Shown: positions 1-64,000 of the stretch, piece by piece
Layout: every line of letters begins with the position of its first letter
Numbering within the stretch: the first letter of the stretch is position 1
NCBI RefSeq assembly: GCF_000344135.1
Contig: NZ_BAOP01000003.1
Location: 124,001-188,000 of the forward strand
Source of the DNA: Gordonia malaquae NBRC 108250
GTDB taxonomy: Bacteria > Actinomycetota > Actinomycetes > Mycobacteriales > Mycobacteriaceae
Reading direction: 5' to 3'
Length of the DNA stretch: 64,000 bases
Notes under the pieces: model-generated
Told to the model about the DNA's origin: nothing
Databases searched by the model: none
The model's input: the letters and a program-made list of their open reading frames with translations, nothing else
Position numbers and translations under genes: made by a program

Positions 1-525
1 GCGATCTGGCGCACCGCGGTCGGCGCAGTGCGGCACAACGGCCTCGACGCCTTCCGCAGCCGGCGCGGGGGAGCAGCGTCCGCGGATACCAAAGCGCTGC
101 GAAAGTTCCGATTCGAGCGTGCCGTCGGCAGGCGGCTGATGAACCCGACGGTGGCATTCGCTCAACGACTCGGCTTCGGCGGGCGGCTGGCGACGCACCT
201 CGAGACCACCGGCCGCAAGAGCGGCGAGACCCGGGTGGTGCCGGTGTCGGCGGTGTTCGACGATGAGGGCGCCTGGGTGATCAGCCAGCACGGAACGCGT
301 TCGGGCTGGGCTCTGAACGTCCTCGCCGATCCGAGCGTCCGGATCCGCCAAGGCGACGAGTGGCGTACCGGTACCGCAACGGTCGTGCACGATGACGACG
401 TCCGCGCCCGAGCACGGACCTTCGCACCGCATCCGGCGCTGGCCGGGGTCACCGCCGCCACCTTCCAGGCGATGGAGAGCGACCCAGTCTCGGTGCGGAT
501 CGTCTTCGATCGCGACATCGACTGA
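1..525 (+). CDS. DDN-like nitroreductase/quinone reductase family protein (5' end may lie outside window)
   Basis: The frame is open from the first base, so the true start may be upstream. Internal candidates are GTG at 28 and ATG at 139. The segment TTGRKSGETR followed by a PV strand, then a WALNVLADPSVRI-type stretch, matches the family of M. tuberculosis Ddn, split-barrel proteins that bind cofactor F420 or a related flavin and reduce quinones or nitro compounds. Length (about 165-174 aa) fits the family. It converges with the enoyl-CoA hydratase gene 12 bp away. A second family member lies at 56108-56545. Substrate cannot be told from sequence. Confidence 0.75.
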   Translation, partial: AIWRTAVGAVRHNGLDAFRSRRGGAASADTKALRKFRFERAVGRRLMNPTVAFAQRLGFGGRLATHLETTGRKSGETRVVPVSAVFDDEGAWVISQHGTRSGWALNVLADPSVRIRQGDEWRTGTATVVHDDDVRARARTFAPHPALAGVTAATFQAMESDPVSVRIVFDRDID

Positions 526-537
526 CGGGCACAGTAC

Positions 538-1455
538 TTAGTTCGGCGGAACAAACTCCGGCTGTTCCCACCCGCGTAGAATCCGGTCGATCCCAGCATC
601 GGACACCGCGTCTCGGAACTCCGGGGTTCGTTTCTCCAGGAACGCCTCGATGCCCTCCTGAGCATCCTCACTCACACCGCGGATGTTGAATGCAAGCGTC
701 TCCAGTTGGTGCGCCTGCATCGGATGAGCAGCGGTCATCATCCGCCAGAGCATCGCGCGACTCAGACTGACCGACACAGCTGAGGTGTTGTCGGCGATCT
801 CCCGGGCGAGACGCCTCGCCACGTCGAGGACCTCATCTGCGGGGTGAACGCTGCGGACGAGGCCTCCGGCCAGCGCCTCCGCGGCATCGAACGTTCGGCC
901 GGTAAGCATCCACTCGAGCGCCTGCTGGGGACCGACGACGCGTGGAAGGAACCACGACGAACAGGACTCCGGCACAAACGCTCGCCTGGTGAACGGGAAC
1001 GCGAACTTCGCTGTGTCCGAGGCGATTCGGATATCAGTCGGAAGCGTCATCGTTGACCCGACACCGACCGCGTGACCGTTGATCGCGGAGATGATCGGCT
1101 TGATCGATTCGAAGATCCGCATCACCACGCGACCTCCTCCGTCCCGGCGGAGCGGGAGCCCGTCGCCCGGGGAGTCGAAGATCAGTCCGTCAGGGATGTC
1201 GGTGGCCGACCGCCAGTCGCGGAACGAGTCACGAGGATCATCTGCGGCGACGAGATCCGCACCTGCGCAGAAGGCTCGTCCCGCGCCGGTCAGAATCACG
1301 ACTTTCACGTCGTCGTCGGCGTCTGACCGATCGAAGACCTCGACGAGTTCCTGTTCCATCTGGTCGTCGAATGCGTTCAGGCGGCCTGGGCGATCGAGAG
1401 TGACGAACGCGATGCCGTCCTCCACCCGATAGTCGACATGAGAGCGGTCGGTCAC
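538..1455 (-). CDS. Enoyl-CoA hydratase/isomerase (crotonase) family protein
   Basis: A 305-residue crotonase-fold protein, expected to hydrate or isomerise acyl-CoA substrates in the cytosol. The N-terminus has the typical VTLDRPGRLNAFDDQM segment, then GRAFCAGADL (first oxyanion-hole region) and a second glycine-rich strand INGHAVGVG. The start is GTG at 1453-1455, preceded by an AAAGGA Shine-Dalgarno. Glu appears in VPESCSSWFLPR at the site where many crotonases carry a catalytic acid. It is divergent from the hypothetical gene at 1529. Whether it works in beta-oxidation or in a specific catabolic route is not shown by neighbours. Confidence 0.85.
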   Translation of the reverse strand: MTDRSHVDYRVEDGIAFVTLDRPGRLNAFDDQMEQELVEVFDRSDADDDVKVVILTGAGRAFCAGADLVAADDPRDSFRDWRSATDIPDGLIFDSPGDGLPLRRDGGGRVVMRIFESIKPIISAINGHAVGVGSTMTLPTDIRIASDTAKFAFPFTRRAFVPESCSSWFLPRVVGPQQALEWMLTGRTFDAAEALAGGLVRSVHPADEVLDVARRLAREIADNTSAVSVSLSRAMLWRMMTAAHPMQAHQLETLAFNIRGVSEDAQEGIEAFLEKRTPEFRDAVSDAGIDRILRGWEQPEFVPPN

Positions 1456-1528
1456 AAGCAGTCCTTTCGTCCGGCAGGGTCGTCCCCTTTAGCTTTACAC
1501 GAGCGTCAATGAGCGCCTGGGTGGGCCT

Positions 1529-2272
1529 GTGGAATTCGTGGTGGCCAATGCTCGGGATCGGGCATATCTTCACGCCATGACAAATCTCGGGGGAGCACAG
1601 CACACATGGAACTCGACGCAGACGAGTCGTCTTCGCGACGAACTGATGGTCGGATACGAACGGATTCTGGCAACACTGCCGGGTCTCGACGGTCCGGGCG
1701 TCGGACAGATCGAGGTGATGGTGACGGCCGCGCAATCAGCCCTTCGGGAATCGCCGCCGACATGGCTGAGCGACGCGGCAGCCGGCGCTCTCGGTCGGGG
1801 ACTGGCGACCCCGGCAGCCGCCACCGACCTCACTGCGGCAGGCGGATCGGGGTTCCTGCTGTTCGAGTCGCCGGTCACGATGACCACGCTCGGCTACGCC
1901 GGACCCGCAGGCGTCGCACCGCTCGACGCCATGCCGTGGTGGTCGGCCTCGTTCGACGGCCACGACCTGCACCACGACGCCGATCATGCGGATCTGGTCG
2001 TCGTCCACGGCCTGTCGACATATGTCACCAACGATGCCCCGTGGCCTGCGAGCGTCTGGGCAGACTCGACGCTCACCGATATCGGAATGTTCCCGCTACC
2101 GCTTCTCGGCGAGGTGACACCTCCTCATCCGGACGACGACGATCTCGCCCCGGCGATCGTGACGCTCCTTGGACTCGGTGCCGCAGTTCGTGAGGATCGA
2201 GTGATGTTCTCCGCGGCCGGGCCGTCGACCGTCGGATCAGCGGCGCCGCGAGCTGTTGAGGTTGTTCTGTAG
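1529..2272 (+). CDS. Hypothetical protein, possibly C-terminally truncated
   Basis: A 247-aa protein without a catalytic motif I recognise. ATG at 1577 (MTNLGGAQHT) is an alternative start and reads more like a real N-terminus. The middle has SGFLLFESPV and a Trp/His/Asp-rich stretch, a pattern I associate loosely with longer uncharacterised actinobacterial proteins in which an arginine-rich C-terminal domain follows. Here the frame stops shortly after APRAVEVVL, so the C-terminus may be missing. No signal peptide or membrane segment is seen. It lies between the crotonase gene and the hsp20 control region, with no sign of an operon. Confidence 0.5.
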   Translation: MEFVVANARDRAYLHAMTNLGGAQHTWNSTQTSRLRDELMVGYERILATLPGLDGPGVGQIEVMVTAAQSALRESPPTWLSDAAAGALGRGLATPAAATDLTAAGGSGFLLFESPVTMTTLGYAGPAGVAPLDAMPWWSASFDGHDLHHDADHADLVVVHGLSTYVTNDAPWPASVWADSTLTDIGMFPLPLLGEVTPPHPDDDDLAPAIVTLLGLGAAVREDRVMFSAAGPSTVGSAAPRAVEVVL

Positions 2273-2354
2273 GCCCGTTGCAAATCGGGCATGGCGGCGG
2301 CGTTCGACCTCGATCCGTCGTCGGCCTGACAGCCTCGAGGCCAGATGAAAAGTT

Positions 2355-2381
2355 CTGGCACTCTCTATGCGAGAGTGCTAA
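2355..2381. promoter_or_regulatory. CIRCE element (HrcA operator) upstream of hsp20
   Basis: The sequence reads CTGGCACTC, nine bases, GAGTGCTAA. The inner arms GCACTC (2358-2363) and GAGTGC (2373-2378) are perfect and separated by exactly 9 bp, as in the consensus TTAGCACTC-N9-GAGTGCTAA. The right arm matches in all nine positions and the left arm differs in two. It lies 72 bp before the hsp20 start, which implies heat induction by release of HrcA. hrcA itself is not in the window. Confidence 0.9.
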
Positions 2382-2452
2382 TCTCGGCTTTGCACAGTGA
2401 TGAAGATCATCGGCCACCAGGGCCGATGCCGAACGATTGGAGGTGTATTGCT

Positions 2453-2896
2453 GTGCTTGGATTCGACCCTTTCAACGACCTCGACGCCCTGACTCGAGGC
2501 CTTCTGACCGGACAGCAGAGCGGAACCGTGCGAACTCCGCGATTCATGCCGATGGACTTGTGCAAAGTCGAGGATCATTACCTCCTCACTGCGGATCTTC
2601 CCGGCGTCGATCCCGGATCCATTGATGTCAGCGTCGACAACGGCGTTCTCTCGCTCTCTGCACGACGCTCTCTGGCGTCGGACGACGGTGTGAAATGGCT
2701 GGCGAGCGAGCGGTTCGCCGGGACGTACCGCCGACAAGTCACCCTCGGCGACGGCATCGACTCCGCGGCGATCAGCGCGCAGTACAACAACGGCGTCTTG
2801 ACCGTTTCGATCCCGATCGCGGAGAAGGCCAAGCCACGCAGAATCGCTGTCGAGCATTCCAGCGAGCAGCAGGCCATCGCCGCTTCCGCGGGATGA
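2453..2896 (+). CDS. Hsp20/alpha-crystallin small heat-shock protein
   Basis: A 147-aa small heat-shock protein, an ATP-independent holdase that keeps unfolding proteins soluble. The start is GTG at 2453 with GGAGG at 2439-2443, 9 bases upstream. The alpha-crystallin domain begins around residue 32 (DLCKVEDHYLLTADLPGVD) and includes the GVLSLSARR and FAGTYRRQVTLG strands and the C-terminal signature YNNGVLTVSIP. The following IAEKAKPRRIAV provides the usual C-terminal IxV-like anchor region. A CIRCE element lies upstream, and a 46-codon gene with an excellent ribosome site follows 41 bp downstream, probably on the same transcript. Confidence 0.93.
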   Translation: MLGFDPFNDLDALTRGLLTGQQSGTVRTPRFMPMDLCKVEDHYLLTADLPGVDPGSIDVSVDNGVLSLSARRSLASDDGVKWLASERFAGTYRRQVTLGDGIDSAAISAQYNNGVLTVSIPIAEKAKPRRIAVEHSSEQQAIAASAG

Positions 2897-2937
2897 CATG
2901 GCACCCCTGACAACCCGTTCGATGCAGGAGGTTCATC

Positions 2938-3078
2938 ATGCTTGCAGCGTTCGAATCCGACCTGATCGACTGGTCTGACCAGCAAATCGAGGTCGATCGC
3001 GACGACGGATTGGACGAGTTCCCGGTAACTTGGCGCCAAGTCGAGCGCCGGGGGATTGGTATCGAACTCCACAGCTGA
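2938..3078 (+). CDS. Small acidic protein, 46 aa, downstream of hsp20
   Basis: ATG at 2938 is preceded by a perfect AGGAGG at 2926-2931 with 6-base spacing, one of the strongest ribosome sites in the window. The product begins MLAAFESDLIDWSDQQ and ends ELHS. It is rich in Asp/Glu and has two Trp (DW and TW). There is no membrane segment and no motif I recognise. Its position 41 bp after the CIRCE-controlled hsp20, with no terminator between, suggests a heat-inducible partner. The function is unknown, and the call rests on the ribosome site and context alone. Confidence 0.55.
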   Translation: MLAAFESDLIDWSDQQIEVDRDDGLDEFPVTWRQVERRGIGIELHS

Positions 3079-3176
3079 GTCGCATCCTCACGCCTGCCGC
3101 GGAAGGGCCCCGCACTGTTCATCACAGGATGGAGGTGCCTATCGAGTATCACCGGATCAGTTGTTCTCTTGTCTCC

Positions 3177-3223
3177 GAGACGCCTGGCGACCGCTTGCCC
3201 CTTGGCGGATCGCCAGGCGTCTC
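3177..3223. terminator. Strong stem-loop after the hsp20 operon
   Basis: GAGACGCCTGGCGA (3177-3190) pairs perfectly with TCGCCAGGCGTCTC (3210-3223). The 19-nt loop itself contains CCGC/GCGG that can extend the stem. There is no U-tract, which is common for actinobacterial terminators. It could instead be a processing or regulatory hairpin before the CinA-like gene. The rest of 3079-3341 shows no gene, except a 22-codon frame at 3308-3376 behind AAGGAGGG. Confidence 0.5.
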
Positions 3224-3341
3224 GCCTGCGCACCACCTGAAGCGCGACGAGACGAGAACGCCGGTGGTGACTGCAGGTTTCGCAATCTCGAAGGAGGGTA
3301 TTCGGACATGATTAGTCGACTCGTTGATGACAGGGGTGAAC

Positions 3342-3842
3342 ATGGTGGCCGATCCCGAGGACCGCATACCGACTGACGAGAAGGTGCGCGACTTGTGCGA
3401 AGAGCTGGCCGCGGCTGCCGGGCGCACCAGCTTCACGGTCGCCACCGCCGAGTCGCTCACTGCGGGCAATCTCGCCGGCCACTTGGGGCGGGCGACAGCG
3501 TCCGGCGAATGGTATTGCGGGGGCGTGATCGCGTATCGAAATGAGGTCAAACATCGGCTTCTCGCAGTGCCCGAAGGGTCGGTGGTCAGCGAAGCCGCCG
3601 CGCAGGCAATGGCCTCGGCGGTCGCCGAACTGATGGGCGCCGACTTCGCCCTCGCCGTGACCGGCGAGGGGGGACCCGAGACACAAGAAGAAGTCCCTCC
3701 AGGCACGGTATGGTTCGGGCTCTACGACAGGGGAGAGGTTCGTTCGCAGCATCGTCATTTCACAGGTGACCCGCCGGACATTCTGGCTGCGACTATCGAG
3801 ACCGGGCTCGAACTGATTTTGGCCGCTGTCGGCCGACGATGA
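3342..3842 (+). CDS. pncC: CinA C-terminal domain protein (nicotinamide-nucleotide amidase, PncC-like)
   Basis: A stand-alone CinA C-terminal domain of 166 aa. The family deamidates nicotinamide mononucleotide to nicotinate mononucleotide in pyridine-nucleotide salvage. Diagnostic segments are TAESLTAGNLAG near residue 38, CGGVIAYRNEVKHRLL, and the ALAVTGEGGP loop. The start at ATG 3342 follows AGGGGTG, and ATG 3327 in the same frame is an alternative. The NAD synthetase gene follows 11 bp downstream, so the two would make a short NAD-recycling operon. That is strong contextual support for the salvage role over the DNA-competence role of full-length CinA. Confidence 0.85.
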   Translation: MVADPEDRIPTDEKVRDLCEELAAAAGRTSFTVATAESLTAGNLAGHLGRATASGEWYCGGVIAYRNEVKHRLLAVPEGSVVSEAAAQAMASAVAELMGADFALAVTGEGGPETQEEVPPGTVWFGLYDRGEVRSQHRHFTGDPPDILAATIETGLELILAAVGRR

Positions 3843-3853
3843 CAGGTTGAGTG

Positions 3854-4714
3854 ATGAGTGGACTGAACGAGGAGATCCGGCGCGAACTGCACGTCGCAGC
3901 GACGATTGACCCGGCGGAGGAGATCGAACGACGCACGTCATTCCTAATCGACTATTTGCGGAGCAGTCCGGCCCGCGGATTCGTGCTGGGAATCAGCGGC
4001 GGGCAGGACAGCACACTCGCCGGACGGCTGAGCCAACTGGCGGTGGACCGCCTTGCCGACGAGGCCGCTGACGCGACGTTCATCGGCGTGCAGTTGCCGT
4101 ACGGACGTCAATCGGATCAGTCCGACGTCGACATCGCGCTCGAGTTCATCGCGCCGACAGAATCGCTCGTCGTCGACATCAAACCAGCAGTCGACGCCTC
4201 CGCGGAGGCTACTGCGGCCGCGCTCGGGGTCAATCAGCTCAGCGACTTCGTCCGTGGCAACATCAAGGCGCGGCAGAGGATGGTCGCTCAGTACGCCACC
4301 TCCGGCCAGCGGAACCTCCTCGTCGTGGGCACAGATCACGCCGCCGAGGCGGTCACGGGATTCTTCACCAAATACGGCGACGGCGGCAGCGACCTCAATC
4401 CACTTGCCGGGCTGACCAAAAGCCAGGGTGGAGAGCTGCTTCGACATCTCGGAGCGCCGGAGAGCACCTGGACAAGAGTGCCGACTGCAGATCTCGAGGA
4501 CGATCGCCCAGCTCTTCCCGACGAACAGGCTCTGGGCGTCAGTTACGCCGACATCGACCGGTATCTCGAGGGACACGACGTCGACCACTCGGCCGCCGAG
4601 GTGATCGAGTCCGCGTATCTACGGACTCGGCATAAGCGAACACTCCCGGCGAGCCCGCGAGACCACGGCCGGCTAGGGGGATTCGCAAAGCCTAATTACG
4701 TCACAGTGACGTAA
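3854..4714 (+). CDS. nadE: NH3-dependent NAD(+) synthetase
   Basis: A 286-aa NadE of the short, ammonia-dependent type without a glutaminase domain. It amidates nicotinate adenine dinucleotide to NAD+ with ATP. The PP-loop SGGQDS is at residues 48-53, and [20 protein letters not shown] and the C-terminal KR-LP segment are present. The start is ATG 3854 (GTG 3851 adjoins it). It is probably co-transcribed with the PncC-like gene upstream. The last residues ([12 protein letters not shown]) do not resemble the usual C-terminus and are encoded by a perfect palindrome (4691-4719), so the natural end may have been replaced at the border of the mobile region. Confidence 0.92.
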
Positions 4715-4719
4715 TTAGG
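4691..4719. repeat. Perfect 14-bp inverted repeat across the nadE stop codon
   Basis: CCTAATTACGTCAC (4691-4704) and GTGACGTAATTAGG (4706-4719) are exact inverse copies around one A. It is AT-rich against a GC-rich background and includes the nadE stop. The near-zero spacer and lack of a T-tract make a simple terminator less convincing. An operator or an element border is possible. Confidence 0.6.
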
Positions 4720-5245
4720 ATGCCGTTCTTACATGCCGGATGGATGGATTCGAAAGACCACCTCCGACGTTGAAAGCCGACACCGCATCCAGCCGTCACC
4801 AACATGCCGAGCGAGCCAGTCCACAAGGCGCGCCCGCCGACTAAGGCGACAACGCGCGACACATAGCCAGCTATAGCTCGAAGCGTCGCCCAGCAGACCT
4901 CGCAACTGGCGGACGACTAGACGACAACAACAGTTGAGCCCAATTAGACCGCACGTCACGGTTCGTGCCGATAAGATACATTATGTCAACTTGAACCCTG
5001 CGTATTGCAACAGCTGAATCACTGCGGCTCCCCCATGCCCGGGCGCTTCGTTCAGTCTATGGCGTCGGGACCAGCGGATACGTACCGGTTAGGCCAGCCG
5101 CCTTCCGGCGAGGCCCCATGAGTCGCGTGGGCAGTAGCCTGGTCTCGATCGATTTCGTCGTCATTTGACCTGCAGGTATTGACCTGCCGTCTCATTGGAT
5201 GCATCATTGAATCATCAGATGAAACCGTTTCTGGTGGAGGTTCCG
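4720..5245. other. Non-coding stretch at the left edge of the mobile module
   Basis: About 525 bp without a credible gene. It is less GC-rich than the flanks (for example around 4920-4985) and shows no coding bias. The 76-codon minus-strand frame at 4729-4959 is Cys/Arg-rich without family features. The stretch probably holds the promoter of the recombinase operon and the left end of the element. I could not define an attachment site. Confidence 0.5.
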
Positions 5246-6352
5246 ATGCGAATCGATGAGGTTGGCCGAGTACATCTGGTTGAATCTGTGCCACTTCTGC
5301 GGCCGGAGGAGCGTGTCGTCGAGCTGATGCTCGACGGGTGGCGGAACCAGCAGCTGTCCAGGAACTTGCAGTTCTCGACAATCGATCGGCGAGTGGGCTG
5401 CGTGCAGAGGTTCATCGAGCATTCGAACGAGGAGCCGTGGAACTGGACACCGGCGATGGTTGAGGAGTTTTCCGCCGATCTTCGGTCGGTTCGTCATGTG
5501 ATGCACTCGACGTTGCGCGGCTACCACGGCACACTGCGGGCATTCTGTTCCTACATCAGCAACCCTGACTACGGGTGGGACCGCGTCTGTGAGCAGCTCT
5601 TCGACGCGTACCCGGCCCAGGTTTTTTCCGCCTGGAACACCGCGAGCCACGTCCAGGAGTACGACGGGCGGGCGAGCAAGCGCCCGTACACCAAGGACGA
5701 GCTTCAAGCCTTGTTCGAGTACGCCGACGATGAGGTAGCTCGGATCGGTACGACCAGCAGGAAGGGCTGGCAGGCGGCCTACCGGGACGCCGCGATGATG
5801 AAGGTCGCCTACGCCTACGGCTTGCGGTTTAACGAGCTCACGCACCTGCAATTGGTGGACTTCGCCCGCAATCCCCACGCTCGCGAGTTCGGGAAGTTCG
5901 GCGTGTGCAAGGTCCGCTACGGCAAGGCGTTCCGCGGATCACCGCCGAAACCCCGGTCGGTGTTGACTGTGTGGCGGTGGACACCTCCGATCATCGAGGA
6001 CTGGATCGCCAACGGCCGAGGTGATCCCGACAGTCTTGATCTGTTCTCCAGCGAACGAGGTGGGCTGGTGGTGGGGTCGACTCTTCTTCGTCGTGTACGC
6101 CGCTACTGTGTTGATCTGGGTATCCCCGACGGCGTCGATCTGCATTCGTTTCGGCGGTCGTACGCCACGCATTTACTCGAGGATGGCTGGGATCCCAGGT
6201 TCGTGCAGGACCAGATGGGGCACGAACACGCCTCGACGACGGGAATCTATCAGTTCACATCTGACGAATTTCGTCGGTCAACATTGAGATCGGTGTTGGA
6301 CCGGACCGTGAGAGAAGCGTTGGACAGCACGACGAAGGGCACTCCCGAATGA
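5246..6352 (+). CDS. Tyrosine recombinase/integrase
   Basis: A 368-aa site-specific recombinase that would insert or excise the element through a phosphotyrosine intermediate. With the start at ATG 5246 (GTGGAGG at 5234-5240), the catalytic set is visible: R194 in YGLRFNEL, K226, H300 and R303 in LHSFRRSYATHL, H326 in MGHEHAS and the nucleophile Y335 in GIYQFT. The N-terminal half is a SAM-like core-binding domain. ATG 5219 and TTG 5195 are alternative starts with poorer ribosome sites. It leads a three-gene operon with an HTH protein (4-nt overlap) and a zinc-ribbon recombinase relative. All key residues are intact, so it is probably active. Confidence 0.93.
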   Translation: MRIDEVGRVHLVESVPLLRPEERVVELMLDGWRNQQLSRNLQFSTIDRRVGCVQRFIEHSNEEPWNWTPAMVEEFSADLRSVRHVMHSTLRGYHGTLRAFCSYISNPDYGWDRVCEQLFDAYPAQVFSAWNTASHVQEYDGRASKRPYTKDELQALFEYADDEVARIGTTSRKGWQAAYRDAAMMKVAYAYGLRFNELTHLQLVDFARNPHAREFGKFGVCKVRYGKAFRGSPPKPRSVLTVWRWTPPIIEDWIANGRGDPDSLDLFSSERGGLVVGSTLLRRVRRYCVDLGIPDGVDLHSFRRSYATHLLEDGWDPRFVQDQMGHEHASTTGIYQFTSDEFRRSTLRSVLDRTVREALDSTTKGTPE

Positions 6353-6681
6353 AACGCAAGGTCGATTACACGTGGCGGCTGGCGGAATTGATGGCTGCGC
6401 GCGGAATGAACACGACCACGGACTTGATCCCCTTGCTCGCCGAACGCGACATCACGTTGTCCCGTCCCCAGGTGTATCGGCTGGTCAACCAGCGACCTGA
6501 GCGGGTGTCGCTGCAGTTGATGTCGGCGTTGTGTGACATCTTCGGGTGCGGCCCCGACGCGCTTCTCACAGTCACCGCCGTCAATGCTCGCGAGCACCAC
6601 CGAGCAGCCAATGCCGGCCCGAACGTCATGCGGCTGGACCGCGCTGTGCGTCCGCGGCGCGCGAACATCCTCGACGAGTAG
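6349..6681 (+). CDS. Cro/CI-type helix-turn-helix protein of the recombinase module
   Basis: A 110-aa DNA-binding protein. Residues from about 7 to 70 form an XRE-like fold: MAARGMNTTTDLIPLLAERD, then ITLSRPQVYRLVNQRPERVS as recognition helix region, and LCDIFGCGPDALL. This pattern is typical of small regulators encoded inside integrase operons. Its ATG overlaps the stop of the recombinase gene (ATGA), so translation is coupled. The C-terminal 35 residues are basic and unrecognised. It could repress the operon or act as a directionality factor. The sequence does not decide which. Confidence 0.82.
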   Translation: MKRKVDYTWRLAELMAARGMNTTTDLIPLLAERDITLSRPQVYRLVNQRPERVSLQLMSALCDIFGCGPDALLTVTAVNAREHHRAANAGPNVMRLDRAVRPRRANILDE

Positions 6682-6706
6682 CACCACGCAATGAGGTGAA
6701 GACAGG

Positions 6707-8191
6707 ATGGAACCTGACGGCCTAGTCCCCTATCGGCCAGTACGCGGCCGACCGCGACAGGCGAGTGGAGCGTGGGTCTGCGACCGGTGCGGCAGATCGA
6801 CCACCCGGACGCAGGCACACTGGCCCGAAGGCCGAATCTGCTTCACCTGCTGGTTCACCGCGATCCACACTCACGGAACATGCCCGGTATGCGGCGTCGA
6901 ACGACTTCTACCTGGACCACCCCTGCCCGACGGCACCCCGGTGTGCGGGCCGTGCGCAGGTATCGTCGACGACTTTCGATGCAGCCGCTGCGGCGAGGAG
7001 TCCGGTCACCACCGCGGGACGATATGCGCTCGCTGCGCCGTCCGGGACGACCTACACGAGATCATGGGCGGGCCGCCGTCCGACCCAATCCTCAGCGGCC
7101 TCGTCGACGCGCTATGCGTCGCTAAGCGACCCGAGTCGACGATGATCTGGAAGCGGTCACCGAAAGTCCAGGAACTGCTCAAGGGGCTAGGAACCGGCGC
7201 CATCGCCGCCACGCACGAAGGCTTAGGCACCCTACCCAGTCGGGCAGCAGAACATCTGCGGACATTGATGGAATACCACGGCCTACTGCCTCCCCGAGAC
7301 CGGTGGCTGCCACGCTTCGAACAATGGATCGATGACAAGCTGATCGACCTGCCGACCGAGGTCGCCCGGCCCGCTCGCCACTTCGCGACGTGGCACCATC
7401 TGCGGCGGATTCGCGCAATCGCCGATGCCGGCGGCGATACCCAGCCATCGGTGCGATCGGCCAAACAAGAGATCACCGAGACCGTCAAGTTCCTGAGCTG
7501 GCTGAGGTCCACCTACGGACGCACGATCGAGACCTGCACGCAACACGACGTCGACCAGTGGATCGCAACAGGTCCGACAACGCGATACACGATCCGAACG
7601 TTCCTGGTCATCTGCAAACAAGACAGACTCAATACCGCCGTGCAGCTCGGCCACCGGGCTCCGAAGACGACACCATCCTTGACTCAAGCCCAGCGGATCG
7701 CCTGGATCAGCGAACTGCTCACTGGTGACAGTGAGACTCTCCCTTACAGAGTCGCTGGGGTCCTGATTCTGCTGTATGCGCAGCCGCTGAAAAGCATTGT
7801 CCGACTGCAGACATCATCGATCATCGACGGCAATCCGATGGCGATCACTTTCGGCAAGCACCCCGTCGACGTGCCCAAACCGTTCGCTCAACTCGTCCGC
7901 GACGTGCTCGCCCATCGCACGAATCTACGCACCAGTGGACACGGCAATCCCTGGTTGTTTCCCGGCACGCATGCCGGAGATCATCTCCATCCCGACACGA
8001 TCATGCATCGCCTGCGCCTGATCGGCATGAGCAACCTCGGTGCCCGCAACAGCGCACTCGACGACCTCGTGCTCGAGTGCCCTCCGTCCGTCGTCGCCGA
8101 CGCATTGGGCTACAGCCATCAGGTTGCGTTCCTTCACGCTGAACGCTCCGGCGAAACGTGGGCTCGGTATGCCGGTCGACGACTGCGGTGA
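6707..8191 (+). CDS. Zinc-ribbon tyrosine-recombinase-like protein, active site apparently degenerate
   Basis: 494 aa. Residues 24-125 hold repeated CxxC pairs (CDRCGR, CFTCW, CPVCG, CGPCAG, CSRCGE, CARC), a zinc-binding N-terminal region. The C-terminal half resembles a tyrosine recombinase: a SAM-like segment (FLSWLRSTYGRTIETC) followed by a catalytic-fold region. Where the first Arg is expected (yGLR-E) it reads YAQPLKSIVRL. The H-x-x-R box reads GARNSA, and the second His box reads LGYSHQ. A Tyr remains near the end (WARYAG). It probably assists the intact recombinase at 5246 in DNA binding or target choice. It starts 25 bp after the HTH gene. Confidence 0.72.
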   Translation: MEPDGLVPYRPVRGRPRQASGAWVCDRCGRSTTRTQAHWPEGRICFTCWFTAIHTHGTCPVCGVERLLPGPPLPDGTPVCGPCAGIVDDFRCSRCGEESGHHRGTICARCAVRDDLHEIMGGPPSDPILSGLVDALCVAKRPESTMIWKRSPKVQELLKGLGTGAIAATHEGLGTLPSRAAEHLRTLMEYHGLLPPRDRWLPRFEQWIDDKLIDLPTEVARPARHFATWHHLRRIRAIADAGGDTQPSVRSAKQEITETVKFLSWLRSTYGRTIETCTQHDVDQWIATGPTTRYTIRTFLVICKQDRLNTAVQLGHRAPKTTPSLTQAQRIAWISELLTGDSETLPYRVAGVLILLYAQPLKSIVRLQTSSIIDGNPMAITFGKHPVDVPKPFAQLVRDVLAHRTNLRTSGHGNPWLFPGTHAGDHLHPDTIMHRLRLIGMSNLGARNSALDDLVLECPPSVVADALGYSHQVAFLHAERSGETWARYAGRRLR

Positions 8192-8196
8192 CGTCG

Positions 8197-8215
8197 GCCG
8201 GACCATCACGGTCCG
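8197..8215. terminator. Stem-loop between convergent recombinase and lspA genes
   Basis: CCGGACC (8197-8203), loop ATCAC, GGTCCGG (8209-8215), placed 6 bp after the recombinase stop and before the lspA stop. A plausible bidirectional terminator without a T-tract. Confidence 0.55.
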
Positions 8216-8239
8216 GAGACAGCACAACATCGCACCAGC

Positions 8240-8770
8240 TCACTGGTCCTCAGCCGGTACCTGCCCCTCGTTCTGCGATGGTGATTCGTGTGGGTCGACA
8301 ATGATGCACACGACGAGGGTGAGGGCGCCTAGGACGATGAACGTGTCGGCGAGATTGAACGTGGGCCACCAGCCGGTGTGTAGGTAGTCTGTGACTTTTC
8401 CGTCCGGTATGCGGTCGATGATGTTAGCGATCGCTCCGCCCAGGACGGCGGCAATCGCGACGCGCCAGAGCAGTCCGTGGGAGTCTGCGGTACGCCAACC
8501 GAGGACCGCGACTCCACACGTGACCGCGGCGGGAATGACCAGCAGTACCCACCCCGGAGCGGTGGCGGCAAAGGAGAAGGCCGCGCCCGAATTGAACGCT
8601 AACTGCAGGTCCACCGGCCCGGCCTCTATTCGGGTGCCGTCAAGTGCATCGACTGCCCATGCCTTGACGGCCACGTCAACGATGACGAAGGTCAGGGCCA
8701 GCAGCAGCATCCCCAGGCGGCGGGCATATCCCGACCTACCGCCTGACACCGCCGGACCAGACGGGGTCAT
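8240..8770 (-). CDS. lspA: Lipoprotein signal peptidase (LspA) in a metal-efflux operon
   Basis: A 176-aa membrane aspartyl peptidase that removes signal peptides from prolipoproteins. Four hydrophobic segments are visible. The family boxes FNSGAAFSFA, GGAIANIIDRIP and FNLADTFIV carry the two catalytic Asp residues. Its ATG overlaps the stop of the P-type ATPase gene by 4 nt, so it is the last gene of cmtR-ATPase-lspA. LspA paralogues are known next to Cd/Pb ATPases (for example PbrABC-type clusters), where they are thought to help lead or cadmium resistance. The housekeeping copy is presumably elsewhere. Confidence 0.92.
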   Translation of the reverse strand: MTPSGPAVSGGRSGYARRLGMLLLALTFVIVDVAVKAWAVDALDGTRIEAGPVDLQLAFNSGAAFSFAATAPGWVLLVIPAAVTCGVAVLGWRTADSHGLLWRVAIAAVLGGAIANIIDRIPDGKVTDYLHTGWWPTFNLADTFIVLGALTLVVCIIVDPHESPSQNEGQVPAEDQ

Positions 8771-10767
8771 CGGTTCGCCCCGACTGCTACCGATGCTCCA
8801 GCGGTATCGGCCATCGTCAGGCGGTTCTTGACCCGCCCAGCACGGACGCCGTTGGCGATGACGACGATCTCACCGAGTTCGTGGACAGCGACCACCGCGG
8901 CCAACCCGAGCAACCCGAACAGTGCGAGCGGGATGAGAACGGCGATCAGACCAAGGGACAGCCCCACATTTTGCAGCATGATGGTCCGCGCCCGACGAGC
9001 ATGATCGAGCGCTTGAGGCAGCACCCGCAGGTCCTCGCCCATCAGTGCCACGTCCGCGGTTTCAATCGCGACATCAGAACCCATCGCGCCCATGGCGATT
9101 CCCAAGTCAGCTGTGGCCAGTGCGGGAGCATCGTTGACCCCGTCACCGACCATTGCGATGAATCCGTCGCCGCGCAGCGTGGACACGATTCGTGCCTTGT
9201 CTTCTGGACGCAGATCCGCATGGACATCGTCGATCCCGGCGATCTGTGCAAGAGCAGTCGCCGTCGCGGCATTGTCACCGGTGAGCATCACCACGGCATT
9301 TCCAGAATCGTGCATGTGCGTGATGACCTCCCGTGCTTCGGGGCGAAGCTCATCACGTACCGCGACGACTCCGAGGAGACGTTGGTCTTCCTCGACGAGA
9401 ACCGCGGTTGCACCATCAGCTTGAAAGGCCGCGACCCGGTCGGCCAGAGCACCCGCATCGATCCAACCCGGCCGCCCAAGCCGAGCGGGGCGACCCTCGA
9501 CCAGACCGGTCAGACCCGCTCCTGGCACCGCCTGTACATCAGTCGCAGCCCTACTCACCCCACCGTCAGCTGCAAGGATCGCACGAGCCAGAGGATGTTC
9601 ACTGTGAGCTTCCAGCGCCGCGGCAACCGCGAGCACTCGCGCCTGCTCAATCGAATGCCCAACGTCGCCGGTCACACCGGGTTCTCCCGCGACCTCGTTC
9701 GCCTGACCGCCAACAGCAACACCGACAACAACCGGCTTGTTCGCGGTGAGCGTTCCCGTCTTGTCAACAGCCACGATCCGGACCCGGCCGAGAGACTCCA
9801 ACGCCGCACCACCTTTGACCAGCACACCAATCTTGCTGGCGGCGCCGATAGCAGCAACCACTGTCACCGGAACCGAGATTGCCAGCGCACAGGGTGAGGC
9901 TGCCACCAGCACCACAAGAGCTCGTTCCACCCACGTCGCCGGGTCGCCAAACACTGCGCCGATACCCGCGATCACAGCGGCCATGAGCATGATTGCCGGA
10001 ACCAGCGGCTTAGCAATCCGGTCAGCTAACCGCTGCGCATCGCCTTTTCGAGACTGCTCCGCCTCGACAATCTGCACAATCTTCGCCAGCGAATTGTTCT
10101 CCGCAGTAGCGCTGACATCAACGGCCAACACACCAGTGCCGTTGATCGATCCCGCGAACACGACGTCCCCAGGATTCGCTTCAATCGGCACCGATTCGCC
10201 AGTAATCGCCGATACATCCAGCGACGATCGCCCCTCGCTTATGCGCCCATCAGTGGCGATACGCTCACCCGGCTTGATCAGGATCTGATCCCCGACACGA
10301 AGAACTGACGGCGACACCGCTGTCGGGACGCCCGCCCTCAACACCATCGCCGAATCTGGGACCAGATCCAACAACGCCCGCAGGCCCCGACGAGTACGAC
10401 CAACGGCGTACTCCTCAAGGCCCTCGCTAATCGAGAACAACACCGCGAGCATCGCCGCTTCCCCGACCTCACCGAGAATCACCGCACCCACCGCAGCGAT
10501 CGTCATCAGCGTTCCAACGCCGATCTTCCCCGATGCCAGCCGCCGCAGTGTCGACGGGACAAACGTCGCCGCGCCTACTAGCAGAGCACCCCACTCCAGG
10601 GTCGTACTGATCGTCCTCGGACCATCTGCCCAGCCAGTGAGATAGGCGGCCACCAACAACAATCCGGCAACCGCAGCTGCCTGAAGTTCTCGGACGTTCC
10701 ACCAATGTCCAGGCGCCTGCTCATCCTCCCCGATCTCGTCGTGCCCACATCCACATGCATCACTCAT
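8767..10767 (-). CDS. Heavy-metal P1B-type ATPase with SPC motif (CtpD/CtpG-like)
   Basis: A 666-aa metal-exporting ATPase. Domains in order: short Cys/His N-terminus (DACGCGHDE), paired helices, TGES actuator at about 199-202, the transmembrane metal site SPC at 291-293, phosphorylation DKTGTLT from D335, GDGVNDAP hinge, and a last membrane region with HELGE. SPC plus HE-x-G in the final helices is the signature of the P1B-4 group (Co/Fe/Ni, also Cd in some members) rather than CPC-type CadA. The upstream regulator, however, is CmtR-like (Cd/Pb). Substrate is therefore ambiguous: Co, Cd or Pb. It overlaps both neighbours by 4 nt. Confidence 0.9.
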   Translation of the reverse strand: MSDACGCGHDEIGEDEQAPGHWWNVRELQAAAVAGLLLVAAYLTGWADGPRTISTTLEWGALLVGAATFVPSTLRRLASGKIGVGTLMTIAAVGAVILGEVGEAAMLAVLFSISEGLEEYAVGRTRRGLRALLDLVPDSAMVLRAGVPTAVSPSVLRVGDQILIKPGERIATDGRISEGRSSLDVSAITGESVPIEANPGDVVFAGSINGTGVLAVDVSATAENNSLAKIVQIVEAEQSRKGDAQRLADRIAKPLVPAIMLMAAVIAGIGAVFGDPATWVERALVVLVAASPCALAISVPVTVVAAIGAASKIGVLVKGGAALESLGRVRIVAVDKTGTLTANKPVVVGVAVGGQANEVAGEPGVTGDVGHSIEQARVLAVAAALEAHSEHPLARAILAADGGVSRAATDVQAVPGAGLTGLVEGRPARLGRPGWIDAGALADRVAAFQADGATAVLVEEDQRLLGVVAVRDELRPEAREVITHMHDSGNAVVMLTGDNAATATALAQIAGIDDVHADLRPEDKARIVSTLRGDGFIAMVGDGVNDAPALATADLGIAMGAMGSDVAIETADVALMGEDLRVLPQALDHARRARTIMLQNVGLSLGLIAVLIPLALFGLLGLAAVVAVHELGEIVVIANGVRAGRVKNRLTMADTAGASVAVGANR

Positions 10768-11186
10768 CGTCGATCACCCCCCACACCGCGGATCTCCTCA
10801 ACGACCGCGCCGGCAGTGGCCTCACCATCGCAGGCACTGTCCAACCCATAGTTGGGACACAGCACTACGGCACTGCCCGTCGCAGCAAGCACCGTCTCAG
10901 CCGCCGCCAGCAGGTCGAGAAGCTCCGGCCGCGCCAGACGGTAGAACACCTGCCTGCCCTCTGGCCGACCCACCACCAATCCGCAGTCCCGCAGGCACGC
11001 AACATGCGCGGACACTGTCGACTGAGCAAGACCCAACTCAGCCATCAGATCAGCCACTCGAGCCTCACCACTGCGGGCCAATCGAGCCGCGATCGCTAGC
11101 CGGGTCCCGTCAGACAAACTCCGAAACAACGCGACCGCAGGATCGAGCTCCGTCCCCACCATCACCGAACATCTATTCATCGTCAT
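10764..11186 (-). CDS. cmtR: ArsR/SmtB-family metal sensor, CmtR-like
   Basis: A winged-helix repressor of about 140 aa. The recognition region AQSTVSAHVACLRDCGLVV carries C64 and C68 in the same C-x3-C arrangement as Cys57/Cys61 of M. tuberculosis CmtR, and C110 (VVLCPNYG) matches its Cys102. Metal (Cd/Pb) binding there releases DNA. The start is uncertain: ATG 11186, ATG 11180 and GTG 11165 are in frame and none has a ribosome site, so the message may be leaderless. It leads the operon for the ATPase and LspA (4-nt overlaps), and a palindrome at 11178-11195 could be its operator. Confidence 0.87.
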   Translation of the reverse strand: MTMNRCSVMVGTELDPAVALFRSLSDGTRLAIAARLARSGEARVADLMAELGLAQSTVSAHVACLRDCGLVVGRPEGRQVFYRLARPELLDLLAAAETVLAATGSAVVLCPNYGLDSACDGEATAGAVVEEIRGVGGDRR

Positions 11187-11195
11187 ACGACGATG
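11178..11195. promoter_or_regulatory. Inverted repeat, candidate CmtR-like operator
   Basis: CATCGTC (11178-11184), ATAC, GACGATG (11189-11195), a perfect 7-4-7 repeat between the divergent cmtR-like gene and the methyltransferase gene. It overlaps the most upstream cmtR starts, which favours a start further in (11165 or 11162) or a leaderless message. Confidence 0.5.
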
Positions 11196-11260
11196 ATAGC
11201 GTCCAGGCACGGTGGAATCGAAGCTCCCACCTCACCCGCACCCCGAAGGAGCAATCCGCG

Positions 11261-11665
11261 ATGCCGTCGATGTCACAAGTCGAAGCACTGTTCTGCCGAA
11301 GCGCACCATGGGAGACCGCGACCAGTCGGTGGGTGCTCCCTTGGGCTCTACAAGGAGTCCAGCCCAACGGCGCCCTCCTCGAGATTGGCGGCGGCGGTGG
11401 CGCTATGGCGGCCCACATTCTGGCGGCAAGCCCAGAACCGCAGACGACAACCATTACCGTCACCGACTTCGACCCCCGAATGGTCACAGCCGCTCAAGAC
11501 CGCCTCCGCGCCTTCGGTGACCGCGCGCACACCCGGGTTGCATACGCAACTGCTTTACCATTCGCCGACGGCCAGTTCGACATGGTCGTCTCGTTCATCA
11601 TGCTCCACCACGTCGTCGACTGGGAGCAAGCACTAGCCGAAGCAGTCCGAGTGCTTTATCTGTAA
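11261..11665 (+). pseudogene. SAM-dependent methyltransferase, 3' truncated beside an IS element
   Basis: The start ATG 11261 has AAGGAG at 11246-11251. The product has the class I methyltransferase motifs LLEIGGGGGAMAAHIL (SAM loop), VTDFDPRM (motif II acid), and FDMVVSFIMLHHV with VDWEQALAEAVRVL. After about 132 residues the frame turns into LYL and stops, exactly where family members continue with RPGG and a C-terminal half. The cut is near 11655, just before the IS256-type element. A truncated enzyme is unlikely to be functional. Intact relatives would be small methyltransferases of unknown substrate. Confidence 0.8.
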
Positions 11666-11717
11666 CTTGGCCACAGCGTATCCGACTGTGAATCACATAA
11701 CGGTTTAGATCGTGGGT

Positions 11718-13272
11718 GACACCCCTCCAGTCGGGTGTACCCGTCGATAGGGCTTACGGGGCGTCGGGGTGAGTCCCCTGGAGTGGTGGGGTTTGGTGGC
11801 TCGGTGACGGTGGTGGACACGCCGCACGGGGTCGGTGTCGCCGGTTGGGCGGGCCATCGCGTGATGATCAGTGAGTTACCGGCAAGTGACTCAACTGAAA
11901 GGCATTCACGCGATGACCCACGACCATTCTGCCCTGCTCGACCAACTGACCGAAATCGCCTCACTGCGCTCTGATGAACTCGCCCTGGTCGGGGTGCTCC
12001 CGGAGATCCTGCGGGCCGGCCTGCAGGCCCTGATCGAGGCCGAGGCGACCACCAAGATCGGCGCCGGCCGCTACGAGCGCTCCGCAGACCGCACCACCGT
12101 CCGCAACGGCCACCGACCCAAGACGATCTCGACCCCCGCCGGTGATGTGCAGGTGAAGATCCCCAAACTGCGCGCCGGGTCGTTCTTCCCGGTCCTGTTG
12201 GAGCGACGACGCCGGATCGACAAAGCCTTGTACGCGGTGATCATGGAGGCCTACGTTCAGGGCATCTCCACCCGCAGCGTCGACGATCTGGTGCGCGCCA
12301 TGGGCGTGGACTCCGGCGTCTGGAAAAGCGAGGCGTCCGGCGATCTGTGCAGGTCTAGACGCCGAGATCGCCGAATTCCGCGGCCGTTCGCTGACTCATG
12401 CCGAGTTTCCGTATGTGTTCTGTGATGCCACGTTCTGCAAGGTCCGCGTCGGCGCCCACGTGGTCTCCCAAGCGTTGGTGGTGGCGACCGGGGTGTCGGC
12501 GACCGGGACTCGCGAGGTGCTCGGTACCGCGGTCGGCGAGAGTGAGTCCTTCGAGTTCTGGAAGGACTTCCTCACGAGTCTGAAAGCCCGTGGTCTGCAC
12601 GGGGTGCACCTGGTGATCTCTGACGCCCATTCAGGTTTGAAAGCTGCTGTGGCACAACAGTTCGTGGGCGCGGCGTGGCAGCGGTGCCGGGTGCATTTCA
12701 TGCGGAATCTGCATGGGGTGGTGCCGGCCAAGCAGCAGCCGGTCGTGACTGCCGGGGTGCGGACGATCTTCGCGCACACTGACCGCGAAGACGTTGCGGC
12801 GCAATGGGATCAGGTCGCGGACAGTTTCCAGGCACCGATGCCGAAGGTGGCGGCGATGATGCGAGAAGCCAAACCGACGTGCTCGCGTTCTTGCCGTTCC
12901 CGAAATCCCATTGGCAGAAGATTTGGTCGAACAATCCGATCGAGCGGCTGAACAAGGAGATCAAACGCCGCGCCGACGTCGTGGAGATCTTTCCTAACCC
13001 GGACGCGTTCCTCCGGCTGGCGACAGCGGTGGTGATCGACGCCCACGACGAATGGCAAGTCACCCGCCGCTACATGTCCGAGGTGTCCATGGACGAGCTC
13101 CGCGCGGTCCTCGCCGAGAAGGCGAAAGCCGCCGCACTACTGGACGAGCAAGCCCAGCTCGCATAGCGTTCACAACGACTCGTTGATCAGAACGCGTGGG
13201 CCCCACGCCCGATCCGAAGTCCACCACCCCACGGGGCTCTATCCAATGCTGTTCAGTCCAGGGCGGTGTGAC
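11718..13272 (+). mobile_element. IS256-family insertion sequence (decayed), ends approximate
   Basis: The span contains one transposase gene broken by two frameshifts. The left end near 11718 (TGACACCCCTCC...GATAGGGC...GGGG) and the inverse of the right end near 13272 (TCACACCGCCCT...GATAGAGC...GGGG) share an imperfect match over roughly 45 bp, the expected layout of terminal inverted repeats. No target duplication could be read with confidence. The 60 bp between the truncated methyltransferase and the left end are unexplained. Confidence 0.65.
11913..13166 (+). pseudogene. IS256-type transposase with two frameshifts
   Basis: Three consecutive reading-frame pieces make one transposase. 11913 to about 12340 covers MTHDHSALLDQ to GVDSGVWKSE. 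About 12345 to 12870 has the first Asp in YVFCDATFCKV, the second in ISDAHSGLKAA, and the CRVHFMRNL segment. About 12870 to 13166 has the Glu in [15 protein letters not shown] and the C-terminal helix. So the DDE triad is all encoded but not in one frame. Frame changes lie near 12335-12345 and 12870-12876, each compatible with a single-base indel. It is either dead or affected by sequence errors. Repairing both would give about 415 aa, normal for the family. Confidence 0.88.
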
Positions 13273-13406
13273 ATGGGGAAGGCATCGTTGGGCCGTGATG
13301 GCCGAATGCCTGAAGTTGTCGGCCTGTGCCCCGGTCGGTGCAGGCGAGACTCGGTCTGCCACGGTCGGCGGCGTACTGTTGGATCGACGGTGAGTGAGGT
13401 GTAGCG

Positions 13407-13658
13407 ATGATGTTCTCTAACGGCGGCCACATGGGCAGTTTCGGACACGGTTGGATGCTGCTCGTACTGATCGCAGTCTGGGCGTTGATCGCCGTCGGAA
13501 TCACTCTGGCGATCCGTTCGTCGATACGTGCCTCTTCGGTGCTGGACCCCGAGTCTGTCCTCGGCCAGCGTTTGGCGTGCGGGGAGATCTCTGACGTGGA
13601 CTACACGCGGATGGTTCGGCTGATTCGCGACGACCCCCAGGGGCCTCCAAACTGGTGA
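13407..13658 (+). CDS. Small membrane protein with C-terminal SHOCT-like motif
   Basis: 83 aa. The N-terminus is Gly/His/Met-rich (MMFSNGGHMGSFGHG), then one transmembrane helix (about 17-38), then SVLGQRLACGEISDVDYTRMVRLI, a SHOCT-type short C-terminal domain. Such proteins often sit beside multicopper oxidases and copper ATPases in actinobacteria. Their role is unknown. The Met/His-rich outer end could touch Cu(I). The region 13167-13406 before it is the IS right end and non-coding sequence. The multicopper oxidase gene follows 257 bp downstream, and no BlaI-type operator is seen in front of either. Confidence 0.7.
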   Translation: MMFSNGGHMGSFGHGWMLLVLIAVWALIAVGITLAIRSSIRASSVLDPESVLGQRLACGEISDVDYTRMVRLIRDDPQGPPNW

Positions 13659-13915
13659 GAGCCGACGAGTCGGCGCAGTGGTCAGGCCTGTGGGGTTGGT
13701 GATACTTCTCGTTGAACGGTGAGCCAGGACATGCCGTTGTGCGTGCTCCAATGTCGGTGACGGTGATCGGCCACATTCGTATCGTCAGCATCGATTCAAG
13801 GTTTCCTCAAGATCGTCCGCGAGAGTCGCTACCCGGCGCGTCGGAGACGACTATGGGAGTGGACGTCCGCGATACATGCTCGCGGATTCAGCGCGGACCA
13901 GAAAGGCTGATCAGG

Positions 13916-15403
13916 ATGGTTGAGGTTTCGAGGCGATCGGTGCTCATCGGAGGGTTGGCGGCGCTGGGGGTCGGCGTACTCGGCGCGTGCAGCCCGGACC
14001 GCCCTCAACGCCCTGAGTCGTCGCCGTTGCCGGGACCGCCGTTGCAGGCGTCGCCGAAGCCGGGGCAGAAGGTGGTGGAGGCGTCTTTGACGGCCCGACC
14101 GGTGGCTGTCGATCTCGGTGCGGGCATTATCGCGAACACCTGGGCCTACGGCGACGAGGTTCCCGGGCGAGTGGTTCGCGCCACGGCGGGCGACTTCCTG
14201 CGAGTCAACGTCGACAATCAACTTCCTGCGCCGACGACCGTTCACTGGCACGGCATCCGACTTCGCAACGAAGCCGACGGAGTCCCAGACGTCACGCAGC
14301 AGGCGATCGCACCCGGAAACCGGTTCGTGTACGCCTTCACGGCCCCCGATGCTGGGACGCACTTCTTCCACCCCCACGTCGGGGCACAGCTCGATCGGGG
14401 TCTGTACGCGCCGATCATCATCGATGATCCGGCCGATGCGGGCGACTACGACGCGGAATGGATCGTCGTCCTCGACGACTGGACGGACGGGGTCGGGAAG
14501 AGCCCCGATCAGATTCTGGCCGACTTTCAGGCCGAGTCCGGACCGTTGAAGTCGGGCATGGGCGGGATGGATCACTCGTCGATGCCGGGAATGAACCACG
14601 GCAACTCGTCGCTGGGTGACGCCGGAGACGTCGCCTACCCGCACTATCTCATCAACGGCAGGGTTCCGGAGGCGCCGACCGAGTTCCGCTGCCGACCGGG
14701 TCAACGAGTCCGGGTGCGACTGATCAACGCGGCATCGGACACGGTCTTCAAGGTCGCACTCGCCGACCACACGATGACGGTGACGCACAGTGACGGCCAT
14801 CGGGTCAACGACAAGCAGACCGGAGCCCTGTACGTCGCGATGGGCGAGCGCTACGACGTGACCATCACCGCCGGAGATGGTGTGTTCCCGCTTGTCGCGG
14901 CAGCCGAAGGCAAGAGTGGCCAAGCCTTGGCGTTCCTGCGGACAGCTTCGGGACAGGCCCCGCCGAGCACCATCCGCCCGCGCGAACTCGAGGGCCCAGT
15001 ACTTCTTGGCGCCGATGACCTGGCCGCGGCGGAATCGGCACGATTGCCCGACCGCGATCCCGACACCACACTCAAAGTCACTTTGAACGGGCAGATGTCG
15101 CCGTATGCCTGGGGGATCAACGGCAAGAAGTACGGCGAGGACACACCGCTGACTGTCCGGCCCGGCCAGCGGCTGCGAATGCAGATCACGAACTCGACGA
15201 TGATGGTGCATCCGATGCACATCCACGGCCACACCTGGTCACTGCCCGACCGCTCGGGTTTGCGCAAGGATACGGTGCTGATCCGTCCGATGGGCCGCGT
15301 CAACGTCGACCTCGACGCCGACAACCCGGGCGCCTGGGCTCTGCACTGCCACAACATCTATCACATGGAGACCGGCATGATGACCACGCTCCGATACGCG
15401 TAG
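13916..15403 (+). CDS. Multicopper oxidase, Tat-exported lipoprotein
   Basis: 495 aa. The N-terminus SRRSVLIGGLAALGVGVLGAC combines a twin-arginine-like pair (R6 R7) with a lipobox ending at C25, so a folded, lipid-anchored outer-face enzyme is predicted. Copper ligands are visible: HWH at 110-112, HFFHPH at 149-154, HPMHIHGH, and HCHNIYHMETGM near 477-488 (T1 Cys and Met). A Met/His-rich loop (about 215-229) resembles those of CueO/CopA-type cuprous oxidases. It probably oxidises Cu(I) to the less toxic Cu(II). AAAGG at 13902-13906 supports this start. The L,D-transpeptidase gene follows after a strong palindromic operator. Confidence 0.93.
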   Translation: MVEVSRRSVLIGGLAALGVGVLGACSPDRPQRPESSPLPGPPLQASPKPGQKVVEASLTARPVAVDLGAGIIANTWAYGDEVPGRVVRATAGDFLRVNVDNQLPAPTTVHWHGIRLRNEADGVPDVTQQAIAPGNRFVYAFTAPDAGTHFFHPHVGAQLDRGLYAPIIIDDPADAGDYDAEWIVVLDDWTDGVGKSPDQILADFQAESGPLKSGMGGMDHSSMPGMNHGNSSLGDAGDVAYPHYLINGRVPEAPTEFRCRPGQRVRVRLINAASDTVFKVALADHTMTVTHSDGHRVNDKQTGALYVAMGERYDVTITAGDGVFPLVAAAEGKSGQALAFLRTASGQAPPSTIRPRELEGPVLLGADDLAAAESARLPDRDPDTTLKVTLNGQMSPYAWGINGKKYGEDTPLTVRPGQRLRMQITNSTMMVHPMHIHGHTWSLPDRSGLRKDTVLIRPMGRVNVDLDADNPGAWALHCHNIYHMETGMMTTLRYA

Positions 15404-15460
15404 ACCCACCAGCCCTGCGGCGCCTAGACCGGTACACCGCGGGCCGACTGCGACACCTCG

Positions 15461-15499
15461 ACCACCCCATCTACTAAGCTGCTTAGTAGATGGGGTGGT
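15461..15499. promoter_or_regulatory. BlaI-type operator O1 in a perfect 19-bp hairpin (before L,D-transpeptidase)
   Basis: The core CTACTAAGCTGCTTAGTAG (15471-15489) is CTACTAA-N5-TTAGTAG. The inverse symmetry continues perfectly outwards to 15461 and 15499 around a single T (15480). It lies 47 bp before the transpeptidase start and 57 bp after the oxidase stop, so it may act both as a repressor site and as the oxidase terminator. The same core recurs at 16810, 17989 and 21716. Confidence 0.85.
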
Positions 15500-15545
15500 T
15501 TCGCCCCTCGCGGTCGCGTTCTGTGCACACGAGAGGTCGTATCTC

Positions 15546-16760
15546 ATGGTCAAAATCCCTAGAGGCGGTCCCGTCGCCCTCCTTCTTGCTGCCGTCCTGA
15601 TCATCGCAGGGTGTTCGCAGCCATCCCAGGATCCGGTGGCCGATCCATCGATTGCGTCGGCCGCGCCGTCGATCGAGCTCACCCCCGACGACGGCGCGAG
15701 CGGAGTCGATCCCCTCGCCCCGGTCACGGCCACCGTTCGGGGCGGCACCCTCGAGGAGGTGACGCTCGTCAACGAGGAGGGGCGGCCCGTAGTCGGCATT
15801 ATGACACCGGACCGCACCTCCTGGAAGGTCGGTGAACCGCTCGGCTACGGCCGGAACTACACCGTGACCGCCACGGCTCGCGGCGGCGGACAGGGCGCCT
15901 CGCGCACCGGGTCGTTCACCACGCTCACCCCCGACAATCAGGCCGGCGTCACCCTGCAGACGACCGGCGGCACGCCGCTGTCGACCGGAGGGACCTACGG
16001 CGTCGGAATTGTCATCGTTGCTCACTTCGACGAGCCGATCGGCGACCGCGCCGCAGCCGAGCGGCGACTGTCGGTCCGCACCACGCCCGGAGTCGAGGGC
16101 TCCTGGTACTGGCTCGACGACCAGAACGCCCACTGGCGGCCGCGCGAGTACTACCGTCCTGGCACCGAGGTCACCGTCGAGGCGCGGATCTACGGCGTCG
16201 ACCTCGGCGGCGGCCTCTACGGTCAAGAAGATGTCGAGGCGACTTTCACGATCGGTGACTCGCACGTAGCGATCGCCGACGATCGCACCAAGCAGGTCAA
16301 GGTGTACGAGAACGGCAACCTCGTCCGCACGATGCCGACCTCGATGGGGATGGGTGGCACTGAGGTCGTCGGGGGCACCGAGATCAGCTTCTGGACTCAG
16401 CGTGGCATCTATACGGTGCTGGATAAGGCGAATCCGGTCGTCATGGACTCGTCGACCTACGGTCTGCCGATCAACTCCAGGCTTGGCTACAAGCAAACCA
16501 TCGCCTACGCCACGAGGATCAGCACCGACGGTGTCTACCTGCATCAACTGGACGAGACCGTCTGGGCGCAGGGAAACACGAATCTCTCGCACGGCTGCCT
16601 CAACCTCAATGGCGCCAACGCCCGCTGGTTCTACCATTTCTCGATCCCGGGCGACGTCGTCGAGGTCCGCAACACCGGCGGGGCGCCGCTGGAGGTTTGG
16701 CAGAACGGCGACTGGGGCGTGCCCTGGGAACAATGGCGAGCAGGCAGTGCGCTGGCCTGA
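15546..16760 (+). CDS. L,D-transpeptidase (YkuD) lipoprotein with Ig-like domains
   Basis: 404 aa. Lipobox LIIAGC ends at C23. Two Ig-like domains of the mycobacterial Ldt type occupy about 40-245, and a YkuD domain follows with the catalytic SHGCLNL (C351) and an upstream YLHQL histidine strand. A C-terminal tail (EVWQNGDWGVPWEQW) matches LdtMt2-like enzymes. It forms 3-3 crosslinks in peptidoglycan on the outer membrane face. GAGAGG precedes ATG 15546. A BlaI-type operator lies 47 bp upstream. Its presence in a copper island suggests copper-responsive cell-wall crosslinking. Cysteine enzymes of this class are copper-sensitive, which may explain the regulation. Confidence 0.93.
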   Translation: MVKIPRGGPVALLLAAVLIIAGCSQPSQDPVADPSIASAAPSIELTPDDGASGVDPLAPVTATVRGGTLEEVTLVNEEGRPVVGIMTPDRTSWKVGEPLGYGRNYTVTATARGGGQGASRTGSFTTLTPDNQAGVTLQTTGGTPLSTGGTYGVGIVIVAHFDEPIGDRAAAERRLSVRTTPGVEGSWYWLDDQNAHWRPREYYRPGTEVTVEARIYGVDLGGGLYGQEDVEATFTIGDSHVAIADDRTKQVKVYENGNLVRTMPTSMGMGGTEVVGGTEISFWTQRGIYTVLDKANPVVMDSSTYGLPINSRLGYKQTIAYATRISTDGVYLHQLDETVWAQGNTNLSHGCLNLNGANARWFYHFSIPGDVVEVRNTGGAPLEVWQNGDWGVPWEQWRAGSALA

Positions 16761-16801
16761 TCAGAACTCCTGCGAGACGATCACGAATAGATCTCACTCC
16801 G

Positions 16802-16836
16802 GCAACGATCTACTAAGGCGATTAGTAGATCGTTGC
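16802..16836. promoter_or_regulatory. BlaI-type operator O2 in a perfect 15-bp inverted repeat (before M23 peptidase)
   Basis: GCAACGATCTACTAA (16802-16816), GGCGA, TTAGTAGATCGTTGC (16822-16836). The core CTACTAA-N5-TTAGTAG is 16810-16828, identical in layout to O1 but with unrelated outer arms. That argues that the core is the conserved protein site. It lies 41 bp after the transpeptidase stop and 164 bp before the M23 gene. Confidence 0.85.
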
Positions 16837-17000
16837 GGTGACATTGACGGCGTTGCGGCCCGCGCTGACGTCGGCCCGTCGACCGCGCTGACCTTCATGT
16901 TCTGTGATTGAAGGCGGGTCACACATGCATTCTCCGTCTGGTCGAATGTCCAGTTTGTTACTGGTGGTGCCAGTGGTGTGCAAGTGTCATAGTGACGTCC

Positions 17001-17987
17001 ATGACTAGAGATCCCCTCGTCGGACTCACCTCCTCGCGATCATCGGCAACGCTCACGCCTCGGGTGCGGCACTGGGTGGGCACGGCCCCTGTCGCTCTTG
17101 GCCTGGCCGCGGCTGTTGCGGCGGGGACGCTGAGTCCAGCGCCCGCCGTGGCTGAGACCGCCAACGGTGTTGACGGTCACGTTGTGGTCGAGCTGGCGGC
17201 CATCGTCAAAGACAGCGTGCGGGCCGTGGCCGGACCTGACGGACTGGTGAAGCTGCTGGCCCCGATGGCCACCGTGACTTCATGTCTGACCGTCTCTGCC
17301 GAGACCGACCCCGCCGCAGGCGATCGGGTCGGAGCTCTGGGGTGCTTCGCGGCCGCCGGGACTGCCTTCGGTGGGCAGGCGCCATTGATCCTCGACGCGG
17401 TCCCTGTCAGGCGCCTACTGGCGACACTCGCTGCCGCCGTCGCGCCGCACGACCCGTCGATTTCGCACGGGGGATCCTCCGATCGGCCGGCCCCGGACGA
17501 CGCCCGCCCCGCTCCCGGGCAGACTGCGGCCACCCCCACCCCCGGCGGGGTCTTGACCTCCACGTTCGGTGACGGTCGCGGTCATCAGGGCATCGACATC
17601 GGCAACCGCCTGGGAGCGCCCATCCTGGCGGTCGAGGACGGCGAGGTCATCAACTCAGGGCCCGCGGAGGGGTTCGGCCTGTGGATCCGCATCCGCCACG
17701 CGGACGGTACTGTCACGACCTATGGTCACAACGATCAGAACTCGGTCAACGTCGGCGACCGTGTGCGAATGAGTCAGCAGGTCGGCACTGTCGGCAGCCG
17801 CGGGGTCTCAAGCGGGCCGCACGTGCACTTCGAGGTCGCCGACCCCGCCGGGACGGCGATCGATCCGCTGCCGTGGCTGCAGGCCCGCGGCGTCACCATC
17901 GCCACCGAGGCATCGCCGCCGCCGACTGTGACGCCTCCGGACGTGTCGGTGCTGGCTCGGGGGCAGGTGCGCGACCGCCGACCCTGA
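17001..17987 (+). CDS. Secreted M23 (LytM-type) zinc metallopeptidase
   Basis: 328 aa from ATG 17001; an earlier GTG-like start at 16908 would add a Cys-rich segment unlike a signal peptide. Signal region: basic start, hydrophobic 28-45, then APAVAETA. The C-terminal LytM domain has zinc ligands H195 and D199 in HQGIDIG and H274-V-H276 in GPHVHFEV, all intact, so it should be an active peptidoglycan endopeptidase. The central region has no motif I recognise and contains two Cys. Operator O2 lies upstream and O3 immediately after its stop. Together with the transpeptidase it forms a cut-and-crosslink pair under the same control. Confidence 0.9.
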   Translation: MTRDPLVGLTSSRSSATLTPRVRHWVGTAPVALGLAAAVAAGTLSPAPAVAETANGVDGHVVVELAAIVKDSVRAVAGPDGLVKLLAPMATVTSCLTVSAETDPAAGDRVGALGCFAAAGTAFGGQAPLILDAVPVRRLLATLAAAVAPHDPSISHGGSSDRPAPDDARPAPGQTAATPTPGGVLTSTFGDGRGHQGIDIGNRLGAPILAVEDGEVINSGPAEGFGLWIRIRHADGTVTTYGHNDQNSVNVGDRVRMSQQVGTVGSRGVSSGPHVHFEVADPAGTAIDPLPWLQARGVTIATEASPPPTVTPPDVSVLARGQVRDRRP

Positions 17988-17988
17988 C

Positions 17989-18007
17989 CTACTATGTCTC
18001 TTAGTAG
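17989..18007. promoter_or_regulatory. BlaI-type operator O3 (before the blaI operon)
   Basis: CTACTAT (17989-17995), GTCTC, TTAGTAG (18001-18007), one mismatch from the O1/O2 core and without extended arms. It ends 17 bp before the first gene of the operon that contains the BlaI repressor and the M56 protease, so it implies autoregulation. Confidence 0.85.
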
Positions 18008-18024
18008 ATGGAGAGGGGTTGGCA

Positions 18025-18315
18025 GTGACGCGAACAAGGGTCAGTCATCAACTCGCCGTGGCGGTCGGCGTTCTCGCAGCAGTCCTCAGCGGTGCAATGA
18101 TCATGGTTTATGCCGAGACCGTTGACGTGCGAGGGCGCCCACATGCGCACCGCCTCGACTGGCCGCCGACCTGGCATTGGGTGTGGGCGGCAATAGGAGC
18201 GGCGATCGTGGCGCTCGTCGCGCGAGCGCTGCTGCGGCGACTGGTATTCACCGCGCACTTTCGCCGTGCTTCGACGACTGCCGACCCGGCGGACGGGACC
18301 GACTCGGCGGGCTGA
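18025..18315 (+). CDS. Small two-helix membrane protein, first gene of the blaI operon
   Basis: 96 aa from GTG 18025, with GAGAGGGG at 18011-18018. Hydrophobic helices lie at about 10-30 (LAVAVGVLAAVLSGAMIMVYA) and 52-72, with a short outer loop DVRGRPHAHRLDWPPTWHW rich in His and Trp between them and a charged cytoplasmic tail. No family is recognised. The loop could bind metal or sense the envelope. Operator O3 lies just upstream, and the next gene follows after 35 bp. Confidence 0.65.
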   Translation: MTRTRVSHQLAVAVGVLAAVLSGAMIMVYAETVDVRGRPHAHRLDWPPTWHWVWAAIGAAIVALVARALLRRLVFTAHFRRASTTADPADGTDSAG

Positions 18316-18350
18316 GACACAGATGCTGACCAAGACAAGAAGGAGTGGCC

Positions 18351-18779
18351 ATGCTGCGTGAGTGGTCCCTGGTGCGCTGGGTGGTGGCAGCAGTCACCGC
18401 CACCGCGATCGGATTGGCCGTCGGTATTCCGTCCGGGCTGATTGACACGCCGTGGTATTCACGCATGACGCCGACCCTGTGGTGGAACTACCCGATCTGG
18501 CTGGCGACCGCAGTGTTGGGCGGCCTGATCGCGGCCACCTACATTCAAGCCCGGACGGCGCCGCGGATGGAGAAGAAGCTCTGGGCGACGGTCGGTTCGG
18601 CGTTGGCTGTCGGATGCCCAGTGTGCAACAAGGTGGTGGTCGCGGTCGTCGGTGTCAGTGGAGCCTTGACTGTCTGGGCGCCGTTGCAGCCGATCCTGGC
18701 TGTGGTGTCCGTGGCATTGTTGGGTTGGGCCCTTCAGCGACGGCTGCAGGGCGAACGGCGATGCGCGGTCGCGGGCTGA
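18351..18779 (+). CDS. Membrane protein with GCPVCN motif
   Basis: 142 aa, ATG 18351 with AAGGAG just upstream. Four hydrophobic segments are predicted (about 10-28, 42-62, 76-98, 104-125). The third begins with VGCPVCNKVVVAVVG, a CxxC pair placed at a membrane edge, suggestive of redox or metal handling. Similar proteins occur in actinobacterial copper islands, but I know no assigned function. It is second in the operon controlled by O3, followed after 49 bp by blaI. A role as thiol partner of the CcdA/TlpA pair encoded nearby is possible but inferred only. Confidence 0.65.
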   Translation: MLREWSLVRWVVAAVTATAIGLAVGIPSGLIDTPWYSRMTPTLWWNYPIWLATAVLGGLIAATYIQARTAPRMEKKLWATVGSALAVGCPVCNKVVVAVVGVSGALTVWAPLQPILAVVSVALLGWALQRRLQGERRCAVAG

Positions 18780-18828
18780 CCGCGCCGTTTGCCGCAGTCA
18801 GTGCGGTGGGGTGAGGGAAAGGTGTGCG

Positions 18829-19182
18829 ATGCACGGTCTGGGCGAGCTGGAGGCGCGCATCATGGAGGTCTTCTGGCGCGATGACGCGGACAAGCGCGTC
18901 CGCGATGTGCTCGAAGGGCTGGACGCGGAGCGCGAACCTGCGTACACGACGGTGATGACGGTGATGGACAACCTGTATCAGAAGGGCTGGCTGGGACGCG
19001 ACCGGCGAGGCCGGGCGTATTGGTATCACTCGCTCAAGTCGCGTGAGCAGACCGTCAGCGATGCCTTGCGTGCGGTGCTGGCCGACGCCGGCGACCCGTC
19101 TGGGGCGCTGCTGCATTTCGTGCGGCACGCCTCCGACGAGGAAAGTGCAGCAATCGCTCAGGGCCTGCGGGAAAGGGACTGA
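18829..19182 (+). CDS. BlaI/MecI/CopY-family repressor
   Basis: 117 aa winged-helix repressor. It has the family opening LGELEARIMEVFW, the recognition-helix segment AYTTVMTVMDNLYQKGWL, and the wing GRAYWYHSLKSREQ, followed by a C-terminal dimerisation helix. It lacks the CxCx4CxC copper site of CopY, so it should be inactivated by proteolysis, as BlaI is by BlaR1. The next gene encodes an M56 protease. The TACTA/TAGTA half-sites found four times in this island are typical of BlaI operators. ATG 18829 follows AAAGG at 18818-18822. Confidence 0.92.
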   Translation: MHGLGELEARIMEVFWRDDADKRVRDVLEGLDAEREPAYTTVMTVMDNLYQKGWLGRDRRGRAYWYHSLKSREQTVSDALRAVLADAGDPSGALLHFVRHASDEESAAIAQGLRERD

Positions 19183-19186
19183 CACG

Positions 19187-20125
19187 GTGGTCACGGCAGC
19201 ATTGTTGGGCGTGAGTGCGCTGGCTGCGACTCTGGTCGGTGACCGGGTCCTCGACGTCCTGATCGCGCGTGATCGACTCACGGCCAGGACCCTGCTGCGG
19301 GTGTGGGCCGCGCTGACCGCTGGCGTGTTCGTCGCCGCTGCGAGCTCGGTGGCCATCGTCGCCGTTCCCGGCCATGCGAGCGTCGTGGGTGGGGCGCTGC
19401 AGACCTGCCTGAACGGTCTCGACAGTGCGGTCAGCCGCACCATCGAGTTGGTCGCCGGGCCAGGCGTGTTCGCACTCGTCCTGGCCGTGTCCGGGTGGCG
19501 GGCTGCGGCGTTCTGGCAGACCGCCCGTCGCCGTGACCTCGAGATCGGGGCGCACCACGCACTGTTGGCGCGATTGCTGAACCCGACGGGCGCCCGGTCC
19601 CCGCTGTGGCTGCCGACGAGCACACCCATGGCGTACAGCACGCCCGGACGGACCCGGGGCCTGATCGTGGCCAGCGAAGGGCTGAGGCAGCGACTGGACC
19701 CGGAGGCGTTGTCGGCGGTGATGGCTCACGAACAGGCGCACGTGCATGGTCACCATCATCTGTTCGTCCGCGTCGCCGACTGTCTCTCCCACGCGGTGCC
19801 CTGGCTACCACTGACTCGGCAGGCGAGTCCCATCGTGCGCGCCCTGGTCGAGTTCGACGCCGACGCACACGCCGCGCATGAGCACGGCGATGATGCCGTC
19901 GTCCGCGCGATCACGCACGTTCACCCGACCGCGCCGGCGGGCGCTCTAGGGATCGCTCGTGACTGCGTCGAACTGCGGTTGCATCGACTAGGCCGTTCCG
20001 CCGCTCCCGGCACGCGACCGTCGCGTAGTTCGTCTTACGCTGCCCCGACAGCCGCCGCGATGTTCCCAGTTCTGCTATTCCTCGCCGGTCTGGCCACCGT
20101 GGTCCTGGCCGCCTGCCCTGCCTGA
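19187..20125 (+). CDS. M56-family membrane metalloprotease (BlaR1-like, without sensor domain)
   Basis: 312 aa, GTG 19187, four bases after blaI. It has N-terminal membrane helices (about 1-20, 40-60, 92-112), a cytosolic zinc protease domain with HEQAH at 181-185 followed by VHGHHH and an E/D-rich third-ligand segment (ALVEFDADAHAAHEHG), and a final helix near 290-310. No penicillin-binding sensor domain follows, so the signal is not a beta-lactam captured as in BlaR1. Upon a membrane or envelope signal it probably cleaves the neighbouring BlaI and induces the regulon. It converges with ccdA. Confidence 0.9.
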   Translation: MVTAALLGVSALAATLVGDRVLDVLIARDRLTARTLLRVWAALTAGVFVAAASSVAIVAVPGHASVVGGALQTCLNGLDSAVSRTIELVAGPGVFALVLAVSGWRAAAFWQTARRRDLEIGAHHALLARLLNPTGARSPLWLPTSTPMAYSTPGRTRGLIVASEGLRQRLDPEALSAVMAHEQAHVHGHHHLFVRVADCLSHAVPWLPLTRQASPIVRALVEFDADAHAAHEHGDDAVVRAITHVHPTAPAGALGIARDCVELRLHRLGRSAAPGTRPSRSSSYAAPTAAAMFPVLLFLAGLATVVLAACPA

Positions 20126-20234
20126 CCCTCCCAGGAACCGACCGGTGCTCGCCGGCCCGTGGCATCGATCGCGATCGAGAGTCCGCACGCCGACGCGCAC
20201 CGTCAGCCCGGGGCCAGGCTTGTTGGTCGCCCGG

Positions 20235-21044
20235 TCACACGGGCAGGACGACGTCGTTGACCAGCGCCATTCGAACCCAGTCCACGAATACATTCCACAA
20301 GCCCGTCACCAACATCACGCCGACACCGACCAACAGGACGCCCCCGACGATCTGAATGGTGCGGGCGTGGCGGCGGAGGAAGCCAAGGCTGCGGACAGCC
20401 CATGCCGATGAGAACGCCAGGACCACGAACGGGACGCCGAGGCCGAAGCAGTACGCGACGACCATCAGCGCGCCGCGGAACGGCGCGTCGCCGTTCGTGC
20501 TGATCGCTAGCCCGATGACGGCACCGAGGGTGGCACTGCTGCACGGTATCCACCCGATGGCGAATACGGCCCCCAGCAGTGGCGCGCCGACCATACCCGT
20601 GCGGCGGTGAGGCGTCATGCGACGTTCGCGCCGGAAGAACGGAACCACGCCGACGAACACCAAGCCCATCACGATGGTCACGACCCCGCCGATGCGTTGC
20701 ATCACTGCCAGGCGGGCCTGATCGAGGAAGATCGAGGTCATACCGAACAGCGCCACCGTGGCCAGGACGTAGACGAGCGTGAAGCCGAGGACGAACAGCC
20801 CTGCCGCGGCAACCACCCGCCACCGGCCGGACTTGGGGCCCTCACCGACATGGACGGCGGGAGCTTCGGCGCCGACCAGCCCCGCCAGATACGACAGGTA
20901 GCCCGGTACCAGGGGCACCACGCACGGCGAGGCGAACGAAATGATCCCGACCAGCGCCGCGACACCCAGGCCCAGCAGCAGCGGACCACTGGTGACCGTG
21001 GCCGCGAACGTCGTTCCCAGATCCGCCAAATACAACTGACTCAC
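20235..21044 (-). CDS. ccdA: CcdA/DsbD-type transmembrane thiol-disulfide transporter
   Basis: 269 aa, GTG 21044, overlapping the tlpA stop by 4 nt. Six to seven transmembrane helices are visible. The first carries SFASPCVVPLVPGYLSYLAG and the fourth IPCSSATLGAVIGLA, which supply the two intramembrane Cys that pass electrons from cytosolic thioredoxin to the outside. It is the partner of the TlpA-like lipoprotein encoded just upstream. Two Cys-proximal prolines and the FVLGFTLVYVLATVALFG helix fit the CcdA family. It belongs to the O4-controlled operon. Confidence 0.92.
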   Translation of the reverse strand: MSQLYLADLGTTFAATVTSGPLLLGLGVAALVGIISFASPCVVPLVPGYLSYLAGLVGAEAPAVHVGEGPKSGRWRVVAAAGLFVLGFTLVYVLATVALFGMTSIFLDQARLAVMQRIGGVVTIVMGLVFVGVVPFFRRERRMTPHRRTGMVGAPLLGAVFAIGWIPCSSATLGAVIGLAISTNGDAPFRGALMVVAYCFGLGVPFVVLAFSSAWAVRSLGFLRRHARTIQIVGGVLLVGVGVMLVTGLWNVFVDWVRMALVNDVVLPV

Positions 21045-21715
21045 TTCGGTGCCGCCTTCTCCTCGGCCACCGTCAAAACGGCGGCACGCAATTCGGCCTC
21101 GGTGATCGCTCGCAGGAACAGCTTCGCCGGGCGGTGCTGTCGGTCGAGGATCAGAGTGGTCGGGACAACGCCCACGGGGACTCCGAGTGCGGCGAGGGTG
21201 GCGCCGCCGTAGTCGAAGATCGACCGATAGGGCACCTTGCGGTCGGTGGTGAAATCCTGCGCGGTCGAGCGCGAATCACGAAAGTTGATCCCCACGAACT
21301 GCACCCCACGGGCGCGGGTGTCGCGGTAGACGTTCTCCAGTGCCTGAAACTCGGTACGGCACGGTGGGCACCACGAAGCCCACACGTTCACCACAACAAC
21401 GTCACCGCGGTAATCGGCGAGCCGGACAGTTCCCCGGTCGAACAAGTCCTCACCCTCGACCGCGCCGATCGCGCGCCGCTTGGCTGGCGCGTAATCGATG
21501 ACCGTCTTGCCGTCAGGGGAGACGAACTGATTGGCGCGCACCGCAGACACGGCATCAGTGCCTGTACCGCACGCGGTCAGCACCGTGGCACCGATGAGCA
21601 TCGCGCCGACGAGCGCCTGCACGCGTCGCCGACGGCCACGCGCGCAGTCCGGCATCCTCTCTGCGATCCGGTACCGGTCCTCGGGAATTTGTCTGGGTTC
21701 CACAACCACCTCCAT
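21041..21715 (-). CDS. TlpA-like thioredoxin-fold lipoprotein
   Basis: 224 aa from ATG 21715. Lipobox VLTAC ends at C49, so a lipid-anchored exported thiol protein is predicted. The thioredoxin active site is WCPPC (C116, C119), preceded by VVVVNVWAS and followed by a cis-Pro segment GVVPTTLILD. It would reduce extracytoplasmic disulfides, fed by CcdA. The operator pair O4 abuts ATG 21715 directly, leaving no room for a ribosome site, so the message may be leaderless, or a later GTG (21703) may be used. Reduction of oxidised Cys in the L,D-transpeptidase or metal proteins is a reasonable inferred role. Confidence 0.9.
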   Translation of the reverse strand: MEVVVEPRQIPEDRYRIAERMPDCARGRRRRVQALVGAMLIGATVLTACGTGTDAVSAVRANQFVSPDGKTVIDYAPAKRRAIGAVEGEDLFDRGTVRLADYRGDVVVVNVWASWCPPCRTEFQALENVYRDTRARGVQFVGINFRDSRSTAQDFTTDRKVPYRSIFDYGGATLAALGVPVGVVPTTLILDRQHRPAKLFLRAITEAELRAAVLTVAEEKAAPK

Positions 21716-21749
21716 CTACTAAGAAGCGTAGTACTAACCGGCTTAGTAA
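21716..21749. promoter_or_regulatory. Two overlapping BlaI-type operators O4a/O4b (before tlpA-ccdA)
   Basis: O4a is CTACTAA-GAAGC-GTAGTAC (21716-21734). O4b is GTACTAA-CCGGC-TTAGTAA (21731-21749). Both keep the 7-5-7 layout of O1-O3 and share the 4 bp GTAC. O4a touches the tlpA start codon, so a bound dimer would cover the transcription start. Confidence 0.85.
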
Positions 21750-21798
21750 ATGGTGAGAGTGATCGATGCTCCGGCGCTGACGGCGGCCTGGCTGCGGA

Positions 21799-24066
21799 TT
21801 AACCCGGCCAGCGGTCCAAGACTGCGCGCGTCGTTGATCCTGGATGCAGGTCGAGTCTGCGCAGCAGTTGTGCGTTCAGGGCCACGACGATGGTCGACAC
21901 CGACATGAGGATCGCACCCACCGACATCGGCATGACAAATCCGATGGGTGCGAGCACTCCGGCCGCAAGCGGGACGGAGATCAGGTTATAACCGGCCGCC
22001 CACCACAGGTTCTGTTTCATCTTGCGGTACGCCGCTCGCGACAGTTCGATAACCGAGAGCACGGAGCGAGGATCGTCGCTGGCCAGGATGACACCGGCCG
22101 AGGCGATAGCGACATCAGTGCCTGCGCCGATCGCCAGGCCGATATCGGCCTGGGCGAGCGCGGGAGCATCGTTCACCCCGTCTCCGACCATCGCCACCCT
22201 GCGACCTTCGTCCTGCAGTTGAGCTACCTTGGCGGCCTTGTCTTCGGGACGGACACCGGCGAAGACACGGTCGATGCCGAGTTCATGAGCAACGGCATTC
22301 GCGACAGCTTCAGCGTCACCGGTGATCATCACGACCTCGACACCCTGCGCATGAAGCGCATCGACAGCCTCGCGTGACTCGCTGCGGATCTCGTCGGCGA
22401 GTTTCAACGCTCCGATCAGTCGCCGGTCTTGAATGACATGCAAGATGATCGCCCCGTCCGCACGCCAGCGATCAGCAACCGGCAGTTCGTCGAGGTGTTC
22501 TTCGGCGAGCAGGTGCGGGCCCCCGACCCGCACTGTCGTTCCCTCGATCGTCGCGGTGACCCCTACTGCGGGCGATGAGGAGAAATCGCTGCTGGTCGGG
22601 ACTCTGAGGCGGTGGCGATCGGCGGCACCGACGATCGCGCGTGCGAGGGGATGCTCGCTGTCGGACTCGGCGGCCGCCGCCAACGCCAGCAACTGATCCT
22701 GGTCGACGTCGTCGACGGCAAAGACGTCCGTGACAGTGGGTTCGCCCCGGGTGAGCGTGCCGGTCTTGTCGAACAGGACGCTGTCGACCGTCCGCATGCT
22801 CTCCAACGCAAGTCGGTCTTTGACGAGTACGCCGCCCCGAGCCGCACGCTCGGTCGCGATCGAGACGACGAGCGGAATCGCCAGGCCCAGAGCGTGCGGG
22901 CACGCGATCACCAAGACGGTGATCGTGCGAACCACCGCTTCATCGGGCAAGCCGATCGCCGTCCACACAATCGCGGTGATCGCCGCGGCTCCGAGCGCAA
23001 ACCAGAACAGCCATCCGGCCGCGGTGTCGGCGAGTCGTTGAGCACGAGACGACGAGTTCTGAGCATCGGCGACAAGCCGTTGGATCCCGGCGAGAGTCGT
23101 CTCGTCGCCGGTGGCGGTGATCACGATTCGTAGTCCTGAATCGGAAGCGACGGTCCCCGCGGTCACGCTGTCGCCATCACTACGGGTGACCGTCTGGGAC
23201 TCACCGGTGACCATCGATTCGTCCATCGCCGCACGCCCCTCGACGATCCGACCGTCGGCCGGGATGCTCCCGCCGGGGCGAATGACGACGATGTCGCCGA
23301 CCTCCAGATCAGCGGGGGCCACGGCCATGATTTGCCCGTCTCGGACACGTTCTGCTTGATCGGGCAGAAGCGCGGCCAGGGAGTCCAGAGCCGAGGTGGT
23401 CTGAGCCAGCGACCGCATCTCGATCCAGTGGCCCAGCAGCATGATGACGATCAGCAGCGCCAATTCCCACCAGAACTCCAGTTGATGACTGACAAGTCCC
23501 AGCGTCGCCGCCCAGGACGCAAAGAACGCCACCGTGATCGCTAGTGCGATCAGAAGCATCATCCCGGGTTTCCGCGTCCGCAGCTCGCTCAGGGCACCGG
23601 CCAGGAACGGCCAGCCGCCCCAGAGGTACATCACGGTGCCGAGCGCGGGCGCGATCCATTCGGCCCACCCAGGGACCGAGTAGCCGACCAACATCGCGAA
23701 CATCGGTGAGAAGGCGACCACCGGAACCGCGATGATGAGGTTGATCCAGAACAGTCGGCGAAACTCCCCGACGTGGTCACCGTGACCGCTGTGGTTCCCA
23801 TGCTGCCCGCCGGGGTGCCCGTGCCCACTGTGGTCCCCGTGCTCACCGTCGTGGTCCAGGTGCCCGCTATGCCCGCCGGGGGCGCCATGCTCACCATGAT
23901 GGTCGGCGTGGTCGTTGTGACCTCGGCCGTGCTCGCTGTGCCCGCCGTGCGTGGGGTCAGCGACAGCATTGTGGCTCTCAGGCACTGCCGCGTCATGGCG
24001 GTCGATGCCGTGTATGGGGGCGCCGCCGACATCTCGGTGGTGGTGGTGCGCGTGGGGGTTAGTCAT
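21799..24066 (-). CDS. copB: CopB-type copper P1B-ATPase with His-rich N-terminus
   Basis: 755 aa. The first 100 residues are an extreme His-rich tail with repeated GHSGH/HGEHG-like units, a copper-binding or sensing region. Then come membrane helices, the TGES actuator, the transmembrane motif CPH (in VIACPHALGLAIP), DKTGTLTRGEP, and GDGVNDAPALAQ. CPH defines the P1B-3 group (CopB; Cu(II)/Cu(I) export). A late helix with YNLISVPLAAG and MSVGAILMS fits the group. It is encoded on the minus strand next to tlpA-ccdA but upstream on its own transcript; no BlaI-type site was found before it. Confidence 0.93.
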   Translation of the reverse strand: MTNPHAHHHHRDVGGAPIHGIDRHDAAVPESHNAVADPTHGGHSEHGRGHNDHADHHGEHGAPGGHSGHLDHDGEHGDHSGHGHPGGQHGNHSGHGDHVGEFRRLFWINLIIAVPVVAFSPMFAMLVGYSVPGWAEWIAPALGTVMYLWGGWPFLAGALSELRTRKPGMMLLIALAITVAFFASWAATLGLVSHQLEFWWELALLIVIMLLGHWIEMRSLAQTTSALDSLAALLPDQAERVRDGQIMAVAPADLEVGDIVVIRPGGSIPADGRIVEGRAAMDESMVTGESQTVTRSDGDSVTAGTVASDSGLRIVITATGDETTLAGIQRLVADAQNSSSRAQRLADTAAGWLFWFALGAAAITAIVWTAIGLPDEAVVRTITVLVIACPHALGLAIPLVVSIATERAARGGVLVKDRLALESMRTVDSVLFDKTGTLTRGEPTVTDVFAVDDVDQDQLLALAAAAESDSEHPLARAIVGAADRHRLRVPTSSDFSSSPAVGVTATIEGTTVRVGGPHLLAEEHLDELPVADRWRADGAIILHVIQDRRLIGALKLADEIRSESREAVDALHAQGVEVVMITGDAEAVANAVAHELGIDRVFAGVRPEDKAAKVAQLQDEGRRVAMVGDGVNDAPALAQADIGLAIGAGTDVAIASAGVILASDDPRSVLSVIELSRAAYRKMKQNLWWAAGYNLISVPLAAGVLAPIGFVMPMSVGAILMSVSTIVVALNAQLLRRLDLHPGSTTRAVLDRWPG

Positions 24067-24135
24067 CCTGCTGCCTTCCTCATCGTCATTCCCCAGCTGG
24101 GTTGGTGACTGCTGAAGTCGTCACCAACACCCCGC

Positions 24136-24720
24136 TCAGGGCATCGGTTGAATTTCGCTCTCGACGACCCACTTATGGTTGGTCATCGTCATGCCGTCCG
24201 CCTCGTAATCGACCATGTAGACGGTCTGGTCGGTGGAGCTGGCGATTGTTGCCTTCGCCCCCTTCATGCCCGTCATGTGATCGGCCTCGAGGGTGACTTC
24301 GGTGCCATCGGCCAGACGTCGATCTCCTGCGTTCTTGATCTCCTGTTGGACTACCCACTTGTGATCCTTGACCGGCTGGCCGCCGGTGGTCGGGGTGAAG
24401 TTCACCGAGTAGGCGCACGTGTCGAAGGCGCCGACGATTGTGGCCCGCGCACCGTACATGCCTGCCATGTGGTCTGCGGTCAGCATGACCTGGCTGCCGA
24501 CCGGAAACTTGGGTGCCGAGGCCGCCTTGATGCCGGCAGGTGCCGGCCCGCCGTCCATCGGGTGGTCCATCGGCGAATCGCTCATTGCGCCGACACTGCT
24601 GGCCGTGCTGCCACCGTCATAGCCTTGGTGGTCCTGGCTTTCGCCGGCACTGCAACCGGCCAGAACCAGTACTCCGACGAGTATTCCCGCCGAGACGGCC
24701 GTCATGAGAGGCTTGCGCAT
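24136..24720 (-). CDS. YdhK-family lipoprotein with two DUF1541 repeats
   Basis: 194 aa from ATG 24720 (AGGAG 5 bases upstream). Lipobox VLAGC ends at C23, followed by a Met/His/Asp-rich linker (MSDSPMDHPMDGG). Two homologous repeats follow, each with MLTADHM or TLEADHM, a GMxGAxATI strand and DHKWVVQQEI or NHKWVVESEI. The conserved Asp-His-Met clusters suggest metal binding at the cell surface. Family members are frequently next to copper genes, but no activity is established that I know of. It is 69 bp upstream of copB, probably on the same transcript. Confidence 0.85.
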   Translation of the reverse strand: MRKPLMTAVSAGILVGVLVLAGCSAGESQDHQGYDGGSTASSVGAMSDSPMDHPMDGGPAPAGIKAASAPKFPVGSQVMLTADHMAGMYGARATIVGAFDTCAYSVNFTPTTGGQPVKDHKWVVQQEIKNAGDRRLADGTEVTLEADHMTGMKGAKATIASSTDQTVYMVDYEADGMTMTNHKWVVESEIQPMP

Positions 24721-24893
24721 GTGGTCTCCTATCCACTCTGATCTCACCGAACGCGACGCACCGGTGTGGTGCATCGCCGTTCTCTCCGTTGTCGGCCGAT
24801 AGCGATTTGCTCGGCGGCCGCACAGAGCTGAAGGTGTAAAAGTTCGCTAAACCGCGAACGTCACGCCGACAGCAGGAAGCGAGCTGGCGTCCA
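24721..24893. other. Gap between the YdhK gene and copZ
   Basis: About 170 bp with no gene. It should contain the promoter for the YdhK-copB transcript and the 3' end of copZ. No BlaI- or CsoR-like palindrome is visible here. Confidence 0.4.
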
Positions 24894-25103
24894 TCAAATC
24901 CGCACTGCCGAATAGCCGGCCGCTGTGACTGCGTCGACCACCGCGGCCTCGTCGACGAGGCCGACGGAGGTGACCACGAGCCTGCCGGTCTGCGCGCTCA
25001 CCTGAGCGTCCTGAACACCCTCTACGGCTGCGACTTCCTTGCGCACCGAGGCCTCGCAATGCCCGCACGTCATGCCTGCTACCTGATACTCGCTCGACGA
25101 CAT
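24894..25103 (-). CDS. copZ: CopZ-type copper chaperone (HMA domain)
   Basis: 69 aa from ATG 25103 (GAGAGGTGG upstream). A single heavy-metal-associated domain: MTCGHC with C13 and C16, EASVRKEVAAVEGVQ, and the C-terminal AVTAAGYSAVRI. It binds Cu(I) in the cytosol and hands it to an ATPase, plausibly the CopB encoded in the same direction. A CsoR-like operator lies 21 bp before the start, so its control differs from the BlaI-type sites further left. Confidence 0.93.
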   Translation of the reverse strand: MSSSEYQVAGMTCGHCEASVRKEVAAVEGVQDAQVSAQTGRLVVTSVGLVDEAAVVDAVTAAGYSAVRI

Positions 25104-25124
25104 GTCTTTCCACCTCTCCAGTTG

Positions 25125-25141
25125 ATACCCCATGGGGGTAT
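25125..25141. promoter_or_regulatory. CsoR-like operator upstream of copZ
   Basis: ATACCCC-ATG-GGGGTAT is a perfect 7-3-7 palindrome of the TACCC/GGGTA type bound by CsoR copper repressors. No csoR gene is encoded in the window, so the regulator would act from elsewhere. 25142-25328 shows nothing else I can identify. Confidence 0.75.
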
Positions 25142-25328
25142 GATGTTCTGATGAACATATACCTGCCATCGGCTGTGATGCAAGGGGTGCCGCCACGCAT
25201 CGCAGTCTGGGGGTCTGGTGGGAGCTGCCAGGTGGGCGGCTTGGTCAGTTTGCGTTTGACTAGATCGGGCACTGACCAGCGGAGCCTCCGAAAACGGCGG
25301 CGAATCAGGCGGCTTGTGTGTGGCGACG

Positions 25329-25731
25329 ATGGCATCCATGGAATCGGTCCGACTCTCGGTTGCCGCCGTCCACGATCGTGTGACAGCGCATCTGGACGCC
25401 TTCGACGACGCGACACTGGTCGACCAACTGCGCACGCTGCTCGGTGCGCGTTTGGTTGCGTATCTGGCCGGCGCCCAGCACCGCTGCGGTCAGCGACTAC
25501 ATCACACGCGCGGCCGCAGTCCCGGACCACGTCCGAGCCCGTTTGAAGGTGGCCTACACGGTGGCGGCCCTGCAACACCAGCTCGGCGCTACCCCATCGT
25601 TGATCCAAGCCTGGTTTCAGGGACGCAATCCGCGCCTGGATGATCGAGCACCGGCGCAGGTCATCGCCGACGATCCCTGCCGCTTCCGAGGCACGCTCAT
25701 CGCGGCCGCCGTTACTCTGGTGGGTGGCTAG
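25329..25731 (+). pseudogene. Xre/MbcA-type antitoxin-like gene, frameshifted
   Basis: Two frames join into one protein. 25329 to about 25474 encodes MASMESVRLSVAAVHDRV to ARLVAYLAGA, and about 25475 to 25731 continues STAAVSDYITRAAAVPDHVRA, ATPSLIQAWFQG, RNPRLDDRAPAQVIAD. The latter segment (LIQAWFQGRNPRLDDRAPA) resembles the toxin-binding domain of Xre/MbcA/ParS antitoxins, preceded by an HTH-like part. A one-base change near 25474 (GGCGCCCAGCACC) breaks the gene. The next small gene starts where it stops. If the shift is a sequence error this is an intact regulator of about 134 aa. Confidence 0.6.
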
Positions 25732-25893
25732 GTGGACACTGACGCCGCGTTTGCGGCCACCTGGCGGATCGGCAGTCGAATCTATGCCGTTGCTCAAGCC
25801 GAGATCCTCGTCGACTCCGTGGTGGGACCGCCCCAGCACATTCGGCGACGACTGGATGCCGTCATCGACGACCTCCTCGATCCTGCTGACTAG
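25732..25893 (+). CDS. Hypothetical small protein, 53 aa
   Basis: GTG 25732 directly follows the stop of the antitoxin-like gene (TAGGTG). The product begins MDTDAAFAATWRIGSRIYAV and ends DLLDPAD, amphipathic and acidic without a membrane helix. No family is recognised. Position suggests it was the second gene of a two-gene unit with the antitoxin-like frame. Length is short for a RES-type toxin, so it may be a remnant or a conserved follower. Confidence 0.45.
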   Translation: MDTDAAFAATWRIGSRIYAVAQAEILVDSVVGPPQHIRRRLDAVIDDLLDPAD

Positions 25894-26012
25894 GCTGGCG
25901 AACAGACGGATCAGCCGATGGCCCTACGGTTGGGCGCGATGTGCGCAATGACGTTCTCGAACCGTGGGACGGGACGTGCGCCGGTTACCCGAGAATCGTC
26001 GGCGGTCTGTCG

Positions 26013-26396
26013 TCACTCGTCCGCCGTGTCTAGCCGGCCGTAGAGTGTGGCGATCAGCACATCCTTGGCGCGAAGTTCTGCGCGGAGACGATGGAGTTCG
26101 GCATCGTTGGCCGTCAACTGAGCCCGAAGCGCCGACACGATGGAGCTGTCGGTGGCTGCAGCCTCGGGTGGCGGGGCGATGGTGGTGTGGGCGCGGATCT
26201 TCTCCCATAGGTCCGGATGGTTGTAAATCGTCTTGCGGGTGACGCCGGCACGTACAGCGACGGCGTTGATGTTGATTGTGGCCCCCGATCTCCGCATCGC
26301 GGTGAGGGCCTTCTCAATCCGAGTCCGGACGTCGGCGGAGCGCTGCCGTGCGTGGGCGTTGAGCGCGGCGATCGCCTGATCAGTCGGTGGCGTCAT
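26013..26396 (-). CDS. TnpC-like (DUF6262-type) transposon accessory protein
   Basis: 127 aa. The N-terminal helix-turn-helix reads GATININAVAVRAGVTRKTIYNHPDLWEKI, followed by a C-terminal coiled coil (ALRAQLTANDAELHRLRAEL). This matches the third protein of Tn554-type transposons, which assists two tyrosine recombinases. Here the recombinase genes are absent and only a short frame lies upstream (4-nt overlap), so this is the tail of a broken element. 25894-26012 downstream holds no gene. Confidence 0.7.
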   Translation of the reverse strand: MTPPTDQAIAALNAHARQRSADVRTRIEKALTAMRRSGATININAVAVRAGVTRKTIYNHPDLWEKIRAHTTIAPPPEAAATDSSIVSALRAQLTANDAELHRLRAELRAKDVLIATLYGRLDTADE

Positions 26397-26662
26397 GCCC
26401 CATCACCTGGGTTCTCGGCTTTCCCGAGTGCGATCTCGTGCAGCCCTCGAGTCTGGATCTGCAGCAGCGGTCGCCGATCAGAGGTGCCGGCCCCGGCCAC
26501 CGCCGACTCGCGATCGGCCGATGCCTGGTCACCTTCGGCAGCGAGTCGGGCGATGATGGCATCGAGCGAGGCGATCTCGCGGAGTCGTTCGTGGACCCAG
26601 ACGTTCTCGTCGGAGAGTTCACGTCCGGTGCGCTCGTAGTACTGACGGCGACAGACTTGCAT
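26393..26662 (-). pseudogene. Fragment upstream of tnpC, probably the 3' end of a transposon recombinase gene
   Basis: 89 codons beginning MQVCRRQYYERTGRELSDEN and rich in Arg/Glu helices (ERLREIASLDAIIARL). It overlaps tnpC by 4 nt, as tnpB does in Tn554-type elements, so a C-terminal piece of TnpB is the natural guess, though I cannot confirm homology by eye. Its 5' end lies where a different gene remnant (26655-26691) begins, marking a recombination junction near 26660. Confidence 0.4.
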
Positions 26663-26691
26663 CCATCGACATACAGGACCTCAACTTGCAT
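26655..26691 (-). pseudogene. N-terminal remnant of a thioredoxin-like gene (second copy of 32815-33129)
   Basis: From ATG 26691 the frame reads MQVEVLYVDGC and then leaves the family, whereas the complete gene at 33129 starts MQVEILYFEACPNW. The match stops at the transposon debris. It shows that copy 1 of the arsenic region once carried this gene too. Confidence 0.6.
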
Positions 26692-26730
26692 AGCTCGAGT
26701 TTCCCCGACTCGCCCAGAAAAGAGAGATCC

Positions 26731-27000
26731 GAACTGCTGACACCCGCGAACTTCGGGTTTCCCGACTCCGTCGTCGTCCGGCTGCGTACGTGGCTCGACG
26801 CGTGGACGGCGAACTTCGCCGACGCACCGAGCGACGACCAGCACACGTGGCGTCGCGGATTCGACGTCGCCGGCTGGCTTCACGAAGGCGATACACTGGC
26901 CGACCTCATCGCCGAGTCGCTCCCCGACTACACCGTCGAACGCCAGTATCGGACTTACGCAGCTAACGCCGTGCGGCGCGATGCCGATCACCCCGGCTAA
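26731..27000 (+). pseudogene. C-terminal fragment of a DinB-like gene (second copy of 33230-34072)
   Basis: From GAACTGCTGACACCCGCGAA the encoded protein (ELLTPANFGFPDSVVVRLRT to TYAANAVRR) is almost identical to the last 83 residues of the complete gene at 33230, with Thr for Ala and Ser for Ala as the visible changes. The first two thirds are missing and the end reads DADHPG instead of TP. No start codon with a ribosome site precedes it. It is a dead relic joining the transposon debris to arsR. Confidence 0.8.
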
Positions 27001-27350
27001 CAGCAGGTGTCGAGCACTCCTCTCAGTGCTTCCAGCGAGTCCGGTTCGGCGCGATGCAGGACGTTCACGCCTCGACGCTCGGAGCTGACTAGGCCCGCCT
27101 TTTTGAGTTGACCGAGGTGGTGGCTCACCGTACCCGCCGAGAGTGCGAGCGCCTCGGCGAGATCACTGGTGCTGATCGCACCTGGTCGGGCGCCCATGAG
27201 GATGGAGACCAGCTGAATTCGCGCCGGATCGGCCAGCGCCTTGAGCCGGAGAGCCAGCTCTAGGGCCGCATCCGCTTCCATTGGACCTGCGGAGATCGGT
27301 GCACAGCAGATCGGAGCACTGATGTCGACCACAGGGAGCGTCTTGGGCAT
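26997..27350 (-). CDS. arsR: ArsR-family repressor, copy 1 (Cys15-Cys16 type)
   Basis: 117 aa winged-helix arsenite sensor. The N-terminus carries C15-C16 (ISAPICCAPIS), the position used by the Corynebacterium glutamicum ArsR1 type of As(III) site, and the protein ends DTCC. The DNA-binding part is ALSAGTVSHHLGQLKKAGL with the wing RRGVNVLHR. It is divergent from cadI, with the palindrome TTGACATATGTCAA between them. The copy at 36273 encodes exactly the same protein, differing in DNA by about 15 silent changes. Gene order arsR-cadI-arsR-acr3 equals that of Rv2640c-Rv2643. Confidence 0.92.
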   Translation of the reverse strand: MPKTLPVVDISAPICCAPISAGPMEADAALELALRLKALADPARIQLVSILMGARPGAISTSDLAEALALSAGTVSHHLGQLKKAGLVSSERRGVNVLHRAEPDSLEALRGVLDTCC

Positions 27351-27370
27351 GACCCCAACCTACCCATCCG

Positions 27371-27384
27371 TTGACATATGTCAA
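27371..27384. promoter_or_regulatory. ArsR operator between arsR and cadI, copy 1
   Basis: TTGACATATGTCAA is a perfect 14-bp palindrome, 21 bp from the arsR start and 62 bp from cadI. It could also contribute the -35 TTGACA. An identical palindrome lies at 36647-36660 in copy 2. Confidence 0.75.
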
Positions 27385-27445
27385 ACTCTGGTCTAGAACT
27401 TGAGTCGCAACACTTTTGATGTATGTCGAATCCTTGGAGGATCTC

Positions 27446-27901
27446 ATGTCACGCGTGCAACTCGCCCTCAACGTCGACGATCTCGACCAGTCGATCGCCT
27501 TCTACACCAAGCTGTTCGGCGTCGGCCCGGCGAAGGTCAAGCCGGGCTACGCCAACTTCGCCGTCACTGAGCCCGCACTGAAGTTGGTGCTGCTGGAGAA
27601 TCCCGGCCAGGGCGGCAGCATCAATCACCTCGGCGTTGAGGTCGATTCCAGTGAGAAGGTGCACGCCGAGATCGCCCGATTCACCGAAGAGAAGCTGTTC
27701 ACCGAAGAGGAGATCGGAGCAACCTGCTGCTTTGCCACTCAGGACAAGGTGTGGGTCACCGCTCCCGACGCCGAGCGCTGGGAGGTCTACACCGTGCTGG
27801 CCGACGCTGAGACCTTCAACGGCGAGCCGCTCGCTGCCGCGGTCCCCGTCGGCGAATCTACGTCCGCGGCATGCTGCACTCCCGCGGCGAACTGCTGCTG
27901 A
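27446..27901 (+). CDS. cadI: CadI/ArsI-family glyoxalase-fold protein, copy 1
   Basis: 151 aa vicinal-oxygen-chelate protein. Start ATG 27446 with TTGGAGG at 27434-27440. It opens SRVQLALNVDDLDQSIAFYTKLFG like M. tuberculosis CadI (Rv2641). H61 and E113 fit metal ligands and the pair C94-C95 (GATCCFATQDK) matches the methylarsenite-binding pair of ArsI C-As lyases. The C-terminus is Cys-rich (AACCTPAANCC). Likely role: breaking the C-As bond of methylarsenite, or cadmium/arsenic binding. It is divergently controlled with arsR and ended by a strong hairpin. Confidence 0.9.
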   Translation: MSRVQLALNVDDLDQSIAFYTKLFGVGPAKVKPGYANFAVTEPALKLVLLENPGQGGSINHLGVEVDSSEKVHAEIARFTEEKLFTEEEIGATCCFATQDKVWVTAPDAERWEVYTVLADAETFNGEPLAAAVPVGESTSAACCTPAANCC

Positions 27902-27927
27902 ACGCGGCCTTCTCTTTGGGCGCCAGG

Positions 27928-27960
27928 CTGGTCGCCACCCGATATCCGGGTGGCGACCAG
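27928..27960. terminator. Terminator after cadI copy 1
   Basis: CTGGTCGCCACCC (27928-27940), loop GATATCC, GGGTGGCGACCAG (27948-27960): a perfect 13-bp stem 26 bp after the cadI stop. The same hairpin follows cadI copy 2. Confidence 0.75.
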
Positions 27961-28001
27961 TCCCGTTTCGAACGTGGACTGCATGCACCCTTGCAACCAG
28001 T

Positions 28002-28023
28002 ATCGATATCTGTCAATATCGAT
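28002..28023. promoter_or_regulatory. ArsR operator before arsR-acr3-arsC, copy 1
   Basis: ATCGATAT-CTGTCA-ATATCGAT, a perfect 8-6-8 repeat, ends 2 bp before the arsR start codon at 28026. The start has no ribosome site, so the message may be leaderless and the operator would cover the promoter. Confidence 0.75.
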
Positions 28024-28025
28024 GT

Positions 28026-28400
28026 ATGTCGAACTCGATTCCGTTGACCGATGTCACCGTGCGGTGCTCACCGTTGGTGCGTGAGCCCCTCACGGAACGG
28101 CAGTCGGTTGATCTTGCTGTGGTGTTCAAAGCACTCGCCGACCCGATCCGGTTGCGACTGTTCAGCTTGATCGCCAGCCACGAGGGCGGAGAGGCGTGCG
28201 TGTGTGACATCTCCCCGGCCGTCGACGTTTCGCAACCGACGATCTCCCATCACCTGAAGGTCCTCAAGAACGCCGGTCTGCTCGAGTCTGAGCGCCGCGC
28301 GTCGTGGGTGTACTACCGCGTTATCCCCGATGTTCTGTCCTCGCTCGCCGGGATCCTGCAGTCCGGCGAGCTCGCCACCTCGATGGAGGTTCACTCGTGA
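28026..28400 (+). CDS. arsR: ArsR-family arsenite repressor (CVC type), first of arsR-acr3-arsC, copy 1
   Basis: 124 aa. The arsenite-binding motif ACVCDISP (C58, C60) stands at the start of the recognition helix, as in the classical R773-type ArsR. The HTH continues VSQPTISHHLKVLKNAGLL with the wing RRASWVYYRV. It differs from the divergent arsR upstream, which senses through C15-C16, so the cluster has two distinct sensor types. It shares a 4-nt overlap (GTGA) with acr3. ATG 28026 is the only sensible start. Confidence 0.92.
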   Translation: MSNSIPLTDVTVRCSPLVREPLTERQSVDLAVVFKALADPIRLRLFSLIASHEGGEACVCDISPAVDVSQPTISHHLKVLKNAGLLESERRASWVYYRVIPDVLSSLAGILQSGELATSMEVHS

Positions 28401-29512
28401 CCAGCCCCACCCCGACGGCCGGGCATCAGCCGGTCGTCGGCAAGCTCTCGACTCTGGACCGGTTCCTGCCCGTGTGGATCGGCGTCGCCATGGTCGCCGG
28501 CCTGCTGCTGGGCCGGATGATCCCCGGTCTGAACACCGCGTTGGAGAAGATCCAGGTCGACGGCGTTTCACTGCCTATCGCCTTGGGCCTGTTGATCATG
28601 ATGTACCCGGTCCTGGCCAAGGTGCGCTACGACCGCCTCGACACCGTCACCGGCGATCGCAAACTACTGCTGGGATCGCTGCTGCTGAACTGGGTGCTCG
28701 GCCCAGCGCTGATGTTCGCCCTCGCCTGGATCTTCTTGCCCGACCTGCCCGAGTACCGCACCGGCCTGATCATCGTCGGCCTCGCACGGTGCATCGCCAT
28801 GGTGATCATCTGGAACGACCTCGCCTGCGGCGATCGTGAGGCCGCCGCCGTCCTCGTCGCACTGAACTCAGTGTTCCAAGTGATCATGTTCGCCGTCCTG
28901 GGCTGGTTCTACCTCTCGATCCTGCCGGGCTGGCTGGGCCTGGAACAGACGACCATCAGCACCTCGCCGTGGCAGATCGCCAAGTCGGTGCTGATCTTCC
29001 TCGGCATTCCGCTGCTCGCCGGGTATCTGTCACGCCGGATCGGCGAGAAGACCAAGGGCCGCGACTGGTACGAAGCGACGTTCCTGCCCAAGGTCGGGCC
29101 GTGGGCACTCTACGGACTGCTGTTCACGATCGTCATCCTCTTCGCCCTGCAGGGCGAACAGATCACCTCCCGTCCCTGGGACGTCGTCCGGATCGCCGTG
29201 CCACTGTTGGTCTACTTCGCGGTGATGTGGGGCGGCGGCTACCTCCTGGGCGCGGTCATGGGCCTGGGCTACGAACGCACCACCACGCTTGCGTTCACCG
29301 CGGCAGGCAACAACTTCGAACTCGCCATCGCCGTCGCGATCGCCACCTACGGCGCGACCTCCGGACAAGCCCTCGCCGGCGTGGTCGGTCCGTTGATCGA
29401 GGTCCCTGTGTTGGTCGGCCTGGTCTATGTCTCCCTTGCCCTACGCAAACGCTTCCCCCTCACCCCGTCCTCTACCTCCGCTTCCGCGGACTCTTCTAGG
29501 AGCATGAACTGA
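28397..29512 (+). CDS. acr3: Acr3 arsenite efflux permease, copy 1
   Basis: 371 aa, GTG 28397 overlapping arsR by 4 nt. Ten hydrophobic helices. The Acr3 hallmark [19 protein letters not shown] carries the essential Cys (C132), and the second hallmark [16 protein letters not shown] near 305 carries the conserved Glu. It exports arsenite using the proton gradient. The protein is nearly the same as copy 2 at 42522, apart from the N-terminal 12 residues, scattered changes and the C-terminal tail. arsC follows with a TGATG overlap. Confidence 0.95.
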
Positions 29513-29952
29513 TGCCCGACGACCTGACGATCACCGAGAACGCGGCCGCACCGAGTGTGCTGTTCGTGTGTGTGAAGAACGGCGGCAAGTCTCAGATGGC
29601 CGCCGGACTGATGGGCAAGGCGGTCGGCGAGGCCGTCGAGGTGCACTCGGCCGGAACCAAACCCGGCACCGCGGTCAACGGGCTGTCTGCCGAGAGTCTG
29701 GCCGAAGTTGGCATCGACATCACCGGCGAGACTCCCAAACCTATCGATCCCGAGTTGCTCGCCCGCGTCGACCTGGTGGTCACCCTCGGCCGCGAAGCCG
29801 TGGTCGATGCCCCCGCCGGGGTGACGCTGATCAACTGGGACACCGACGAACCGTCCGAGCGCGGAATCGACGGGATCGAACGGATGCGCCTGGTCCGCGA
29901 CGACATCGCCGCCCGCGTCACCGCGCTGGCAGCCGAACTCACCGCGCGCTAA
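29512..29952 (+). CDS. arsC: Arsenate reductase-like protein (LMW phosphatase fold, C-x5-K loop), copy 1
   Basis: 146 aa. The P-loop reads [17 protein letters not shown] with C20 and K26, i.e. C-x5-K-S, where the LMW phosphatase family normally has C-x5-R-S. The rest ([43 protein letters not shown]) follows actinobacterial ArsC of the mycothiol-dependent type, but the usual second Cys pair after the DLV strand is absent. It may act as an arsenate-mycothiol transferase. It overlaps acr3 by one base (TGATG). Confidence 0.85.
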
Positions 29953-29992
29953 CGCCGGAACGGGTCGGGATCTACGAACCGGGAGAAGCCTG

Positions 29993-30658
29993 ATGAACGC
30001 CGACGCCACGACCGAATCAGCCGGGACACCAGATCTGCTGATGCCCCAAGCCCTGCTATCGCGAACCGCGGAGAGGCTCGCCGCCCAGTACCGCGGGATC
30101 GTGTCCGAACAGACCGTCGAACGGGTCGTATTCGAGTCCTACACCGCACTGCGGCGCACCTCCCGCATCCACACTCACCTGGTGACCCTGACAGGCAGGT
30201 TCGCCGCAGAACGCCTCGCCGCCCTCGCGCAGTCCACCGGCGCAACCACCACGACTGTGCCCGAAGTGCTGTTCATCTGCGTCCACAACGCTGGCCGCTC
30301 ACAGATGGCCGCCGCGCTCCTGACCCACCACGCGGCAGGACGAGTGCACGTACGTTCAGCCGGGTCTCTACCCGCGGCGGACATCAACCCGATCGTCGAG
30401 CGAGCCATGGCAGAGATCGGCCTTGATCTCGCCGCCGAGTTCCCCAAGCCGCTCACCGACGATGTGGTCGCGGCCGCGGACGTCGTGATCTCCATGGGCT
30501 GCGGCGACGCCTGCCCGATCTACCCGGGCAAGCGGTACCTGGACTGGCAAGTCGCCGACCCCGACAACCACCCCATCGAGACCGTTCGTCTGATCCGCGA
30601 CGACCTCAATTACCGCGTCCGTAACCTCCTCGTCGAGCTACTACCTGCCACTACCTGA
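29993..30658 (+). CDS. arsC: Arsenate reductase with N-terminal helical domain
   Basis: 221 aa, ATG 29993 after GGGAGAAG, 40 bp from the first arsC. Residues 15-80 form a three-helix region (LLSRTAERLAAQYRGIVSEQ, VFESYTALRRT, FAAERLAALA) seen before LMW-phosphatase domains in actinobacteria. The catalytic domain has a canonical loop FICVHNAGRSQMAAALL (C96-x5-R102), plus C170 and C174 in MGCGDACPIYPG as second and third redox Cys. It is thus a thioredoxin-type or mycothiol-type arsenate reductase with a full active site, in contrast to the C-x5-K protein before it. Confidence 0.9.
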   Translation: MNADATTESAGTPDLLMPQALLSRTAERLAAQYRGIVSEQTVERVVFESYTALRRTSRIHTHLVTLTGRFAAERLAALAQSTGATTTTVPEVLFICVHNAGRSQMAAALLTHHAAGRVHVRSAGSLPAADINPIVERAMAEIGLDLAAEFPKPLTDDVVAAADVVISMGCGDACPIYPGKRYLDWQVADPDNHPIETVRLIRDDLNYRVRNLLVELLPATT

Positions 30659-30763
30659 CCGACGCTGATCGGCCTGCTCGCACGCTCCCGCGACTTCTCC
30701 CAGCAGCGCGGTGTCCTGCTCTACCTCACATACCCCGTGTCCCTTCGGAAGGAACCGACACTC

Positions 30764-32185
30764 ATGCCTGCACGCAAGATCATCGCTATCGGCGGATCAG
30801 ACGCCGGAATCTCCGCCGCTCTGCGGGCTCGCGAGCTCGACCCAACCAGCGAGGTCACCGTCGTCGTCGCCGACGCCTACCCGAACTTCTCCATCTGCGG
30901 CATCCCGTACTACGTCTCCGGCGAAGTCACGCACTGGAGCAACCTCGCCCACCGCACCGCCGCCGACCTCGCCGCCACCGGCATGACCGTTCATACCGAC
31001 ACCCGGGCCACCGCGATCGACACCGCCGGGCACCGCCTCACCGTCACCGGGCCCGACGGTGTCTCGCGAGACCTCGACTATGACGCACTCATCGTCGGGA
31101 CCGGCGCGGTCTCAGTGCGGCCACCGATCACCGGCCTCGACCAACTAGGCCCTGACGACGGCGTTCACCTCCTGCACTCGATGGGCGACACCTTCGCCGT
31201 CATGAACACCCTGACCACCACCGACCCGAAGACCGCGATCATCATCGGCGCCGGCTACATAGGCCTGGAGATGGCTGAAGGGCTCACCACCCGAGGCCTA
31301 GCCGTCACCCAGATCGAAGCCCTCCCCGAAGTCCTCCCCACCGTCGAACCAGAACTCGGCGCCCTCGTCCACGACGAACTGGTCCGCAACCGAGTCGACG
31401 TGCGCACCAACACCCTGGTCACCGCCATCGACCGCGCCGACAACGGCGACCTGACTGTCACCACCGCGAGCGACGGCCACACTGATCACCTCACCGCCGA
31501 CCTCGTGCTCGTCGTGGTCGGCGTGCGCCCCGACACTGACCTCGCCGCCGCCGCCGGTGCCAACCTCGGAATCAAGAACACCATCGCAGTCGACGAACGG
31601 ATGCGCACCAATCTGCCGGACGTCTTCGCCGCCGGCGACGCCGTCCACACCCACCACCGCCAACTCGGCATCACCTGGCTCCCACTCGGAACAACCGCAC
31701 ACAAGCAGGGCCGCGTCGCTGGCGAAAACGCTCTCGGCGGCAGCGCCCGCTACACCGGCTCCCTCGGAACCCAAGTCGTCAAGATCTTCGACCTCGTCGC
31801 CGCCCGCACCGGCCTCAAAGAAGCCGAAGCCCTCACAGCCGACCGCGGCTGGACACCGGTATCGACCACCTCGACACCCGACGACCACAAGGCCTACTAC
31901 CCAGGCGCCACCCCGATCAACATCCGCATCACCGCAGACCAGAAGACAGGCACACTGCTCGGAGCCCAACTCATCGGCCACCGCACCGCCGAAATCGCCA
32001 AACGGATCGACACCTACGCCACAGCCCTGCACCACGGCATGACCGTCGAAGCGCTCAGCGAACTCGACCTGTCCTACACCCCACCCCTGGGATCACCATG
32101 GGACGCCGTCCAAATCGCCGCCCACAACTGGGTACACGAGCACCGCCTGCACGCCCAGCGCAGCGAACTGAACCCAAACCAGTGA
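30764..32185 (+). CDS. FAD-dependent pyridine nucleotide-disulfide oxidoreductase (CoA-disulfide reductase-like)
   Basis: 473 aa. FAD-binding GGSDAGISAALRARE opens the protein. The redox Cys is C45 in NFSICGIPYY, where CoA-disulfide reductases and NADH oxidases carry their single active Cys. NAD-binding GAGYIGLEMAEGL is near 170, the second FAD motif is DVFAAGDAVHT, and a C-terminal dimerisation domain follows. Such genes travel with ars operons and may supply reduced thiols or oxidise arsenicals; the exact substrate is unknown. ATG 30764 follows GGAAGGA. The acetyltransferase gene overlaps its stop (GTGA). Confidence 0.87.
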   Translation: MPARKIIAIGGSDAGISAALRARELDPTSEVTVVVADAYPNFSICGIPYYVSGEVTHWSNLAHRTAADLAATGMTVHTDTRATAIDTAGHRLTVTGPDGVSRDLDYDALIVGTGAVSVRPPITGLDQLGPDDGVHLLHSMGDTFAVMNTLTTTDPKTAIIIGAGYIGLEMAEGLTTRGLAVTQIEALPEVLPTVEPELGALVHDELVRNRVDVRTNTLVTAIDRADNGDLTVTTASDGHTDHLTADLVLVVVGVRPDTDLAAAAGANLGIKNTIAVDERMRTNLPDVFAAGDAVHTHHRQLGITWLPLGTTAHKQGRVAGENALGGSARYTGSLGTQVVKIFDLVAARTGLKEAEALTADRGWTPVSTTSTPDDHKAYYPGATPINIRITADQKTGTLLGAQLIGHRTAEIAKRIDTYATALHHGMTVEALSELDLSYTPPLGSPWDAVQIAAHNWVHEHRLHAQRSELNPNQ

Positions 32186-32706
32186 CCACCAGCAGCAACC
32201 CCACCGAGCCCAACACAACACGCGCGGTCATCGCACCAATGGAGCCCGAACACGGACCCCAAGTCCTCGCGATCTACCAAGCCGGCATCGACACCGGCAA
32301 CGCAACGTTCGCGACCGCCGCCCCAACCTGGCCCGACTTCGACCGCGATCACCTACCCGACCACCGATTCGTAGCCCTGGACCCCAACGGCAACGTCACC
32401 GGATGGATCGCCGCATCACCGGCATCGAGCCTGTGCGTCTACACCGGCGTCATCGAACACAGTGTGTACGTCGACCCCAACCACTCCGGCAAGGGCGTCG
32501 GCACCGCCCTCCTACAAGCGCTCATCGACTCCACCGAAACCGCAGGAGTGTGGACCATCGAAACAGGAATCTTCCCCGAGAACCACGCCAGCCTCGCACT
32601 GCACCACGCCCACGGATTCCGCACCGTCGGAACACGAGAACGCATCGGCCAACACAACGGCCACTGGCGAGACGTCGTCCTCATCGAACGCCGAAGCAAC
32701 ACCTAG
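32182..32706 (+). CDS. GNAT acetyltransferase, ArsN1/phosphinothricin acetyltransferase-like
   Basis: 174 aa, GTG 32182 overlapping the oxidoreductase stop by 4 nt. It has the PAT/ArsN signature IYQAGIDTGNATFATAAPTWPDFD, the acetyl-CoA loop HSGKGVGTALLQAL, and the C-terminal IFPENHASLALHHAHGFR. ArsN1 enzymes acetylate arsinothricin, and relatives acetylate phosphinothricin. Placement at the end of an arsenic operon supports the arsinothricin role, though activity must be inferred. Operon order is arsR-acr3-arsC-arsC-oxidoreductase-acetyltransferase. Confidence 0.85.
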   Translation: MTTSSNPTEPNTTRAVIAPMEPEHGPQVLAIYQAGIDTGNATFATAAPTWPDFDRDHLPDHRFVALDPNGNVTGWIAASPASSLCVYTGVIEHSVYVDPNHSGKGVGTALLQALIDSTETAGVWTIETGIFPENHASLALHHAHGFRTVGTRERIGQHNGHWRDVVLIERRSNT

Positions 32707-32814
32707 CCGTATACTTCGCAGAGAACCCTCGAGCCAACCGACGTTCGACACGCTCCTGAGTTCCGATCACGGTGATCGGACATGCCGACCCAGGCGCGAA
32801 GTGCCCCAAGGGTT

Positions 32815-33129
32815 CTAGTCAGGACCTCTGCGGGCCCGCAACACCGACACCAGATGCTCGACCGTCGGTGACCCCGCGAAGCCTGAATCGGTGCGATAAA
32901 CACGACACGCAAGTTCGTCAACCTGAACCGCGTCGTCAAAAGCGTCGCTTCCGTCAACCAGAACCGTCGACGAGCCAGCCAACAACGACGCGGACGCCTC
33001 CGCATCCGACGAGATCGGCCGACAGCGTATGTCGATCTCACACCCTACGATTGCCGCAGCCTCCCGTACCCGCGATAGGGTCTCCTCCCAATTCGGGCAC
33101 GCTTCGAAGTACAGAATCTCAACCTGCAT
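32815..33129 (-). CDS. Thioredoxin-like small protein of metal-resistance clusters
   Basis: 104 aa from ATG 33129. It opens MQVEILYFEACPNW with a single Cys where thioredoxin folds have CxxC, then a helix, and a STVLVDGSDAFDD segment and the C-terminal GSPTVEHLVSVLRA, in which PTV provides the cis-Pro. Such proteins are often labelled alkylmercury-lyase-related or thioredoxin family in actinobacteria and sit in arsenic/mercury clusters. An actual C-Hg lyase activity is not supported. An N-terminal remnant of a second copy is at 26655-26691. Confidence 0.7.
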   Translation of the reverse strand: MQVEILYFEACPNWEETLSRVREAAAIVGCEIDIRCRPISSDAEASASLLAGSSTVLVDGSDAFDDAVQVDELACRVYRTDSGFAGSPTVEHLVSVLRARRGPD

Positions 33130-33229
33130 CGCCCTATTCTCTCAAGTTGATGCCCGTCGAAGGACAGCAATACGCATCAGAGTGATACGCAAGGTATCCA
33201 GTACTGACCGGTGAGCGTACGTTGGATTC

Positions 33230-34072
33230 ATGGACCCCACCTGCTCCGACTGCGGGTACGACTACCGGACCCTGAGCAACGACGACGCGTCGTCCACACT
33301 CGTGCACGAAGTCGCCGACACAGTCCGCACGCTCCGGTATCGACGCCAGACGGCACCCACTCCGGACGGTTCGTGGTCGGCGCTCGAATACGCCGGCCAC
33401 CTCCGTGACGTACTCATCGTCACTCGAGAGCGCACGTTGCACGCACTACGGGAAGAGTCACCGGCAGTCGTCACCATGGGTGCGGACGATCGCGTCCGAC
33501 GCGGCGAGTACGCCAACCTCTCGTACTTCCAGACTACGGCCGAGATCTCAGAGGCAGCCCGACGGCTCGCAGCCACCTGGAACCGTCTGAGCACCCAGGA
33601 CTGGGCGCGGACACTGCGGTACAACTACCCCACTCCTGCGATCCGCGAGTTGTCATGGCTCGCCGCGCACATCGTCCACGAAGTGGTCCACCACCGATCA
33701 GACATCGAACGGCTGACCACCGCCAGGAAAGCAGTCTCACTGAGCCCCGACTACGGTGCGCCGTGGGGACTATGGTCGAGCAACCCTCCGCGCCCGTCCC
33801 CACCCGCGAGCACCGAACTGCTGACACCCGCGAACTTCGGGTTTCCCGACTCCGTCGTCGTCCGGCTGCGCACGTGGCTCGACGCGTGGACGGCGAACTT
33901 CGCCGACGCGCCGAGCGACGACCAGCACACGTGGCGTCGCGGATTCGACGTCGCCGGGTGGCTTCACGAAGGCGATGCACTGGCCGACCTCATCGCCGAG
34001 GCGCTCCCCGACTACACCGTCGAACGCCAGTATCGGACTTACGCGGCCAACGCCGTGCGGCGCACCCCGTGA
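33230..34072 (+). CDS. DinB-like protein with additional C-terminal domain
   Basis: 280 aa, ATG 33230. The start MDPTCSDCGYDY holds a CxxC pair. Residues 25-165 form a DinB-type four-helix bundle with His at the metal positions (EYAGHLRDVL, and HIVHEVVHHRSDI). The last 85 residues (LLTPANFGFPDSVVVRLRTWLD to AVRR) are a separate helical module, whose duplicate survives at 26731-27000. DinB-fold enzymes include mycothiol-dependent S-transferases, which would suit thiol-based detoxification here, but this is inference. It is divergent from the thioredoxin-like gene, sharing a 100-bp promoter region. Confidence 0.7.
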   Translation: MDPTCSDCGYDYRTLSNDDASSTLVHEVADTVRTLRYRRQTAPTPDGSWSALEYAGHLRDVLIVTRERTLHALREESPAVVTMGADDRVRRGEYANLSYFQTTAEISEAARRLAATWNRLSTQDWARTLRYNYPTPAIRELSWLAAHIVHEVVHHRSDIERLTTARKAVSLSPDYGAPWGLWSSNPPRPSPPASTELLTPANFGFPDSVVVRLRTWLDAWTANFADAPSDDQHTWRRGFDVAGWLHEGDALADLIAEALPDYTVERQYRTYAANAVRRTP

Positions 34073-34125
34073 CCCGAGCAAACGTCGACACCTTTCATTT
34101 GCCTCTGTCGAGGATCGCTCGCCGG

Positions 34126-35484
34126 TCACGCCGCTGAACGGCACCTATGCGGCCATTGTCGATGCAATTCGTCGATCACGAACGTGTGGGTGTGCACGTA
34201 TCCGACCGCGGTCGCCGCAGTGCCGCGAACGTGATCGAGGTCGGTGATATCGGCCGGATGCACGTGCTCGAGCGCCTCCGGCTCCCGCGCGGGCCAGCAC
34301 CACAGCGCTACACACGCGCCAGTCCCGGCCAGTCCTGCCAACACCATCCACGTCACCGAGTAGCCAGCCACGGTCGCGCCCCAGCCGGCGATCGGATACG
34401 CAAGGAGCCAGCAGGCGTGCGACAGGGAGAACTGCGCGGCGAACACCGCGGGCCGATCGTGCGGTGCGCTCGACCGGCGCAGCACGTTGCCCGTCGGTGT
34501 CAAGATCGCGCCACTGCCGACTCCAATAGCCGCCCACAGCACCAGCAGCGCGGGCCACTGCCACTGGTCGGCGCTGGTGAATGTAAATCCCCCCGCGGAG
34601 GCCGCAGCGAGAAACAGCACGCCGCCACCGGTGAGCATCACTGCACGGTCACCGAATCGAGCGGACAGCATTGGCACGGCGAATGCGATCACCAACACTC
34701 CGAGCCCGTTGGCGGACAATAGCCACGCAACATCAGCAGCCGGTCGACCTAGCGTGTCCTGTACGAGATTGACCGTATTGACCATCACGATCGCTCCTGC
34801 CCCGGCGACTGCCAGATTCAGGCCCATCAACCCACGTAGTCGCGGGGTCGCAAGGAACACCCGCGCCCCCGACACCACGCGATCACGAACCCGATAGCCA
34901 CCGACAACCACAGCATTGGGAACCCGACTGGACACCACCAGCGCCGCCGACCCGAGGAACCCCGCCGCCGTTCCAGCGAACAGCCAGTGGAAGTCGATCA
35001 CACTGATCAACAGCGCCGCCAGCAACGGACTCGACAAAGTCTCCATCGTCGAGGCGAGCTGCGAATACGACAGAGCGCGAGTGTACTGCTCCACATCGGG
35101 CAGAACATCAGGCAACGCCGCCTGAAACGTCGGAGTGAACGCGGCCGACGCCGACTGCATCAACGCCACCAGCACGTACACATGCCACACCTGATCAGCA
35201 AACGGCAGCGCCACCACCACGGCGGCACGCACAACATCCAGACTCACAAGCAGGCCGCGCCGATTGAACCGTCCCGCGTAGGCACCCGCGACCGGCGCCA
35301 CCAGCACGTACACCACCATCTTGATGGCCAATGCCGTCCCCAGTACCGCCGCCGCATTCGCACCGGCGACCTTGAACGCCAACAGTCCCAACGCGACGGT
35401 CGTCAGCCCATTGCCCGCCAACGCCACCACCTGCGCACCAAACAGATGCCGGTAGTCACGCACCTCAAACAACGATCTCGTCAT
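34126..35484 (-). CDS. MFS metal exporter-like permease with His-containing C-terminal tail
   Basis: 452 aa from ATG 35484. Twelve hydrophobic helices are visible, with the MFS loop after TM2 (VAPVAGAYAGRFNRRGLLV). The C-terminal tail is His-rich (EHVHPADITDLDHV, YVHTHTFVIDELHRQWPH), a feature of NreB-type nickel exporters. It is divergent from a KmtR-like Ni/Co sensor gene, which together suggest nickel or cobalt efflux. A general drug/H+ antiporter cannot be excluded. The GC-rich spacer upstream holds GGAGG about 12 bases from the start. Confidence 0.8.
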   Translation of the reverse strand: MTRSLFEVRDYRHLFGAQVVALAGNGLTTVALGLLAFKVAGANAAAVLGTALAIKMVVYVLVAPVAGAYAGRFNRRGLLVSLDVVRAAVVVALPFADQVWHVYVLVALMQSASAAFTPTFQAALPDVLPDVEQYTRALSYSQLASTMETLSSPLLAALLISVIDFHWLFAGTAAGFLGSAALVVSSRVPNAVVVGGYRVRDRVVSGARVFLATPRLRGLMGLNLAVAGAGAIVMVNTVNLVQDTLGRPAADVAWLLSANGLGVLVIAFAVPMLSARFGDRAVMLTGGGVLFLAAASAGGFTFTSADQWQWPALLVLWAAIGVGSGAILTPTGNVLRRSSAPHDRPAVFAAQFSLSHACWLLAYPIAGWGATVAGYSVTWMVLAGLAGTGACVALWCWPAREPEALEHVHPADITDLDHVRGTAATAVGYVHTHTFVIDELHRQWPHRCRSAA

Positions 35485-35553
35485 ATGCCCTGCCGCCTCC
35501 TGACCCGCCACGCCGATCGGGCTCGATCGGAACAGGTTCACTATGACAGACTG

Positions 35554-35569
35554 GTGCACATGTATGCAC
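35554..35569. promoter_or_regulatory. Inverted repeat at the start of the KmtR-like gene
   Basis: GTGCA (35554-35558), CATGTA, TGCAC (35565-35569). It overlaps the predicted ATG 35560 and lies 70 bp from the MFS gene start, so it may be the sensor's operator. The overlap with coding sequence suggests a leaderless message or a later start. Confidence 0.4.
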
Positions 35570-35949
35570 ACGATGAAGTTAGAGGTTGGGGTGCACAAGG
35601 ACCGTCCGACGACGTCATCGACGCCGCCTCAGTCCTCCTCCGAATGCTCGCCGACCCCACGCGGATGCGGATACTCTGGCTCCTCGGACGACGCGAATAC
35701 GACGTAGCCACCCTGGCCGAGGACCTGCAAACCGCGCGGCCTGCGGTCTCCCAGCACCTCGCCAAACTCAAGCTCGCAGGACTCGTCCAATCAAGCAAAG
35801 ATGGACGGCGCAGCGTCTACAGCCTCCGAGGCCTCCATCTCCATGAACTACTAACCGAAGTGTTCAGCGCCGCGGACCATCAAGCCAACGCGCTGCCGGA
35901 CCATCGGTACAACGCATCGATGAGTCCTGGGCGCGGCCGGGCCGGCTGA
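35560..35949 (+). CDS. ArsR/SmtB-family sensor, KmtR-like (Ni/Co)
   Basis: 129 aa. It opens MYAHDEV and has a winged-helix core (LLRMLADPTRMRILWLLGRREYDVATLAEDL, RPAVSQHLAKLKLAGLV) close in pattern to M. tuberculosis KmtR. There is no Cys in the recognition helix. Instead, His/Asp/Glu residues occupy the last helix and tail (LHLHELLTEVFSAADHQ, LPDHRY), as in alpha5-type Ni/Co sensors. Divergent orientation from the MFS exporter fits repression of that gene. Zinc sensing by a CzrA-like protein is an alternative. Confidence 0.83.
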   Translation: MYAHDEVRGWGAQGPSDDVIDAASVLLRMLADPTRMRILWLLGRREYDVATLAEDLQTARPAVSQHLAKLKLAGLVQSSKDGRRSVYSLRGLHLHELLTEVFSAADHQANALPDHRYNASMSPGRGRAG

Positions 35950-36272
35950 AACGAGAGTTGTCGATCTCTTGCTGAACTGAATTGCGGACGCTTCCAGCGC
36001 GGTCTCGCCGACCCTGTCCACCCATACCCGCGGAACCTGCCCATCATGCAGCGTAAAAGCGCTTCCATCTGGCCCACCTATCCCCGACTACACTCCAGCT
36101 GCGGGCCATGTTCGGGCACCACCGACGACTTACGGTGCGGTCAGTCTGCAGCCCGCCGCGGACCTTACCGGCGAGCGGTTTGTCGGTGCCGATGAGGTTT
36201 GTGACTCACACACGGCGCCGGGCAATAGTGCAGGTCGTCCGGCTAGCGAAATCGCGATGCCGATCACCCCAG
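35950..36272. other. Gap with no recognisable gene, ending at the arsenic-cluster repeat border
   Basis: No convincing frame is seen. From about 36255 the sequence (GATGCCGATCACCCC) matches 26980 onwards, so the duplicated arsenic segment begins here. The remainder may be relic sequence. Confidence 0.45.
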
Positions 36273-36626
36273 CTAACAGCAGGTGTCGAGCACTCCCCTC
36301 AGTGCTTCCAGCGAGTCCGGTTCGGCTCGATGCAGGACGTTCACACCTCGACGCTCGGAGCTGACAAGGCCTGCCTTCTTGAGTTGACCGAGGTGGTGGC
36401 TCACCGTACCCGCCGAGAGCGCGAGCGCCTCGGCGAGATCACTGGTGCTGATCGCACCTGGTCGGGCGCCCATGAGGATGGAGACCAGCTGAATTCGCGC
36501 CGGATCGGCCAGCGCCTTCAGCCGGAGAGCCAGCTCAAGAGCCGCATCAGCCTCCATTGGACCCGCGGAGATCGGCGCACAGCAGATCGGAGCACTGATG
36601 TCGACCACGGGGAGCGTCTTGGGCAT
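36273..36626 (-). CDS. arsR: ArsR-family repressor, copy 2 (protein identical to copy 1)
   Basis: 117 aa, residue-for-residue the same as the product of 26997-27350, including C15-C16, the HTH ALSAGTVSHHLGQLKKAGL and the terminal DTCC. By eye the two genes differ at about 15 of 354 bases and every change is silent. It is divergent from cadI copy 2 across the same palindrome. Both repressors must recognise both operators, so the two clusters are one regulatory unit. The downstream side is unrelated to that of copy 1. Confidence 0.92.
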   Translation of the reverse strand: MPKTLPVVDISAPICCAPISAGPMEADAALELALRLKALADPARIQLVSILMGARPGAISTSDLAEALALSAGTVSHHLGQLKKAGLVSSERRGVNVLHRAEPDSLEALRGVLDTCC

Positions 36627-36646
36627 GACCCCAACCTACCCATCCG

Positions 36647-36660
36647 TTGACATATGTCAA
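36647..36660. promoter_or_regulatory. ArsR operator between arsR and cadI, copy 2
   Basis: TTGACATATGTCAA, identical to 27371-27384, with near-identical flanks up to the cadI ribosome site. Confidence 0.75.
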
Positions 36661-36721
36661 ACTCTGGCCTAGAACTTGAGTCGCAACACTTTTGATGTAT
36701 GTCGAATCCTTGGAGGACCTC

Positions 36722-37177
36722 ATGTCACGCGTGCAACTCGCCCTCAACGTCGACGATCTCGACCAGTCGATCGCCTTCTACACCAAGCTGTTCGGCGTCG
36801 GCCCGGCTAAGACCAAGCCGGGCTACGCCAATTTCGCCGTTGTCGAGCCGGCACTGAAGCTGGTGCTGCTGGAGAACCCCGGCCACGGCGGCAGCATCAA
36901 TCACCTCGGCGTAGAGGTCGACTCCAGCGAGAAGGTGCACGCCGAGATCGCCCGATTCACCGAAGAGAAGCTGTTCACCGAAGAGGAGATCGGAGCAACC
37001 TGCTGCTTTGCCACCCAGGACAAAGTGTGGGTCACTGCTCCCGACGCTGAGCGCTGGGAGGTCTACACCGTGTTGGCCGACGCTGAGACCTTCAACGGCA
37101 AGCCGGTCGCTGCCGCGGTCCCCGTCGCCGAATCTACGTCCGCGGCATGCTGCACTCCCGCGGCGAACTGCTGCTGA
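36722..37177 (+). CDS. cadI: CadI/ArsI-family glyoxalase-fold protein, copy 2
   Basis: 151 aa, ATG 36722 with TTGGAGG as in copy 1. It differs from copy 1 at about six residues (for example T for V at 31, V for T at 41, H for Q at 55, and three near the C-terminus). H61, C94-C95, E113 and the Cys-rich end AACCTPAANCC are kept. Same predicted role in organoarsenical or cadmium handling. The strong hairpin after it is also duplicated. Beyond that hairpin the two copies diverge completely, and nhaA lies convergent. Confidence 0.9.
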   Translation: MSRVQLALNVDDLDQSIAFYTKLFGVGPAKTKPGYANFAVVEPALKLVLLENPGHGGSINHLGVEVDSSEKVHAEIARFTEEKLFTEEEIGATCCFATQDKVWVTAPDAERWEVYTVLADAETFNGKPVAAAVPVAESTSAACCTPAANCC

Positions 37178-37200
37178 ACGCTAATTTCTGGTAGGCCGCT

Positions 37201-37239
37201 GGACTGGTCGCCACCCGATGCCAGGGTGGCGACCAGTCC
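37201..37239. terminator. Terminator between cadI copy 2 and nhaA
   Basis: GGACTGGTCGCCACCC (37201-37216), loop GATGCCA, GGGTGGCGACCAGTCC (37224-37239): a perfect 16-bp stem, 3 bp longer than in copy 1, serving both convergent genes. Confidence 0.8.
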
Positions 37240-37251
37240 CGTTTCCGCACG

Positions 37252-38520
37252 TCAAGGCAGTATGGAGCGCGTTGCGGCCGCTTGTTTGCCTCGGCGGTTT
37301 CGAAGCGCCAGCACCGCACCCGCCAATACCGCTGCCAGTGCTGATGCAATCACGACGGCCGTCTTGCCGTGCTCCAAGGTCGTCGAATCGGCGGTGAGGC
37401 TCAACTCGGTGACGAGAAGCGACACGGTGAATCCGATGCCGGCGAGGACGCCGACGCACGTGAGGTCGGCCCAGCGCACGGACGGATCCAGTGCGCTGCG
37501 CGTGAAGCGCACCGTCAGCCACGTCGCGGCTAGGATCCCGACCGGTTTGCCGATCACGAGTCCGATCAGAATGCCTAGCGCTACCGGGTCGGTGAACACC
37601 TCCCCCAGACCTGTCAGGCCGCCGACCGCCACGCCGGCAGACAGGAAGGCGAAGGCGGGTACTGCGAACCCGGCCGAGATCGGACGAAAGCGATGCTCGA
37701 ACTGCTCGGCGAGACCGGATCCGCCGCGGCGAACCGGAATCATGAACCCGAGCGCGACACCGGCGATCGTGGCGTGGATTCCAGAGGCGTGCACCAGCGC
37801 CCAGGCGACGACGCCGAGTGGAAGCAACACCGCCCAAGCCGCCCAGCGCCGCAGCGCGAACCAGTCCGCGTACCGGTGAGCGAGAATGCCGAACACCGCG
37901 ACCGGAACGGTGGCCGCCAGCAGCGGCGTCAAGTTGACCTTCTCGGTGTACACGACGGCGATGATCGCGATCGCGATCAGATCGTCGACCACAGCCAGGG
38001 TCAGCAGGAACAGCCGAAGAGAGGCGGGGAGGCCTCGTCCGACGACTGCGAGCACCGCGACCGCGAAGGCGATGTCGGTCGCGGTCGGAATCGCCCACCC
38101 GTCGACGCCTTCGTGACCCCAGTTGATGGCCAAATACAGGACGGCAGGCGCGATCACGCCGCCGACTGCGGCGAACACCGGAACGATCGCGGCGCGGGCT
38201 GATCGGAGCTGTCCGGCGACCAGTTCGCGCTTCAACTCCAGGCCGACGAGGAAGAAGAAGATCGCCAGCAGCCCGTCGGATGCCCATTGTCCGACGGTCA
38301 GCTCGAGATGCCAGGGCTCGTAGCCGATCCGGGTGTCGCGGAACCTTTGATAGAGATCGGCAGCCGGGCTGTTCGCCATGACGATCGCGGTGATCGCGGC
38401 GCCGACCAGCAGGAATCCACCGACCGCTTCTCGGCGAAGAAGTTCAACAACTCTGCGTGTCTCGGCGACAGGGCCACGGCGAAACACGCGGCGCGTCAGG
38501 TGATTGTCGGTGTGGGGCAT
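37252..38520 (-). CDS. nhaA: Na+/H+ antiporter NhaA
   Basis: 422 aa from ATG 38520, with GAGGAGATCG upstream. Typical NhaA segments are present: FFFLVGLELKRELVAGQL, the helix GWAIPTATDIAFAVAVLAVVGRG with the ion-binding Asp of TDIAF, LLTLAVVDDLIAIAIIAV with the Asp-Asp pair, and GIHATIAGVALGFMIPVR. It expels sodium in exchange for protons and supports pH and salt tolerance. It is the first of four genes (nhaA, DUF1254, TetR, ABC pair) lying between the two halves of arsenic copy 2, with no link to arsenic. Confidence 0.95.
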   Translation of the reverse strand: MPHTDNHLTRRVFRRGPVAETRRVVELLRREAVGGFLLVGAAITAIVMANSPAADLYQRFRDTRIGYEPWHLELTVGQWASDGLLAIFFFLVGLELKRELVAGQLRSARAAIVPVFAAVGGVIAPAVLYLAINWGHEGVDGWAIPTATDIAFAVAVLAVVGRGLPASLRLFLLTLAVVDDLIAIAIIAVVYTEKVNLTPLLAATVPVAVFGILAHRYADWFALRRWAAWAVLLPLGVVAWALVHASGIHATIAGVALGFMIPVRRGGSGLAEQFEHRFRPISAGFAVPAFAFLSAGVAVGGLTGLGEVFTDPVALGILIGLVIGKPVGILAATWLTVRFTRSALDPSVRWADLTCVGVLAGIGFTVSLLVTELSLTADSTTLEHGKTAVVIASALAAVLAGAVLALRNRRGKQAAATRSILP

Positions 38521-38623
38521 CGATCTCCTCTGGTCGGTACGACAAACGTCGACGCCGACCAGACTTCCCGGCACACCAGAAGGTCACACTACCGGACTGG
38601 CAGCAATGTTTCCCCGAGGTCCG

Positions 38624-39577
38624 TCAGCCCGCCGGAACTGCGGTAGGCACCGGAAACGACCACGTTCCATCCAGAATCTCCGCACGCGGGCGGTAAAGCC
38701 GAACGAGGTAGTTCCAGTCGTTCGGAGTCACGATGACATTCGGCGTCCCGGCCGGATACTGTCCGAACCGCACCGTCACAGTGCCGTCGTCATCTTTCTC
38801 AGCGGTGACGCTGTTGATCGTGTATGAGTCGGCATCGTTCGGTTCGAAATACCCTGATGAGTTATAGACCGAGATGGACCAGAACCCGTCCACCGGAACA
38901 TCCTCGACGGTCATCTCGTATCTGCCGTCGGGCTGCGGCACTGCCCCGCCGACGTAGCAGGCCTCCGTGGTGGGTAGCCCACCCCAGCCGGCTGCGGTCC
39001 CGATCAGGTGGCGCACCGGATCGGTCTGCTCCACAGAGCCGAACATTCGGTCGTATCCCGTGAGATTGCTCGCCAGCGCGAGCAAAGCGTCGCGCGTGTC
39101 GTCGAATGTCGCCGCGTCGTACTCCGGAGTCTCGAACGGCACGGCCGAATTGCTGGTCAATCCAAGCATGTCTTGAATGGCGCCGACCTCCGCGATGTCG
39201 GATGGATCCGACGGGTCGGCGAGAATCCGGACCGCGAGAGCGACGTACTGGGACCCGAATTCGCCGACGGAAAGTTCGTATGAGCCCGGTGAATGATAGG
39301 TCCGATTGATGTGGTGAGCCTCATTGACCACCATGGCCGACAGGTATCGATCCCCGTGTTCTGGGATCGTGAACGATGCGCCACGCGAAATATCGACGAT
39401 CGCAAAGCTATAGAGCGTGTCCCGATTCAGCCGTATGACTGTCTGTTTGTCGATCTCAACCGGTCGCCGGTTGTGAAGGAAAGTGTTGACCCCTCCAGCA
39501 TCTCGCTGGAGATCCTGGAACATGCGCGCATTCTCTGCGTGTACGAAGTTGTCGACATTCACGAGCGTTTTGGCCAT
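38624..39577 (-). CDS. DUF1254/DUF1214 domain protein
   Basis: 317 aa from ATG 39577 (MAKTLVNVDNFVHAENARMF). The first half matches the DUF1254 pattern (QTVIRLNRDTLYSFAIVDIS, YLSAMVVNEAHHINRTYH) and the second the DUF1214 pattern (DVPVDGFWSISVYNSSGYFEPND, NVIVTPNDWNYLVRLYRPR). No signal peptide is apparent here, although many members are exported. Activity is unknown. It is divergent from the TetR gene 91 bp away, a usual arrangement for a regulator and its target. Confidence 0.85.
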   Translation of the reverse strand: MAKTLVNVDNFVHAENARMFQDLQRDAGGVNTFLHNRRPVEIDKQTVIRLNRDTLYSFAIVDISRGASFTIPEHGDRYLSAMVVNEAHHINRTYHSPGSYELSVGEFGSQYVALAVRILADPSDPSDIAEVGAIQDMLGLTSNSAVPFETPEYDAATFDDTRDALLALASNLTGYDRMFGSVEQTDPVRHLIGTAAGWGGLPTTEACYVGGAVPQPDGRYEMTVEDVPVDGFWSISVYNSSGYFEPNDADSYTINSVTAEKDDDGTVTVRFGQYPAGTPNVIVTPNDWNYLVRLYRPRAEILDGTWSFPVPTAVPAG

Positions 39578-39668
39578 ACCGACCAATACCACGCCGTGCG
39601 TGTGGTCATGTCGACTTCGGCTCGAACAGTAGACTTCATACACTCACGACCGATGGGAGTTGACTCAA

Positions 39669-40247
39669 GTGCCGAAGATCAGCACGGGAACTGTCGTTGA
39701 GCACCGGGAGGCGGTCCTGTCCTCGTTGATGGACGGCGCGCAGCGAATCCTGCTCGGCGAGACCGGGAGCAGACTGACGGCTTCTGCGGTCGCCGCGGAG
39801 GCCGGGATCGCCCGAAACAGCATCTACCGGTATGTGTCGTCCATTGATGACCTGGTCGATCTCGTGTTGGCTCGCGGCTTCGCCGAGTGGGCGGCAAGAG
39901 TGGCCGAGGAGGTCGACGCCGCGGCCAGTCCCCAAGAAGCGGTGATCGCCTACGTTCGAAGCAACCTGACCCAGGCGGCCGAGGGCGAACACGCACTGCA
40001 GCAGTCCCTTGCCGGCTACGCGCTGTCGGAGTCGGCACGCGAACGGATCACTGCACTTCACAAGCAGATCGCCGCCGTGCTTCATACGGCCGTCATCGAC
40101 CTCGAACCCGCAGACCCGGACCTCCTTGAGGAAGCCGTGCAGGCCCTCGTCGACTCGATGATGCAGAGAATCTCCCCCGAGGAACCTGCCGATCGCGTGA
40201 TCGACTTCGCGTGCGCGTCGACGGAAGCGCTCATCAGCATGAGCTGA
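39669..40247 (+). CDS. TetR-family regulator
   Basis: 192 aa, GTG 39669 with GGGAG 9 bases upstream (TTG 39660 is possible). The N-terminal HTH reads LTASAVAAEAGIARNSIYRYVSSIDDLVDLVL, followed by a helical ligand domain. It is divergent from the DUF1254 gene and 74 bp before the ABC transporter genes, so it may control either. Ligand unknown. Confidence 0.87.
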   Translation: MPKISTGTVVEHREAVLSSLMDGAQRILLGETGSRLTASAVAAEAGIARNSIYRYVSSIDDLVDLVLARGFAEWAARVAEEVDAAASPQEAVIAYVRSNLTQAAEGEHALQQSLAGYALSESARERITALHKQIAAVLHTAVIDLEPADPDLLEEAVQALVDSMMQRISPEEPADRVIDFACASTEALISMS

Positions 40248-40321
40248 ACACACTTTTGCGACACCCTGTCGCGCTGCTGTACGTTCTCCTGGAGACACGG
40301 TGTCTCGAAGGAGGTGCGTTC

Positions 40322-41407
40322 ATGTTCATAGCAGTGCGGGAGCTACGAGCGGCGTGGGGCCGCTTCGCCATGATGGGACTGGTGATCGCGTTGGTCGCGG
40401 CACTGGTCGGCATGGTTTCCGGGTTCACACTCGGCCTCGGGAACGACACCGTGTCGGCGCTACGCGCATTGAACGCCCAGGCGATCGCATTCTCTGACGG
40501 CGCGACCGACTTCAACCGGAGCGTGGTCAGCGAGAAGGACGTACGGGCGTGGACATCATCCGCCGACGTCGACGCGACGCCTCTGGGCGTCAGCATGACG
40601 CACGGCACCAACGAATCCGGGATCGCGGTCGACATGGCTGTATTCGGAATCGATCCGAGCAGCTCCGTGAATCCGGGGGCGGAACAGGGTTCGGCGCTGA
40701 CCGCCGGTCCCGACGAGGTTGTGATCACAGCGGATCTGCTTGAGGAGGGCCTTGCGGTCGGCGACCTGGTGTCCGTAGACGACAGCGACGTCCGACTCCG
40801 CGTCGTCGGAGCTGTAGACGACCGGTCGTTCGGCCACGTGCCTGCCGTCTACACGTCGCTCGACACATGGCGCGCCATTCGTTACGGGACCACTGACCTC
40901 ACAGATCGTCAGCAAGGAACCGCCGCGGCGATACTGATCCTCGGCGGAGATGCGCCGAACAATCTCGGCGGTACAACGCTGTCGGGCACCGACGTCATGC
41001 TGGAGGCCGCGCCCGGATACTCCGGGGAGCGACTGACGATGAACTCGATCCTCGCGTTCCTGTACGTGATCGCCCCGCTCATCGTGGCCGCATTCTTCGC
41101 CGTGTGGGTGCTCCAACGCCAAGGTCTGTACGCGTTGCAGCGCGCCCTCGGCGTCTCCCGATGGTCACTGGTCGGGTCGACCCTGGCTCAGGCCGCGATC
41201 ATCGTCACCGCCTCGACGATTGCGGGATCGGTCGCCGCCTACGGTCTCGGAATCCTGCTGGGGGACGCCGTGCCTTTCGATCTACCGCTCGGGTCCCTCA
41301 CGATCACCACCCTCGCCGTCATCGGCGCATCACTCGTCGGTTCGGCCGTGACTCTGCGTTGGGTCGCTTCCGCCGATCCGCTGACCATGCTGGGAGCCTT
41401 CCGATGA
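40322..41407 (+). CDS. ABC transporter permease (FtsX/MacB type)
   Basis: 361 aa, ATG 40322 with AAGGAGGTG just upstream. One N-terminal helix (MMGLVIALVAALVGMVSGF), a large extracytoplasmic domain (about 50-240) and three C-terminal helices form the MacB/LolE layout of mechanotransmitting permeases. The final helices include LQRALGVSRWSLVG, the family's coupling region. It overlaps the ATPase gene by 4 nt (ATGA). Such pairs move lipoproteins, peptides or drugs across the envelope or drive envelope hydrolases. The cargo is not evident. Confidence 0.88.
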   Translation: MFIAVRELRAAWGRFAMMGLVIALVAALVGMVSGFTLGLGNDTVSALRALNAQAIAFSDGATDFNRSVVSEKDVRAWTSSADVDATPLGVSMTHGTNESGIAVDMAVFGIDPSSSVNPGAEQGSALTAGPDEVVITADLLEEGLAVGDLVSVDDSDVRLRVVGAVDDRSFGHVPAVYTSLDTWRAIRYGTTDLTDRQQGTAAAILILGGDAPNNLGGTTLSGTDVMLEAAPGYSGERLTMNSILAFLYVIAPLIVAAFFAVWVLQRQGLYALQRALGVSRWSLVGSTLAQAAIIVTASTIAGSVAAYGLGILLGDAVPFDLPLGSLTITTLAVIGASLVGSAVTLRWVASADPLTMLGAFR

Positions 41408-42054
41408 GCCTGCACCTGACAGAAGTGCGCGTCGACTACGAGACCGCCGGAGAAAAGCTCACCGTCCTCGACAGTTTCTCGGCCACCTTCGCTCCAGCAA
41501 CGATGACTGCCATCGTCGGTCCGTCCGGCTCAGGCAAGTCCACTCTGCTCGGCGTATGCGGGGCACTGCGTCGCCCAATCAGCGGCCGCATGGAACTCGA
41601 CGGGATCGACGTGACCGGGCAGTCCGACCGCGAGCGCAGCCGTGTGCGACGCACGATGATCGGCTACGTGTTCCAGAGTGGAAACCTCTTCCCTGGCCTT
41701 CGGGTGATCGATCAGGTGGTCGCAATGGCGTCGATCGCGGGTGAGCGGCCACGCGCCGCGCGCGCACGGGCTGCGGAGCTTCTCGATGCGGTCGAGTTGT
41801 CCGATCATGCGAACCGGCGTCCCGACGAACTGTCCGGCGGCCAGCGCCAGAGGGTCGCGATCGCCCGCGCCCTCGTTCATCGCCCTCGACTTCTGCTCGT
41901 GGATGAACCAACTGCCGCGGTCGACCGTAGCCAAGCCGGCCGGATCACGGAACTCCTCCGCGCGATCACTGTCGACTCCGGCTGCATCACAGTCGTTGCG
42001 ACTCACGATCCCGAGGTCGTCGATGCTGCAAGTCGGACCGTCGAACTGGGCTGA
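41404..42054 (+). CDS. ABC transporter ATP-binding protein (LolD/MacB type)
   Basis: 216 aa, ATG 41404. Walker A GPSGSGKST, Q-loop VFQSGNLFPGL, signature LSGGQRQRVAIARAL, Walker B LLLVDEPTAAVD and the H-loop VVATHDPEV are all intact. One detail: the D-loop reads AAVDRSQ instead of the usual SALD. It powers the permease encoded just before it. The arsR of copy 2 begins 90 bp downstream. Confidence 0.92.
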   Translation: MSLHLTEVRVDYETAGEKLTVLDSFSATFAPATMTAIVGPSGSGKSTLLGVCGALRRPISGRMELDGIDVTGQSDRERSRVRRTMIGYVFQSGNLFPGLRVIDQVVAMASIAGERPRAARARAAELLDAVELSDHANRRPDELSGGQRQRVAIARALVHRPRLLLVDEPTAAVDRSQAGRITELLRAITVDSGCITVVATHDPEVVDAASRTVELG

Positions 42055-42120
42055 CCCGCAGCGCGTGGTCGACCGTTCGTTGAGCGGCTGACGGGCTGTG
42101 CGGGCCAACTTGACCTGGAT

Positions 42121-42142
42121 ATCGACAACTGTCAATATCGAT
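42121..42142. promoter_or_regulatory. ArsR operator before arsR-acr3-arsC, copy 2
   Basis: ATCGACAA-CTGTCA-ATATCGAT aligns base for base with the copy 1 operator (28002-28023), with two changes in the left arm. It ends 2 bp before the arsR start at 42145. A further ATATCGAT just inside the gene may offer a second half-site. Confidence 0.65.
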
Positions 42143-42144
42143 GA

Positions 42145-42525
42145 ATGTCGATATCGATTGGATCGACGGATGCGTCAGTGCGGTGTTCGCCATTGGTGCG
42201 GGAGCCGCTGTCGGAACCGCAGTCCGTTGACCTCGCGCTTATGTTCCGGGCCCTCGGCGACCCGGTTCGACTACGCCTGTTGAGCCTGATAGCGAGTCAC
42301 TCGAACGGGGAGGCGTGCGTCTGCGACATCTCCCCGGCCGTCGACATCTCCCAACCGACGATCTCCCATCACCTCAAGGTCCTCAAGACTGCAGGGCTAC
42401 TCGACTCCGAGCGCCGAGCATCGTGGGTGTACTACCGCGTCGTTCCAGAGGTTCTGTCGTCGCTCGCCGAGGTCCTGCGAACAGGCGAGCTTGCTCCCGC
42501 GATCGAGACGAAGGCCCAACAGTGA
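42145..42525 (+). CDS. arsR: ArsR-family arsenite repressor (CVC type), copy 2
   Basis: 126 aa. ACVCDISPAVDISQPTISHH carries the As(III)-binding Cys pair, as in copy 1. The N-terminal 12 residues and the C-terminal 15 differ from copy 1, and the core is very similar with conservative changes (KALADP to RALGDP). Divergence here is clearly larger than in the arsR-cadI half, so the two halves of the duplication have different histories. GTGA overlap with acr3. Confidence 0.92.
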   Translation: MSISIGSTDASVRCSPLVREPLSEPQSVDLALMFRALGDPVRLRLLSLIASHSNGEACVCDISPAVDISQPTISHHLKVLKTAGLLDSERRASWVYYRVVPEVLSSLAEVLRTGELAPAIETKAQQ

Positions 42526-43631
42526 GCACCTCGGAGCGCCAACAAGTCGTCGGCAGATTGTCGACACTCGACCGGTTCCTGCCCGTGTGGATCGGCGTCG
42601 CCATGGTCGCCGGACTGTTTCTGGGCCGGATGATCCCCGGACTGAACACAGCGTTGGAGAAGATCCAGGTCGACGGCGTCTCCCTCCCCATCGCCCTGGG
42701 CCTGTTGATCATGATGTACCCGGTTCTGGCGAAGGTGCGCTACGACCGCCTCGACACCGTCACCGGTGACCGAAAACTGCTTCTGGGGTCACTGCTCCTG
42801 AACTGGGCGCTGGGTCCAGCACTGATGTTCGCCCTCGCCTGGCTGATGCTCCCCGACCTGCCCGAATACCGCACCGGGCTGATCATCGTCGGCCTTGCCC
42901 GATGCATCGCCATGGTGATCATCTGGAACGACCTCGCCTGCGGCGATCGTGAGGCCGCAGCCGTCCTCGTGGCCCTCAACTCGATGTTCCAGGTGGTGAT
43001 GTTCGCCGTCCTGGGCTGGTTCTACCTCTCGGTTCTGCCCGGCTGGCTCGGCCTCGAACAGACGACCATCAGCACCTCGCCGTGGCAGATCGCGAAGTCC
43101 GTGCTGATCTTCCTCGGCATCCCACTGCTCGCCGGGTACCTGTCACGCCGGATCGGCGAGAAGACCAAAGGCCGCGACTGGTACGAAGACCGCCTCCTTC
43201 CAAAGGTCGGGCCGTGGGCGCTGTACGGTCTCCTGTTCACCATCGTCATCCTGTTCGCGCTTCAGGGTGAACAGATCACCAGCCGCCCGTGGGACGTCAT
43301 TCGCATCGCACTCCCCTTGCTCGTCTACTTCGCGGTCATGTGGGGAGGCGGATATGTGCTCGGCGCAGCCATGGGCTTGGGATACGAACGGACGACAACA
43401 CTCGCGTTCACCGCGGCAGGCAACAACTTCGAGCTCGCCATCGCCGTCGCGATCGCCACCTACGGCGCCACCTCCGGGCAGGCACTCGCGGGAGTGGTCG
43501 GCCCGTTGATCGAGGTCCCGGTGCTGGTCGGCCTCGTCTACGTCTCACTTGCTCTCCGCAAGCGCTTTCCTTCTGCCCCGACATCCCCCACGGCCGCCGC
43601 CGGCGCCGACCCGACTAGGAGCGTGAACTGA
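42522..43631 (+). CDS. acr3: Acr3 arsenite efflux permease, copy 2
   Basis: 369 aa, GTG 42522. It keeps both Acr3 hallmarks, [19 protein letters not shown] and [16 protein letters not shown], and matches copy 1 over most of its length. Differences are concentrated at the N-terminus, in a few helix positions (for example AWLMLPDLP for AWIFLPDLP) and in the last 20 residues. Likely fully functional. arsC follows with the same TGATG overlap as in copy 1. Confidence 0.95.
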
Positions 43632-44071
43632 TGGCCGACTCCCCCTCCGTTGCCGACATCGCGGCAACACCGAGCGTGCTGTTCGTATGCGTGAAGAACG
43701 GCGGCAAGTCCCAAATGGCTGCCGGCCTGATGCGCAAGGCAGCCGGCGAGGTCGTCGAGGTGCACTCAGCAGGAACCAAGCCCGGGACCACTGTCAACGG
43801 GCTGTCTGCCGAGAGCCTCGCCGAAGTCGGCATCGACATCACCGGCGAGACTCCGAAACCCATCGACCCCGAGTTGCTCGCCCGCGCCGACCTCGTGATC
43901 ACCCTCGGCCGCGAAGCCGTTGTCGATGCCCCCGCCGGGGTCACGCTGATCAACTGGGACACCGACGAACCGTCCGAGCGCGGGATAGACGGCATCGAAC
44001 GGATGAGGCTCGTGCGCGATGACATCACCGCCCGTGTGCTCGCGCTGGCGGCCGAACTCACTGCTGGGTAG
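43631..44071 (+). CDS. arsC: Arsenate reductase-like protein (C-x5-K loop), copy 2
   Basis: 146 aa. The loop [17 protein letters not shown] (C20, K26) is conserved with copy 1, including the Lys in place of the usual Arg, so that substitution is not a random lesion. The N-terminal 13 residues differ ([11 protein letters not shown]). In copy 2 the operon ends here: the fused arsC, oxidoreductase and acetyltransferase of copy 1 have no counterpart. 44072 marks the right border of the resistance region. Confidence 0.85.
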
Positions 44072-44121
44072 CGACCGTCGGTCTACGAGACGCAATATCG
44101 ACCGTGGACAGCGGACCGAGA

Positions 44122-44547
44122 TCAGATTCCGCGCAGCACCCCGTCGTCGTCCGATGCGTCAATGAAGTCTTCCGGGTCGAGATTCGCGATGAGGAGATTG
44201 TCGACGACCGATGAGAGCATCCGAGGGATCACTCGAAGTTCTGCGAGTTCCGCGCTGTCTTCGCCCGCGAGCAGGTCGACTACGAGGATCGGGTATTCCG
44301 GAGACGACAGAGTGCGACAGTCTGCAACGTACGCGAAGTCGTTGTAGTCACCGCCTGAGTCCTTGGCCAGTCGGGCCAGGAAACCCCGATCTGCACCCTC
44401 GAATGCGCGGTCATCGACGAACGTGAAGTCCGATTCGCCTCTCGTGAGCTCCGTGACGACATCGATCAATTGCCGCCACTCCGCGTCACTGTCCGAATAG
44501 TCGGTCCGAAAGATGAGTACTGATCCTGTGGGGTACGCAACGGCCAT
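44122..44547 (-). CDS. DUF6924-like cytosolic protein
   Basis: 141 aa from ATG 44547 (MAVAYPTGSVLIFRTDYSDS). The pattern of an LIFRTD strand, SDFTFVDDRAFEGADRGFL, and the C-terminal PRMLSSVVDNLLIANLDPEDFIDASDDDGV is that of a small acidic actinobacterial family often found as DUF6924. It has no signal peptide and no catalytic motif that I know. It stands alone between the arsenic region and a lipoprotein gene. Confidence 0.65.
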   Translation of the reverse strand: MAVAYPTGSVLIFRTDYSDSDAEWRQLIDVVTELTRGESDFTFVDDRAFEGADRGFLARLAKDSGGDYNDFAYVADCRTLSSPEYPILVVDLLAGEDSAELAELRVIPRMLSSVVDNLLIANLDPEDFIDASDDDGVLRGI

Positions 44548-44627
44548 ACGCCAGCACGCTACCTGGGCAAACATTTGGAATCTGCGAAGTCGCTGGGACG
44601 AGATACTTCTGTCTATTCGCCCAGCAG

Positions 44628-45140
44628 TTACGACGTCAGACGGACCGCTCCGACGTTGCTTGAGCATTCGAGGTATGGAACGCCGGTTCCGCTCTCGCCG
44701 CACACCCACCTCTGCCCCGCCGCCGACACGTAGGTGACGCCGCGATCTCCCGCTTCGCGCTTCGCCCCGAGAGCAGCCGAAACGGCCATCGCCGTGGCGC
44801 ATTCCGGGCCGAATGACCACACGGCGAGCTGGTTGTAACCGTCGCCGCAGTATGTTCCGGCGGCGGACGGTTCATTCGGGTCGACCGGACTGGCCTCCGT
44901 CGGCTCGGACGGTGGCGTGGTGGTCGCGGTGTCGGCAGCCTCCGTAGCGGTGTCCGGAACGAGGACGGACGGCCGAGCGGACGACGGATGAGGTTGCGGC
45001 GCTTGCGTGCTCGGTGACGATTTGAGGGTCGATGCCGACGTCGGTTCAACGTTCGGCCCGCATCCGACGAGTAGCACCGCCGTCACGGCCGACACCAGAA
45101 CGCCGGCCGGTGCACGACTCTGCGCGAAGGTGATCATCAT
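44628..45140 (-). CDS. Putative lipoprotein with Pro/Ser/Thr-rich linker
   Basis: 170 aa. Lipobox LLVGC ends at C27, then a 70-residue disordered Ser/Thr/Pro linker, then a compact C-terminal domain from about 100 (YCGDGYNQLAVWSFGPECATA, YVSAAGQRWVCGES, YLECSSNVG) with four Cys that could form two disulfides. No known family. Probably surface-anchored. The next secreted protein gene starts upstream on the same strand with a 16-bp gap. Confidence 0.7.
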   Translation of the reverse strand: MMITFAQSRAPAGVLVSAVTAVLLVGCGPNVEPTSASTLKSSPSTQAPQPHPSSARPSVLVPDTATEAADTATTTPPSEPTEASPVDPNEPSAAGTYCGDGYNQLAVWSFGPECATAMAVSAALGAKREAGDRGVTYVSAAGQRWVCGESGTGVPYLECSSNVGAVRLTS

Positions 45141-45156
45141 CCTCTGCTCCTGACAC

Positions 45157-45681
45157 TCACGGAACGATCAATGCATTGAGGCCGGGAATGATGCTGCTGG
45201 GCGAACTCCCCTTGTACTGCTCACGCACCACGGTCACTGCCGCCACCACCAGACCTGCACCGGTGCGGGCCGTCGCCACAGTCGGCAGTGTGGCCGGGTA
45301 ACCGGTCACTGGAAAGCTCGGTCGCCGCCAGTGCCGCAATGCGACAGTTCCCGTCGCGCCGGTGGATAGGTTGTGCCACGCCACCGAGACATACCGGTAG
45401 GCGTACTGGTAGAACCACGGCGCCAGTCCGGTCGCGACGAACACGACAGAAGCCTCGCCCTGTGGTCGGGCGGTCACTCGAGTCTGTTGAAACGACCCGC
45501 CGGGGACTCCGCCGGGTCCGATCTCCACTCCGCCGATCGCCGGGATGGCGAAGGTCAATTGCCCGGCGGCTTGATTCGCTTCGGGTGCTGCGGACGCGAC
45601 TCCGTCGGTCAGAGACGACGCGAGGATCGCGCCGCCAAGTGCGACTGCTGCGAACGAGAGCGTCCCGGTTGATGTCGACAT
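45157..45681 (-). CDS. Secreted hypothetical protein
   Basis: 174 aa from ATG 45681 (ATG 45690 is also possible). The signal peptide includes LSFAAVALGGAILASSLTDGVASAAPEA with a likely AxA cleavage. The mature part is beta-rich (PAIGGVEIGPGGVPGG, VVFVATGLAPWFYQYAYRYVSVAWHN) with no Cys. It resembles secreted mycobacterial-type proteins of unknown role. Same strand as the lipoprotein gene, probably co-transcribed. Confidence 0.7.
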   Translation of the reverse strand: MSTSTGTLSFAAVALGGAILASSLTDGVASAAPEANQAAGQLTFAIPAIGGVEIGPGGVPGGSFQQTRVTARPQGEASVVFVATGLAPWFYQYAYRYVSVAWHNLSTGATGTVALRHWRRPSFPVTGYPATLPTVATARTGAGLVVAAVTVVREQYKGSSPSSIIPGLNALIVP

Positions 45682-45737
45682 CTCTTCCATCTCCTGTCCA
45701 GCGGTTGCCGCGACGCGGATCGGTCGCAGCCGCAGAT

Positions 45738-46091
45738 CTACTCGACGCCCGACCCGGCGTCAGACCTCGACACCTCCGGTCGTTCAAGCTCCTCAACAGG
45801 CGCCGAAGACTCGATGATGTCTTTGAGTGCCCGGACGTGATCGCGGTAGGCCTGGAGCCCGTCCTCAGTCAGAGCGAGTCGTAGCCGCGAACGCCCTGCT
45901 CGCGTCACGTACTCCTCACTGAGGTACCCGGCTTCTGTCAGCTGGGCGACCTGCTTGCTGAGGGCCGACTTCGACAGGTCCAACCGCGTCTGCAGTTCGC
46001 CGAACTCGACGTAGGACGAGGCAGCGGCGATCGCGCAGATCCGGAGGCGGGCCGGCGCGTGGATAACAGGATCGAACCTCGGCTCATGCAT
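45738..46091 (-). CDS. Winged-helix transcriptional regulator (MarR-like)
   Basis: 117 aa from ATG 46091. The HTH region FGELQTRLDLSKSALSKQVAQLTEAGYLSEEYV and wing RAGRSRLRLALTEDGLQAY are typical of compact winged-helix regulators that sense the loss of a membrane partner gene or stress. It overlaps the membrane protein gene upstream by 8 bp. A perfect 11-bp palindrome with GTTTCC/GGAAAC arms precedes that operon and is the natural operator. Confidence 0.85.
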   Translation of the reverse strand: MHEPRFDPVIHAPARLRICAIAAASSYVEFGELQTRLDLSKSALSKQVAQLTEAGYLSEEYVTRAGRSRLRLALTEDGLQAYRDHVRALKDIIESSAPVEELERPEVSRSDAGSGVE

Positions 46092-46476
46092 GGCCGAACC
46101 TCGCGCGGTACCGGCGGCCCATGTCAAGAGTCGTCGCACCAGCGAGCGCGCCCGCGACAAGCCACAGCCACGGCCGCTCGAGCCCGATTGCGAGAGCTGC
46201 GGGGGTTCCGGCCAGAACACACATCGCAACGACATAGGGTGCTGACTGCCGCGCGTCCGGCCGCACGTAGCCGTAACCGGGCCTCCCATACACCCTCCGA
46301 ATCCCGACGCCGACGACGCCGACCAGGCAGACGACGGTCACGGCCTTTCCGATGTCGTGAGGAAGGACCTGAGCCCAACACGCCACGGTGAGGAGCGTCG
46401 CCTGGACGACGAAGAACACCCACGGCAGCGGCGGGTTGCGAGTCGACTTCTCCGACTCGAGCGCCCACTGGATCAT
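46084..46476 (-). CDS. Four-helix membrane protein, partner of the winged-helix regulator
   Basis: 130 aa. Hydrophobic helices lie at about 19-38, 46-60, 82-98 and 102-120, joined by short Arg-rich loops (RRVYGRPGYGYVRP). No recognised family motif. It overlaps the regulator gene (ATGCATGA) and shares its promoter with the palindrome at 46508. Two-gene units of this sort usually regulate themselves. Transport or sensing function is unknown. Confidence 0.7.
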   Translation of the reverse strand: MIQWALESEKSTRNPPLPWVFFVVQATLLTVACWAQVLPHDIGKAVTVVCLVGVVGVGIRRVYGRPGYGYVRPDARQSAPYVVAMCVLAGTPAALAIGLERPWLWLVAGALAGATTLDMGRRYRARFGHA

Positions 46477-46507
46477 TCGTCGTGCGTCGTCGCGGTCGGA
46501 CGCTCCC

Positions 46508-46534
46508 CTACTGTTTCCATAAAGGAAACAGTAG
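46508..46534. promoter_or_regulatory. Perfect 11-bp palindrome, operator of the regulator/membrane protein operon
   Basis: CTACTGTTTCC (46508-46518), ATAAA, GGAAACAGTAG (46524-46534), 31 bp before the membrane protein gene. AT-rich core typical of a winged-helix repressor site; its position would block the promoter. Confidence 0.7.
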
Positions 46535-46638
46535 CACCGTTCTCGAGCAACTCAAACAGTCGGACGACGGACCCCCCGCTCGTTGGGCGAGTCGAAGCAG
46601 CAGGGGGAAGGCCATGCTCGCCTCAACCGCAGGAGAGA

Positions 46639-46992
46639 CTACTGCCCGTAGGTGTACCGAAGGTTCGCGTTGATGAGCGTTCCGATGCGTTGGCAGACGT
46701 GTCGGAGTTGAGAATCGGGAACGGGACTCTCCGCGAGCAACGTCCATCGCAGATCGGTTTCGCCGTCGACGTCGATCAAGTCGAACGCGACCTGTAGGTC
46801 AGGTCGCCTGGTCCACAGTGACGACCAGACCACACGCAGGGGTCGTTCAGATTCGATCATGGTCGGCTCGACCTCGTCATCGAACAGCGTCAGCCACTGC
46901 CTGGCGGGCTGCCGGTTCGGGGAGGTCAGATCCTCGAACACCACCGACGGCGGCGCCGGTTGCCTGCGGCGCTTGGTGGCTACCGGTTCCAC
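46639..46992 (-). CDS. Hypothetical protein, SRPBCC-like pattern
   Basis: 117 aa from GTG 46992. The order of strands (RQWLTLFDDEVEP, PLRVVWSSLWTRRPDLQVAFDLI, ETDLRWTLLAESPVPD) and the final helix HVCQRIGTLINANLRYTYGQ hints at a small SRPBCC-type fold, but no signature confirms it. No signal peptide. It follows the secreted protein gene at 47006 with a 13-bp gap, so they may share a transcript. Confidence 0.6.
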   Translation of the reverse strand: MEPVATKRRRQPAPPSVVFEDLTSPNRQPARQWLTLFDDEVEPTMIESERPLRVVWSSLWTRRPDLQVAFDLIDVDGETDLRWTLLAESPVPDSQLRHVCQRIGTLINANLRYTYGQ

Positions 46993-47005
46993 ACCCGGGC
47001 GTCGG

Positions 47006-47371
47006 TCATCGCTTCGGGGTGAGGAGGAACGATCCGATGACCGCGCCGCCGAGGTATGCCGGTCCGCGGTAGCCTCCGCGCCCGTCGGGATTCATGATCA
47101 CACGATGGCCCGGAAAGAAGTCGACGTAGTAGCTGCCGCGGCCCATCGGGTGGATCCGGTAGCGGCCGATCAAGACGAGGTCGTGACCTTGCACGCGACC
47201 GTCACGTTTGAGCAGAACGGCACCGCCAGACAGCGTCGTGGATGTGTAGGCGCCCGGCTTGACGTCGGCAGACGCTTGGCCCGCGACTCCGCCGACGGCC
47301 ACGGTGGCGGTGACCGCGACCACGACTGCAGCACTACGGAAAACCGCTGAACGCGATGGTGTGGTCATCAT
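47006..47371 (-). CDS. Secreted small protein, hypothetical
   Basis: 121 aa. Start at ATG 47371 or 47368 behind AGGAG. Signal peptide with AAVVVAVTATVAVGGVAGQASA cleaved after ASA. The mature part is basic and beta-rich (GGAVLLKRDGRVQGHDLVLIGRY, GSYYVDFFPGHRVIMNP). No Cys, no known family. Probably an exported actinobacterial envelope protein. Confidence 0.65.
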   Translation of the reverse strand: MMTTPSRSAVFRSAAVVVAVTATVAVGGVAGQASADVKPGAYTSTTLSGGAVLLKRDGRVQGHDLVLIGRYRIHPMGRGSYYVDFFPGHRVIMNPDGRGGYRGPAYLGGAVIGSFLLTPKR

Positions 47372-47501
47372 GTTCTCCTGACGTCTCGGGAATCTCAGTG
47401 TACGCCGCGATCACACCGCAAGCGCCGAATATCCGCTGGCCGCACAGGTTTTCGCGTGTTTGACCGCTTCGCCGCACACTCTTCCTCCGTAAGATCAGGC
47501 A

Positions 47502-47762
47502 ATGATCGCATCTGAGCGCACACCGCGAGGCCGGACTGCCGATGACCTCCTCTCCATCGCGCCGGACACGTCATGGACAACCGCCGACATTCACCTCCAC
47601 CAGCCAGGCACGGTCGGGAGCTGGTGCCACCGATCGACATACATCGGAGCGAGCGCAGCGGTTGTCGAACAGTTGCTCCTCACACCCGGGATCGAGGCGT
47701 GGGCGACCGATCAGAACCACAGGATCACCTGGGATGCAGACAGGCTCAACAGTTCGAGCTGA
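47502..47762 (+). CDS. Hypothetical small protein, 86 aa
   Basis: ATG 47502 without a strong ribosome site. The product has a folded-looking composition (SWTTADIHLHQPGTVGSWCHRS, AAVVEQLLLTPGIEAWATDQNHRITWDADRL), with Trp- and His-rich strands and no membrane helix. No family is recognised. 47763-47840 after it is clearly AT-rich and probably the promoter of the next gene. Confidence 0.45.
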   Translation: MIASERTPRGRTADDLLSIAPDTSWTTADIHLHQPGTVGSWCHRSTYIGASAAVVEQLLLTPGIEAWATDQNHRITWDADRLNSSS

Positions 47763-47840
47763 TCCAATTTTTAGATGGTCTTCCAATTTTAGTTCTCAAT
47801 CTATATTCTGGTCTAACCAACGCTCCTGGAGGAGACCTGA

Positions 47841-48758
47841 ATGCCCCCTGACCAGACACCGGCACCCCGCACCGACGTCACTTTCGCATCCGGCGACGCC
47901 CAGTGCGCGGCATGGCTCTACCTACCCGCGGGGTACTCGCCGGCCGCCCCGGGACCGATCATTGTGATGGCCCACGGCCTGGGCGGCGTCCGCGAGGAGC
48001 GGCTCGACGCATTCGCTGACCGTTTCTCTGCAGCCAGCTACGCCTGCCTCGTCTTCGACTACCGATACTTCGGCGCGAGCGGCGGCGAGCCGCGCCAACT
48101 GCTCGACGTCGCCAGCCAACGCGCCGACTGGAAAGCCGCCGTCTCCTACGCCCGCAGCCTCCCGGAGATCGACCCCGACCGCGTAGTCGTGTGGGGCACG
48201 TCGTTCAGCAGCGGTCACACGATCGTGACAGCCGCCGACGACAAGCGGATCGTGGCGGCAATGGCACAGTGCCCCTTCACCGACGGTCTCGCCTCAGGCC
48301 TCACGATGTCGCCACTCGTCAGCGCAAAGGTCACCGCGCGGGCAGTCCGCGATGTGATCGCCTCTCGCCTGGGCAAGGGTCCGGTCATGATCCCGACGTA
48401 CGGAGCACCCGGCTCGACCGCGCTCATGACCTCGCCCGACGCCGCCGCAGGCGTGCAAGCCCTCATTCCGGAGGGAGCGAGCTACCCGAAGGACGTGGCC
48501 GCTCGCATCGCCCTGCAGATCCCCCGCGAGTTCCCCGGACGCAAGGCGAAGGACGTCACGTGCCCGCTGCACGTGGTGATCTGCGAACGCGACACCGTCG
48601 CTCCCCCGAAACCTACGCAGAAGCACGTCGCCAAGGCGCCGAACGCCGAGATCAAGCTGTACGACGCCGGCCACTTCGACATCTACGTCGGCGACTGGTT
48701 CGAGCGCAACGTGACCGAACAGCTCGACTTCCTCACCCGTACCGTCCCCCTCGCCTGA
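47841..48758 (+). CDS. Alpha/beta hydrolase (DUF1100/BAAT-like fold)
   Basis: 305 aa, ATG 47841 after TGGAGGAGACC. It has an oxyanion segment VMAHGLGGVREERLDAFADRF, the nucleophile elbow WGTSFSSGH (Ser in GTSFS), an Asp in VICERDTVAPP and the His in DAGHFDIYVGDW, so a complete triad is present. The cap region is small. The family includes acyl esterases and peptidases of uncertain substrate. An AT-rich promoter lies in front. The decayed SDR gene follows 18 bp downstream. Confidence 0.85.
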   Translation: MPPDQTPAPRTDVTFASGDAQCAAWLYLPAGYSPAAPGPIIVMAHGLGGVREERLDAFADRFSAASYACLVFDYRYFGASGGEPRQLLDVASQRADWKAAVSYARSLPEIDPDRVVVWGTSFSSGHTIVTAADDKRIVAAMAQCPFTDGLASGLTMSPLVSAKVTARAVRDVIASRLGKGPVMIPTYGAPGSTALMTSPDAAAGVQALIPEGASYPKDVAARIALQIPREFPGRKAKDVTCPLHVVICERDTVAPPKPTQKHVAKAPNAEIKLYDAGHFDIYVGDWFERNVTEQLDFLTRTVPLA

Positions 48759-48776
48759 CGCCGATCGGAACTTCTG

Positions 48777-49497
48777 ATTACTCGATACGAACTCAGCGGA
48801 CGCACTGTCGTCCTCACTGGATCCACCGGCGGTCTCGGCGCCGCACTCGCCACCGAACTCCGCTCGCGCGGAGCCAATCTCGCTCTCCTCGACCTCCACG
48901 CAGAGGCGGTCCGGGATCAGGCGACATCGTTCGGCTCCGACTCCGTGGCGCGGGCCTGGACCGTCGACGTCCGGGACATGACGAGCATCCAGGCGGCCGT
49001 CGATGAGGCGGCCGAGCACTTCGGCCGAATCGACGTCGTCATCGCCAATGCCGGCGTCGGATCGATGGCAGCGTTCGTCCCACTCACCGCTCAACGGTCC
49101 GTACGTGGCGAGCAAGGCCGGAGTCTGGGCATTGGCCGACGCCACCCGACTCGAACTCCGCCACCACGGCGTGGACGTCGGCAGTGCACATCCGACGTTC
49201 TTCGAGACCCCGATGATGGACGACGTCCACGCCGACCCCGCAGGTCGGCGCCTCTGGGGCGGCAACACGTCCGGACTCTGGAAGATGATTCCGTTGGACG
49301 AGGTGGTGGCCACGATCGTCGACGGCATCGAACGACGGAAGCCGTTGATCGTCGCACCGAAGAGCAACTCGCTGTTCGCGCGGATTCCCGGCTTGATCCG
49401 ACCGATCGTTGATCGAATCGGCTTCCGCGGCAACACGATTCCCGATGCGGCGGCGCTTGCGAGCGAAACCGGCTGGATCAGCTCCCGGCACGACTGA
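48777..49497 (+). pseudogene. Short-chain dehydrogenase with internal deletion and no normal start codon
   Basis: Frame 1 from 48777 encodes TRYELSGRTVVLTGSTGGLG (Rossmann TGSTGGLG), a NAG-containing strand (VVIANAGVGSMAAFVPLT), then breaks. From about 49092 another frame resumes with LNGPYVASKAGVWALADA (catalytic Y-x3-K) to the C-terminus DTGWISSRHD-like end. About 40-50 codons that should hold the N-V/L-G and catalytic Ser strands are missing, with a frame change. The first codon would be ATT where ATG is expected. Both defects indicate inactivation, or a sequence error for the deletion. Confidence 0.8.
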
Positions 49498-49542
49498 CAG
49501 TTCGGGTCGCGTGACAGAATGCAGTCGTCGAGAGGAGGCCCG

Positions 49543-50154
49543 GTGCCCGACGAGAAGTCCCCGTCCCGCCAGATGCGCAAACGCACGGCGACGCGTGAAG
49601 CGATCATCGACGCCGCCGAGGCCCTCCTCGACGACGGAGGACTCGACGCAGTGACCCTGCCCGCGGTGTCCGATCGGGCGGACGTCGCGCTGCAGACCAT
49701 CTACAACCGCGTCGGTACGCGTGACGCCCTTCTGCTCGCGGTCGCCGAACGAGCACTCGCCGCGAACCGCGAGTACATGGACGCCGCTTACGCCCGTCCG
49801 GGAACGGCTGAGGAGCGTGTGATGGGCGCGGCTGCGGCGTATGCCGCCTTCGCTGCCGAGCGACCGCACCAGTTCCGTCTGCTGGCATCGCCGCCGGACG
49901 TCCCGGAAGCGTTGGAGCGCATCGCCGATCTCACCGACGAGCAGAACGGCAAACTTGCGGACGCGATCCGCGATGGAGTCGCCGACGGCACCGCCCGAGC
50001 CGATCTCGACCCCGACTTGACCGCCACCCTGCTGTGGGCGGCGGTCAACGGGGTCCTGAGCCTGAGTTGGCACGTCGGACGCTATCGGCACGACGTGGAC
50101 GAACTCCTCGCGCTGTTCGCATCATTGGTCGCCGACGGCCTCCGACCGCGGTGA
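49543..50154 (+). CDS. TetR-family regulator
   Basis: 203 aa, GTG 49543 with AGGAGG at 49533-49538. The HTH is AVTLPAVSDRADVALQTIYNRVGTRDALLLAV, and the C-terminal domain is helical (AAAYAAFAAERPHQFRLLAS, TATLLWAAVNGVLSLSWHV) as in TetR-C members. It follows the broken SDR gene in the same direction. It converges with the flavin reductase gene. Target unknown. Confidence 0.88.
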   Translation: MPDEKSPSRQMRKRTATREAIIDAAEALLDDGGLDAVTLPAVSDRADVALQTIYNRVGTRDALLLAVAERALAANREYMDAAYARPGTAEERVMGAAAAYAAFAAERPHQFRLLASPPDVPEALERIADLTDEQNGKLADAIRDGVADGTARADLDPDLTATLLWAAVNGVLSLSWHVGRYRHDVDELLALFASLVADGLRPR

Positions 50155-50172
50155 TCTGCTAGGCGTGATCGG

Positions 50173-50685
50173 CTAGGCCGACAGCTTCCGTTCGGCGCCG
50201 CCAGCGACCGTGTGAAACTCGTGGTCCCACCGCAGAAGAGGCGCGTGGCCCGCCCCCAGCACACCTCGGACCACACTGCCGACAACGAGGACCTGGTCGT
50301 TCACGGGCGTCGTCGACGCCGTCACGCACGAGAAGGTGGCGAGTGCGTCCGCCAGACGCAGGGTCCCGTCCGGTGACCGTTCGGCCCCGGCAGCGCGCAA
50401 CGCGGCAAGGCGTTCGGCGTGCGTGGTCTTCGCCGTGAGGCGACGGACCAGTTCCAGATGATCTGCAGCGAGCACGGATAACGTCCATGGCCCACCCTTG
50501 CTGATAGCGGCGAGTCCGGGCCGCGTCGCCCCGACCGAGACGGCCAGCGCGAACGGATCCACCGACGCCGTCAGCACGGATGCGGCGACGAAGAACGCGT
50601 CGTCGCCTCCGTCTCGGACGGTCACCAGACCGACTCCGCTGCCATACGTCGCGAATGCGTCGTACAGGTTCGTGTCCGACCCCAT
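50173..50685 (-). CDS. Flavin reductase-like domain protein
   Basis: 170 aa from ATG 50685. Split-barrel flavin-binding pattern: a VTVRDGGDDAFFVAASVLTASVDPFALAVSVG strand pair, GPWTLSVLAADHLELVRRL, FSCVTASTTPVNDQVLVVGSVV. It supplies reduced FMN/FAD to oxygenases or reduces flavins non-specifically. It begins 4 bp after the sodA stop and may therefore be co-transcribed and co-induced with it. Length fits the family. Confidence 0.8.
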   Translation of the reverse strand: MGSDTNLYDAFATYGSGVGLVTVRDGGDDAFFVAASVLTASVDPFALAVSVGATRPGLAAISKGGPWTLSVLAADHLELVRRLTAKTTHAERLAALRAAGAERSPDGTLRLADALATFSCVTASTTPVNDQVLVVGSVVRGVLGAGHAPLLRWDHEFHTVAGGAERKLSA

Positions 50686-50689
50686 CGGT

Positions 50690-51251
50690 TCAGAAGACCA
50701 GACGTCCGGGCGTGATCGCCGCGTCGAACCGCTCTTGCGCGTCGGCCCAGTTCGCGATGTTCCAGAACGCCTTGACGTAGTCACTCTTCACGTTCAGGTA
50801 GTCGAGGTAGAAGGCGTGCTCCCACATGTCGAGCTGAATGATCGGGACAAGCGTGGCCGGGATGTTGCTCTGCTGGTCGTACAGCTGAACGATGTGCAGT
50901 TTGCCGCCGAGCGTGTCCCACGCGAGGATCGCCCAACCCGACCCCTGAATGGTGAGTGCCGTCTGCTCGAAGTGCGCTCGGCTTGTCACCGCCGTCCGGC
51001 GAGAGGTTCTTCCAGAAGATGGAGTGGTTGATGTGACCGCCGAGGTTGAACGCGAGAGTCTTCTCCAGACCGACGATCGCACCGAAGTTCCCCGAGTCAC
51101 GTGCCTCGGCCAACTTCTCGAGAGTGGTGTTCAGTCCGGCCACGTAATTCGCGTGGTGCTTGGAGTGATGCAGTTCCATGATCTTGCCGGAGATGTGCGG
51201 CGCGAGTGCGTCGTAGTCGTACGGGAGTTCGGGCAGCGTGTAGTCGGTCAT
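50690..51251 (-). pseudogene. sodA: Superoxide dismutase (Fe/Mn) with an internal deletion and frameshift
   Basis: From ATG 51251 the frame encodes [22 protein letters not shown], the metal ligands H27-like in [11 protein letters not shown] and [19 protein letters not shown]. It then leaves frame near 50985. The other frame resumes [17 protein letters not shown] and runs through [23 protein letters not shown] (last ligands) to the stop. About 17-18 residues, the GELAxAIxxxFGSFDKF region, are missing. If real, this would remove a conserved helix. It is divergent from soxR across a SoxR box. An essential-type gene broken this way calls for a read check. Confidence 0.85.
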
Positions 51252-51289
51252 GTCGACGTCCTTTCGAAGAGGTGCGTTCGCCACGCTAT

Positions 51290-51311
51290 GACTTCAAGTG
51301 CACTTGAGGTC
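51290..51311. promoter_or_regulatory. SoxR box between sodA and soxR
   Basis: GACTTCAAGTG-CACTTGAGGTC has one mismatch from perfect symmetry and closely matches the known SoxR site CCTCAAG-N4-CTTGAGG. It is 38 bp from sodA and 18 bp from soxR. Confidence 0.85.
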
Positions 51312-51329
51312 AACGGCTACAGTGGAGAC

Positions 51330-51794
51330 ATGGACCACACGGGCGTCACGCACCACGAGCCGGACGAACTCCTCACCGTCGGCGAGATGAGTCGCCGTAC
51401 CGGCGTCGCAGTGTCCGCACTCCACTACTACGAGTCACTCGATCTGATCGCGTCACAACGAACGGCAGGCAACCAGCGCCGCTACCCGCGCCACATGCTG
51501 CGGCGAGTAGCGCTGGTGTCCGTGGCGAAGCGTCTCGGCATCCCGCTGTCCGATGTACAGGACGCCTTCGCCGAGGTCCCGCTCGACACGAGGCCGAGCC
51601 ACGAGGACTGGCAACGCGCCTCACGCCGATGGAAGACCACACTCGAACAGCGCAGGCTCGGCATCGAGAAGCTCGAGAAGGAGCTCACCGGATGCATCGG
51701 CTGCGGCTGCTTGTCGATGAAGGCGTGCGGTCTGCTCAATCCGGACGACGAATTGGCCCAGACAGGATCGGGCGCCCGGCGTGTCCCGTTGTGA
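51330..51794 (+). CDS. soxR: SoxR, redox-sensing MerR-family activator
   Basis: 154 aa, ATG 51330. MerR-type HTH LLTVGEMSRRTGVAVSALHYYESLDLI, a dimer helix, and the [2Fe-2S] cluster ligands C122, C125, C127 and C133 in CIGCGCLSMKAC (C-x2-C-x-C-x5-C), the SoxR signature. Oxidation by redox-cycling compounds activates transcription from the SoxR box just upstream. Likely targets here are sodA (divergent) and soxR itself. The gene is intact although its presumed target is not. Confidence 0.95.
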   Translation: MDHTGVTHHEPDELLTVGEMSRRTGVAVSALHYYESLDLIASQRTAGNQRRYPRHMLRRVALVSVAKRLGIPLSDVQDAFAEVPLDTRPSHEDWQRASRRWKTTLEQRRLGIEKLEKELTGCIGCGCLSMKACGLLNPDDELAQTGSGARRVPL

Positions 51795-51831
51795 GCGTCG
51801 TGTGATCCCCGACCAGGACGAATGAGTGATC

Positions 51832-53419
51832 TCACCGGAGTGCCACTTCGGCGCCGACGGCCAAGAGGTCCGAGACGTCGGCGATCTTGATGCGCGGACG
51901 CCCTTCCGCACTGCCCGCAGTGCGGAAGGGCGTCGATGCGACGCCAGCCGTCAGCGTCGATGACACACGCGCCATTGCGTTCGGCCAGGGCGACGACATC
52001 GTTGCCCACGCGTCGATCGGTGCGCGTCGCCAAGTCGTCGATCACCGATCGCGCCGTCTCTTCGGCGCATCGCCGATTGGCGCCGATTTCGCCACGCGCA
52101 CCACGCTTGATCCACCCCGCGACGTACTGCCCGGCGATTGTCTCGCCCGATTCTGCGTCGACCACGCGGCCGTCCCGATGGGGAACTGTTCCGGCCCCCG
52201 AGTCGAATGGGAGTCCGTCCAGCGGGGCACCCCGGAAACCGACCGCTCCGATGATGAGTCCGGTCTCGATCACGTCCGCGGATCCGTCGTGGTCCACTTC
52301 GAGGCCGGTCACCGACCGATCACCCAGGACGGCCCGGGGAGTCGTGTCGAAACGGAACACGAGGCGGCGGTCGTGGTTGCGTGTTCGAGTGTCGACGAGG
52401 GTGCGCAAGAGCGCGACCGCCGAGTTGTCGGCGTCCGACTCGTCGCCGACTGGATCGCCGACGACGATGTCTGCCGGAAGGTCGACCAATGCGGCGACCT
52501 CGCCGACGGTGAACGCGGCTTGCGCCGGGCCGCGTCGTCCGAGGATGACGACTTCTCGCACGGTGCTCGTCCGGAGGGCATCGAGCGCGTGATCGGCTAT
52601 GTCGGTGGTCGCGAGCGCGTCGGGGTCGGCGAGGAGAACGCGTGCGACGTCGAGCGCGACGTTCCCGTTGCCGATCACCACCGCGCGGTCAGCGGACAGA
52701 TCGACGGCGAGACCTGCGGCGTCGGGATGACCGTTGTACCAGGCGACGAAGTCACCGGAACCGATGTATCCGGCACGGTCCTCGCCGGGGACTCCGACCG
52801 TCTTCGACACCGGCGCGCCGTGCGCGAACACGACCGCGTCGTACGACGACGAGAGGTCGTCGGGAGTCACGTGCACGCCGACATCGATCCCGAGCAGGTA
52901 CCGGAATCGCGGTGACGACGTGGTCGAGTCGAGAACGTCGCCGACTTTCTTGGTAGTCGGGTGATCGGGCGCGACACCGGCGCGGATCAAGCCCAGTGGC
53001 GTCGGCAATCGCTCGATGACGTCGACGTACACGTTCGGCTCGGTGAGCAGCTCTGCGGCCGCGTACAACCCCGCAGGTCCCGCGCCCACGACGGCGACTC
53101 GGGCCGGCGAATGGACACGAGTCGGCGGCGCGGGTCGGAACGGGACGAGTCCGTCCCGCACATCGTGATCGCGGTAGTACGCGGCGTTGATGTCGACGAA
53201 CACCTGCTGATTCGGGCGGAGAGCGTCAGTATGAACGATCGCATCCACCGGGCACTCCGGAACGCACGCGCCGCAGTCGATGCAGGTGGCCGGGTCGACG
53301 TACAACATGTCGGCGGTCGCGAAGGCCGGTTCGTCGGGTGTGGGATGAATGCAGTTCACCGGACACGCAGCGACGCACCCGGCGTCGTTGCAGCACGATT
53401 GGGTGATCACATGGCTCAT
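51832..53419 (-). pseudogene. fprB: Ferredoxin-NADP reductase FprB, frame broken near the 3' end
   Basis: From ATG 53419: an N-terminal ferredoxin domain (CCNDAGCVAACPVNCIHP and CIDCGACVPECPVDAI, cluster Cys intact), FAD motif VGAGPAGLYAAAELL, NADP motif VIGNGNVALDVARVL, and GWIKRGARGEIGANRR. After DGWRRIDAL the frame runs into a perfect 38-bp palindrome (51897-51934). The family C-terminus (GRPRIKIADVSDLLAVGAEVAL, split here by eye) continues in another frame to a stop at 51832. It overlaps the P450 stop by 4 nt (ATGA), so it is the dedicated redox partner. Activity may survive with an altered tail. Confidence 0.85.
51897..51934. repeat. Perfect 18-bp inverted repeat inside fprB
   Basis: Arms 51897-51914 and 51917-51934 are exact inverses around CC. 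The centre reads CCGCACTGC-CC-GCAGTGCGG. It lies in what should be coding sequence and coincides with the frame break, suggesting hairpin-templated mutation or a sequence artefact, although it could also end convergent soxR transcripts. Confidence 0.75.
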
Positions 53420-54752
53420 CGGACCACCGTCACCCGGCCGCCGCGGCCCGGTGTGAACGGCAGCCCGCGGAACACCACCCGTTCTGCCCGTTCGGTGGTC
53501 GGCAGCACACGGAACTCGCTCAACACGGTTCGCAGGATCACCGCCATCTCCATGTTTGCGAACGACGCCCCGATACAGCGCCGATTTCCGCCGCCGAAGG
53601 GCACCCACGCATAGGTGTCGGGCATGCGGCCGAGAAAACGTTCGGGCATGAACTCGTCGGGTCGCGGAAAGTTTCGCGGATCATTGTGCGCGACAGACGC
53701 CGCAACGTACACGTTCATACCGTGCGGGATCACCCACTCGCCGAGCGCCATTCGATCGGCGCGCACCGTTCGCACGGTCCCGTCGATCACGGTGCGCGAG
53801 CGCATCACCTCGTGAATGGTGGCCTGCAGATAGGACGACCCGCCGCCCTCGATCTCAGCGACGAGCCTCTGCAGAACGTGAGGATTGCGGCTCAACCGTT
53901 CGAACGCCCACGCGAGCGACGTGGCAGTCGTCTCGTGACCGGCGGCGAGAAGCGTCACGAGCTCATCACCGATCTCCTCGTGTGTCATCGCCGATCCGTC
54001 GTCGTACCGGGCTCGGAGCAGGAGCGACAGGACGTCGGTCCTGGTGTCGAACTCCGGGTCGGATTCAGCCCGGCGGATGAGCCGCTCCAGAATCTCATCG
54101 AAATGCTTCCGCATGGCGAGGTGACGGCGCCACGGGCTCAACGGACCCCAATCCCACTGCAGCGGACGGATTGCGAAGATCGTCGCACCGAATCTGATCC
54201 ACCTGGGCATGAGTTCCCGGAGTTCATCGAACTCGGCGCCCTCGGCCCCGAACACCGCCCGCAGAATGATGTTCAGTGTGATGCTCATCGTCGACGGGTG
54301 CGTCGGAAACTGCTTCCCGATCGGCCAGGTGGCGATCTCCTTGCGGGTCTCCTCCTCCGCGATCGACTCGAAGTCCCGAAGGCTGCGACCGTGGAACGGT
54401 GGGGTGGTGGGGTGAGCAGTTTCCGGTCCCGGCGGTGTTCGGAGGTCTGTTTGCCGAAGATCGACCCGGATCCGAACATGACGTCGAGACTCGGTTCGAT
54501 CCCGCCCGCGACGTCGGACGGGACGTGGAACAGTTCGTCGAACATCGTGGGCTCGGTGATCACGACGGTCCGCCCGAAGCTCAGCAGGGGCATGGTGAAC
54601 GTCGGCCCGTAACGCTCGGCGAGTTCGGCCAACGATCGCGGCCGGTCGGTGACGAACCGGATCTGCGCGCGAGGACTGAAGCGCGGACCGTCAGGAAGTC
54701 GAACAGGCGCCTGCGAGGTCGTCGAGGTGTCGGTGGACAGTCGTGTGGTCAT
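53416..54752 (-). pseudogene. Cytochrome P450 disrupted by an 8-bp tandem duplication
   Basis: Two frames form one P450 of about 440 aa. From ATG 54752: RLPDGPRFSPRAQIRFV to SEHRRDRKLLTPP (C-helix region with H-RR). After the duplicated 8-mer the other frame gives FHGRSLRDFESIAEEET and continues through AGHETTATSLAWAFERL (I-helix), EVMRSRTVIDGTVRTV, and the haem loop FGGGNRRCIGASFA to the end. Deleting one repeat unit restores the frame exactly. It is coupled to fprB (4-nt overlap), so the pair would be a mono-oxygenase and its reductase. The CdaR regulator is divergent. Confidence 0.88.
54398..54413. repeat. 8-bp tandem repeat causing the P450 frameshift
   Basis: GGTGGGGT occurs twice in direct succession (54398-54405, 54406-54413). 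On the coding strand this is ACCCCACC twice. One copy gives the family sequence LLTPPFHG in frame; two copies shift the frame by +8. Confidence 0.85.
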
Positions 54753-54879
54753 GAGGGCCTCCCGCGGCGTCGCGCTGTGATGTGCTTCTCATGGTCTTCA
54801 CTCCTCGTTCACATCGGTAGGTGCATTCGCACCAGAGCACCTTCATGTGAGTGCACTCTGCAGCGGATAGTCTCGGGCA

Positions 54880-56127
54880 ATGGACTCCTCCGAGTGCACG
54901 CCTGCTGTGAAAGACTTGATCCGTCGAGCCGCGCAGGCGGTGATCGACGCACCGCCCGATTGGTTCGACGAGATCGATGAGGCCGCGTTCCAGGCGCCCG
55001 ACACGCGACCGGTAGCCGACGACCCCGCGCTGCGTGCCCTGACAGTCCGCAACACCCACGCCATGCTCACTCGCTGGGCGACGGCCAACGTCGACGCTCC
55101 CGGTGTGCCCGTTCCGCCGTTCATCGACAACATCCAGGAGACCGCGCGCCTGATGGTCGCGCGCGGGCACACCGACGCCAGCGGCGAGGCGTACCGATTG
55201 GGCCAGAACGTCGCGTGGCGTCGATGGATGAAGATCGCGTTCGGCCTCACGTCCGACACGGACGACCTACGGGACATGCTCGACGTGTCCGCCGAGCTCA
55301 TCGGAACGTTCGTCGACGCGACGATCGAGGCGCTGACCGCGCAGATCGCCGTCGAGCGTGAACACGTCGTACGAGGCCGAGACACCGCACGACTCGACGC
55401 GGTGTCGTTGATCGTCGACGGCGGCGCCGTGGACGTGCCTGCGGCCGAACGGTTGCTGGGATATCGATTCGAGCAGCCGCACACCGCGATCGTCGTGTGG
55501 ACGACAGCACCGTCGCCTCGGCTGTCCGAACTCGAACACACCGCCGACACTCTCGCTGCTCATCTGGGTGCCACTCGGACCGTGCGCGTGGTGGCGAGTC
55601 CCGGAGCAGTGTGGGCGTGGTTCGCATCCGTCAACCGCGACCGACTCCACGACGTCGAGTCAGCTCTGGCCATCGGCAACCGGCGGCACGTCGCGATCGG
55701 CTCGACAGGTACGGGCATCGACGGCTTCCGGACGTCGCACCTCGACGCCGTGAGCACTCAGCGGATGATGGCCCGGATGGACACCGACCACGCCGTCGCG
55801 ACCTTCGACGACGTGGAAGGCGTCCTGCTGGCAACCGCATCGCCGGACCGCGCCGACCGGTTCGTCTCGCACACCCTCGGTCCGCTCGAGAACAGCCATC
55901 CGGATGTTCGAGCAGCGGTGCGGGAGTACCTTCGCGCCGAGTGCAACGCGTCGCGCGCTGCCCAGACGTTGTTCACTCACCGAAACACGCTGCTCCGCCG
56001 GATCAAGCGAGCGGACGAACTCCTCCCCCGCCCACTCGGCGAGAATGCGCTCAACATCGGAATCGCACTCGAGATCCGCCACTGGCGCGGATCGGCGAAC
56101 GAAACGATCAGCGAGTCTCGCAGATGA
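54880..56127 (+). CDS. PucR/CdaR-family transcriptional regulator
   Basis: 415 aa, ATG 54880. The C-terminal HTH of the PucR type is clear: AVREYLRAECNASRAAQTLFTHRNTLLRRIKRADELL. Before it lies a GGDEF-like degenerate region (ALAIGNRRHVAIGSTGTGIDGFRTSHLDA). The N-terminal helical domain (about 10-160) resembles RsbT-type co-antagonist sensors. Its position divergent from the P450-fprB operon, with about 130 bp between, makes that operon the likely target. The end overlaps the convergent DDN-like gene by 20 bp. Confidence 0.87.
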   Translation: MDSSECTPAVKDLIRRAAQAVIDAPPDWFDEIDEAAFQAPDTRPVADDPALRALTVRNTHAMLTRWATANVDAPGVPVPPFIDNIQETARLMVARGHTDASGEAYRLGQNVAWRRWMKIAFGLTSDTDDLRDMLDVSAELIGTFVDATIEALTAQIAVEREHVVRGRDTARLDAVSLIVDGGAVDVPAAERLLGYRFEQPHTAIVVWTTAPSPRLSELEHTADTLAAHLGATRTVRVVASPGAVWAWFASVNRDRLHDVESALAIGNRRHVAIGSTGTGIDGFRTSHLDAVSTQRMMARMDTDHAVATFDDVEGVLLATASPDRADRFVSHTLGPLENSHPDVRAAVREYLRAECNASRAAQTLFTHRNTLLRRIKRADELLPRPLGENALNIGIALEIRHWRGSANETISESRR

Positions 56128-56545
56128 CCACCGGGATGTCGCGGGAGGTGCGCTTCTGGTACGACGCGTAGCCGCCGTACGCGGCCACGATCTGCGGCCA
56201 GAGCCGCGCCTTCTCGTCCGGGGTGGCGGTCCGAGCAGTCACGGGGCGGGTCACGCCGTTGATGACGATCCCGGCGTCGGGCGTCGCCTGCAGATTCCGA
56301 TACCAGTCGGGATGGCGATCGTCGCCGCCCTTCGATGCCACCAGGACGATCCGTTCGGCGTCGTGAACGGGGCTGGTGAGGAAACATGATCGAGGGAGGC
56401 CGGACTTCCGTCCGACCGTGTGGAGTTCCACGGTCGGCATGCCGAACGGGGTCGACAGCAGTCGGCCGCCGCTGACCGCCAGGATCAGTCGGTGACCGCG
56501 GTTCATCAGTTTGCTTCCGAGGTCTTTCACGGTGTTCGAGTTCAT
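56108..56545 (-). CDS. DDN-like nitroreductase/quinone reductase family protein
   Basis: 145 aa. TPFGMPTVELHTVGRKSGLPRSCFL is the family core; KGGDDRHPDWYRNLQATPDAGIVI is the typical second strand/helix pair. Likely binds F420 and reduces quinones or similar compounds. ATG 56545 overlaps the hydrolase stop (4 nt), so it is third in an SDR-hydrolase-DDN operon. Compare the relative at 1-525, which shares the TTGRKSG-type segment. Confidence 0.85.
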   Translation of the reverse strand: MNSNTVKDLGSKLMNRGHRLILAVSGGRLLSTPFGMPTVELHTVGRKSGLPRSCFLTSPVHDAERIVLVASKGGDDRHPDWYRNLQATPDAGIVINGVTRPVTARTATPDEKARLWPQIVAAYGGYASYQKRTSRDIPVVICETR

Positions 56546-57300
56546 CGGCGTTCCTCATGTTGTGCCCACCAGTCGACGATGCGGTCGACGACGTGCTGCG
56601 GTGAGCGGACCCAGTTGATGTGATCGTTCGACGCACCGTCGGGTACGTCCTGGTCGCGGTAGTGCCATCGTGTGACGGCTGTCGGTGTGAACAGGCGACC
56701 GGCGAGATCGTCGACGGCGGTCGTCGGCGACAGTCGATCGTGGTCGAGGCTGATGACCAGCGCCGGGGTGTCGATCTGCCTCGGCACGTCGAACGGAGGT
56801 GTGCCGGTGAGGACCATCCGTGACCATTCACGCATCAGCGTCCGCGCGCCGGGTCCCCCGAAGGCGGGCTTCGGGAGGTGCCCGAACAATGCAGTGGCGA
56901 CCGGGACGATCACGCCGGCCATGAACGCGATCAGCAGACCGCCGTGCGGGAAGTGCCGGTAGAACGGATAGGCGCCGCCGACGGTCACCACGCCCTCCAC
57001 GGGAGTCCGGGTCAGCTCGTGGCCCGCCGCCAATTGTGCGCCGAGACTGTGGCCGAGCAGGATGACCGGGCGGTCGGGGTTCTCCCTTCGGACCACCGCA
57101 ACGGCTGCCTCGATGTCGCCTATCTCGTCGTCATAACTCCAGTCCGCTGCACGTCCGGCCCGCGGCTGATCACGCTCGAACCCTCGACGGCCGAGTGCGC
57201 GCGCATCCCATCCGTGGGTCGCGAACGCCTCTGTCACTGGTCTGTAGAAGCCGGACCCGATCGCCATCGCCGGGGCGATGAGAACAATCGGCGAGGTCAT
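56542..57300 (-). CDS. Alpha/beta hydrolase
   Basis: 252 aa from ATG 57300. Opens with a strand IVLIAPAMAIGSGFYRPV, nucleophile elbow VILLGHSLGAQLAAG (Ser in GHSLG), Asp in LVISLDHDRLSP and final His in SNDHINWVRSP. The small size and GHSLG are typical of esterase/lipase-like hydrolases with unknown substrate. It overlaps the SDR stop by 4 nt and the DDN-like start by 4 nt. Confidence 0.85.
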   Translation of the reverse strand: MTSPIVLIAPAMAIGSGFYRPVTEAFATHGWDARALGRRGFERDQPRAGRAADWSYDDEIGDIEAAVAVVRRENPDRPVILLGHSLGAQLAAGHELTRTPVEGVVTVGGAYPFYRHFPHGGLLIAFMAGVIVPVATALFGHLPKPAFGGPGARTLMREWSRMVLTGTPPFDVPRQIDTPALVISLDHDRLSPTTAVDDLAGRLFTPTAVTRWHYRDQDVPDGASNDHINWVRSPQHVVDRIVDWWAQHEERR

Positions 57301-58205
57301 CGCGCGTGGGCGACGGCCATCGGCACGCCCGTCAGTTCCTCCGACACCGCCCACAGCCGCCGGATCCCTTCGTCGGTGCCCGGACGGATCATCGGGCGTC
57401 GGACGGGTGACCCGAAGCCGGCAAAGGTCGGACCGTAGAGCGTCCCGCCGACCGCCGCGGGATCAGTCGCCGCGCGAAGTTGGCTGAGGGCCCCGCGTGG
57501 GACCGACATCCCGAAGAACCGCGCCGTGTAGCCGCCGAGTGCGCCGAAGACGCCGCCTCCACCTGCCTGATGAGTTGTCGTCTGCAAGTCGGAATCGGTC
57601 CAACCGGGATGGCCCGACAGCGCCTTCGCGCGAGCGCCCGCCTCGACGAACAGCCTGTTGAGGCCGATCGCGAAGTGCAGATTGGCGAGTTTGGAGTTCC
57701 CGTACGCGCGCCACGCGTTGTACGTGCCGGCGAGGAACGGATCGGCTGGGTCGAGATTTCGGCCTTGGTGGCGCGCGACGCTGGTCACGGTCACCACGCG
57801 ACCGGAGTCGGCGGCAAGCACCGCGGGCAGGAGGTCGGCTGTCCAGGTCCAGTGGCCGAGGTGATTGGTTCCGAGCTGCGTCTCGAAACCATCGACGGTT
57901 CGGCCCTCGGGCGTCGCCATGACGCCCGGGTTGTTGATCAGCAGGTCGATGCGATCATGCTGGTCGAGGACGCGGGCTGCCGCAGCCCGCACGGATTCCT
58001 GCGATGAGAGGTCGAGCGGCACGATCTCGATCGATGCGCTCGGGGTCTGCGCGAGAATCGCCGTCGTGGCGCCGTTCGCCTTGTCGATGTTTCGAGCGCC
58101 GATGACGACATGTGCCCCTTTGCTCGCCAGGGCGGTCGCCGTTGCGAGCCCGAGGCCCCCGTTGCCGCCGGTGACGACTGCGACGCGGCCGTCCTGCTGT
58201 GGAAT
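57297..58205 (-). CDS. Short-chain dehydrogenase/reductase with probable ATT start
   Basis: The coding pattern is unmistakable from DGRVAVVTGGNGGLGLATATA (shown here up to 20 residues) through LLINNPGVMATPEG, VTVTSVARHQG, and AYGNSKLANLHF (Y-x3-K), to AVAHAR. The length, about 302 aa, fits protochlorophyllide-reductase-like SDRs. There is no ATG, GTG or TTG before the Rossmann strand; an in-frame TAG stands at 58209-58211 and the first usable codon is ATT at 58203-58205. TTGACA 58234-58229 with TAGGAC 18 bp on would give a leaderless message starting there. Alternatively the first 60 residues are lost and the gene is decaying. Confidence 0.78.
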   Translation of the reverse strand: MPQQDGRVAVVTGGNGGLGLATATALASKGAHVVIGARNIDKANGATTAILAQTPSASIEIVPLDLSSQESVRAAAARVLDQHDRIDLLINNPGVMATPEGRTVDGFETQLGTNHLGHWTWTADLLPAVLAADSGRVVTVTSVARHQGRNLDPADPFLAGTYNAWRAYGNSKLANLHFAIGLNRLFVEAGARAKALSGHPGWTDSDLQTTTHQAGGGGVFGALGGYTARFFGMSVPRGALSQLRAATDPAAVGGTLYGPTFAGFGSPVRRPMIRPGTDEGIRRLWAVSEELTGVPMAVAHAR

Positions 58206-58300
58206 GTCCTAGGAACGATAAGTGAGCAGTGTCAACATTCACGGGCGGATCGGCTCGAAATCCGCACACCGGGACCATTTATCGACATACCGTTTCGATC

Positions 58301-59287
58301 GTGGACACCGATCACGACGACGCCGACACCCGCGCCCTCGCCGAAGCCATCGAGTCGATCCTGCTCGGCGGGGACCGAACGCTCAGTCCGAACGATCTCG
58401 CCGAGCGCACCGGAATCGACGCCGACTACAGTCGCCGACTCTGGCGATCGATGGGGTTCCCCATCACCGACGACGACGCGATCACCCTGACCGACAACGA
58501 TCTCGCCGCGATGAAACGTGTGAAACACGCACTCGATCTCGGAGTGGTCAGCCCCGCGACCATGACCGCTCTCGCTCGGCAGACCGGTCAGGTGTTCTCT
58601 CAGCTCGCCGAAAGCGAGGGGAACGAGCTGTTTCGCGTGGCACTGTCGGCGGTGAACGACGATCCCGATGGAAAGGACGCGCTCGTCCGGCTTCTCGCCG
58701 ACGACCTCGTCCCGCTTATCGAGAGCATGCACTCGTACGTCTGGCGCCGACAGTTGGCCGCCTATGTGGCGCGGACGGTCGCCCGCTACGAGCGGTCGGG
58801 GACCGCCGACGTCGATGTGACGGTCGGATTCGCCGACATCTCTGGTTACACATCATTGTCGAGGCACGCCACGGAGTCGGACCTCGCCGGACTCCTCGAG
58901 CTGTTCGAGTCCGTGGCGACGGACGCGGTCGGCGCACACGACGGTCGCGTGGTGAAACTGATCGGCGACGCAGTCCTCTTCACCACGGCCGAACCGACCG
59001 CCGGAGTCGCGATCGCAGCAGAACTGCTCGCCCTGTGGCCCGCCGACAGGCCGCCGGTCCGCGCGGGGCTGGCGACGGGCACCGTCTTACGAAGGGTCGG
59101 CGACGTGTTCGGTCCGACGGTCAACATCGCCAGTCGACTCACCTCATTGAGTCGACCGAACGAGGTCCGAGTCGACGAGAAGACCGCGGCTGCGCTCGTC
59201 GATCGACACCGATTGGTCGAACAGGATCCCCAGGACGTCCGCGGATACGACGGCCTCCGATCGTGGACACTAATGTCGGGACCGTGA
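58301..59287 (+). CDS. Class III adenylate/guanylate cyclase with N-terminal regulatory domain
   Basis: 328 aa from GTG 58301 (GTG 58229 also in frame). The N-terminal 150 residues resemble the adenylate cyclase regulatory domain of Rv2212-type enzymes (LSPNDLAERTGIDADYSRRLW, ITLTDNDLAAMKRVKHALDLG). The catalytic domain has metal-binding D179 in GFADISGYTSLSR and D223 in KLIGDAVLF, and the substrate-side segment GPTVNIASRLTSL. Cytosolic; makes cAMP, probably in response to pH or fatty acids as in Rv2212, but that is by analogy. GTGA overlap with the dehydratase gene. Confidence 0.88.
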   Translation: MDTDHDDADTRALAEAIESILLGGDRTLSPNDLAERTGIDADYSRRLWRSMGFPITDDDAITLTDNDLAAMKRVKHALDLGVVSPATMTALARQTGQVFSQLAESEGNELFRVALSAVNDDPDGKDALVRLLADDLVPLIESMHSYVWRRQLAAYVARTVARYERSGTADVDVTVGFADISGYTSLSRHATESDLAGLLELFESVATDAVGAHDGRVVKLIGDAVLFTTAEPTAGVAIAAELLALWPADRPPVRAGLATGTVLRRVGDVFGPTVNIASRLTSLSRPNEVRVDEKTAAALVDRHRLVEQDPQDVRGYDGLRSWTLMSGP

Positions 59288-60222
59288 TCACTGCAGACGA
59301 TGTCCGCGCCGCCCGCCGTCGAACCGGCGACTATGTGAGACGCACACCCATTCTACGCGCGGACGCCCACGAGTCCGGCGCCGACATCTGGTTCAAGGCC
59401 GAGTTCCTGCAGCGCTGCGGAGTGTTCAAAACCAGGGGCGCCTTCAATCGTCAACTGCGCGCCCGGGAGAACGGACTCCTCGACGCCGCGACCGGAATCG
59501 TCGCGGCGTCAGGCGGAAACGCGGGCCTCGCCAATGCGTACGCGGCCTCGGTGCTGGGCGTGCCCGCCACTGTGTTCGTCCCCGAGACCGCACCCCGGGT
59601 GAAGGTGGATCGGCTCCGGGCGTTCGGCGCGGACGTGCGGCAGGTCGGCACCGAGTACTCCGAGGCCTACGCCGCGTCCCAGAGTCATGTCGCCGAGACC
59701 GGTGCGCTGTTCTCCCACGCATACGACCAGCCCGACATCGCCGCAGGCGCGGGCGTGATCGGTCTCGAGATCGTCGACGACGTGCCAGACGTCGACACTA
59801 TCGTCGTCGCCGTGGGCGGCGGAGGCCTGTTCGCGGGCATCGCCGCTGCCGTTCACGATCACGGCGTACGAGTGGTCGCCGTCGAACCAGAACTGATTCC
59901 GACCCTGCACGACGCTCTCGACTCCGGGCATCCCGTGGACGTCTCGGTGTCGGGCGTGGCGGCCGACTCGCTCGGCGCCCGCCGGATCGGCGACGTCGGA
60001 TTTCAGGTTGCTCAAGCCACCGACCCGATCAGCGTGCTCGTGACCGACGACGACATCGTCGATACTCGTCGAGCGCTGTGGGACGAGTACCGGATCCCGG
60101 CGGAGTACGGTGCTGCGGCAGCACTCGCCGCGTTGCGCGGCGGCGCGTACGTTCCCGCACGGTCCGAGACCGTGGCGGTGATCGTGTGCGGCGCGAACAC
60201 CGACCCGTCGACCCTCCGGTGA
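59284..60222 (+). CDS. PLP-dependent threonine/serine dehydratase
   Basis: 312 aa, GTG 59284. Fold type II PLP enzyme: the Schiff-base Lys is K49 in GVFKTRGAFNR, the phosphate/carboxylate loop is ASGGNAGLANA, and the glycine-rich phosphate-binding loop is VAVGGGGLFAGIAAAV. It lacks the ACT regulatory domain, so it is the short catabolic-type dehydratase that converts threonine or serine to keto acids and ammonia. It overlaps the cyclase stop by 4 nt and is followed by an amidase gene 14 bp later. Confidence 0.92.
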   Translation: MITADDVRAARRRTGDYVRRTPILRADAHESGADIWFKAEFLQRCGVFKTRGAFNRQLRARENGLLDAATGIVAASGGNAGLANAYAASVLGVPATVFVPETAPRVKVDRLRAFGADVRQVGTEYSEAYAASQSHVAETGALFSHAYDQPDIAAGAGVIGLEIVDDVPDVDTIVVAVGGGGLFAGIAAAVHDHGVRVVAVEPELIPTLHDALDSGHPVDVSVSGVAADSLGARRIGDVGFQVAQATDPISVLVTDDDIVDTRRALWDEYRIPAEYGAAAALAALRGGAYVPARSETVAVIVCGANTDPSTLR

Positions 60223-60235
60223 CAACCCGGTTAGC

Positions 60236-61615
60236 ATGGCCCGCATGACGTCTGACCGCCCCTGGCACGAGCTCGACGCCCACGACTGGCGCGAGCGAAT
60301 CACGTCGGGATCGGCGACGACGGTGGACGGCATCCGCGCGTCGCTGCAGCGGATCGACGACCTCGATGATTCGCTCAACGCATTCGCCGTGGTTCTCGCC
60401 GACGAAGCACTCGCCGCTGCGCGGACACTCGACGCACTCCCTGACAGTGAGCACGGACCGTTGCATGGCGTGCCGATCGCGATCAAGGAGGAGAACGACG
60501 TCGCCGGCTGTGTCACGACTTTCGGCACATCGGCCAACAGGACCCCGGCATCTGCCGATTCGCACATCGTGGCATTGCTGCGGAAGGCGGGCGCGATCAT
60601 CATCGGCAAGACCCGGATGCCTGAGTTCGGGGCATGGCCGTTCACCGAATCCGCTTCGGGCGGGATCACTCGCAATCCGGTCGACCCTTCACGCACACCG
60701 GGCGGGTCGAGTGGCGGCACCGCCGCCGCGGTGGCGTCCGGCATGGTGCCGGCGGGCATCGGCGGCGACGGAGGCGGCTCCATTCGCATCCCGTCCGACC
60801 GGTGCGGCCTGTTCGGGCTGAAGCCGCAGCGCGGGCGGGTGAGCCCCGCGCCGTACCCGCACCTGTGGTGGGCCCTGGGCACGATCGGACCGCTGACCAG
60901 GACGGTGCGCGACTCTGCGCTGATCTACGACGTGATCTCCGGATCGACGCCCACCGATCTGTTCACGACCGAACCGATCGGTTCACTCGTCGGCTCTCTG
61001 GAGAGGGGCCCGCGGCTGCGCATCGGATGGTCGATCGCGTCCGGCACTCCTGGGTTGCACCCGCATCCCGACAACGTGGCGGCGGTCCACCGCATCAGCG
61101 AACTGCTTCGATCGGCAGGCCACACAGTGGTCGAGTATCACCCGAAACACTCCGACCCGACGGCGGCGTTTGTCCCTCAGTTCTTCGCAGGCATCCGGAG
61201 CGAGGCACAGGCCGTCGAGGACTACAGCGCTCTCGAACAGCGGACTCGGTCGGTCTACCGGCTCGGGTCCTGGGTCACCACGGCGGTGCGGGAGAGCGCG
61301 ATCCGGCGCGGAGAGAGAATCGCGGGCCAGGCGGACCGGATGTTCGACGACGTCGATGTGCTTCTCACCCCGACTGTCGCCGATCGGCCGCGGCCTGCCG
61401 GTGTGCTGAGTGGCGCGGGGCCCGTTCGTGCATTGATCTCGTCACGCCCGTCGATCGCGTACACGGCTGTGTGGAACGTGACCGGCCATCCCGCAGCCAC
61501 CGTGCCTGCAGGACTTGGAACCGACGGACTTCCGGTGTCCGTGCAGATCGTCGGACCCCGCAACGGCGAACCCCGCCTCATCTCACTGGCGGCCGAGATC
61601 GAAGCGTCCGTCTGA
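60236..61615 (+). CDS. Amidase signature family enzyme
   Basis: 459 aa; ATG 60236 or 60245. The Ser-cisSer-Lys triad is visible: K84 in IAIKEENDVAG, the cis-Ser in TPGGSSGGTAAAVA (about 158) and the nucleophile S182 in GDGGGSIRIPS. The C-terminal part NVTGHPAATVPAGLGTDGLPVSVQIVGP is typical. It hydrolyses small or aryl amides in the cytosol; it is not part of a GatCAB set here. Probably the last gene of a cyclase-dehydratase-amidase run, ended by a 17-bp hairpin. Confidence 0.92.
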   Translation: MARMTSDRPWHELDAHDWRERITSGSATTVDGIRASLQRIDDLDDSLNAFAVVLADEALAAARTLDALPDSEHGPLHGVPIAIKEENDVAGCVTTFGTSANRTPASADSHIVALLRKAGAIIIGKTRMPEFGAWPFTESASGGITRNPVDPSRTPGGSSGGTAAAVASGMVPAGIGGDGGGSIRIPSDRCGLFGLKPQRGRVSPAPYPHLWWALGTIGPLTRTVRDSALIYDVISGSTPTDLFTTEPIGSLVGSLERGPRLRIGWSIASGTPGLHPHPDNVAAVHRISELLRSAGHTVVEYHPKHSDPTAAFVPQFFAGIRSEAQAVEDYSALEQRTRSVYRLGSWVTTAVRESAIRRGERIAGQADRMFDDVDVLLTPTVADRPRPAGVLSGAGPVRALISSRPSIAYTAVWNVTGHPAATVPAGLGTDGLPVSVQIVGPRNGEPRLISLAAEIEASV

Positions 61616-61624
61616 CCGACGACG

Positions 61625-61660
61625 GCAGCCGAGCTCGAGCAGTTGCTCGAGCTCGGCTGC
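61625..61660. terminator. Bidirectional hairpin between amidase and LGFP lipoprotein genes
   Basis: GCAGCCGAGCTCGAGCA (61625-61641) and TGCTCGAGCTCGGCTGC (61644-61660) are perfect 17-bp arms with only GT between, located between two convergent stops. Confidence 0.75.
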
Positions 61661-61685
61661 CTCGTGTCGGGACCTGCAGAAGGTC

Positions 61686-62318
61686 CTACTTTGCGGGAAC
61701 GACGGCGCCCTTGACCGTGACCTCGACCTTGTTGGTCTTCGAGTCCCAGGTGATGGTGCCGTTCTCGAAGGTCGACTTCTTGACGGTGCCCTCCTCGGTC
61801 TCGTCGCTCGTCGCGGCGCCAAGAGGTCCATCGGAACCGGACTCTCCGTCGTCGGACGGCTTGCCCGACGCGTCGCGTTCGACGTTCCAGGCGTCGCGGA
61901 TCTTGCCCCACGTGATGAATGCGGGCGTGCCGGCATCCGCGTTCTTCGCTGTGATGACGCCGCCGTCGAACTGCTGGAACACGACACCGCTGTCGCTCGT
62001 GCCCGCGTAGTCGTCGTCACCGGCCTTCGGCTTGCCGAGGTCGGTGCGCTGCTTGTCCGTCGCGGCCGAGTACTTCGCGGCGATCGGTCCGGTCAGCGTG
62101 ACCTTGGTGCCGTCGGCGGCGGTCAGCTCCACGTCCTTCGCCTTGTCGGCGCCTGTCGAATCACTCGAGCTCGTCGACCCGTCGGCGCTTGTCGAAGCGA
62201 CCGCAGTCGACGAGTCGGCTCCGTCGTCCGACTTGTCGTCACTGCAACCCGCCACCACTGCCGCGGTGAGCGCCAACGCTGCGGCGACCCCCGCCGTCCG
62301 TCGCATGATGTCTCGCAT
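61686..62318 (-). CDS. LGFP-repeat lipoprotein
   Basis: 210 aa from ATG 62318 (GAAAGGAC upstream). Lipobox VVAGC ends at C25, then a Ser/Asp-rich linker, then LGFP-type repeats: GPIAAKYSAAT, LGKPKAGDDDYAG, GVVFQQFDGGVITAK, GPLGAATSDETEEGTV and FENGTITWDSKTNKVEV. LGFP repeats occur in mycolic-acid actinobacteria, where they are thought to hold proteins to the cell envelope. No catalytic domain is attached. Confidence 0.88.
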   Translation of the reverse strand: MRDIMRRTAGVAAALALTAAVVAGCSDDKSDDGADSSTAVASTSADGSTSSSDSTGADKAKDVELTAADGTKVTLTGPIAAKYSAATDKQRTDLGKPKAGDDDYAGTSDSGVVFQQFDGGVITAKNADAGTPAFITWGKIRDAWNVERDASGKPSDDGESGSDGPLGAATSDETEEGTVKKSTFENGTITWDSKTNKVEVTVKGAVVPAK

Positions 62319-62552
62319 GATGTCCTTTCGATCTTCGTCGAGTCGATCTCCGGTCGAGGCCGGTGGATGTTCTTCGATCCCACCGACTCCGCTTGACGAG
62401 ACTAGCCAAGGTTTGCTGGTTGGGAGCCGTTCTGACTCATAACAGTTCGAAGAATATTCATTCAATCGGACTACAACGGGCATAGTCGGCCCAGTTTCGA
62501 CTCGAAACACCTTCTCCTATACGTTCGTATAGTCGCCTGTAAGGAGCCTCAC
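62319..62552. promoter_or_regulatory. Divergent intergenic region with the palindrome CTATACGTTCGTATAG
   Basis: CTATACG-TT-CGTATAG (62517-62532) is a perfect 16-bp palindrome 20 bp before the hydrolase start, the size and place of a TetR-type operator. No regulator gene is next to it in the window. The rest is AT-richer promoter sequence for the LGFP lipoprotein. Confidence 0.6.
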
Positions 62553-63410
62553 GTGACCGATATCAACATCGAGACCATCACCGTCGACGTCGACGGAATG
62601 CACCTCGTCGGAGACCGCCGCCGCACCGCGTCGACAACGGGCTCACCCATCGTCCTGCTCCACGGCGGCGGCCAGACCCGCCACTCGTGGGATCGCAGCG
62701 CCGACGCCCTCGCCGTCCGCGGCCGGGACGTCTACACGTTCGATCTGCGCGGTCACGGTGACAGTTCGTGGGCGCACGACGGTTACGGCATCGGCGGATT
62801 CGTCACCGATCTTCGCGGGGTCTTGCTGACCCTCGACGCGCCTCCCGTGTTGATCGGGGCATCGCTCGGAGGCATCACCAGCCTCTGCGTGACGGGTGAA
62901 CAGCCCGGATCAGTGTCGGCGCTTGTCATGGTCGATGTCGTGGTCGACGTGGAACCCGCAGGCATCGACCGCATCAAGGCGTTCATGAGCGGTCACATCG
63001 ACGGCTTCGACACCTTGGACGACGTCGCCGACGCGATCGCCGCGTACACCCCCGGCCGGGCTCGCACGCGGAATCTCGACGGTCTGCGCAAGAACGTCCG
63101 GCAGCGTGACGACGGACGCTGGTACTGGCATTGGGACCCCGCGTTCATCCTCGGTGACGGGGATGAAGCCCGGACCGTCACCGACCCCACCCGCCTCCGG
63201 GCAGCCGCCACGAGGGTCGATGTCCCGACGCTCATCGTGCGGGGCGGCAAGTCCGACGTCGTGAGCGACGCGGGTATCGCGTCGATGAAACAGCTGATCC
63301 CCCACGCCGATGTGGCCGATGTCGCCGCGGCGGGCCACATGGTGGCCGGCGACGACAATCAGGTGTTCGCGGCGTCCATCGAAGAGTTCCTCGACCGGCA
63401 CGGTCTGTGA
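62553..63410 (+). CDS. Alpha/beta hydrolase
   Basis: 285 aa, GTG 62553 with AAGGAG upstream. Oxyanion segment VLLHGGGQTRHSWDRSADAL, DLRGHGDSSWA, nucleophile elbow LIGASLGGITS (Ser), Asp in LIVRGGKSDVVSD and His in AAAGHMVAGDDN form a complete triad of the epoxide-hydrolase/peroxidase-like subgroup. Substrate unknown. The next hydrolase gene overlaps its stop (TGATG), so both probably share the palindrome-controlled promoter. Confidence 0.88.
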   Translation: MTDINIETITVDVDGMHLVGDRRRTASTTGSPIVLLHGGGQTRHSWDRSADALAVRGRDVYTFDLRGHGDSSWAHDGYGIGGFVTDLRGVLLTLDAPPVLIGASLGGITSLCVTGEQPGSVSALVMVDVVVDVEPAGIDRIKAFMSGHIDGFDTLDDVADAIAAYTPGRARTRNLDGLRKNVRQRDDGRWYWHWDPAFILGDGDEARTVTDPTRLRAAATRVDVPTLIVRGGKSDVVSDAGIASMKQLIPHADVADVAAAGHMVAGDDNQVFAASIEEFLDRHGL

Positions 63411-64000
63411 TGCGGCTGCGTCTGGCCGATCTCGCCGACCCGCGATTGGACGCGTTCGCCGCGGAATCGCGCGCCCACCACGCGACCACGAACGGAGCCC
63501 GCGGTCCGGCCGACCTCGACGGACTCCGCGCCATGCGTGCTCAGATCGCCGCACGGCCATCCGTGGCGGACCCGGCGGCCCGCACCTCGACCATCGACGG
63601 TGTTCCGGTCCGAATCCTGGAACCGTCGTCAGGTCTGAGCCGCGGGGTCTACCTCGCGCTCCACGGAGGCGGCTTCTACCTCGGCTCGGCCGTGCGCAAC
63701 GATCCACGTCACCGGGACCTCGCCGAATCGCTCGACGTCACCGTCGTCGCGCCCGATTACCGACTCGCGCCAGAGCATCCATGGCCCGCGGCAGGCGACG
63801 ACTGCGAGACGGTCGCACGGTGGCTGATCGACCATGCGGGAGCAGAGTTCGGAACGGACCGCTTGATCATCGGCGGCGCGTCGGCAGGAGCGACGCTGGC
63901 ACTCACCACACTGTTGCGTCTCCGAAACCACGATCTGTCCGGCGAGTATCGCGGCGCCGTCCTGACCTTCGGCACCTACGACATCAGCGGCCGAACACCG
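63410..64000 (+). CDS. Alpha/beta hydrolase fold-3 (HSL-type) esterase, 3' end beyond window
   Basis: ATG 63410 overlaps the previous stop (TGATG). 197 codons are present and the frame is open at the edge. It has the hormone-sensitive-lipase box LALHGGGFYLGS and PDYRLAPEHPWPAAGDDC, plus the nucleophile motif GGASAGATLA, so it is an acyl esterase of the HSL family. The catalytic Asp and His would lie outside the window. It is co-transcribed with the hydrolase before it. Confidence 0.88.
   Translation, partial: MRLRLADLADPRLDAFAAESRAHHATTNGARGPADLDGLRAMRAQIAARPSVADPAARTSTIDGVPVRILEPSSGLSRGVYLALHGGGFYLGSAVRNDPRHRDLAESLDVTVVAPDYRLAPEHPWPAAGDDCETVARWLIDHAGAEFGTDRLIIGGASAGATLALTTLLRLRNHDLSGEYRGAVLTFGTYDISGRTP

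Follow-up and report, generated by a model that had tools for sequence, protein, structure and literature searches.

A mobile BlaI/M56 switch on actinobacterial metal islands appears to turn on spare cell-wall and thiol enzymes, probably in response to metal damage at the cell surface

A BlaI-family repressor and a small M56-type membrane protease, encoded together on a metal island of Gordonia malaquae NBRC 108250 and on related islands of other soil bacteria, appear to switch on spare cell-wall and thiol enzymes, and metal damage to the cell surface is probably the trigger. The island lies in the window, the 64,000-nucleotide stretch of DNA that was analysed, and its genes and candidate operators are listed in Table 1. 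We put at a little under 60% the probability that this is a mobile switch which responds to a thiol-reactive metal or to damaged envelope thiols by renewing envelope enzymes, not by exporting metal. The analysis supports an operator, its target genes, a link to BlaI, a cysteine pair in the protease on a predicted side of the membrane, and a separation from the core BlaI–M56 system of the chromosome. The domain identities proposed in an initial annotation of the DNA agree with the profile matches (Big_10 and YkuD, Peptidase_M23, Penicillinase_R, AhpC-TSA); no match was returned by Pfam and NCBIfam for the small ORF at 18025 or for the CPxCN protein, nor by Pfam for the CcdA-like protein.

Table 1. 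Genes and candidate operators of the island (positions in the window)
Feature	Positions	Strand	Basis or remarks
Multicopper oxidase	13916..15403	+	Pfam Cu-oxidase families; island context
Operator 1 (candidate)	15471-15489		0 mismatches; within perfect 39-base dyad; before L,D-transpeptidase
L,D-transpeptidase with Ig-like domain	15546..16760	+	Pfam Big_10 + YkuD; HGCLNL motif by sequence
Operator 2 (candidate)	16810-16828		0 mismatches; within perfect 35-base dyad; before M23 gene
M23 endopeptidase	17001..17987	+	Pfam Peptidase_M23
Operator 3 (candidate)	17989-18007		1 mismatch; before ORF 18025–CPxCN–blaI–M56 operon
Small ORF, first in presumed blaI operon	18025..18315	+	ORF list
CPxCN-motif membrane protein	18351..18779	+	Uncharacterised family
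BlaI-family repressor	18829..19182	+	Pfam Penicillinase_R (PF03965)
M56-type membrane protease	19187..20125	+	HEQAH 181-185; C74 and C310
CcdA-like membrane protein	20235..21044	-	DNA similarity to annotated CcdA genes
TlpA-like thiol-disulfide protein	21041..21715	-	Pfam AhpC-TSA/Redoxin; WCPPC by sequence; 21715 is the earliest possible start, the real one may be further in
Operator 4 (candidate)	21716-21734		2 mismatches; before tlpA-ccdA
Operator 5 (candidate)	21731-21749		2 mismatches; 4-base overlap with operator 4; before tlpA-ccdA
Copper-type P1B ATPase	21799..24066	-	TIGR01511 567.5 bits (cut-off 397); context

The annotation had described five copies of one operator standing before these genes, and this was confirmed: a search for CTACTAA-N5-TTAGTAG that allowed up to three mismatches found five copies at promoters, with 0–2 mismatches each, where 0.05 were expected by chance and none of 100 shuffles reached five. 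The dyad at blaI's own promoter is the site at 17989-18007, and no operator precedes the multicopper oxidase. The looser pattern TACTA-N7-TAGTA has eight sites in the whole genome, five of them in the window and the remaining three before atpB (in the atp region, as judged by eye), a flavohaemoglobin-like gene and the gene for cytochrome bd oxidase subunit I. As the same pattern read backward gave seven matches genome-wide, weight rests on the clustering of the sites and not on the genome total.

The operator recurs well beyond this genome. A total of 133 loci was collected (the best 80 of at least 590 confirmed stretches being kept in the gathering) and reduced to 118 by removal of 15 near-duplicates; these comprise 107 non-redundant loci for which the BlaI protein was the sole criterion, seven plasmid regions that resemble the window in DNA sequence, three regions located through the operator, and the window itself. 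In the 107 loci there are 151 exact TACTA-N7-TAGTA sites, compared with at most two when the letters are put in any other order and 12 for the next-best spacing; the wider set of 118 holds 174. Of these 174, 140 lie between -150 and +300 of a called start (random points, 36%), and where a start was in range the median distance to the nearest one is 44.5 bases, although the starts come from a home-made gene caller that missed or misread some genes. Operators 1 and 2 are perfect dyads that could fold into hairpins, as would be expected if the dyads were transcription terminators or other hairpins, a reading to which we give hardly any credence: the exact sites sit in divergent gaps 60 times and in convergent gaps 7 times, against a background of 4313 and 3638, a count on which terminators were rejected, and their position close to starts and their fixed spacing and letters argue the same way. 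On plasmids from Mycolicibacterium, Rhodococcus, Gordonia and Tsukamurella, too, the operator accompanies BlaI–M56 and precedes target genes of these kinds, and two hold-out regions outside the 118 loci have sites before IgLdt, NlpC, TlpA (three times), Lgt, CtaD and DUF3105 genes. A lack of co-occurrence in other genomes had been named beforehand as something that would refute the initial annotation; the annotation passed this test, with recurrence on plasmids together with BlaI–M56, in the 107 loci and in both hold-out regions. No site at one mismatch or fewer was seen in 30 of the 107 loci (31 of the 118), so some island BlaI proteins may use a different operator.

The genes that carry sites were compared with a null of 5000 permutations, in which a gene counted as a candidate target if the gap ahead of it was 60 bases or longer (216 of 276 genes in the 118 loci; 191 in the 107). 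The p-values are uncorrected, the classes beyond the first four were picked after the data had been seen, and the loci share ancestry. When pooled, the families originally proposed as a regulon (L,D-transpeptidase, M23, TlpA and CcdA) hold up in the 107 loci, with a site at 21 of 49 genes (null 12.5, p 0.003), and so does M23 by itself (8/9); taken singly, the Ig-like L,D-transpeptidase (IgLdt, 5/17, p 0.27), tlpA (4/11, p 0.27) and ccdA (4/12, p 0.32) are not enriched. In the 118-locus set minus the window, which takes in the regions found via window similarity (7) and the operator (3), the four families reach 27/58 (p 0.0002), tlpA p 0.049 and IgLdt p 0.097. The proposed make-up was also too narrow: alongside M23, sites are enriched in the 107 loci before genes for NlpC/P60 hydrolases (17/30), DsbA (9/13), the CPxCN protein (9/10), the cytochrome oxidase subunits CtaD and COX3 (8/9) and the lipoprotein maturation enzymes Lnt and Lgt (8/10), each class at p ≤0.006, and before BlaI itself (19 of 64 candidate genes, p 0.006). 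Efflux genes were considered as targets and rejected, since P-type ATPases have sites in 2 of 12 cases (p 0.70) and CDF, MFS and CsoR genes are not enriched in the same loci. Catalytic cysteines are not needed by M23, Lgt and SLT enzymes, and thiol damage thus cannot account for every target.

The assignment of the window protease as M56-type is indirect. A HEQAH motif lies at 181-185 amid long, BlaR1-like helices (2-27, 33-59, 82-131 and 285-309), whilst Pfam yields just a weak M48 match and a search of the Gordonia genome with PF05569 (Peptidase_M56; E up to 0.001) recovered the core M56 without that of the island. In Foldseek the BlaR1 chain 8exq ranked second (probability 0.97, E 0.086, TM 0.33), a weak match. 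Two cysteines, C74 between TM2 and TM3 and C310 at the C-terminus, are both predicted from charges to lie outside the membrane; a pair near these positions occurs in 102 of 109 island-locus M56 proteins (93 of 109 at the exact columns), and among 30 core M56 proteins not one carries the two together. The pair may be a clue to the signal that the protease perceives. A different reading of the same regulon is that the protease senses wall damage or beta-lactams, as BlaR1 and MecR1 do, and that the cysteines are structural, which we consider unlikely, though the least so of the alternatives. BlaI–M56 is the classical beta-lactam pair, wall enzymes (M23, NlpC/P60, SLT, L,D-transpeptidase) are among the targets, and the PDB chain nearest to the window BlaI is 2g9w, presumably a mycobacterial BlaI. 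The protease, however, ends at residue 312 after its last helix and has no penicillin-binding sensor domain, as the annotation had stated; the targets also take in thiol, lipoprotein and oxidase genes, the cysteine pair is missing from core M56 proteins, and the loci are rich in metal genes by tblastn (of the 118, 40 have a P-type ATPase and 34 a multicopper oxidase, compared with 0 of 20 core loci). Alternatively, another sensor, the CPxCN membrane protein for example, could detect metal or oxidant, and the M56 protease would do no more than relay the signal. The gene for this protein stands between operator 3 and blaI, and in the locus set its family keeps the motif in 19 of 19 members and has an operator near the start in 15 of 19; yet a relative is found in only 24 of the 118 loci (tblastn), against 102 of 109 M56 proteins with the cysteine pair, and we judge such a separate sensor improbable. 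Five loci outside the core clade of BlaI (L059, L074, L080, L094 and L101) have an M56 protein that lacks the loop cysteine.

The island repressor matches Penicillinase_R along its whole length (residues 4-113; 85.2 bits, cut-off 22.6) and contains no cysteine, so that it has no CopY metal motif, as previously claimed; it scores 37.1 bits for TIGR02698 (cut-off 121.95), and a CopY-type copper repressor was rejected for want of the cysteines. In a tree of 137 rows, built on few columns (120), 28 core BlaI proteins form a single clade (support 100/97) together with one other row, L053, and the window BlaI falls in a distinct clade of 57 rows (100/94). The M56 of L053 is also without both aligned cysteines. 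It is conceivable that the core chromosomal BlaI binds the island operators as well, which would place the island inside a core beta-lactam and energy regulon: TACTA-N7-TAGTA is common to core and island, the host genome has its own sites at atp, cyd and flavohaemoglobin-like genes, and a core-like C or G occupies the inner position at 39 of the 174 locus-set sites. Among the 75 sites in the matches listed, however, the inner C/G is absent from 18 of 19 clustered sites and present in 53 of 56 scattered ones, a split whose Fisher value of 2.5e-13 overstates the case because only three islands supply the clustered sites. In a control of 20 core BlaI–M56 loci (396 kb), in a database shown to be searchable, there were no sites, and 17 families searched for at E 1e-15 were all absent. 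Membership of the island in the core BlaI regulon is thus disfavoured by the tree, by the inner bases of the operator and by this control, and we regard it as very unlikely.

The preferred reading is a switch in which the island-borne BlaI would use the TACTA-N7-TAGTA dyads to repress a regulon for envelope renewal. Through its conserved C74 and C310, predicted to be extracytoplasmic, the small M56 protease would sense the arrival at the outer membrane face of a thiol-reactive metal (copper, and perhaps mercury or cadmium as well) or of oxidised thiols of the envelope; the signal would cross the membrane, the inner protease domain would inactivate BlaI, and the regulon would open. In the window this would release the switch's own genes along with the L,D-transpeptidase, the M23 hydrolase, TlpA–CcdA and the CPxCN protein, to which other islands would add NlpC/P60 hydrolases, DsbA, Lnt, Lgt and cytochrome oxidase. 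Many targets rely on a cysteine, a thiol or copper, so poisoned enzymes may be replaced by fresh copies, with efflux left to other regulators. We infer the binding and cleavage of BlaI, the inducer, sensing by the cysteines and the benefit to the cell. In both E. coli and V. cholerae, copper is reported to inhibit the L,D-transpeptidases (PMC11390936). Copper, the setting stressed by the annotation, is not the sole one: mercury genes occur in two of eight plasmid islands, and a cadmium gene in one of these two. Overall, the original interpretation is partly supported.

Accounts of metal resistance in bacteria mostly centre on export, oxidation or sequestration. The chances seem about even that the islands represent a mobile and hitherto undescribed class of metal resistance in Actinobacteria that relies on renewal in place of export: a two-cysteine M56 protease would react with thiol-reactive metals on the outer side of the membrane and, by way of BlaI, turn on spare envelope enzymes under an operator code largely apart from that of core BlaI. 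If so, mobile islands would carry a dedicated envelope repair arm, pointing to envelope enzymes poisoned by metals in these bacteria; sensorless M56 proteases would gain a concrete sensor in two outer cysteines, two BlaI operator codes in one cell would be suggested, and an uncharacterised family of CPxCN membrane proteins would be named as part of the response.

No description of this BlaI/M56 envelope switch was found in the open-licence literature, and several known systems share parts of it. In the staphylococcal BlaR1–BlaI and MecR1–MecI systems a membrane protease is paired with a dyad-binding repressor, and a dyad lies at their own operon. The island likewise has a membrane protease, a dyad at its own operon and a repressor that probably binds it, but its M56 has no penicillin-binding sensor domain and its presumed targets are envelope-building genes, not beta-lactamase or PBP2a. 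With CopY it shares the repressor superfamily and the copper setting, but not the cysteine motif. The BlaI of Mycobacterium tuberculosis (Rv1846c) and its partner were reportedly described by Sala in 2009. The island resembles that system in repressor family, short M56 partner and related operator, with an own-genome site in the atp region, but differs in the clade of its BlaI, usually in the inner operator bases, and in its targets; the core mycobacterial pair, in turn, has an M56 without the cysteine pair and no metal genes nearby. M. tuberculosis BlaI has been linked to the atp operon (PMC5874750, PMC7924339, PMC12565901). The word 'transpeptidase' is absent from the main text of the paper on the cop region of Corynebacterium glutamicum (cg3281-cg3289; PMC3140484). 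According to that paper, the region is copper-induced and, like the window, combines a multicopper oxidase, a CopB ATPase and tlpA in one island; it differs in its control by the two-component system CopRS, no two-component regulator having been seen by eye in the ORF list of the window.

As judged by sequence, the regulon predicted from the operators of this island is real and recurs elsewhere. The genome measures 4.47 Mb, and the nearest named loci (among the best 80 of 590) are those of Gordonia spumicola and G. sihwensis, with BlaI identities of 100% and 99%. The multicopper oxidase and the ATPase enclose an L,D-transpeptidase, an M23 endopeptidase, a blaI operon and tlpA-ccdA. The presumed operon comprises a small ORF, a membrane protein with a CPxCN motif, blaI and an M56-type protease gene, whilst tlpA-ccdA lies on the opposite strand, tail to tail with it. 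The five operator copies that the initial annotation had placed before these genes were recovered: CTACTAA-N5-TTAGTAG occurs five times at four promoters with 0, 0, 1, 2 and 2 mismatches, against a chance expectation of 0.05, dyads 4 and 5 overlapping by 4 bases. Both perfect dyads in the table far exceed the consensus site in length. No operator was found at the window gene for signal peptidase II; lspA also adjoins a P-type ATPase in another locus, L017. The transposase-like pieces and recombinase-like genes are signs of mobility.

Positions of features in the window and in two collected loci
Feature	Locus	Position	Remark
Recombinase-like genes	window	5195-8191	
Signal peptidase II	window	8240-8770	Pfam Peptidase_A8; adjoins cation P-type ATPase and ArsR-like regulator (by eye)
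ORFs resembling mutator-type transposase pieces	window	11871-13166	by eye
Multicopper oxidase	window	13916-15403	one flank of gene set
Perfect dyad, 39 bases	window	15461-15499	contains operator 1
Perfect dyad, 35 bases	window	16802-16836	contains operator 2
CPxCN membrane protein	window	18351-18779	
Copper-type P1B ATPase	window	21799-24066	other flank of gene set
Near-identical protein stretch	window	26686-27000 and 33230-34072	one copy a fragment; flanking arsenic-type genes (by eye)
Two BlaI–M56 pairs	L015	10168-13189	
Ag85-like esterase (PF00756)	L031	15035-16051	operator nearby

Most loci for comparison were gathered through the regulator BlaI alone, not through its presumed targets. An alignment of eight BlaI proteins, which has matches in 333 of the 397 genomes of the order (core BlaI, of the chromosomal mycobacterial-type pair, included), yielded 80 named loci, the best 80 of 590; 40 regions of at most 20 kb were taken around the best matches among the order's genomes, and the window, eight annotated plasmid regions (by DNA similarity) and four regions found by operator were added. 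Removal of 15 of 133 loci as near-duplicates left 118 (2.20 Mb), of which 107 had been selected solely through BlaI. Recurrence of the operator near BlaI–M56 pairs, proposed as a check by the initial annotation, was confirmed: TACTA-N7-TAGTA is present 174 times in the 118 loci, where the 29 other letter orderings reach 0–3 each and other spacings no more than 15; for the 107 the count is 151 (other orderings and spacings at most 2 and 12, respectively). It is found exactly in 71/118 and 61/107 loci, and at up to one mismatch in 87/118 and 77/107; in 20 core BlaI–M56 loci (396 kb) no exact copy was found. Since the interval from -150 to +300 bases around called gene starts takes in 140 of the 174 exact sites, compared with 36% of random points, and 60 stand between divergent genes but only 7 between convergent ones, the dyads act like operators rather than terminators.

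The 2117 called genes of the 118 loci were clustered by sequence and the clusters ranked by p value for an adjoining operator, with names taken from the Pfam match of one representative each (for BlaI, from annotation).

Most enriched gene clusters, ranked by adjoining operator
Rank	Cluster	Operator near
1	CPxCN membrane protein	15/19
2	NlpC/P60 hydrolases	20/35
3	DsbA-type thioredoxins	15/22
4	M23	10/14
5	Cytochrome oxidase subunit I	8/11
6	BlaI	28/98
7	Cluster without name	6/7
8	SLT	5/5
9	Lnt	8/13
10	TlpA-like	11/25
11	Lgt-like	4/4
12	PQQ-repeat protein	4/4
13	DUF3105	5/7
14	Lgt	4/5
15	Ig-domain L,D-transpeptidases	10/30

The CPxCN protein, which heads the enrichment ranking of operator targets, shows several hydrophobic stretches by eye and carries its motif in 19/19 members; no Pfam or NCBIfam family matched it. 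A stricter permutation over the 107 loci, with targets shuffled only among genes of the same locus with room for a promoter, showed enrichment of NlpC (17/30) and CPxCN (9/10; p 0.0002 each), CtaD plus COX3 (8/9, p 0.0006), DsbA (9/13, p 0.001), BlaI (19/64) and Lnt plus Lgt (8/10; p 0.006 each) and multicopper oxidases (8/16, p 0.013). The four families initially assigned to the regulon are jointly enriched (21/49 targets, null 12.5, p 0.003), as is M23 alone (8/9, p 0.003), but Ig-domain L,D-transpeptidases (5/17, p 0.27), TlpA (4/11, p 0.27) and CcdA (4/12, p 0.32) are not when taken singly. No enrichment was seen in these loci for P-type ATPases (2/12, p 0.70), CDF (2/9), MFS (2/14) or CsoR (2/5). 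From the cluster and permutation results, the general core of the predicted regulon is therefore wall cutting, thiol chemistry, lipoprotein maturation and oxidase; 14/118 loci combine wall with thiol targets. The L,D-transpeptidase and tlpA-ccdA belong to its predicted members in this island and in a number of relatives (L015, L016, L017, L018, L021, L029 and L031–L033), without general enrichment. In two mycobacterial islands (L030 and L031) an operator lies near an Ag85-like esterase, possibly a mycolyltransferase.

Two genome regions outside the 118, picked for clustered operators, served as hold-out. In the first, operators precede Lgt, TlpA (twice), NlpC, an Ig-domain L,D-transpeptidase, a P-type-ATPase-like ORF and two unnamed genes, one of which adjoins a complex I-like cluster (by eye); no start was called within range of 3/11 sites, and one of these probably precedes a blaI misread by the gene caller. 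In the second, they precede CtaD, TlpA, DUF3105 and one unnamed gene. In L197 (G414:C16:26812), an island other than that of the window, an exact operator has a complex I-like gene cluster (by eye) as its neighbour.

Among 75 listed sites from 81 genomes of the family, 18/19 clustered sites (from three islands only) have neither the inner 5' C nor the inner 3' G, whereas 53/56 scattered sites carry at least one, being of the TACTAC-N5-GTAGTA type. Separate island and core operator codes are only a tendency, because 39/174 sites of the wider set carry an inner C or G. Of the further core-type sites in the Gordonia malaquae genome (C77:17975, C100:24193 and C103:124580; L004, L005 and L006), one falls within the atp region (by eye), and the other two precede a flavohaemoglobin-like gene and the gene for cytochrome bd oxidase subunit I (Pfam), a pattern suggesting that respiration in this organism is under core BlaI. 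The atp site agrees with the role at the atp operon reported for Mycobacterium tuberculosis BlaI (PMC5874750, PMC7924339 and PMC12565901). In a BlaI tree of 137 rows, the 28 core proteins group in a single clade that includes L053 (support 100/97), and the window BlaI falls in another of 57 rows (support 100/94). L015 and L030–L032 each hold two BlaI–M56 pairs of different BlaI clades a few kilobases apart.

The window protease has 312 residues, with HEQAH at 181–185, and its AlphaFold2 model (66-sequence alignment; mean pLDDT 83.7) shows four long helices compatible with membrane spans; in structure comparison Ste24p and BlaR1 come closest, at weak E-values. It resembles M56 proteases in anatomy but falls short of the Pfam M56 profile. 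Two alignments, of 70 and 66 sequences, show C74 and C310 conserved to 90% or more. Both are present in 93/109 BlaI-paired M56 proteins of the locus set at the exact columns and in 102/109 at near positions, compared with 0/30 core M56 (1/30 with the tail cysteine). L053, with BlaI in the core clade and an M56 lacking both aligned cysteines, is an informative exception; the loop cysteine is also absent in L059, L074, L080, L094 and L101, all outside the core clade, and the rule is thus not absolute. Mean K+R and D+E are 1.04 and 1.84 in the TM2–TM3 loop (outside), 5.16 and 1.10 after TM3 (inside) and 2.46 and 0.36 before the last helix (inside), and on this charge pattern C74 and terminal C310 should both face outward.

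The window repressor belongs to the BlaI family (PF03965) and not to CopY, and the system, likened in its working to BlaR1–BlaI, has no penicillin sensor. Metal or oxidised thiols are proposed as the signal: they would act on the M56 cysteine pair at the outer face, the inner protease domain would inactivate BlaI, and its loss would free the dyads and renew the envelope enzymes, steps that we infer from the BlaR1–BlaI paradigm. NlpC/P60 hydrolases and Lnt have catalytic cysteines. Copper, initially said to attack L,D-transpeptidases, does inhibit those of Escherichia coli and Vibrio cholerae, according to PMC11390936. No description of this regulon was found in the literature searched, mostly open rather than subscription papers. 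The cop region of Corynebacterium glutamicum likewise contains a multicopper oxidase, CopB and tlpA, but CopRS is its regulator (PMC3140484). Metal export seems to be under the control of other regulators: the annotation of the eight plasmid regions includes CsoR, ArsR, MerR or response-regulator genes.
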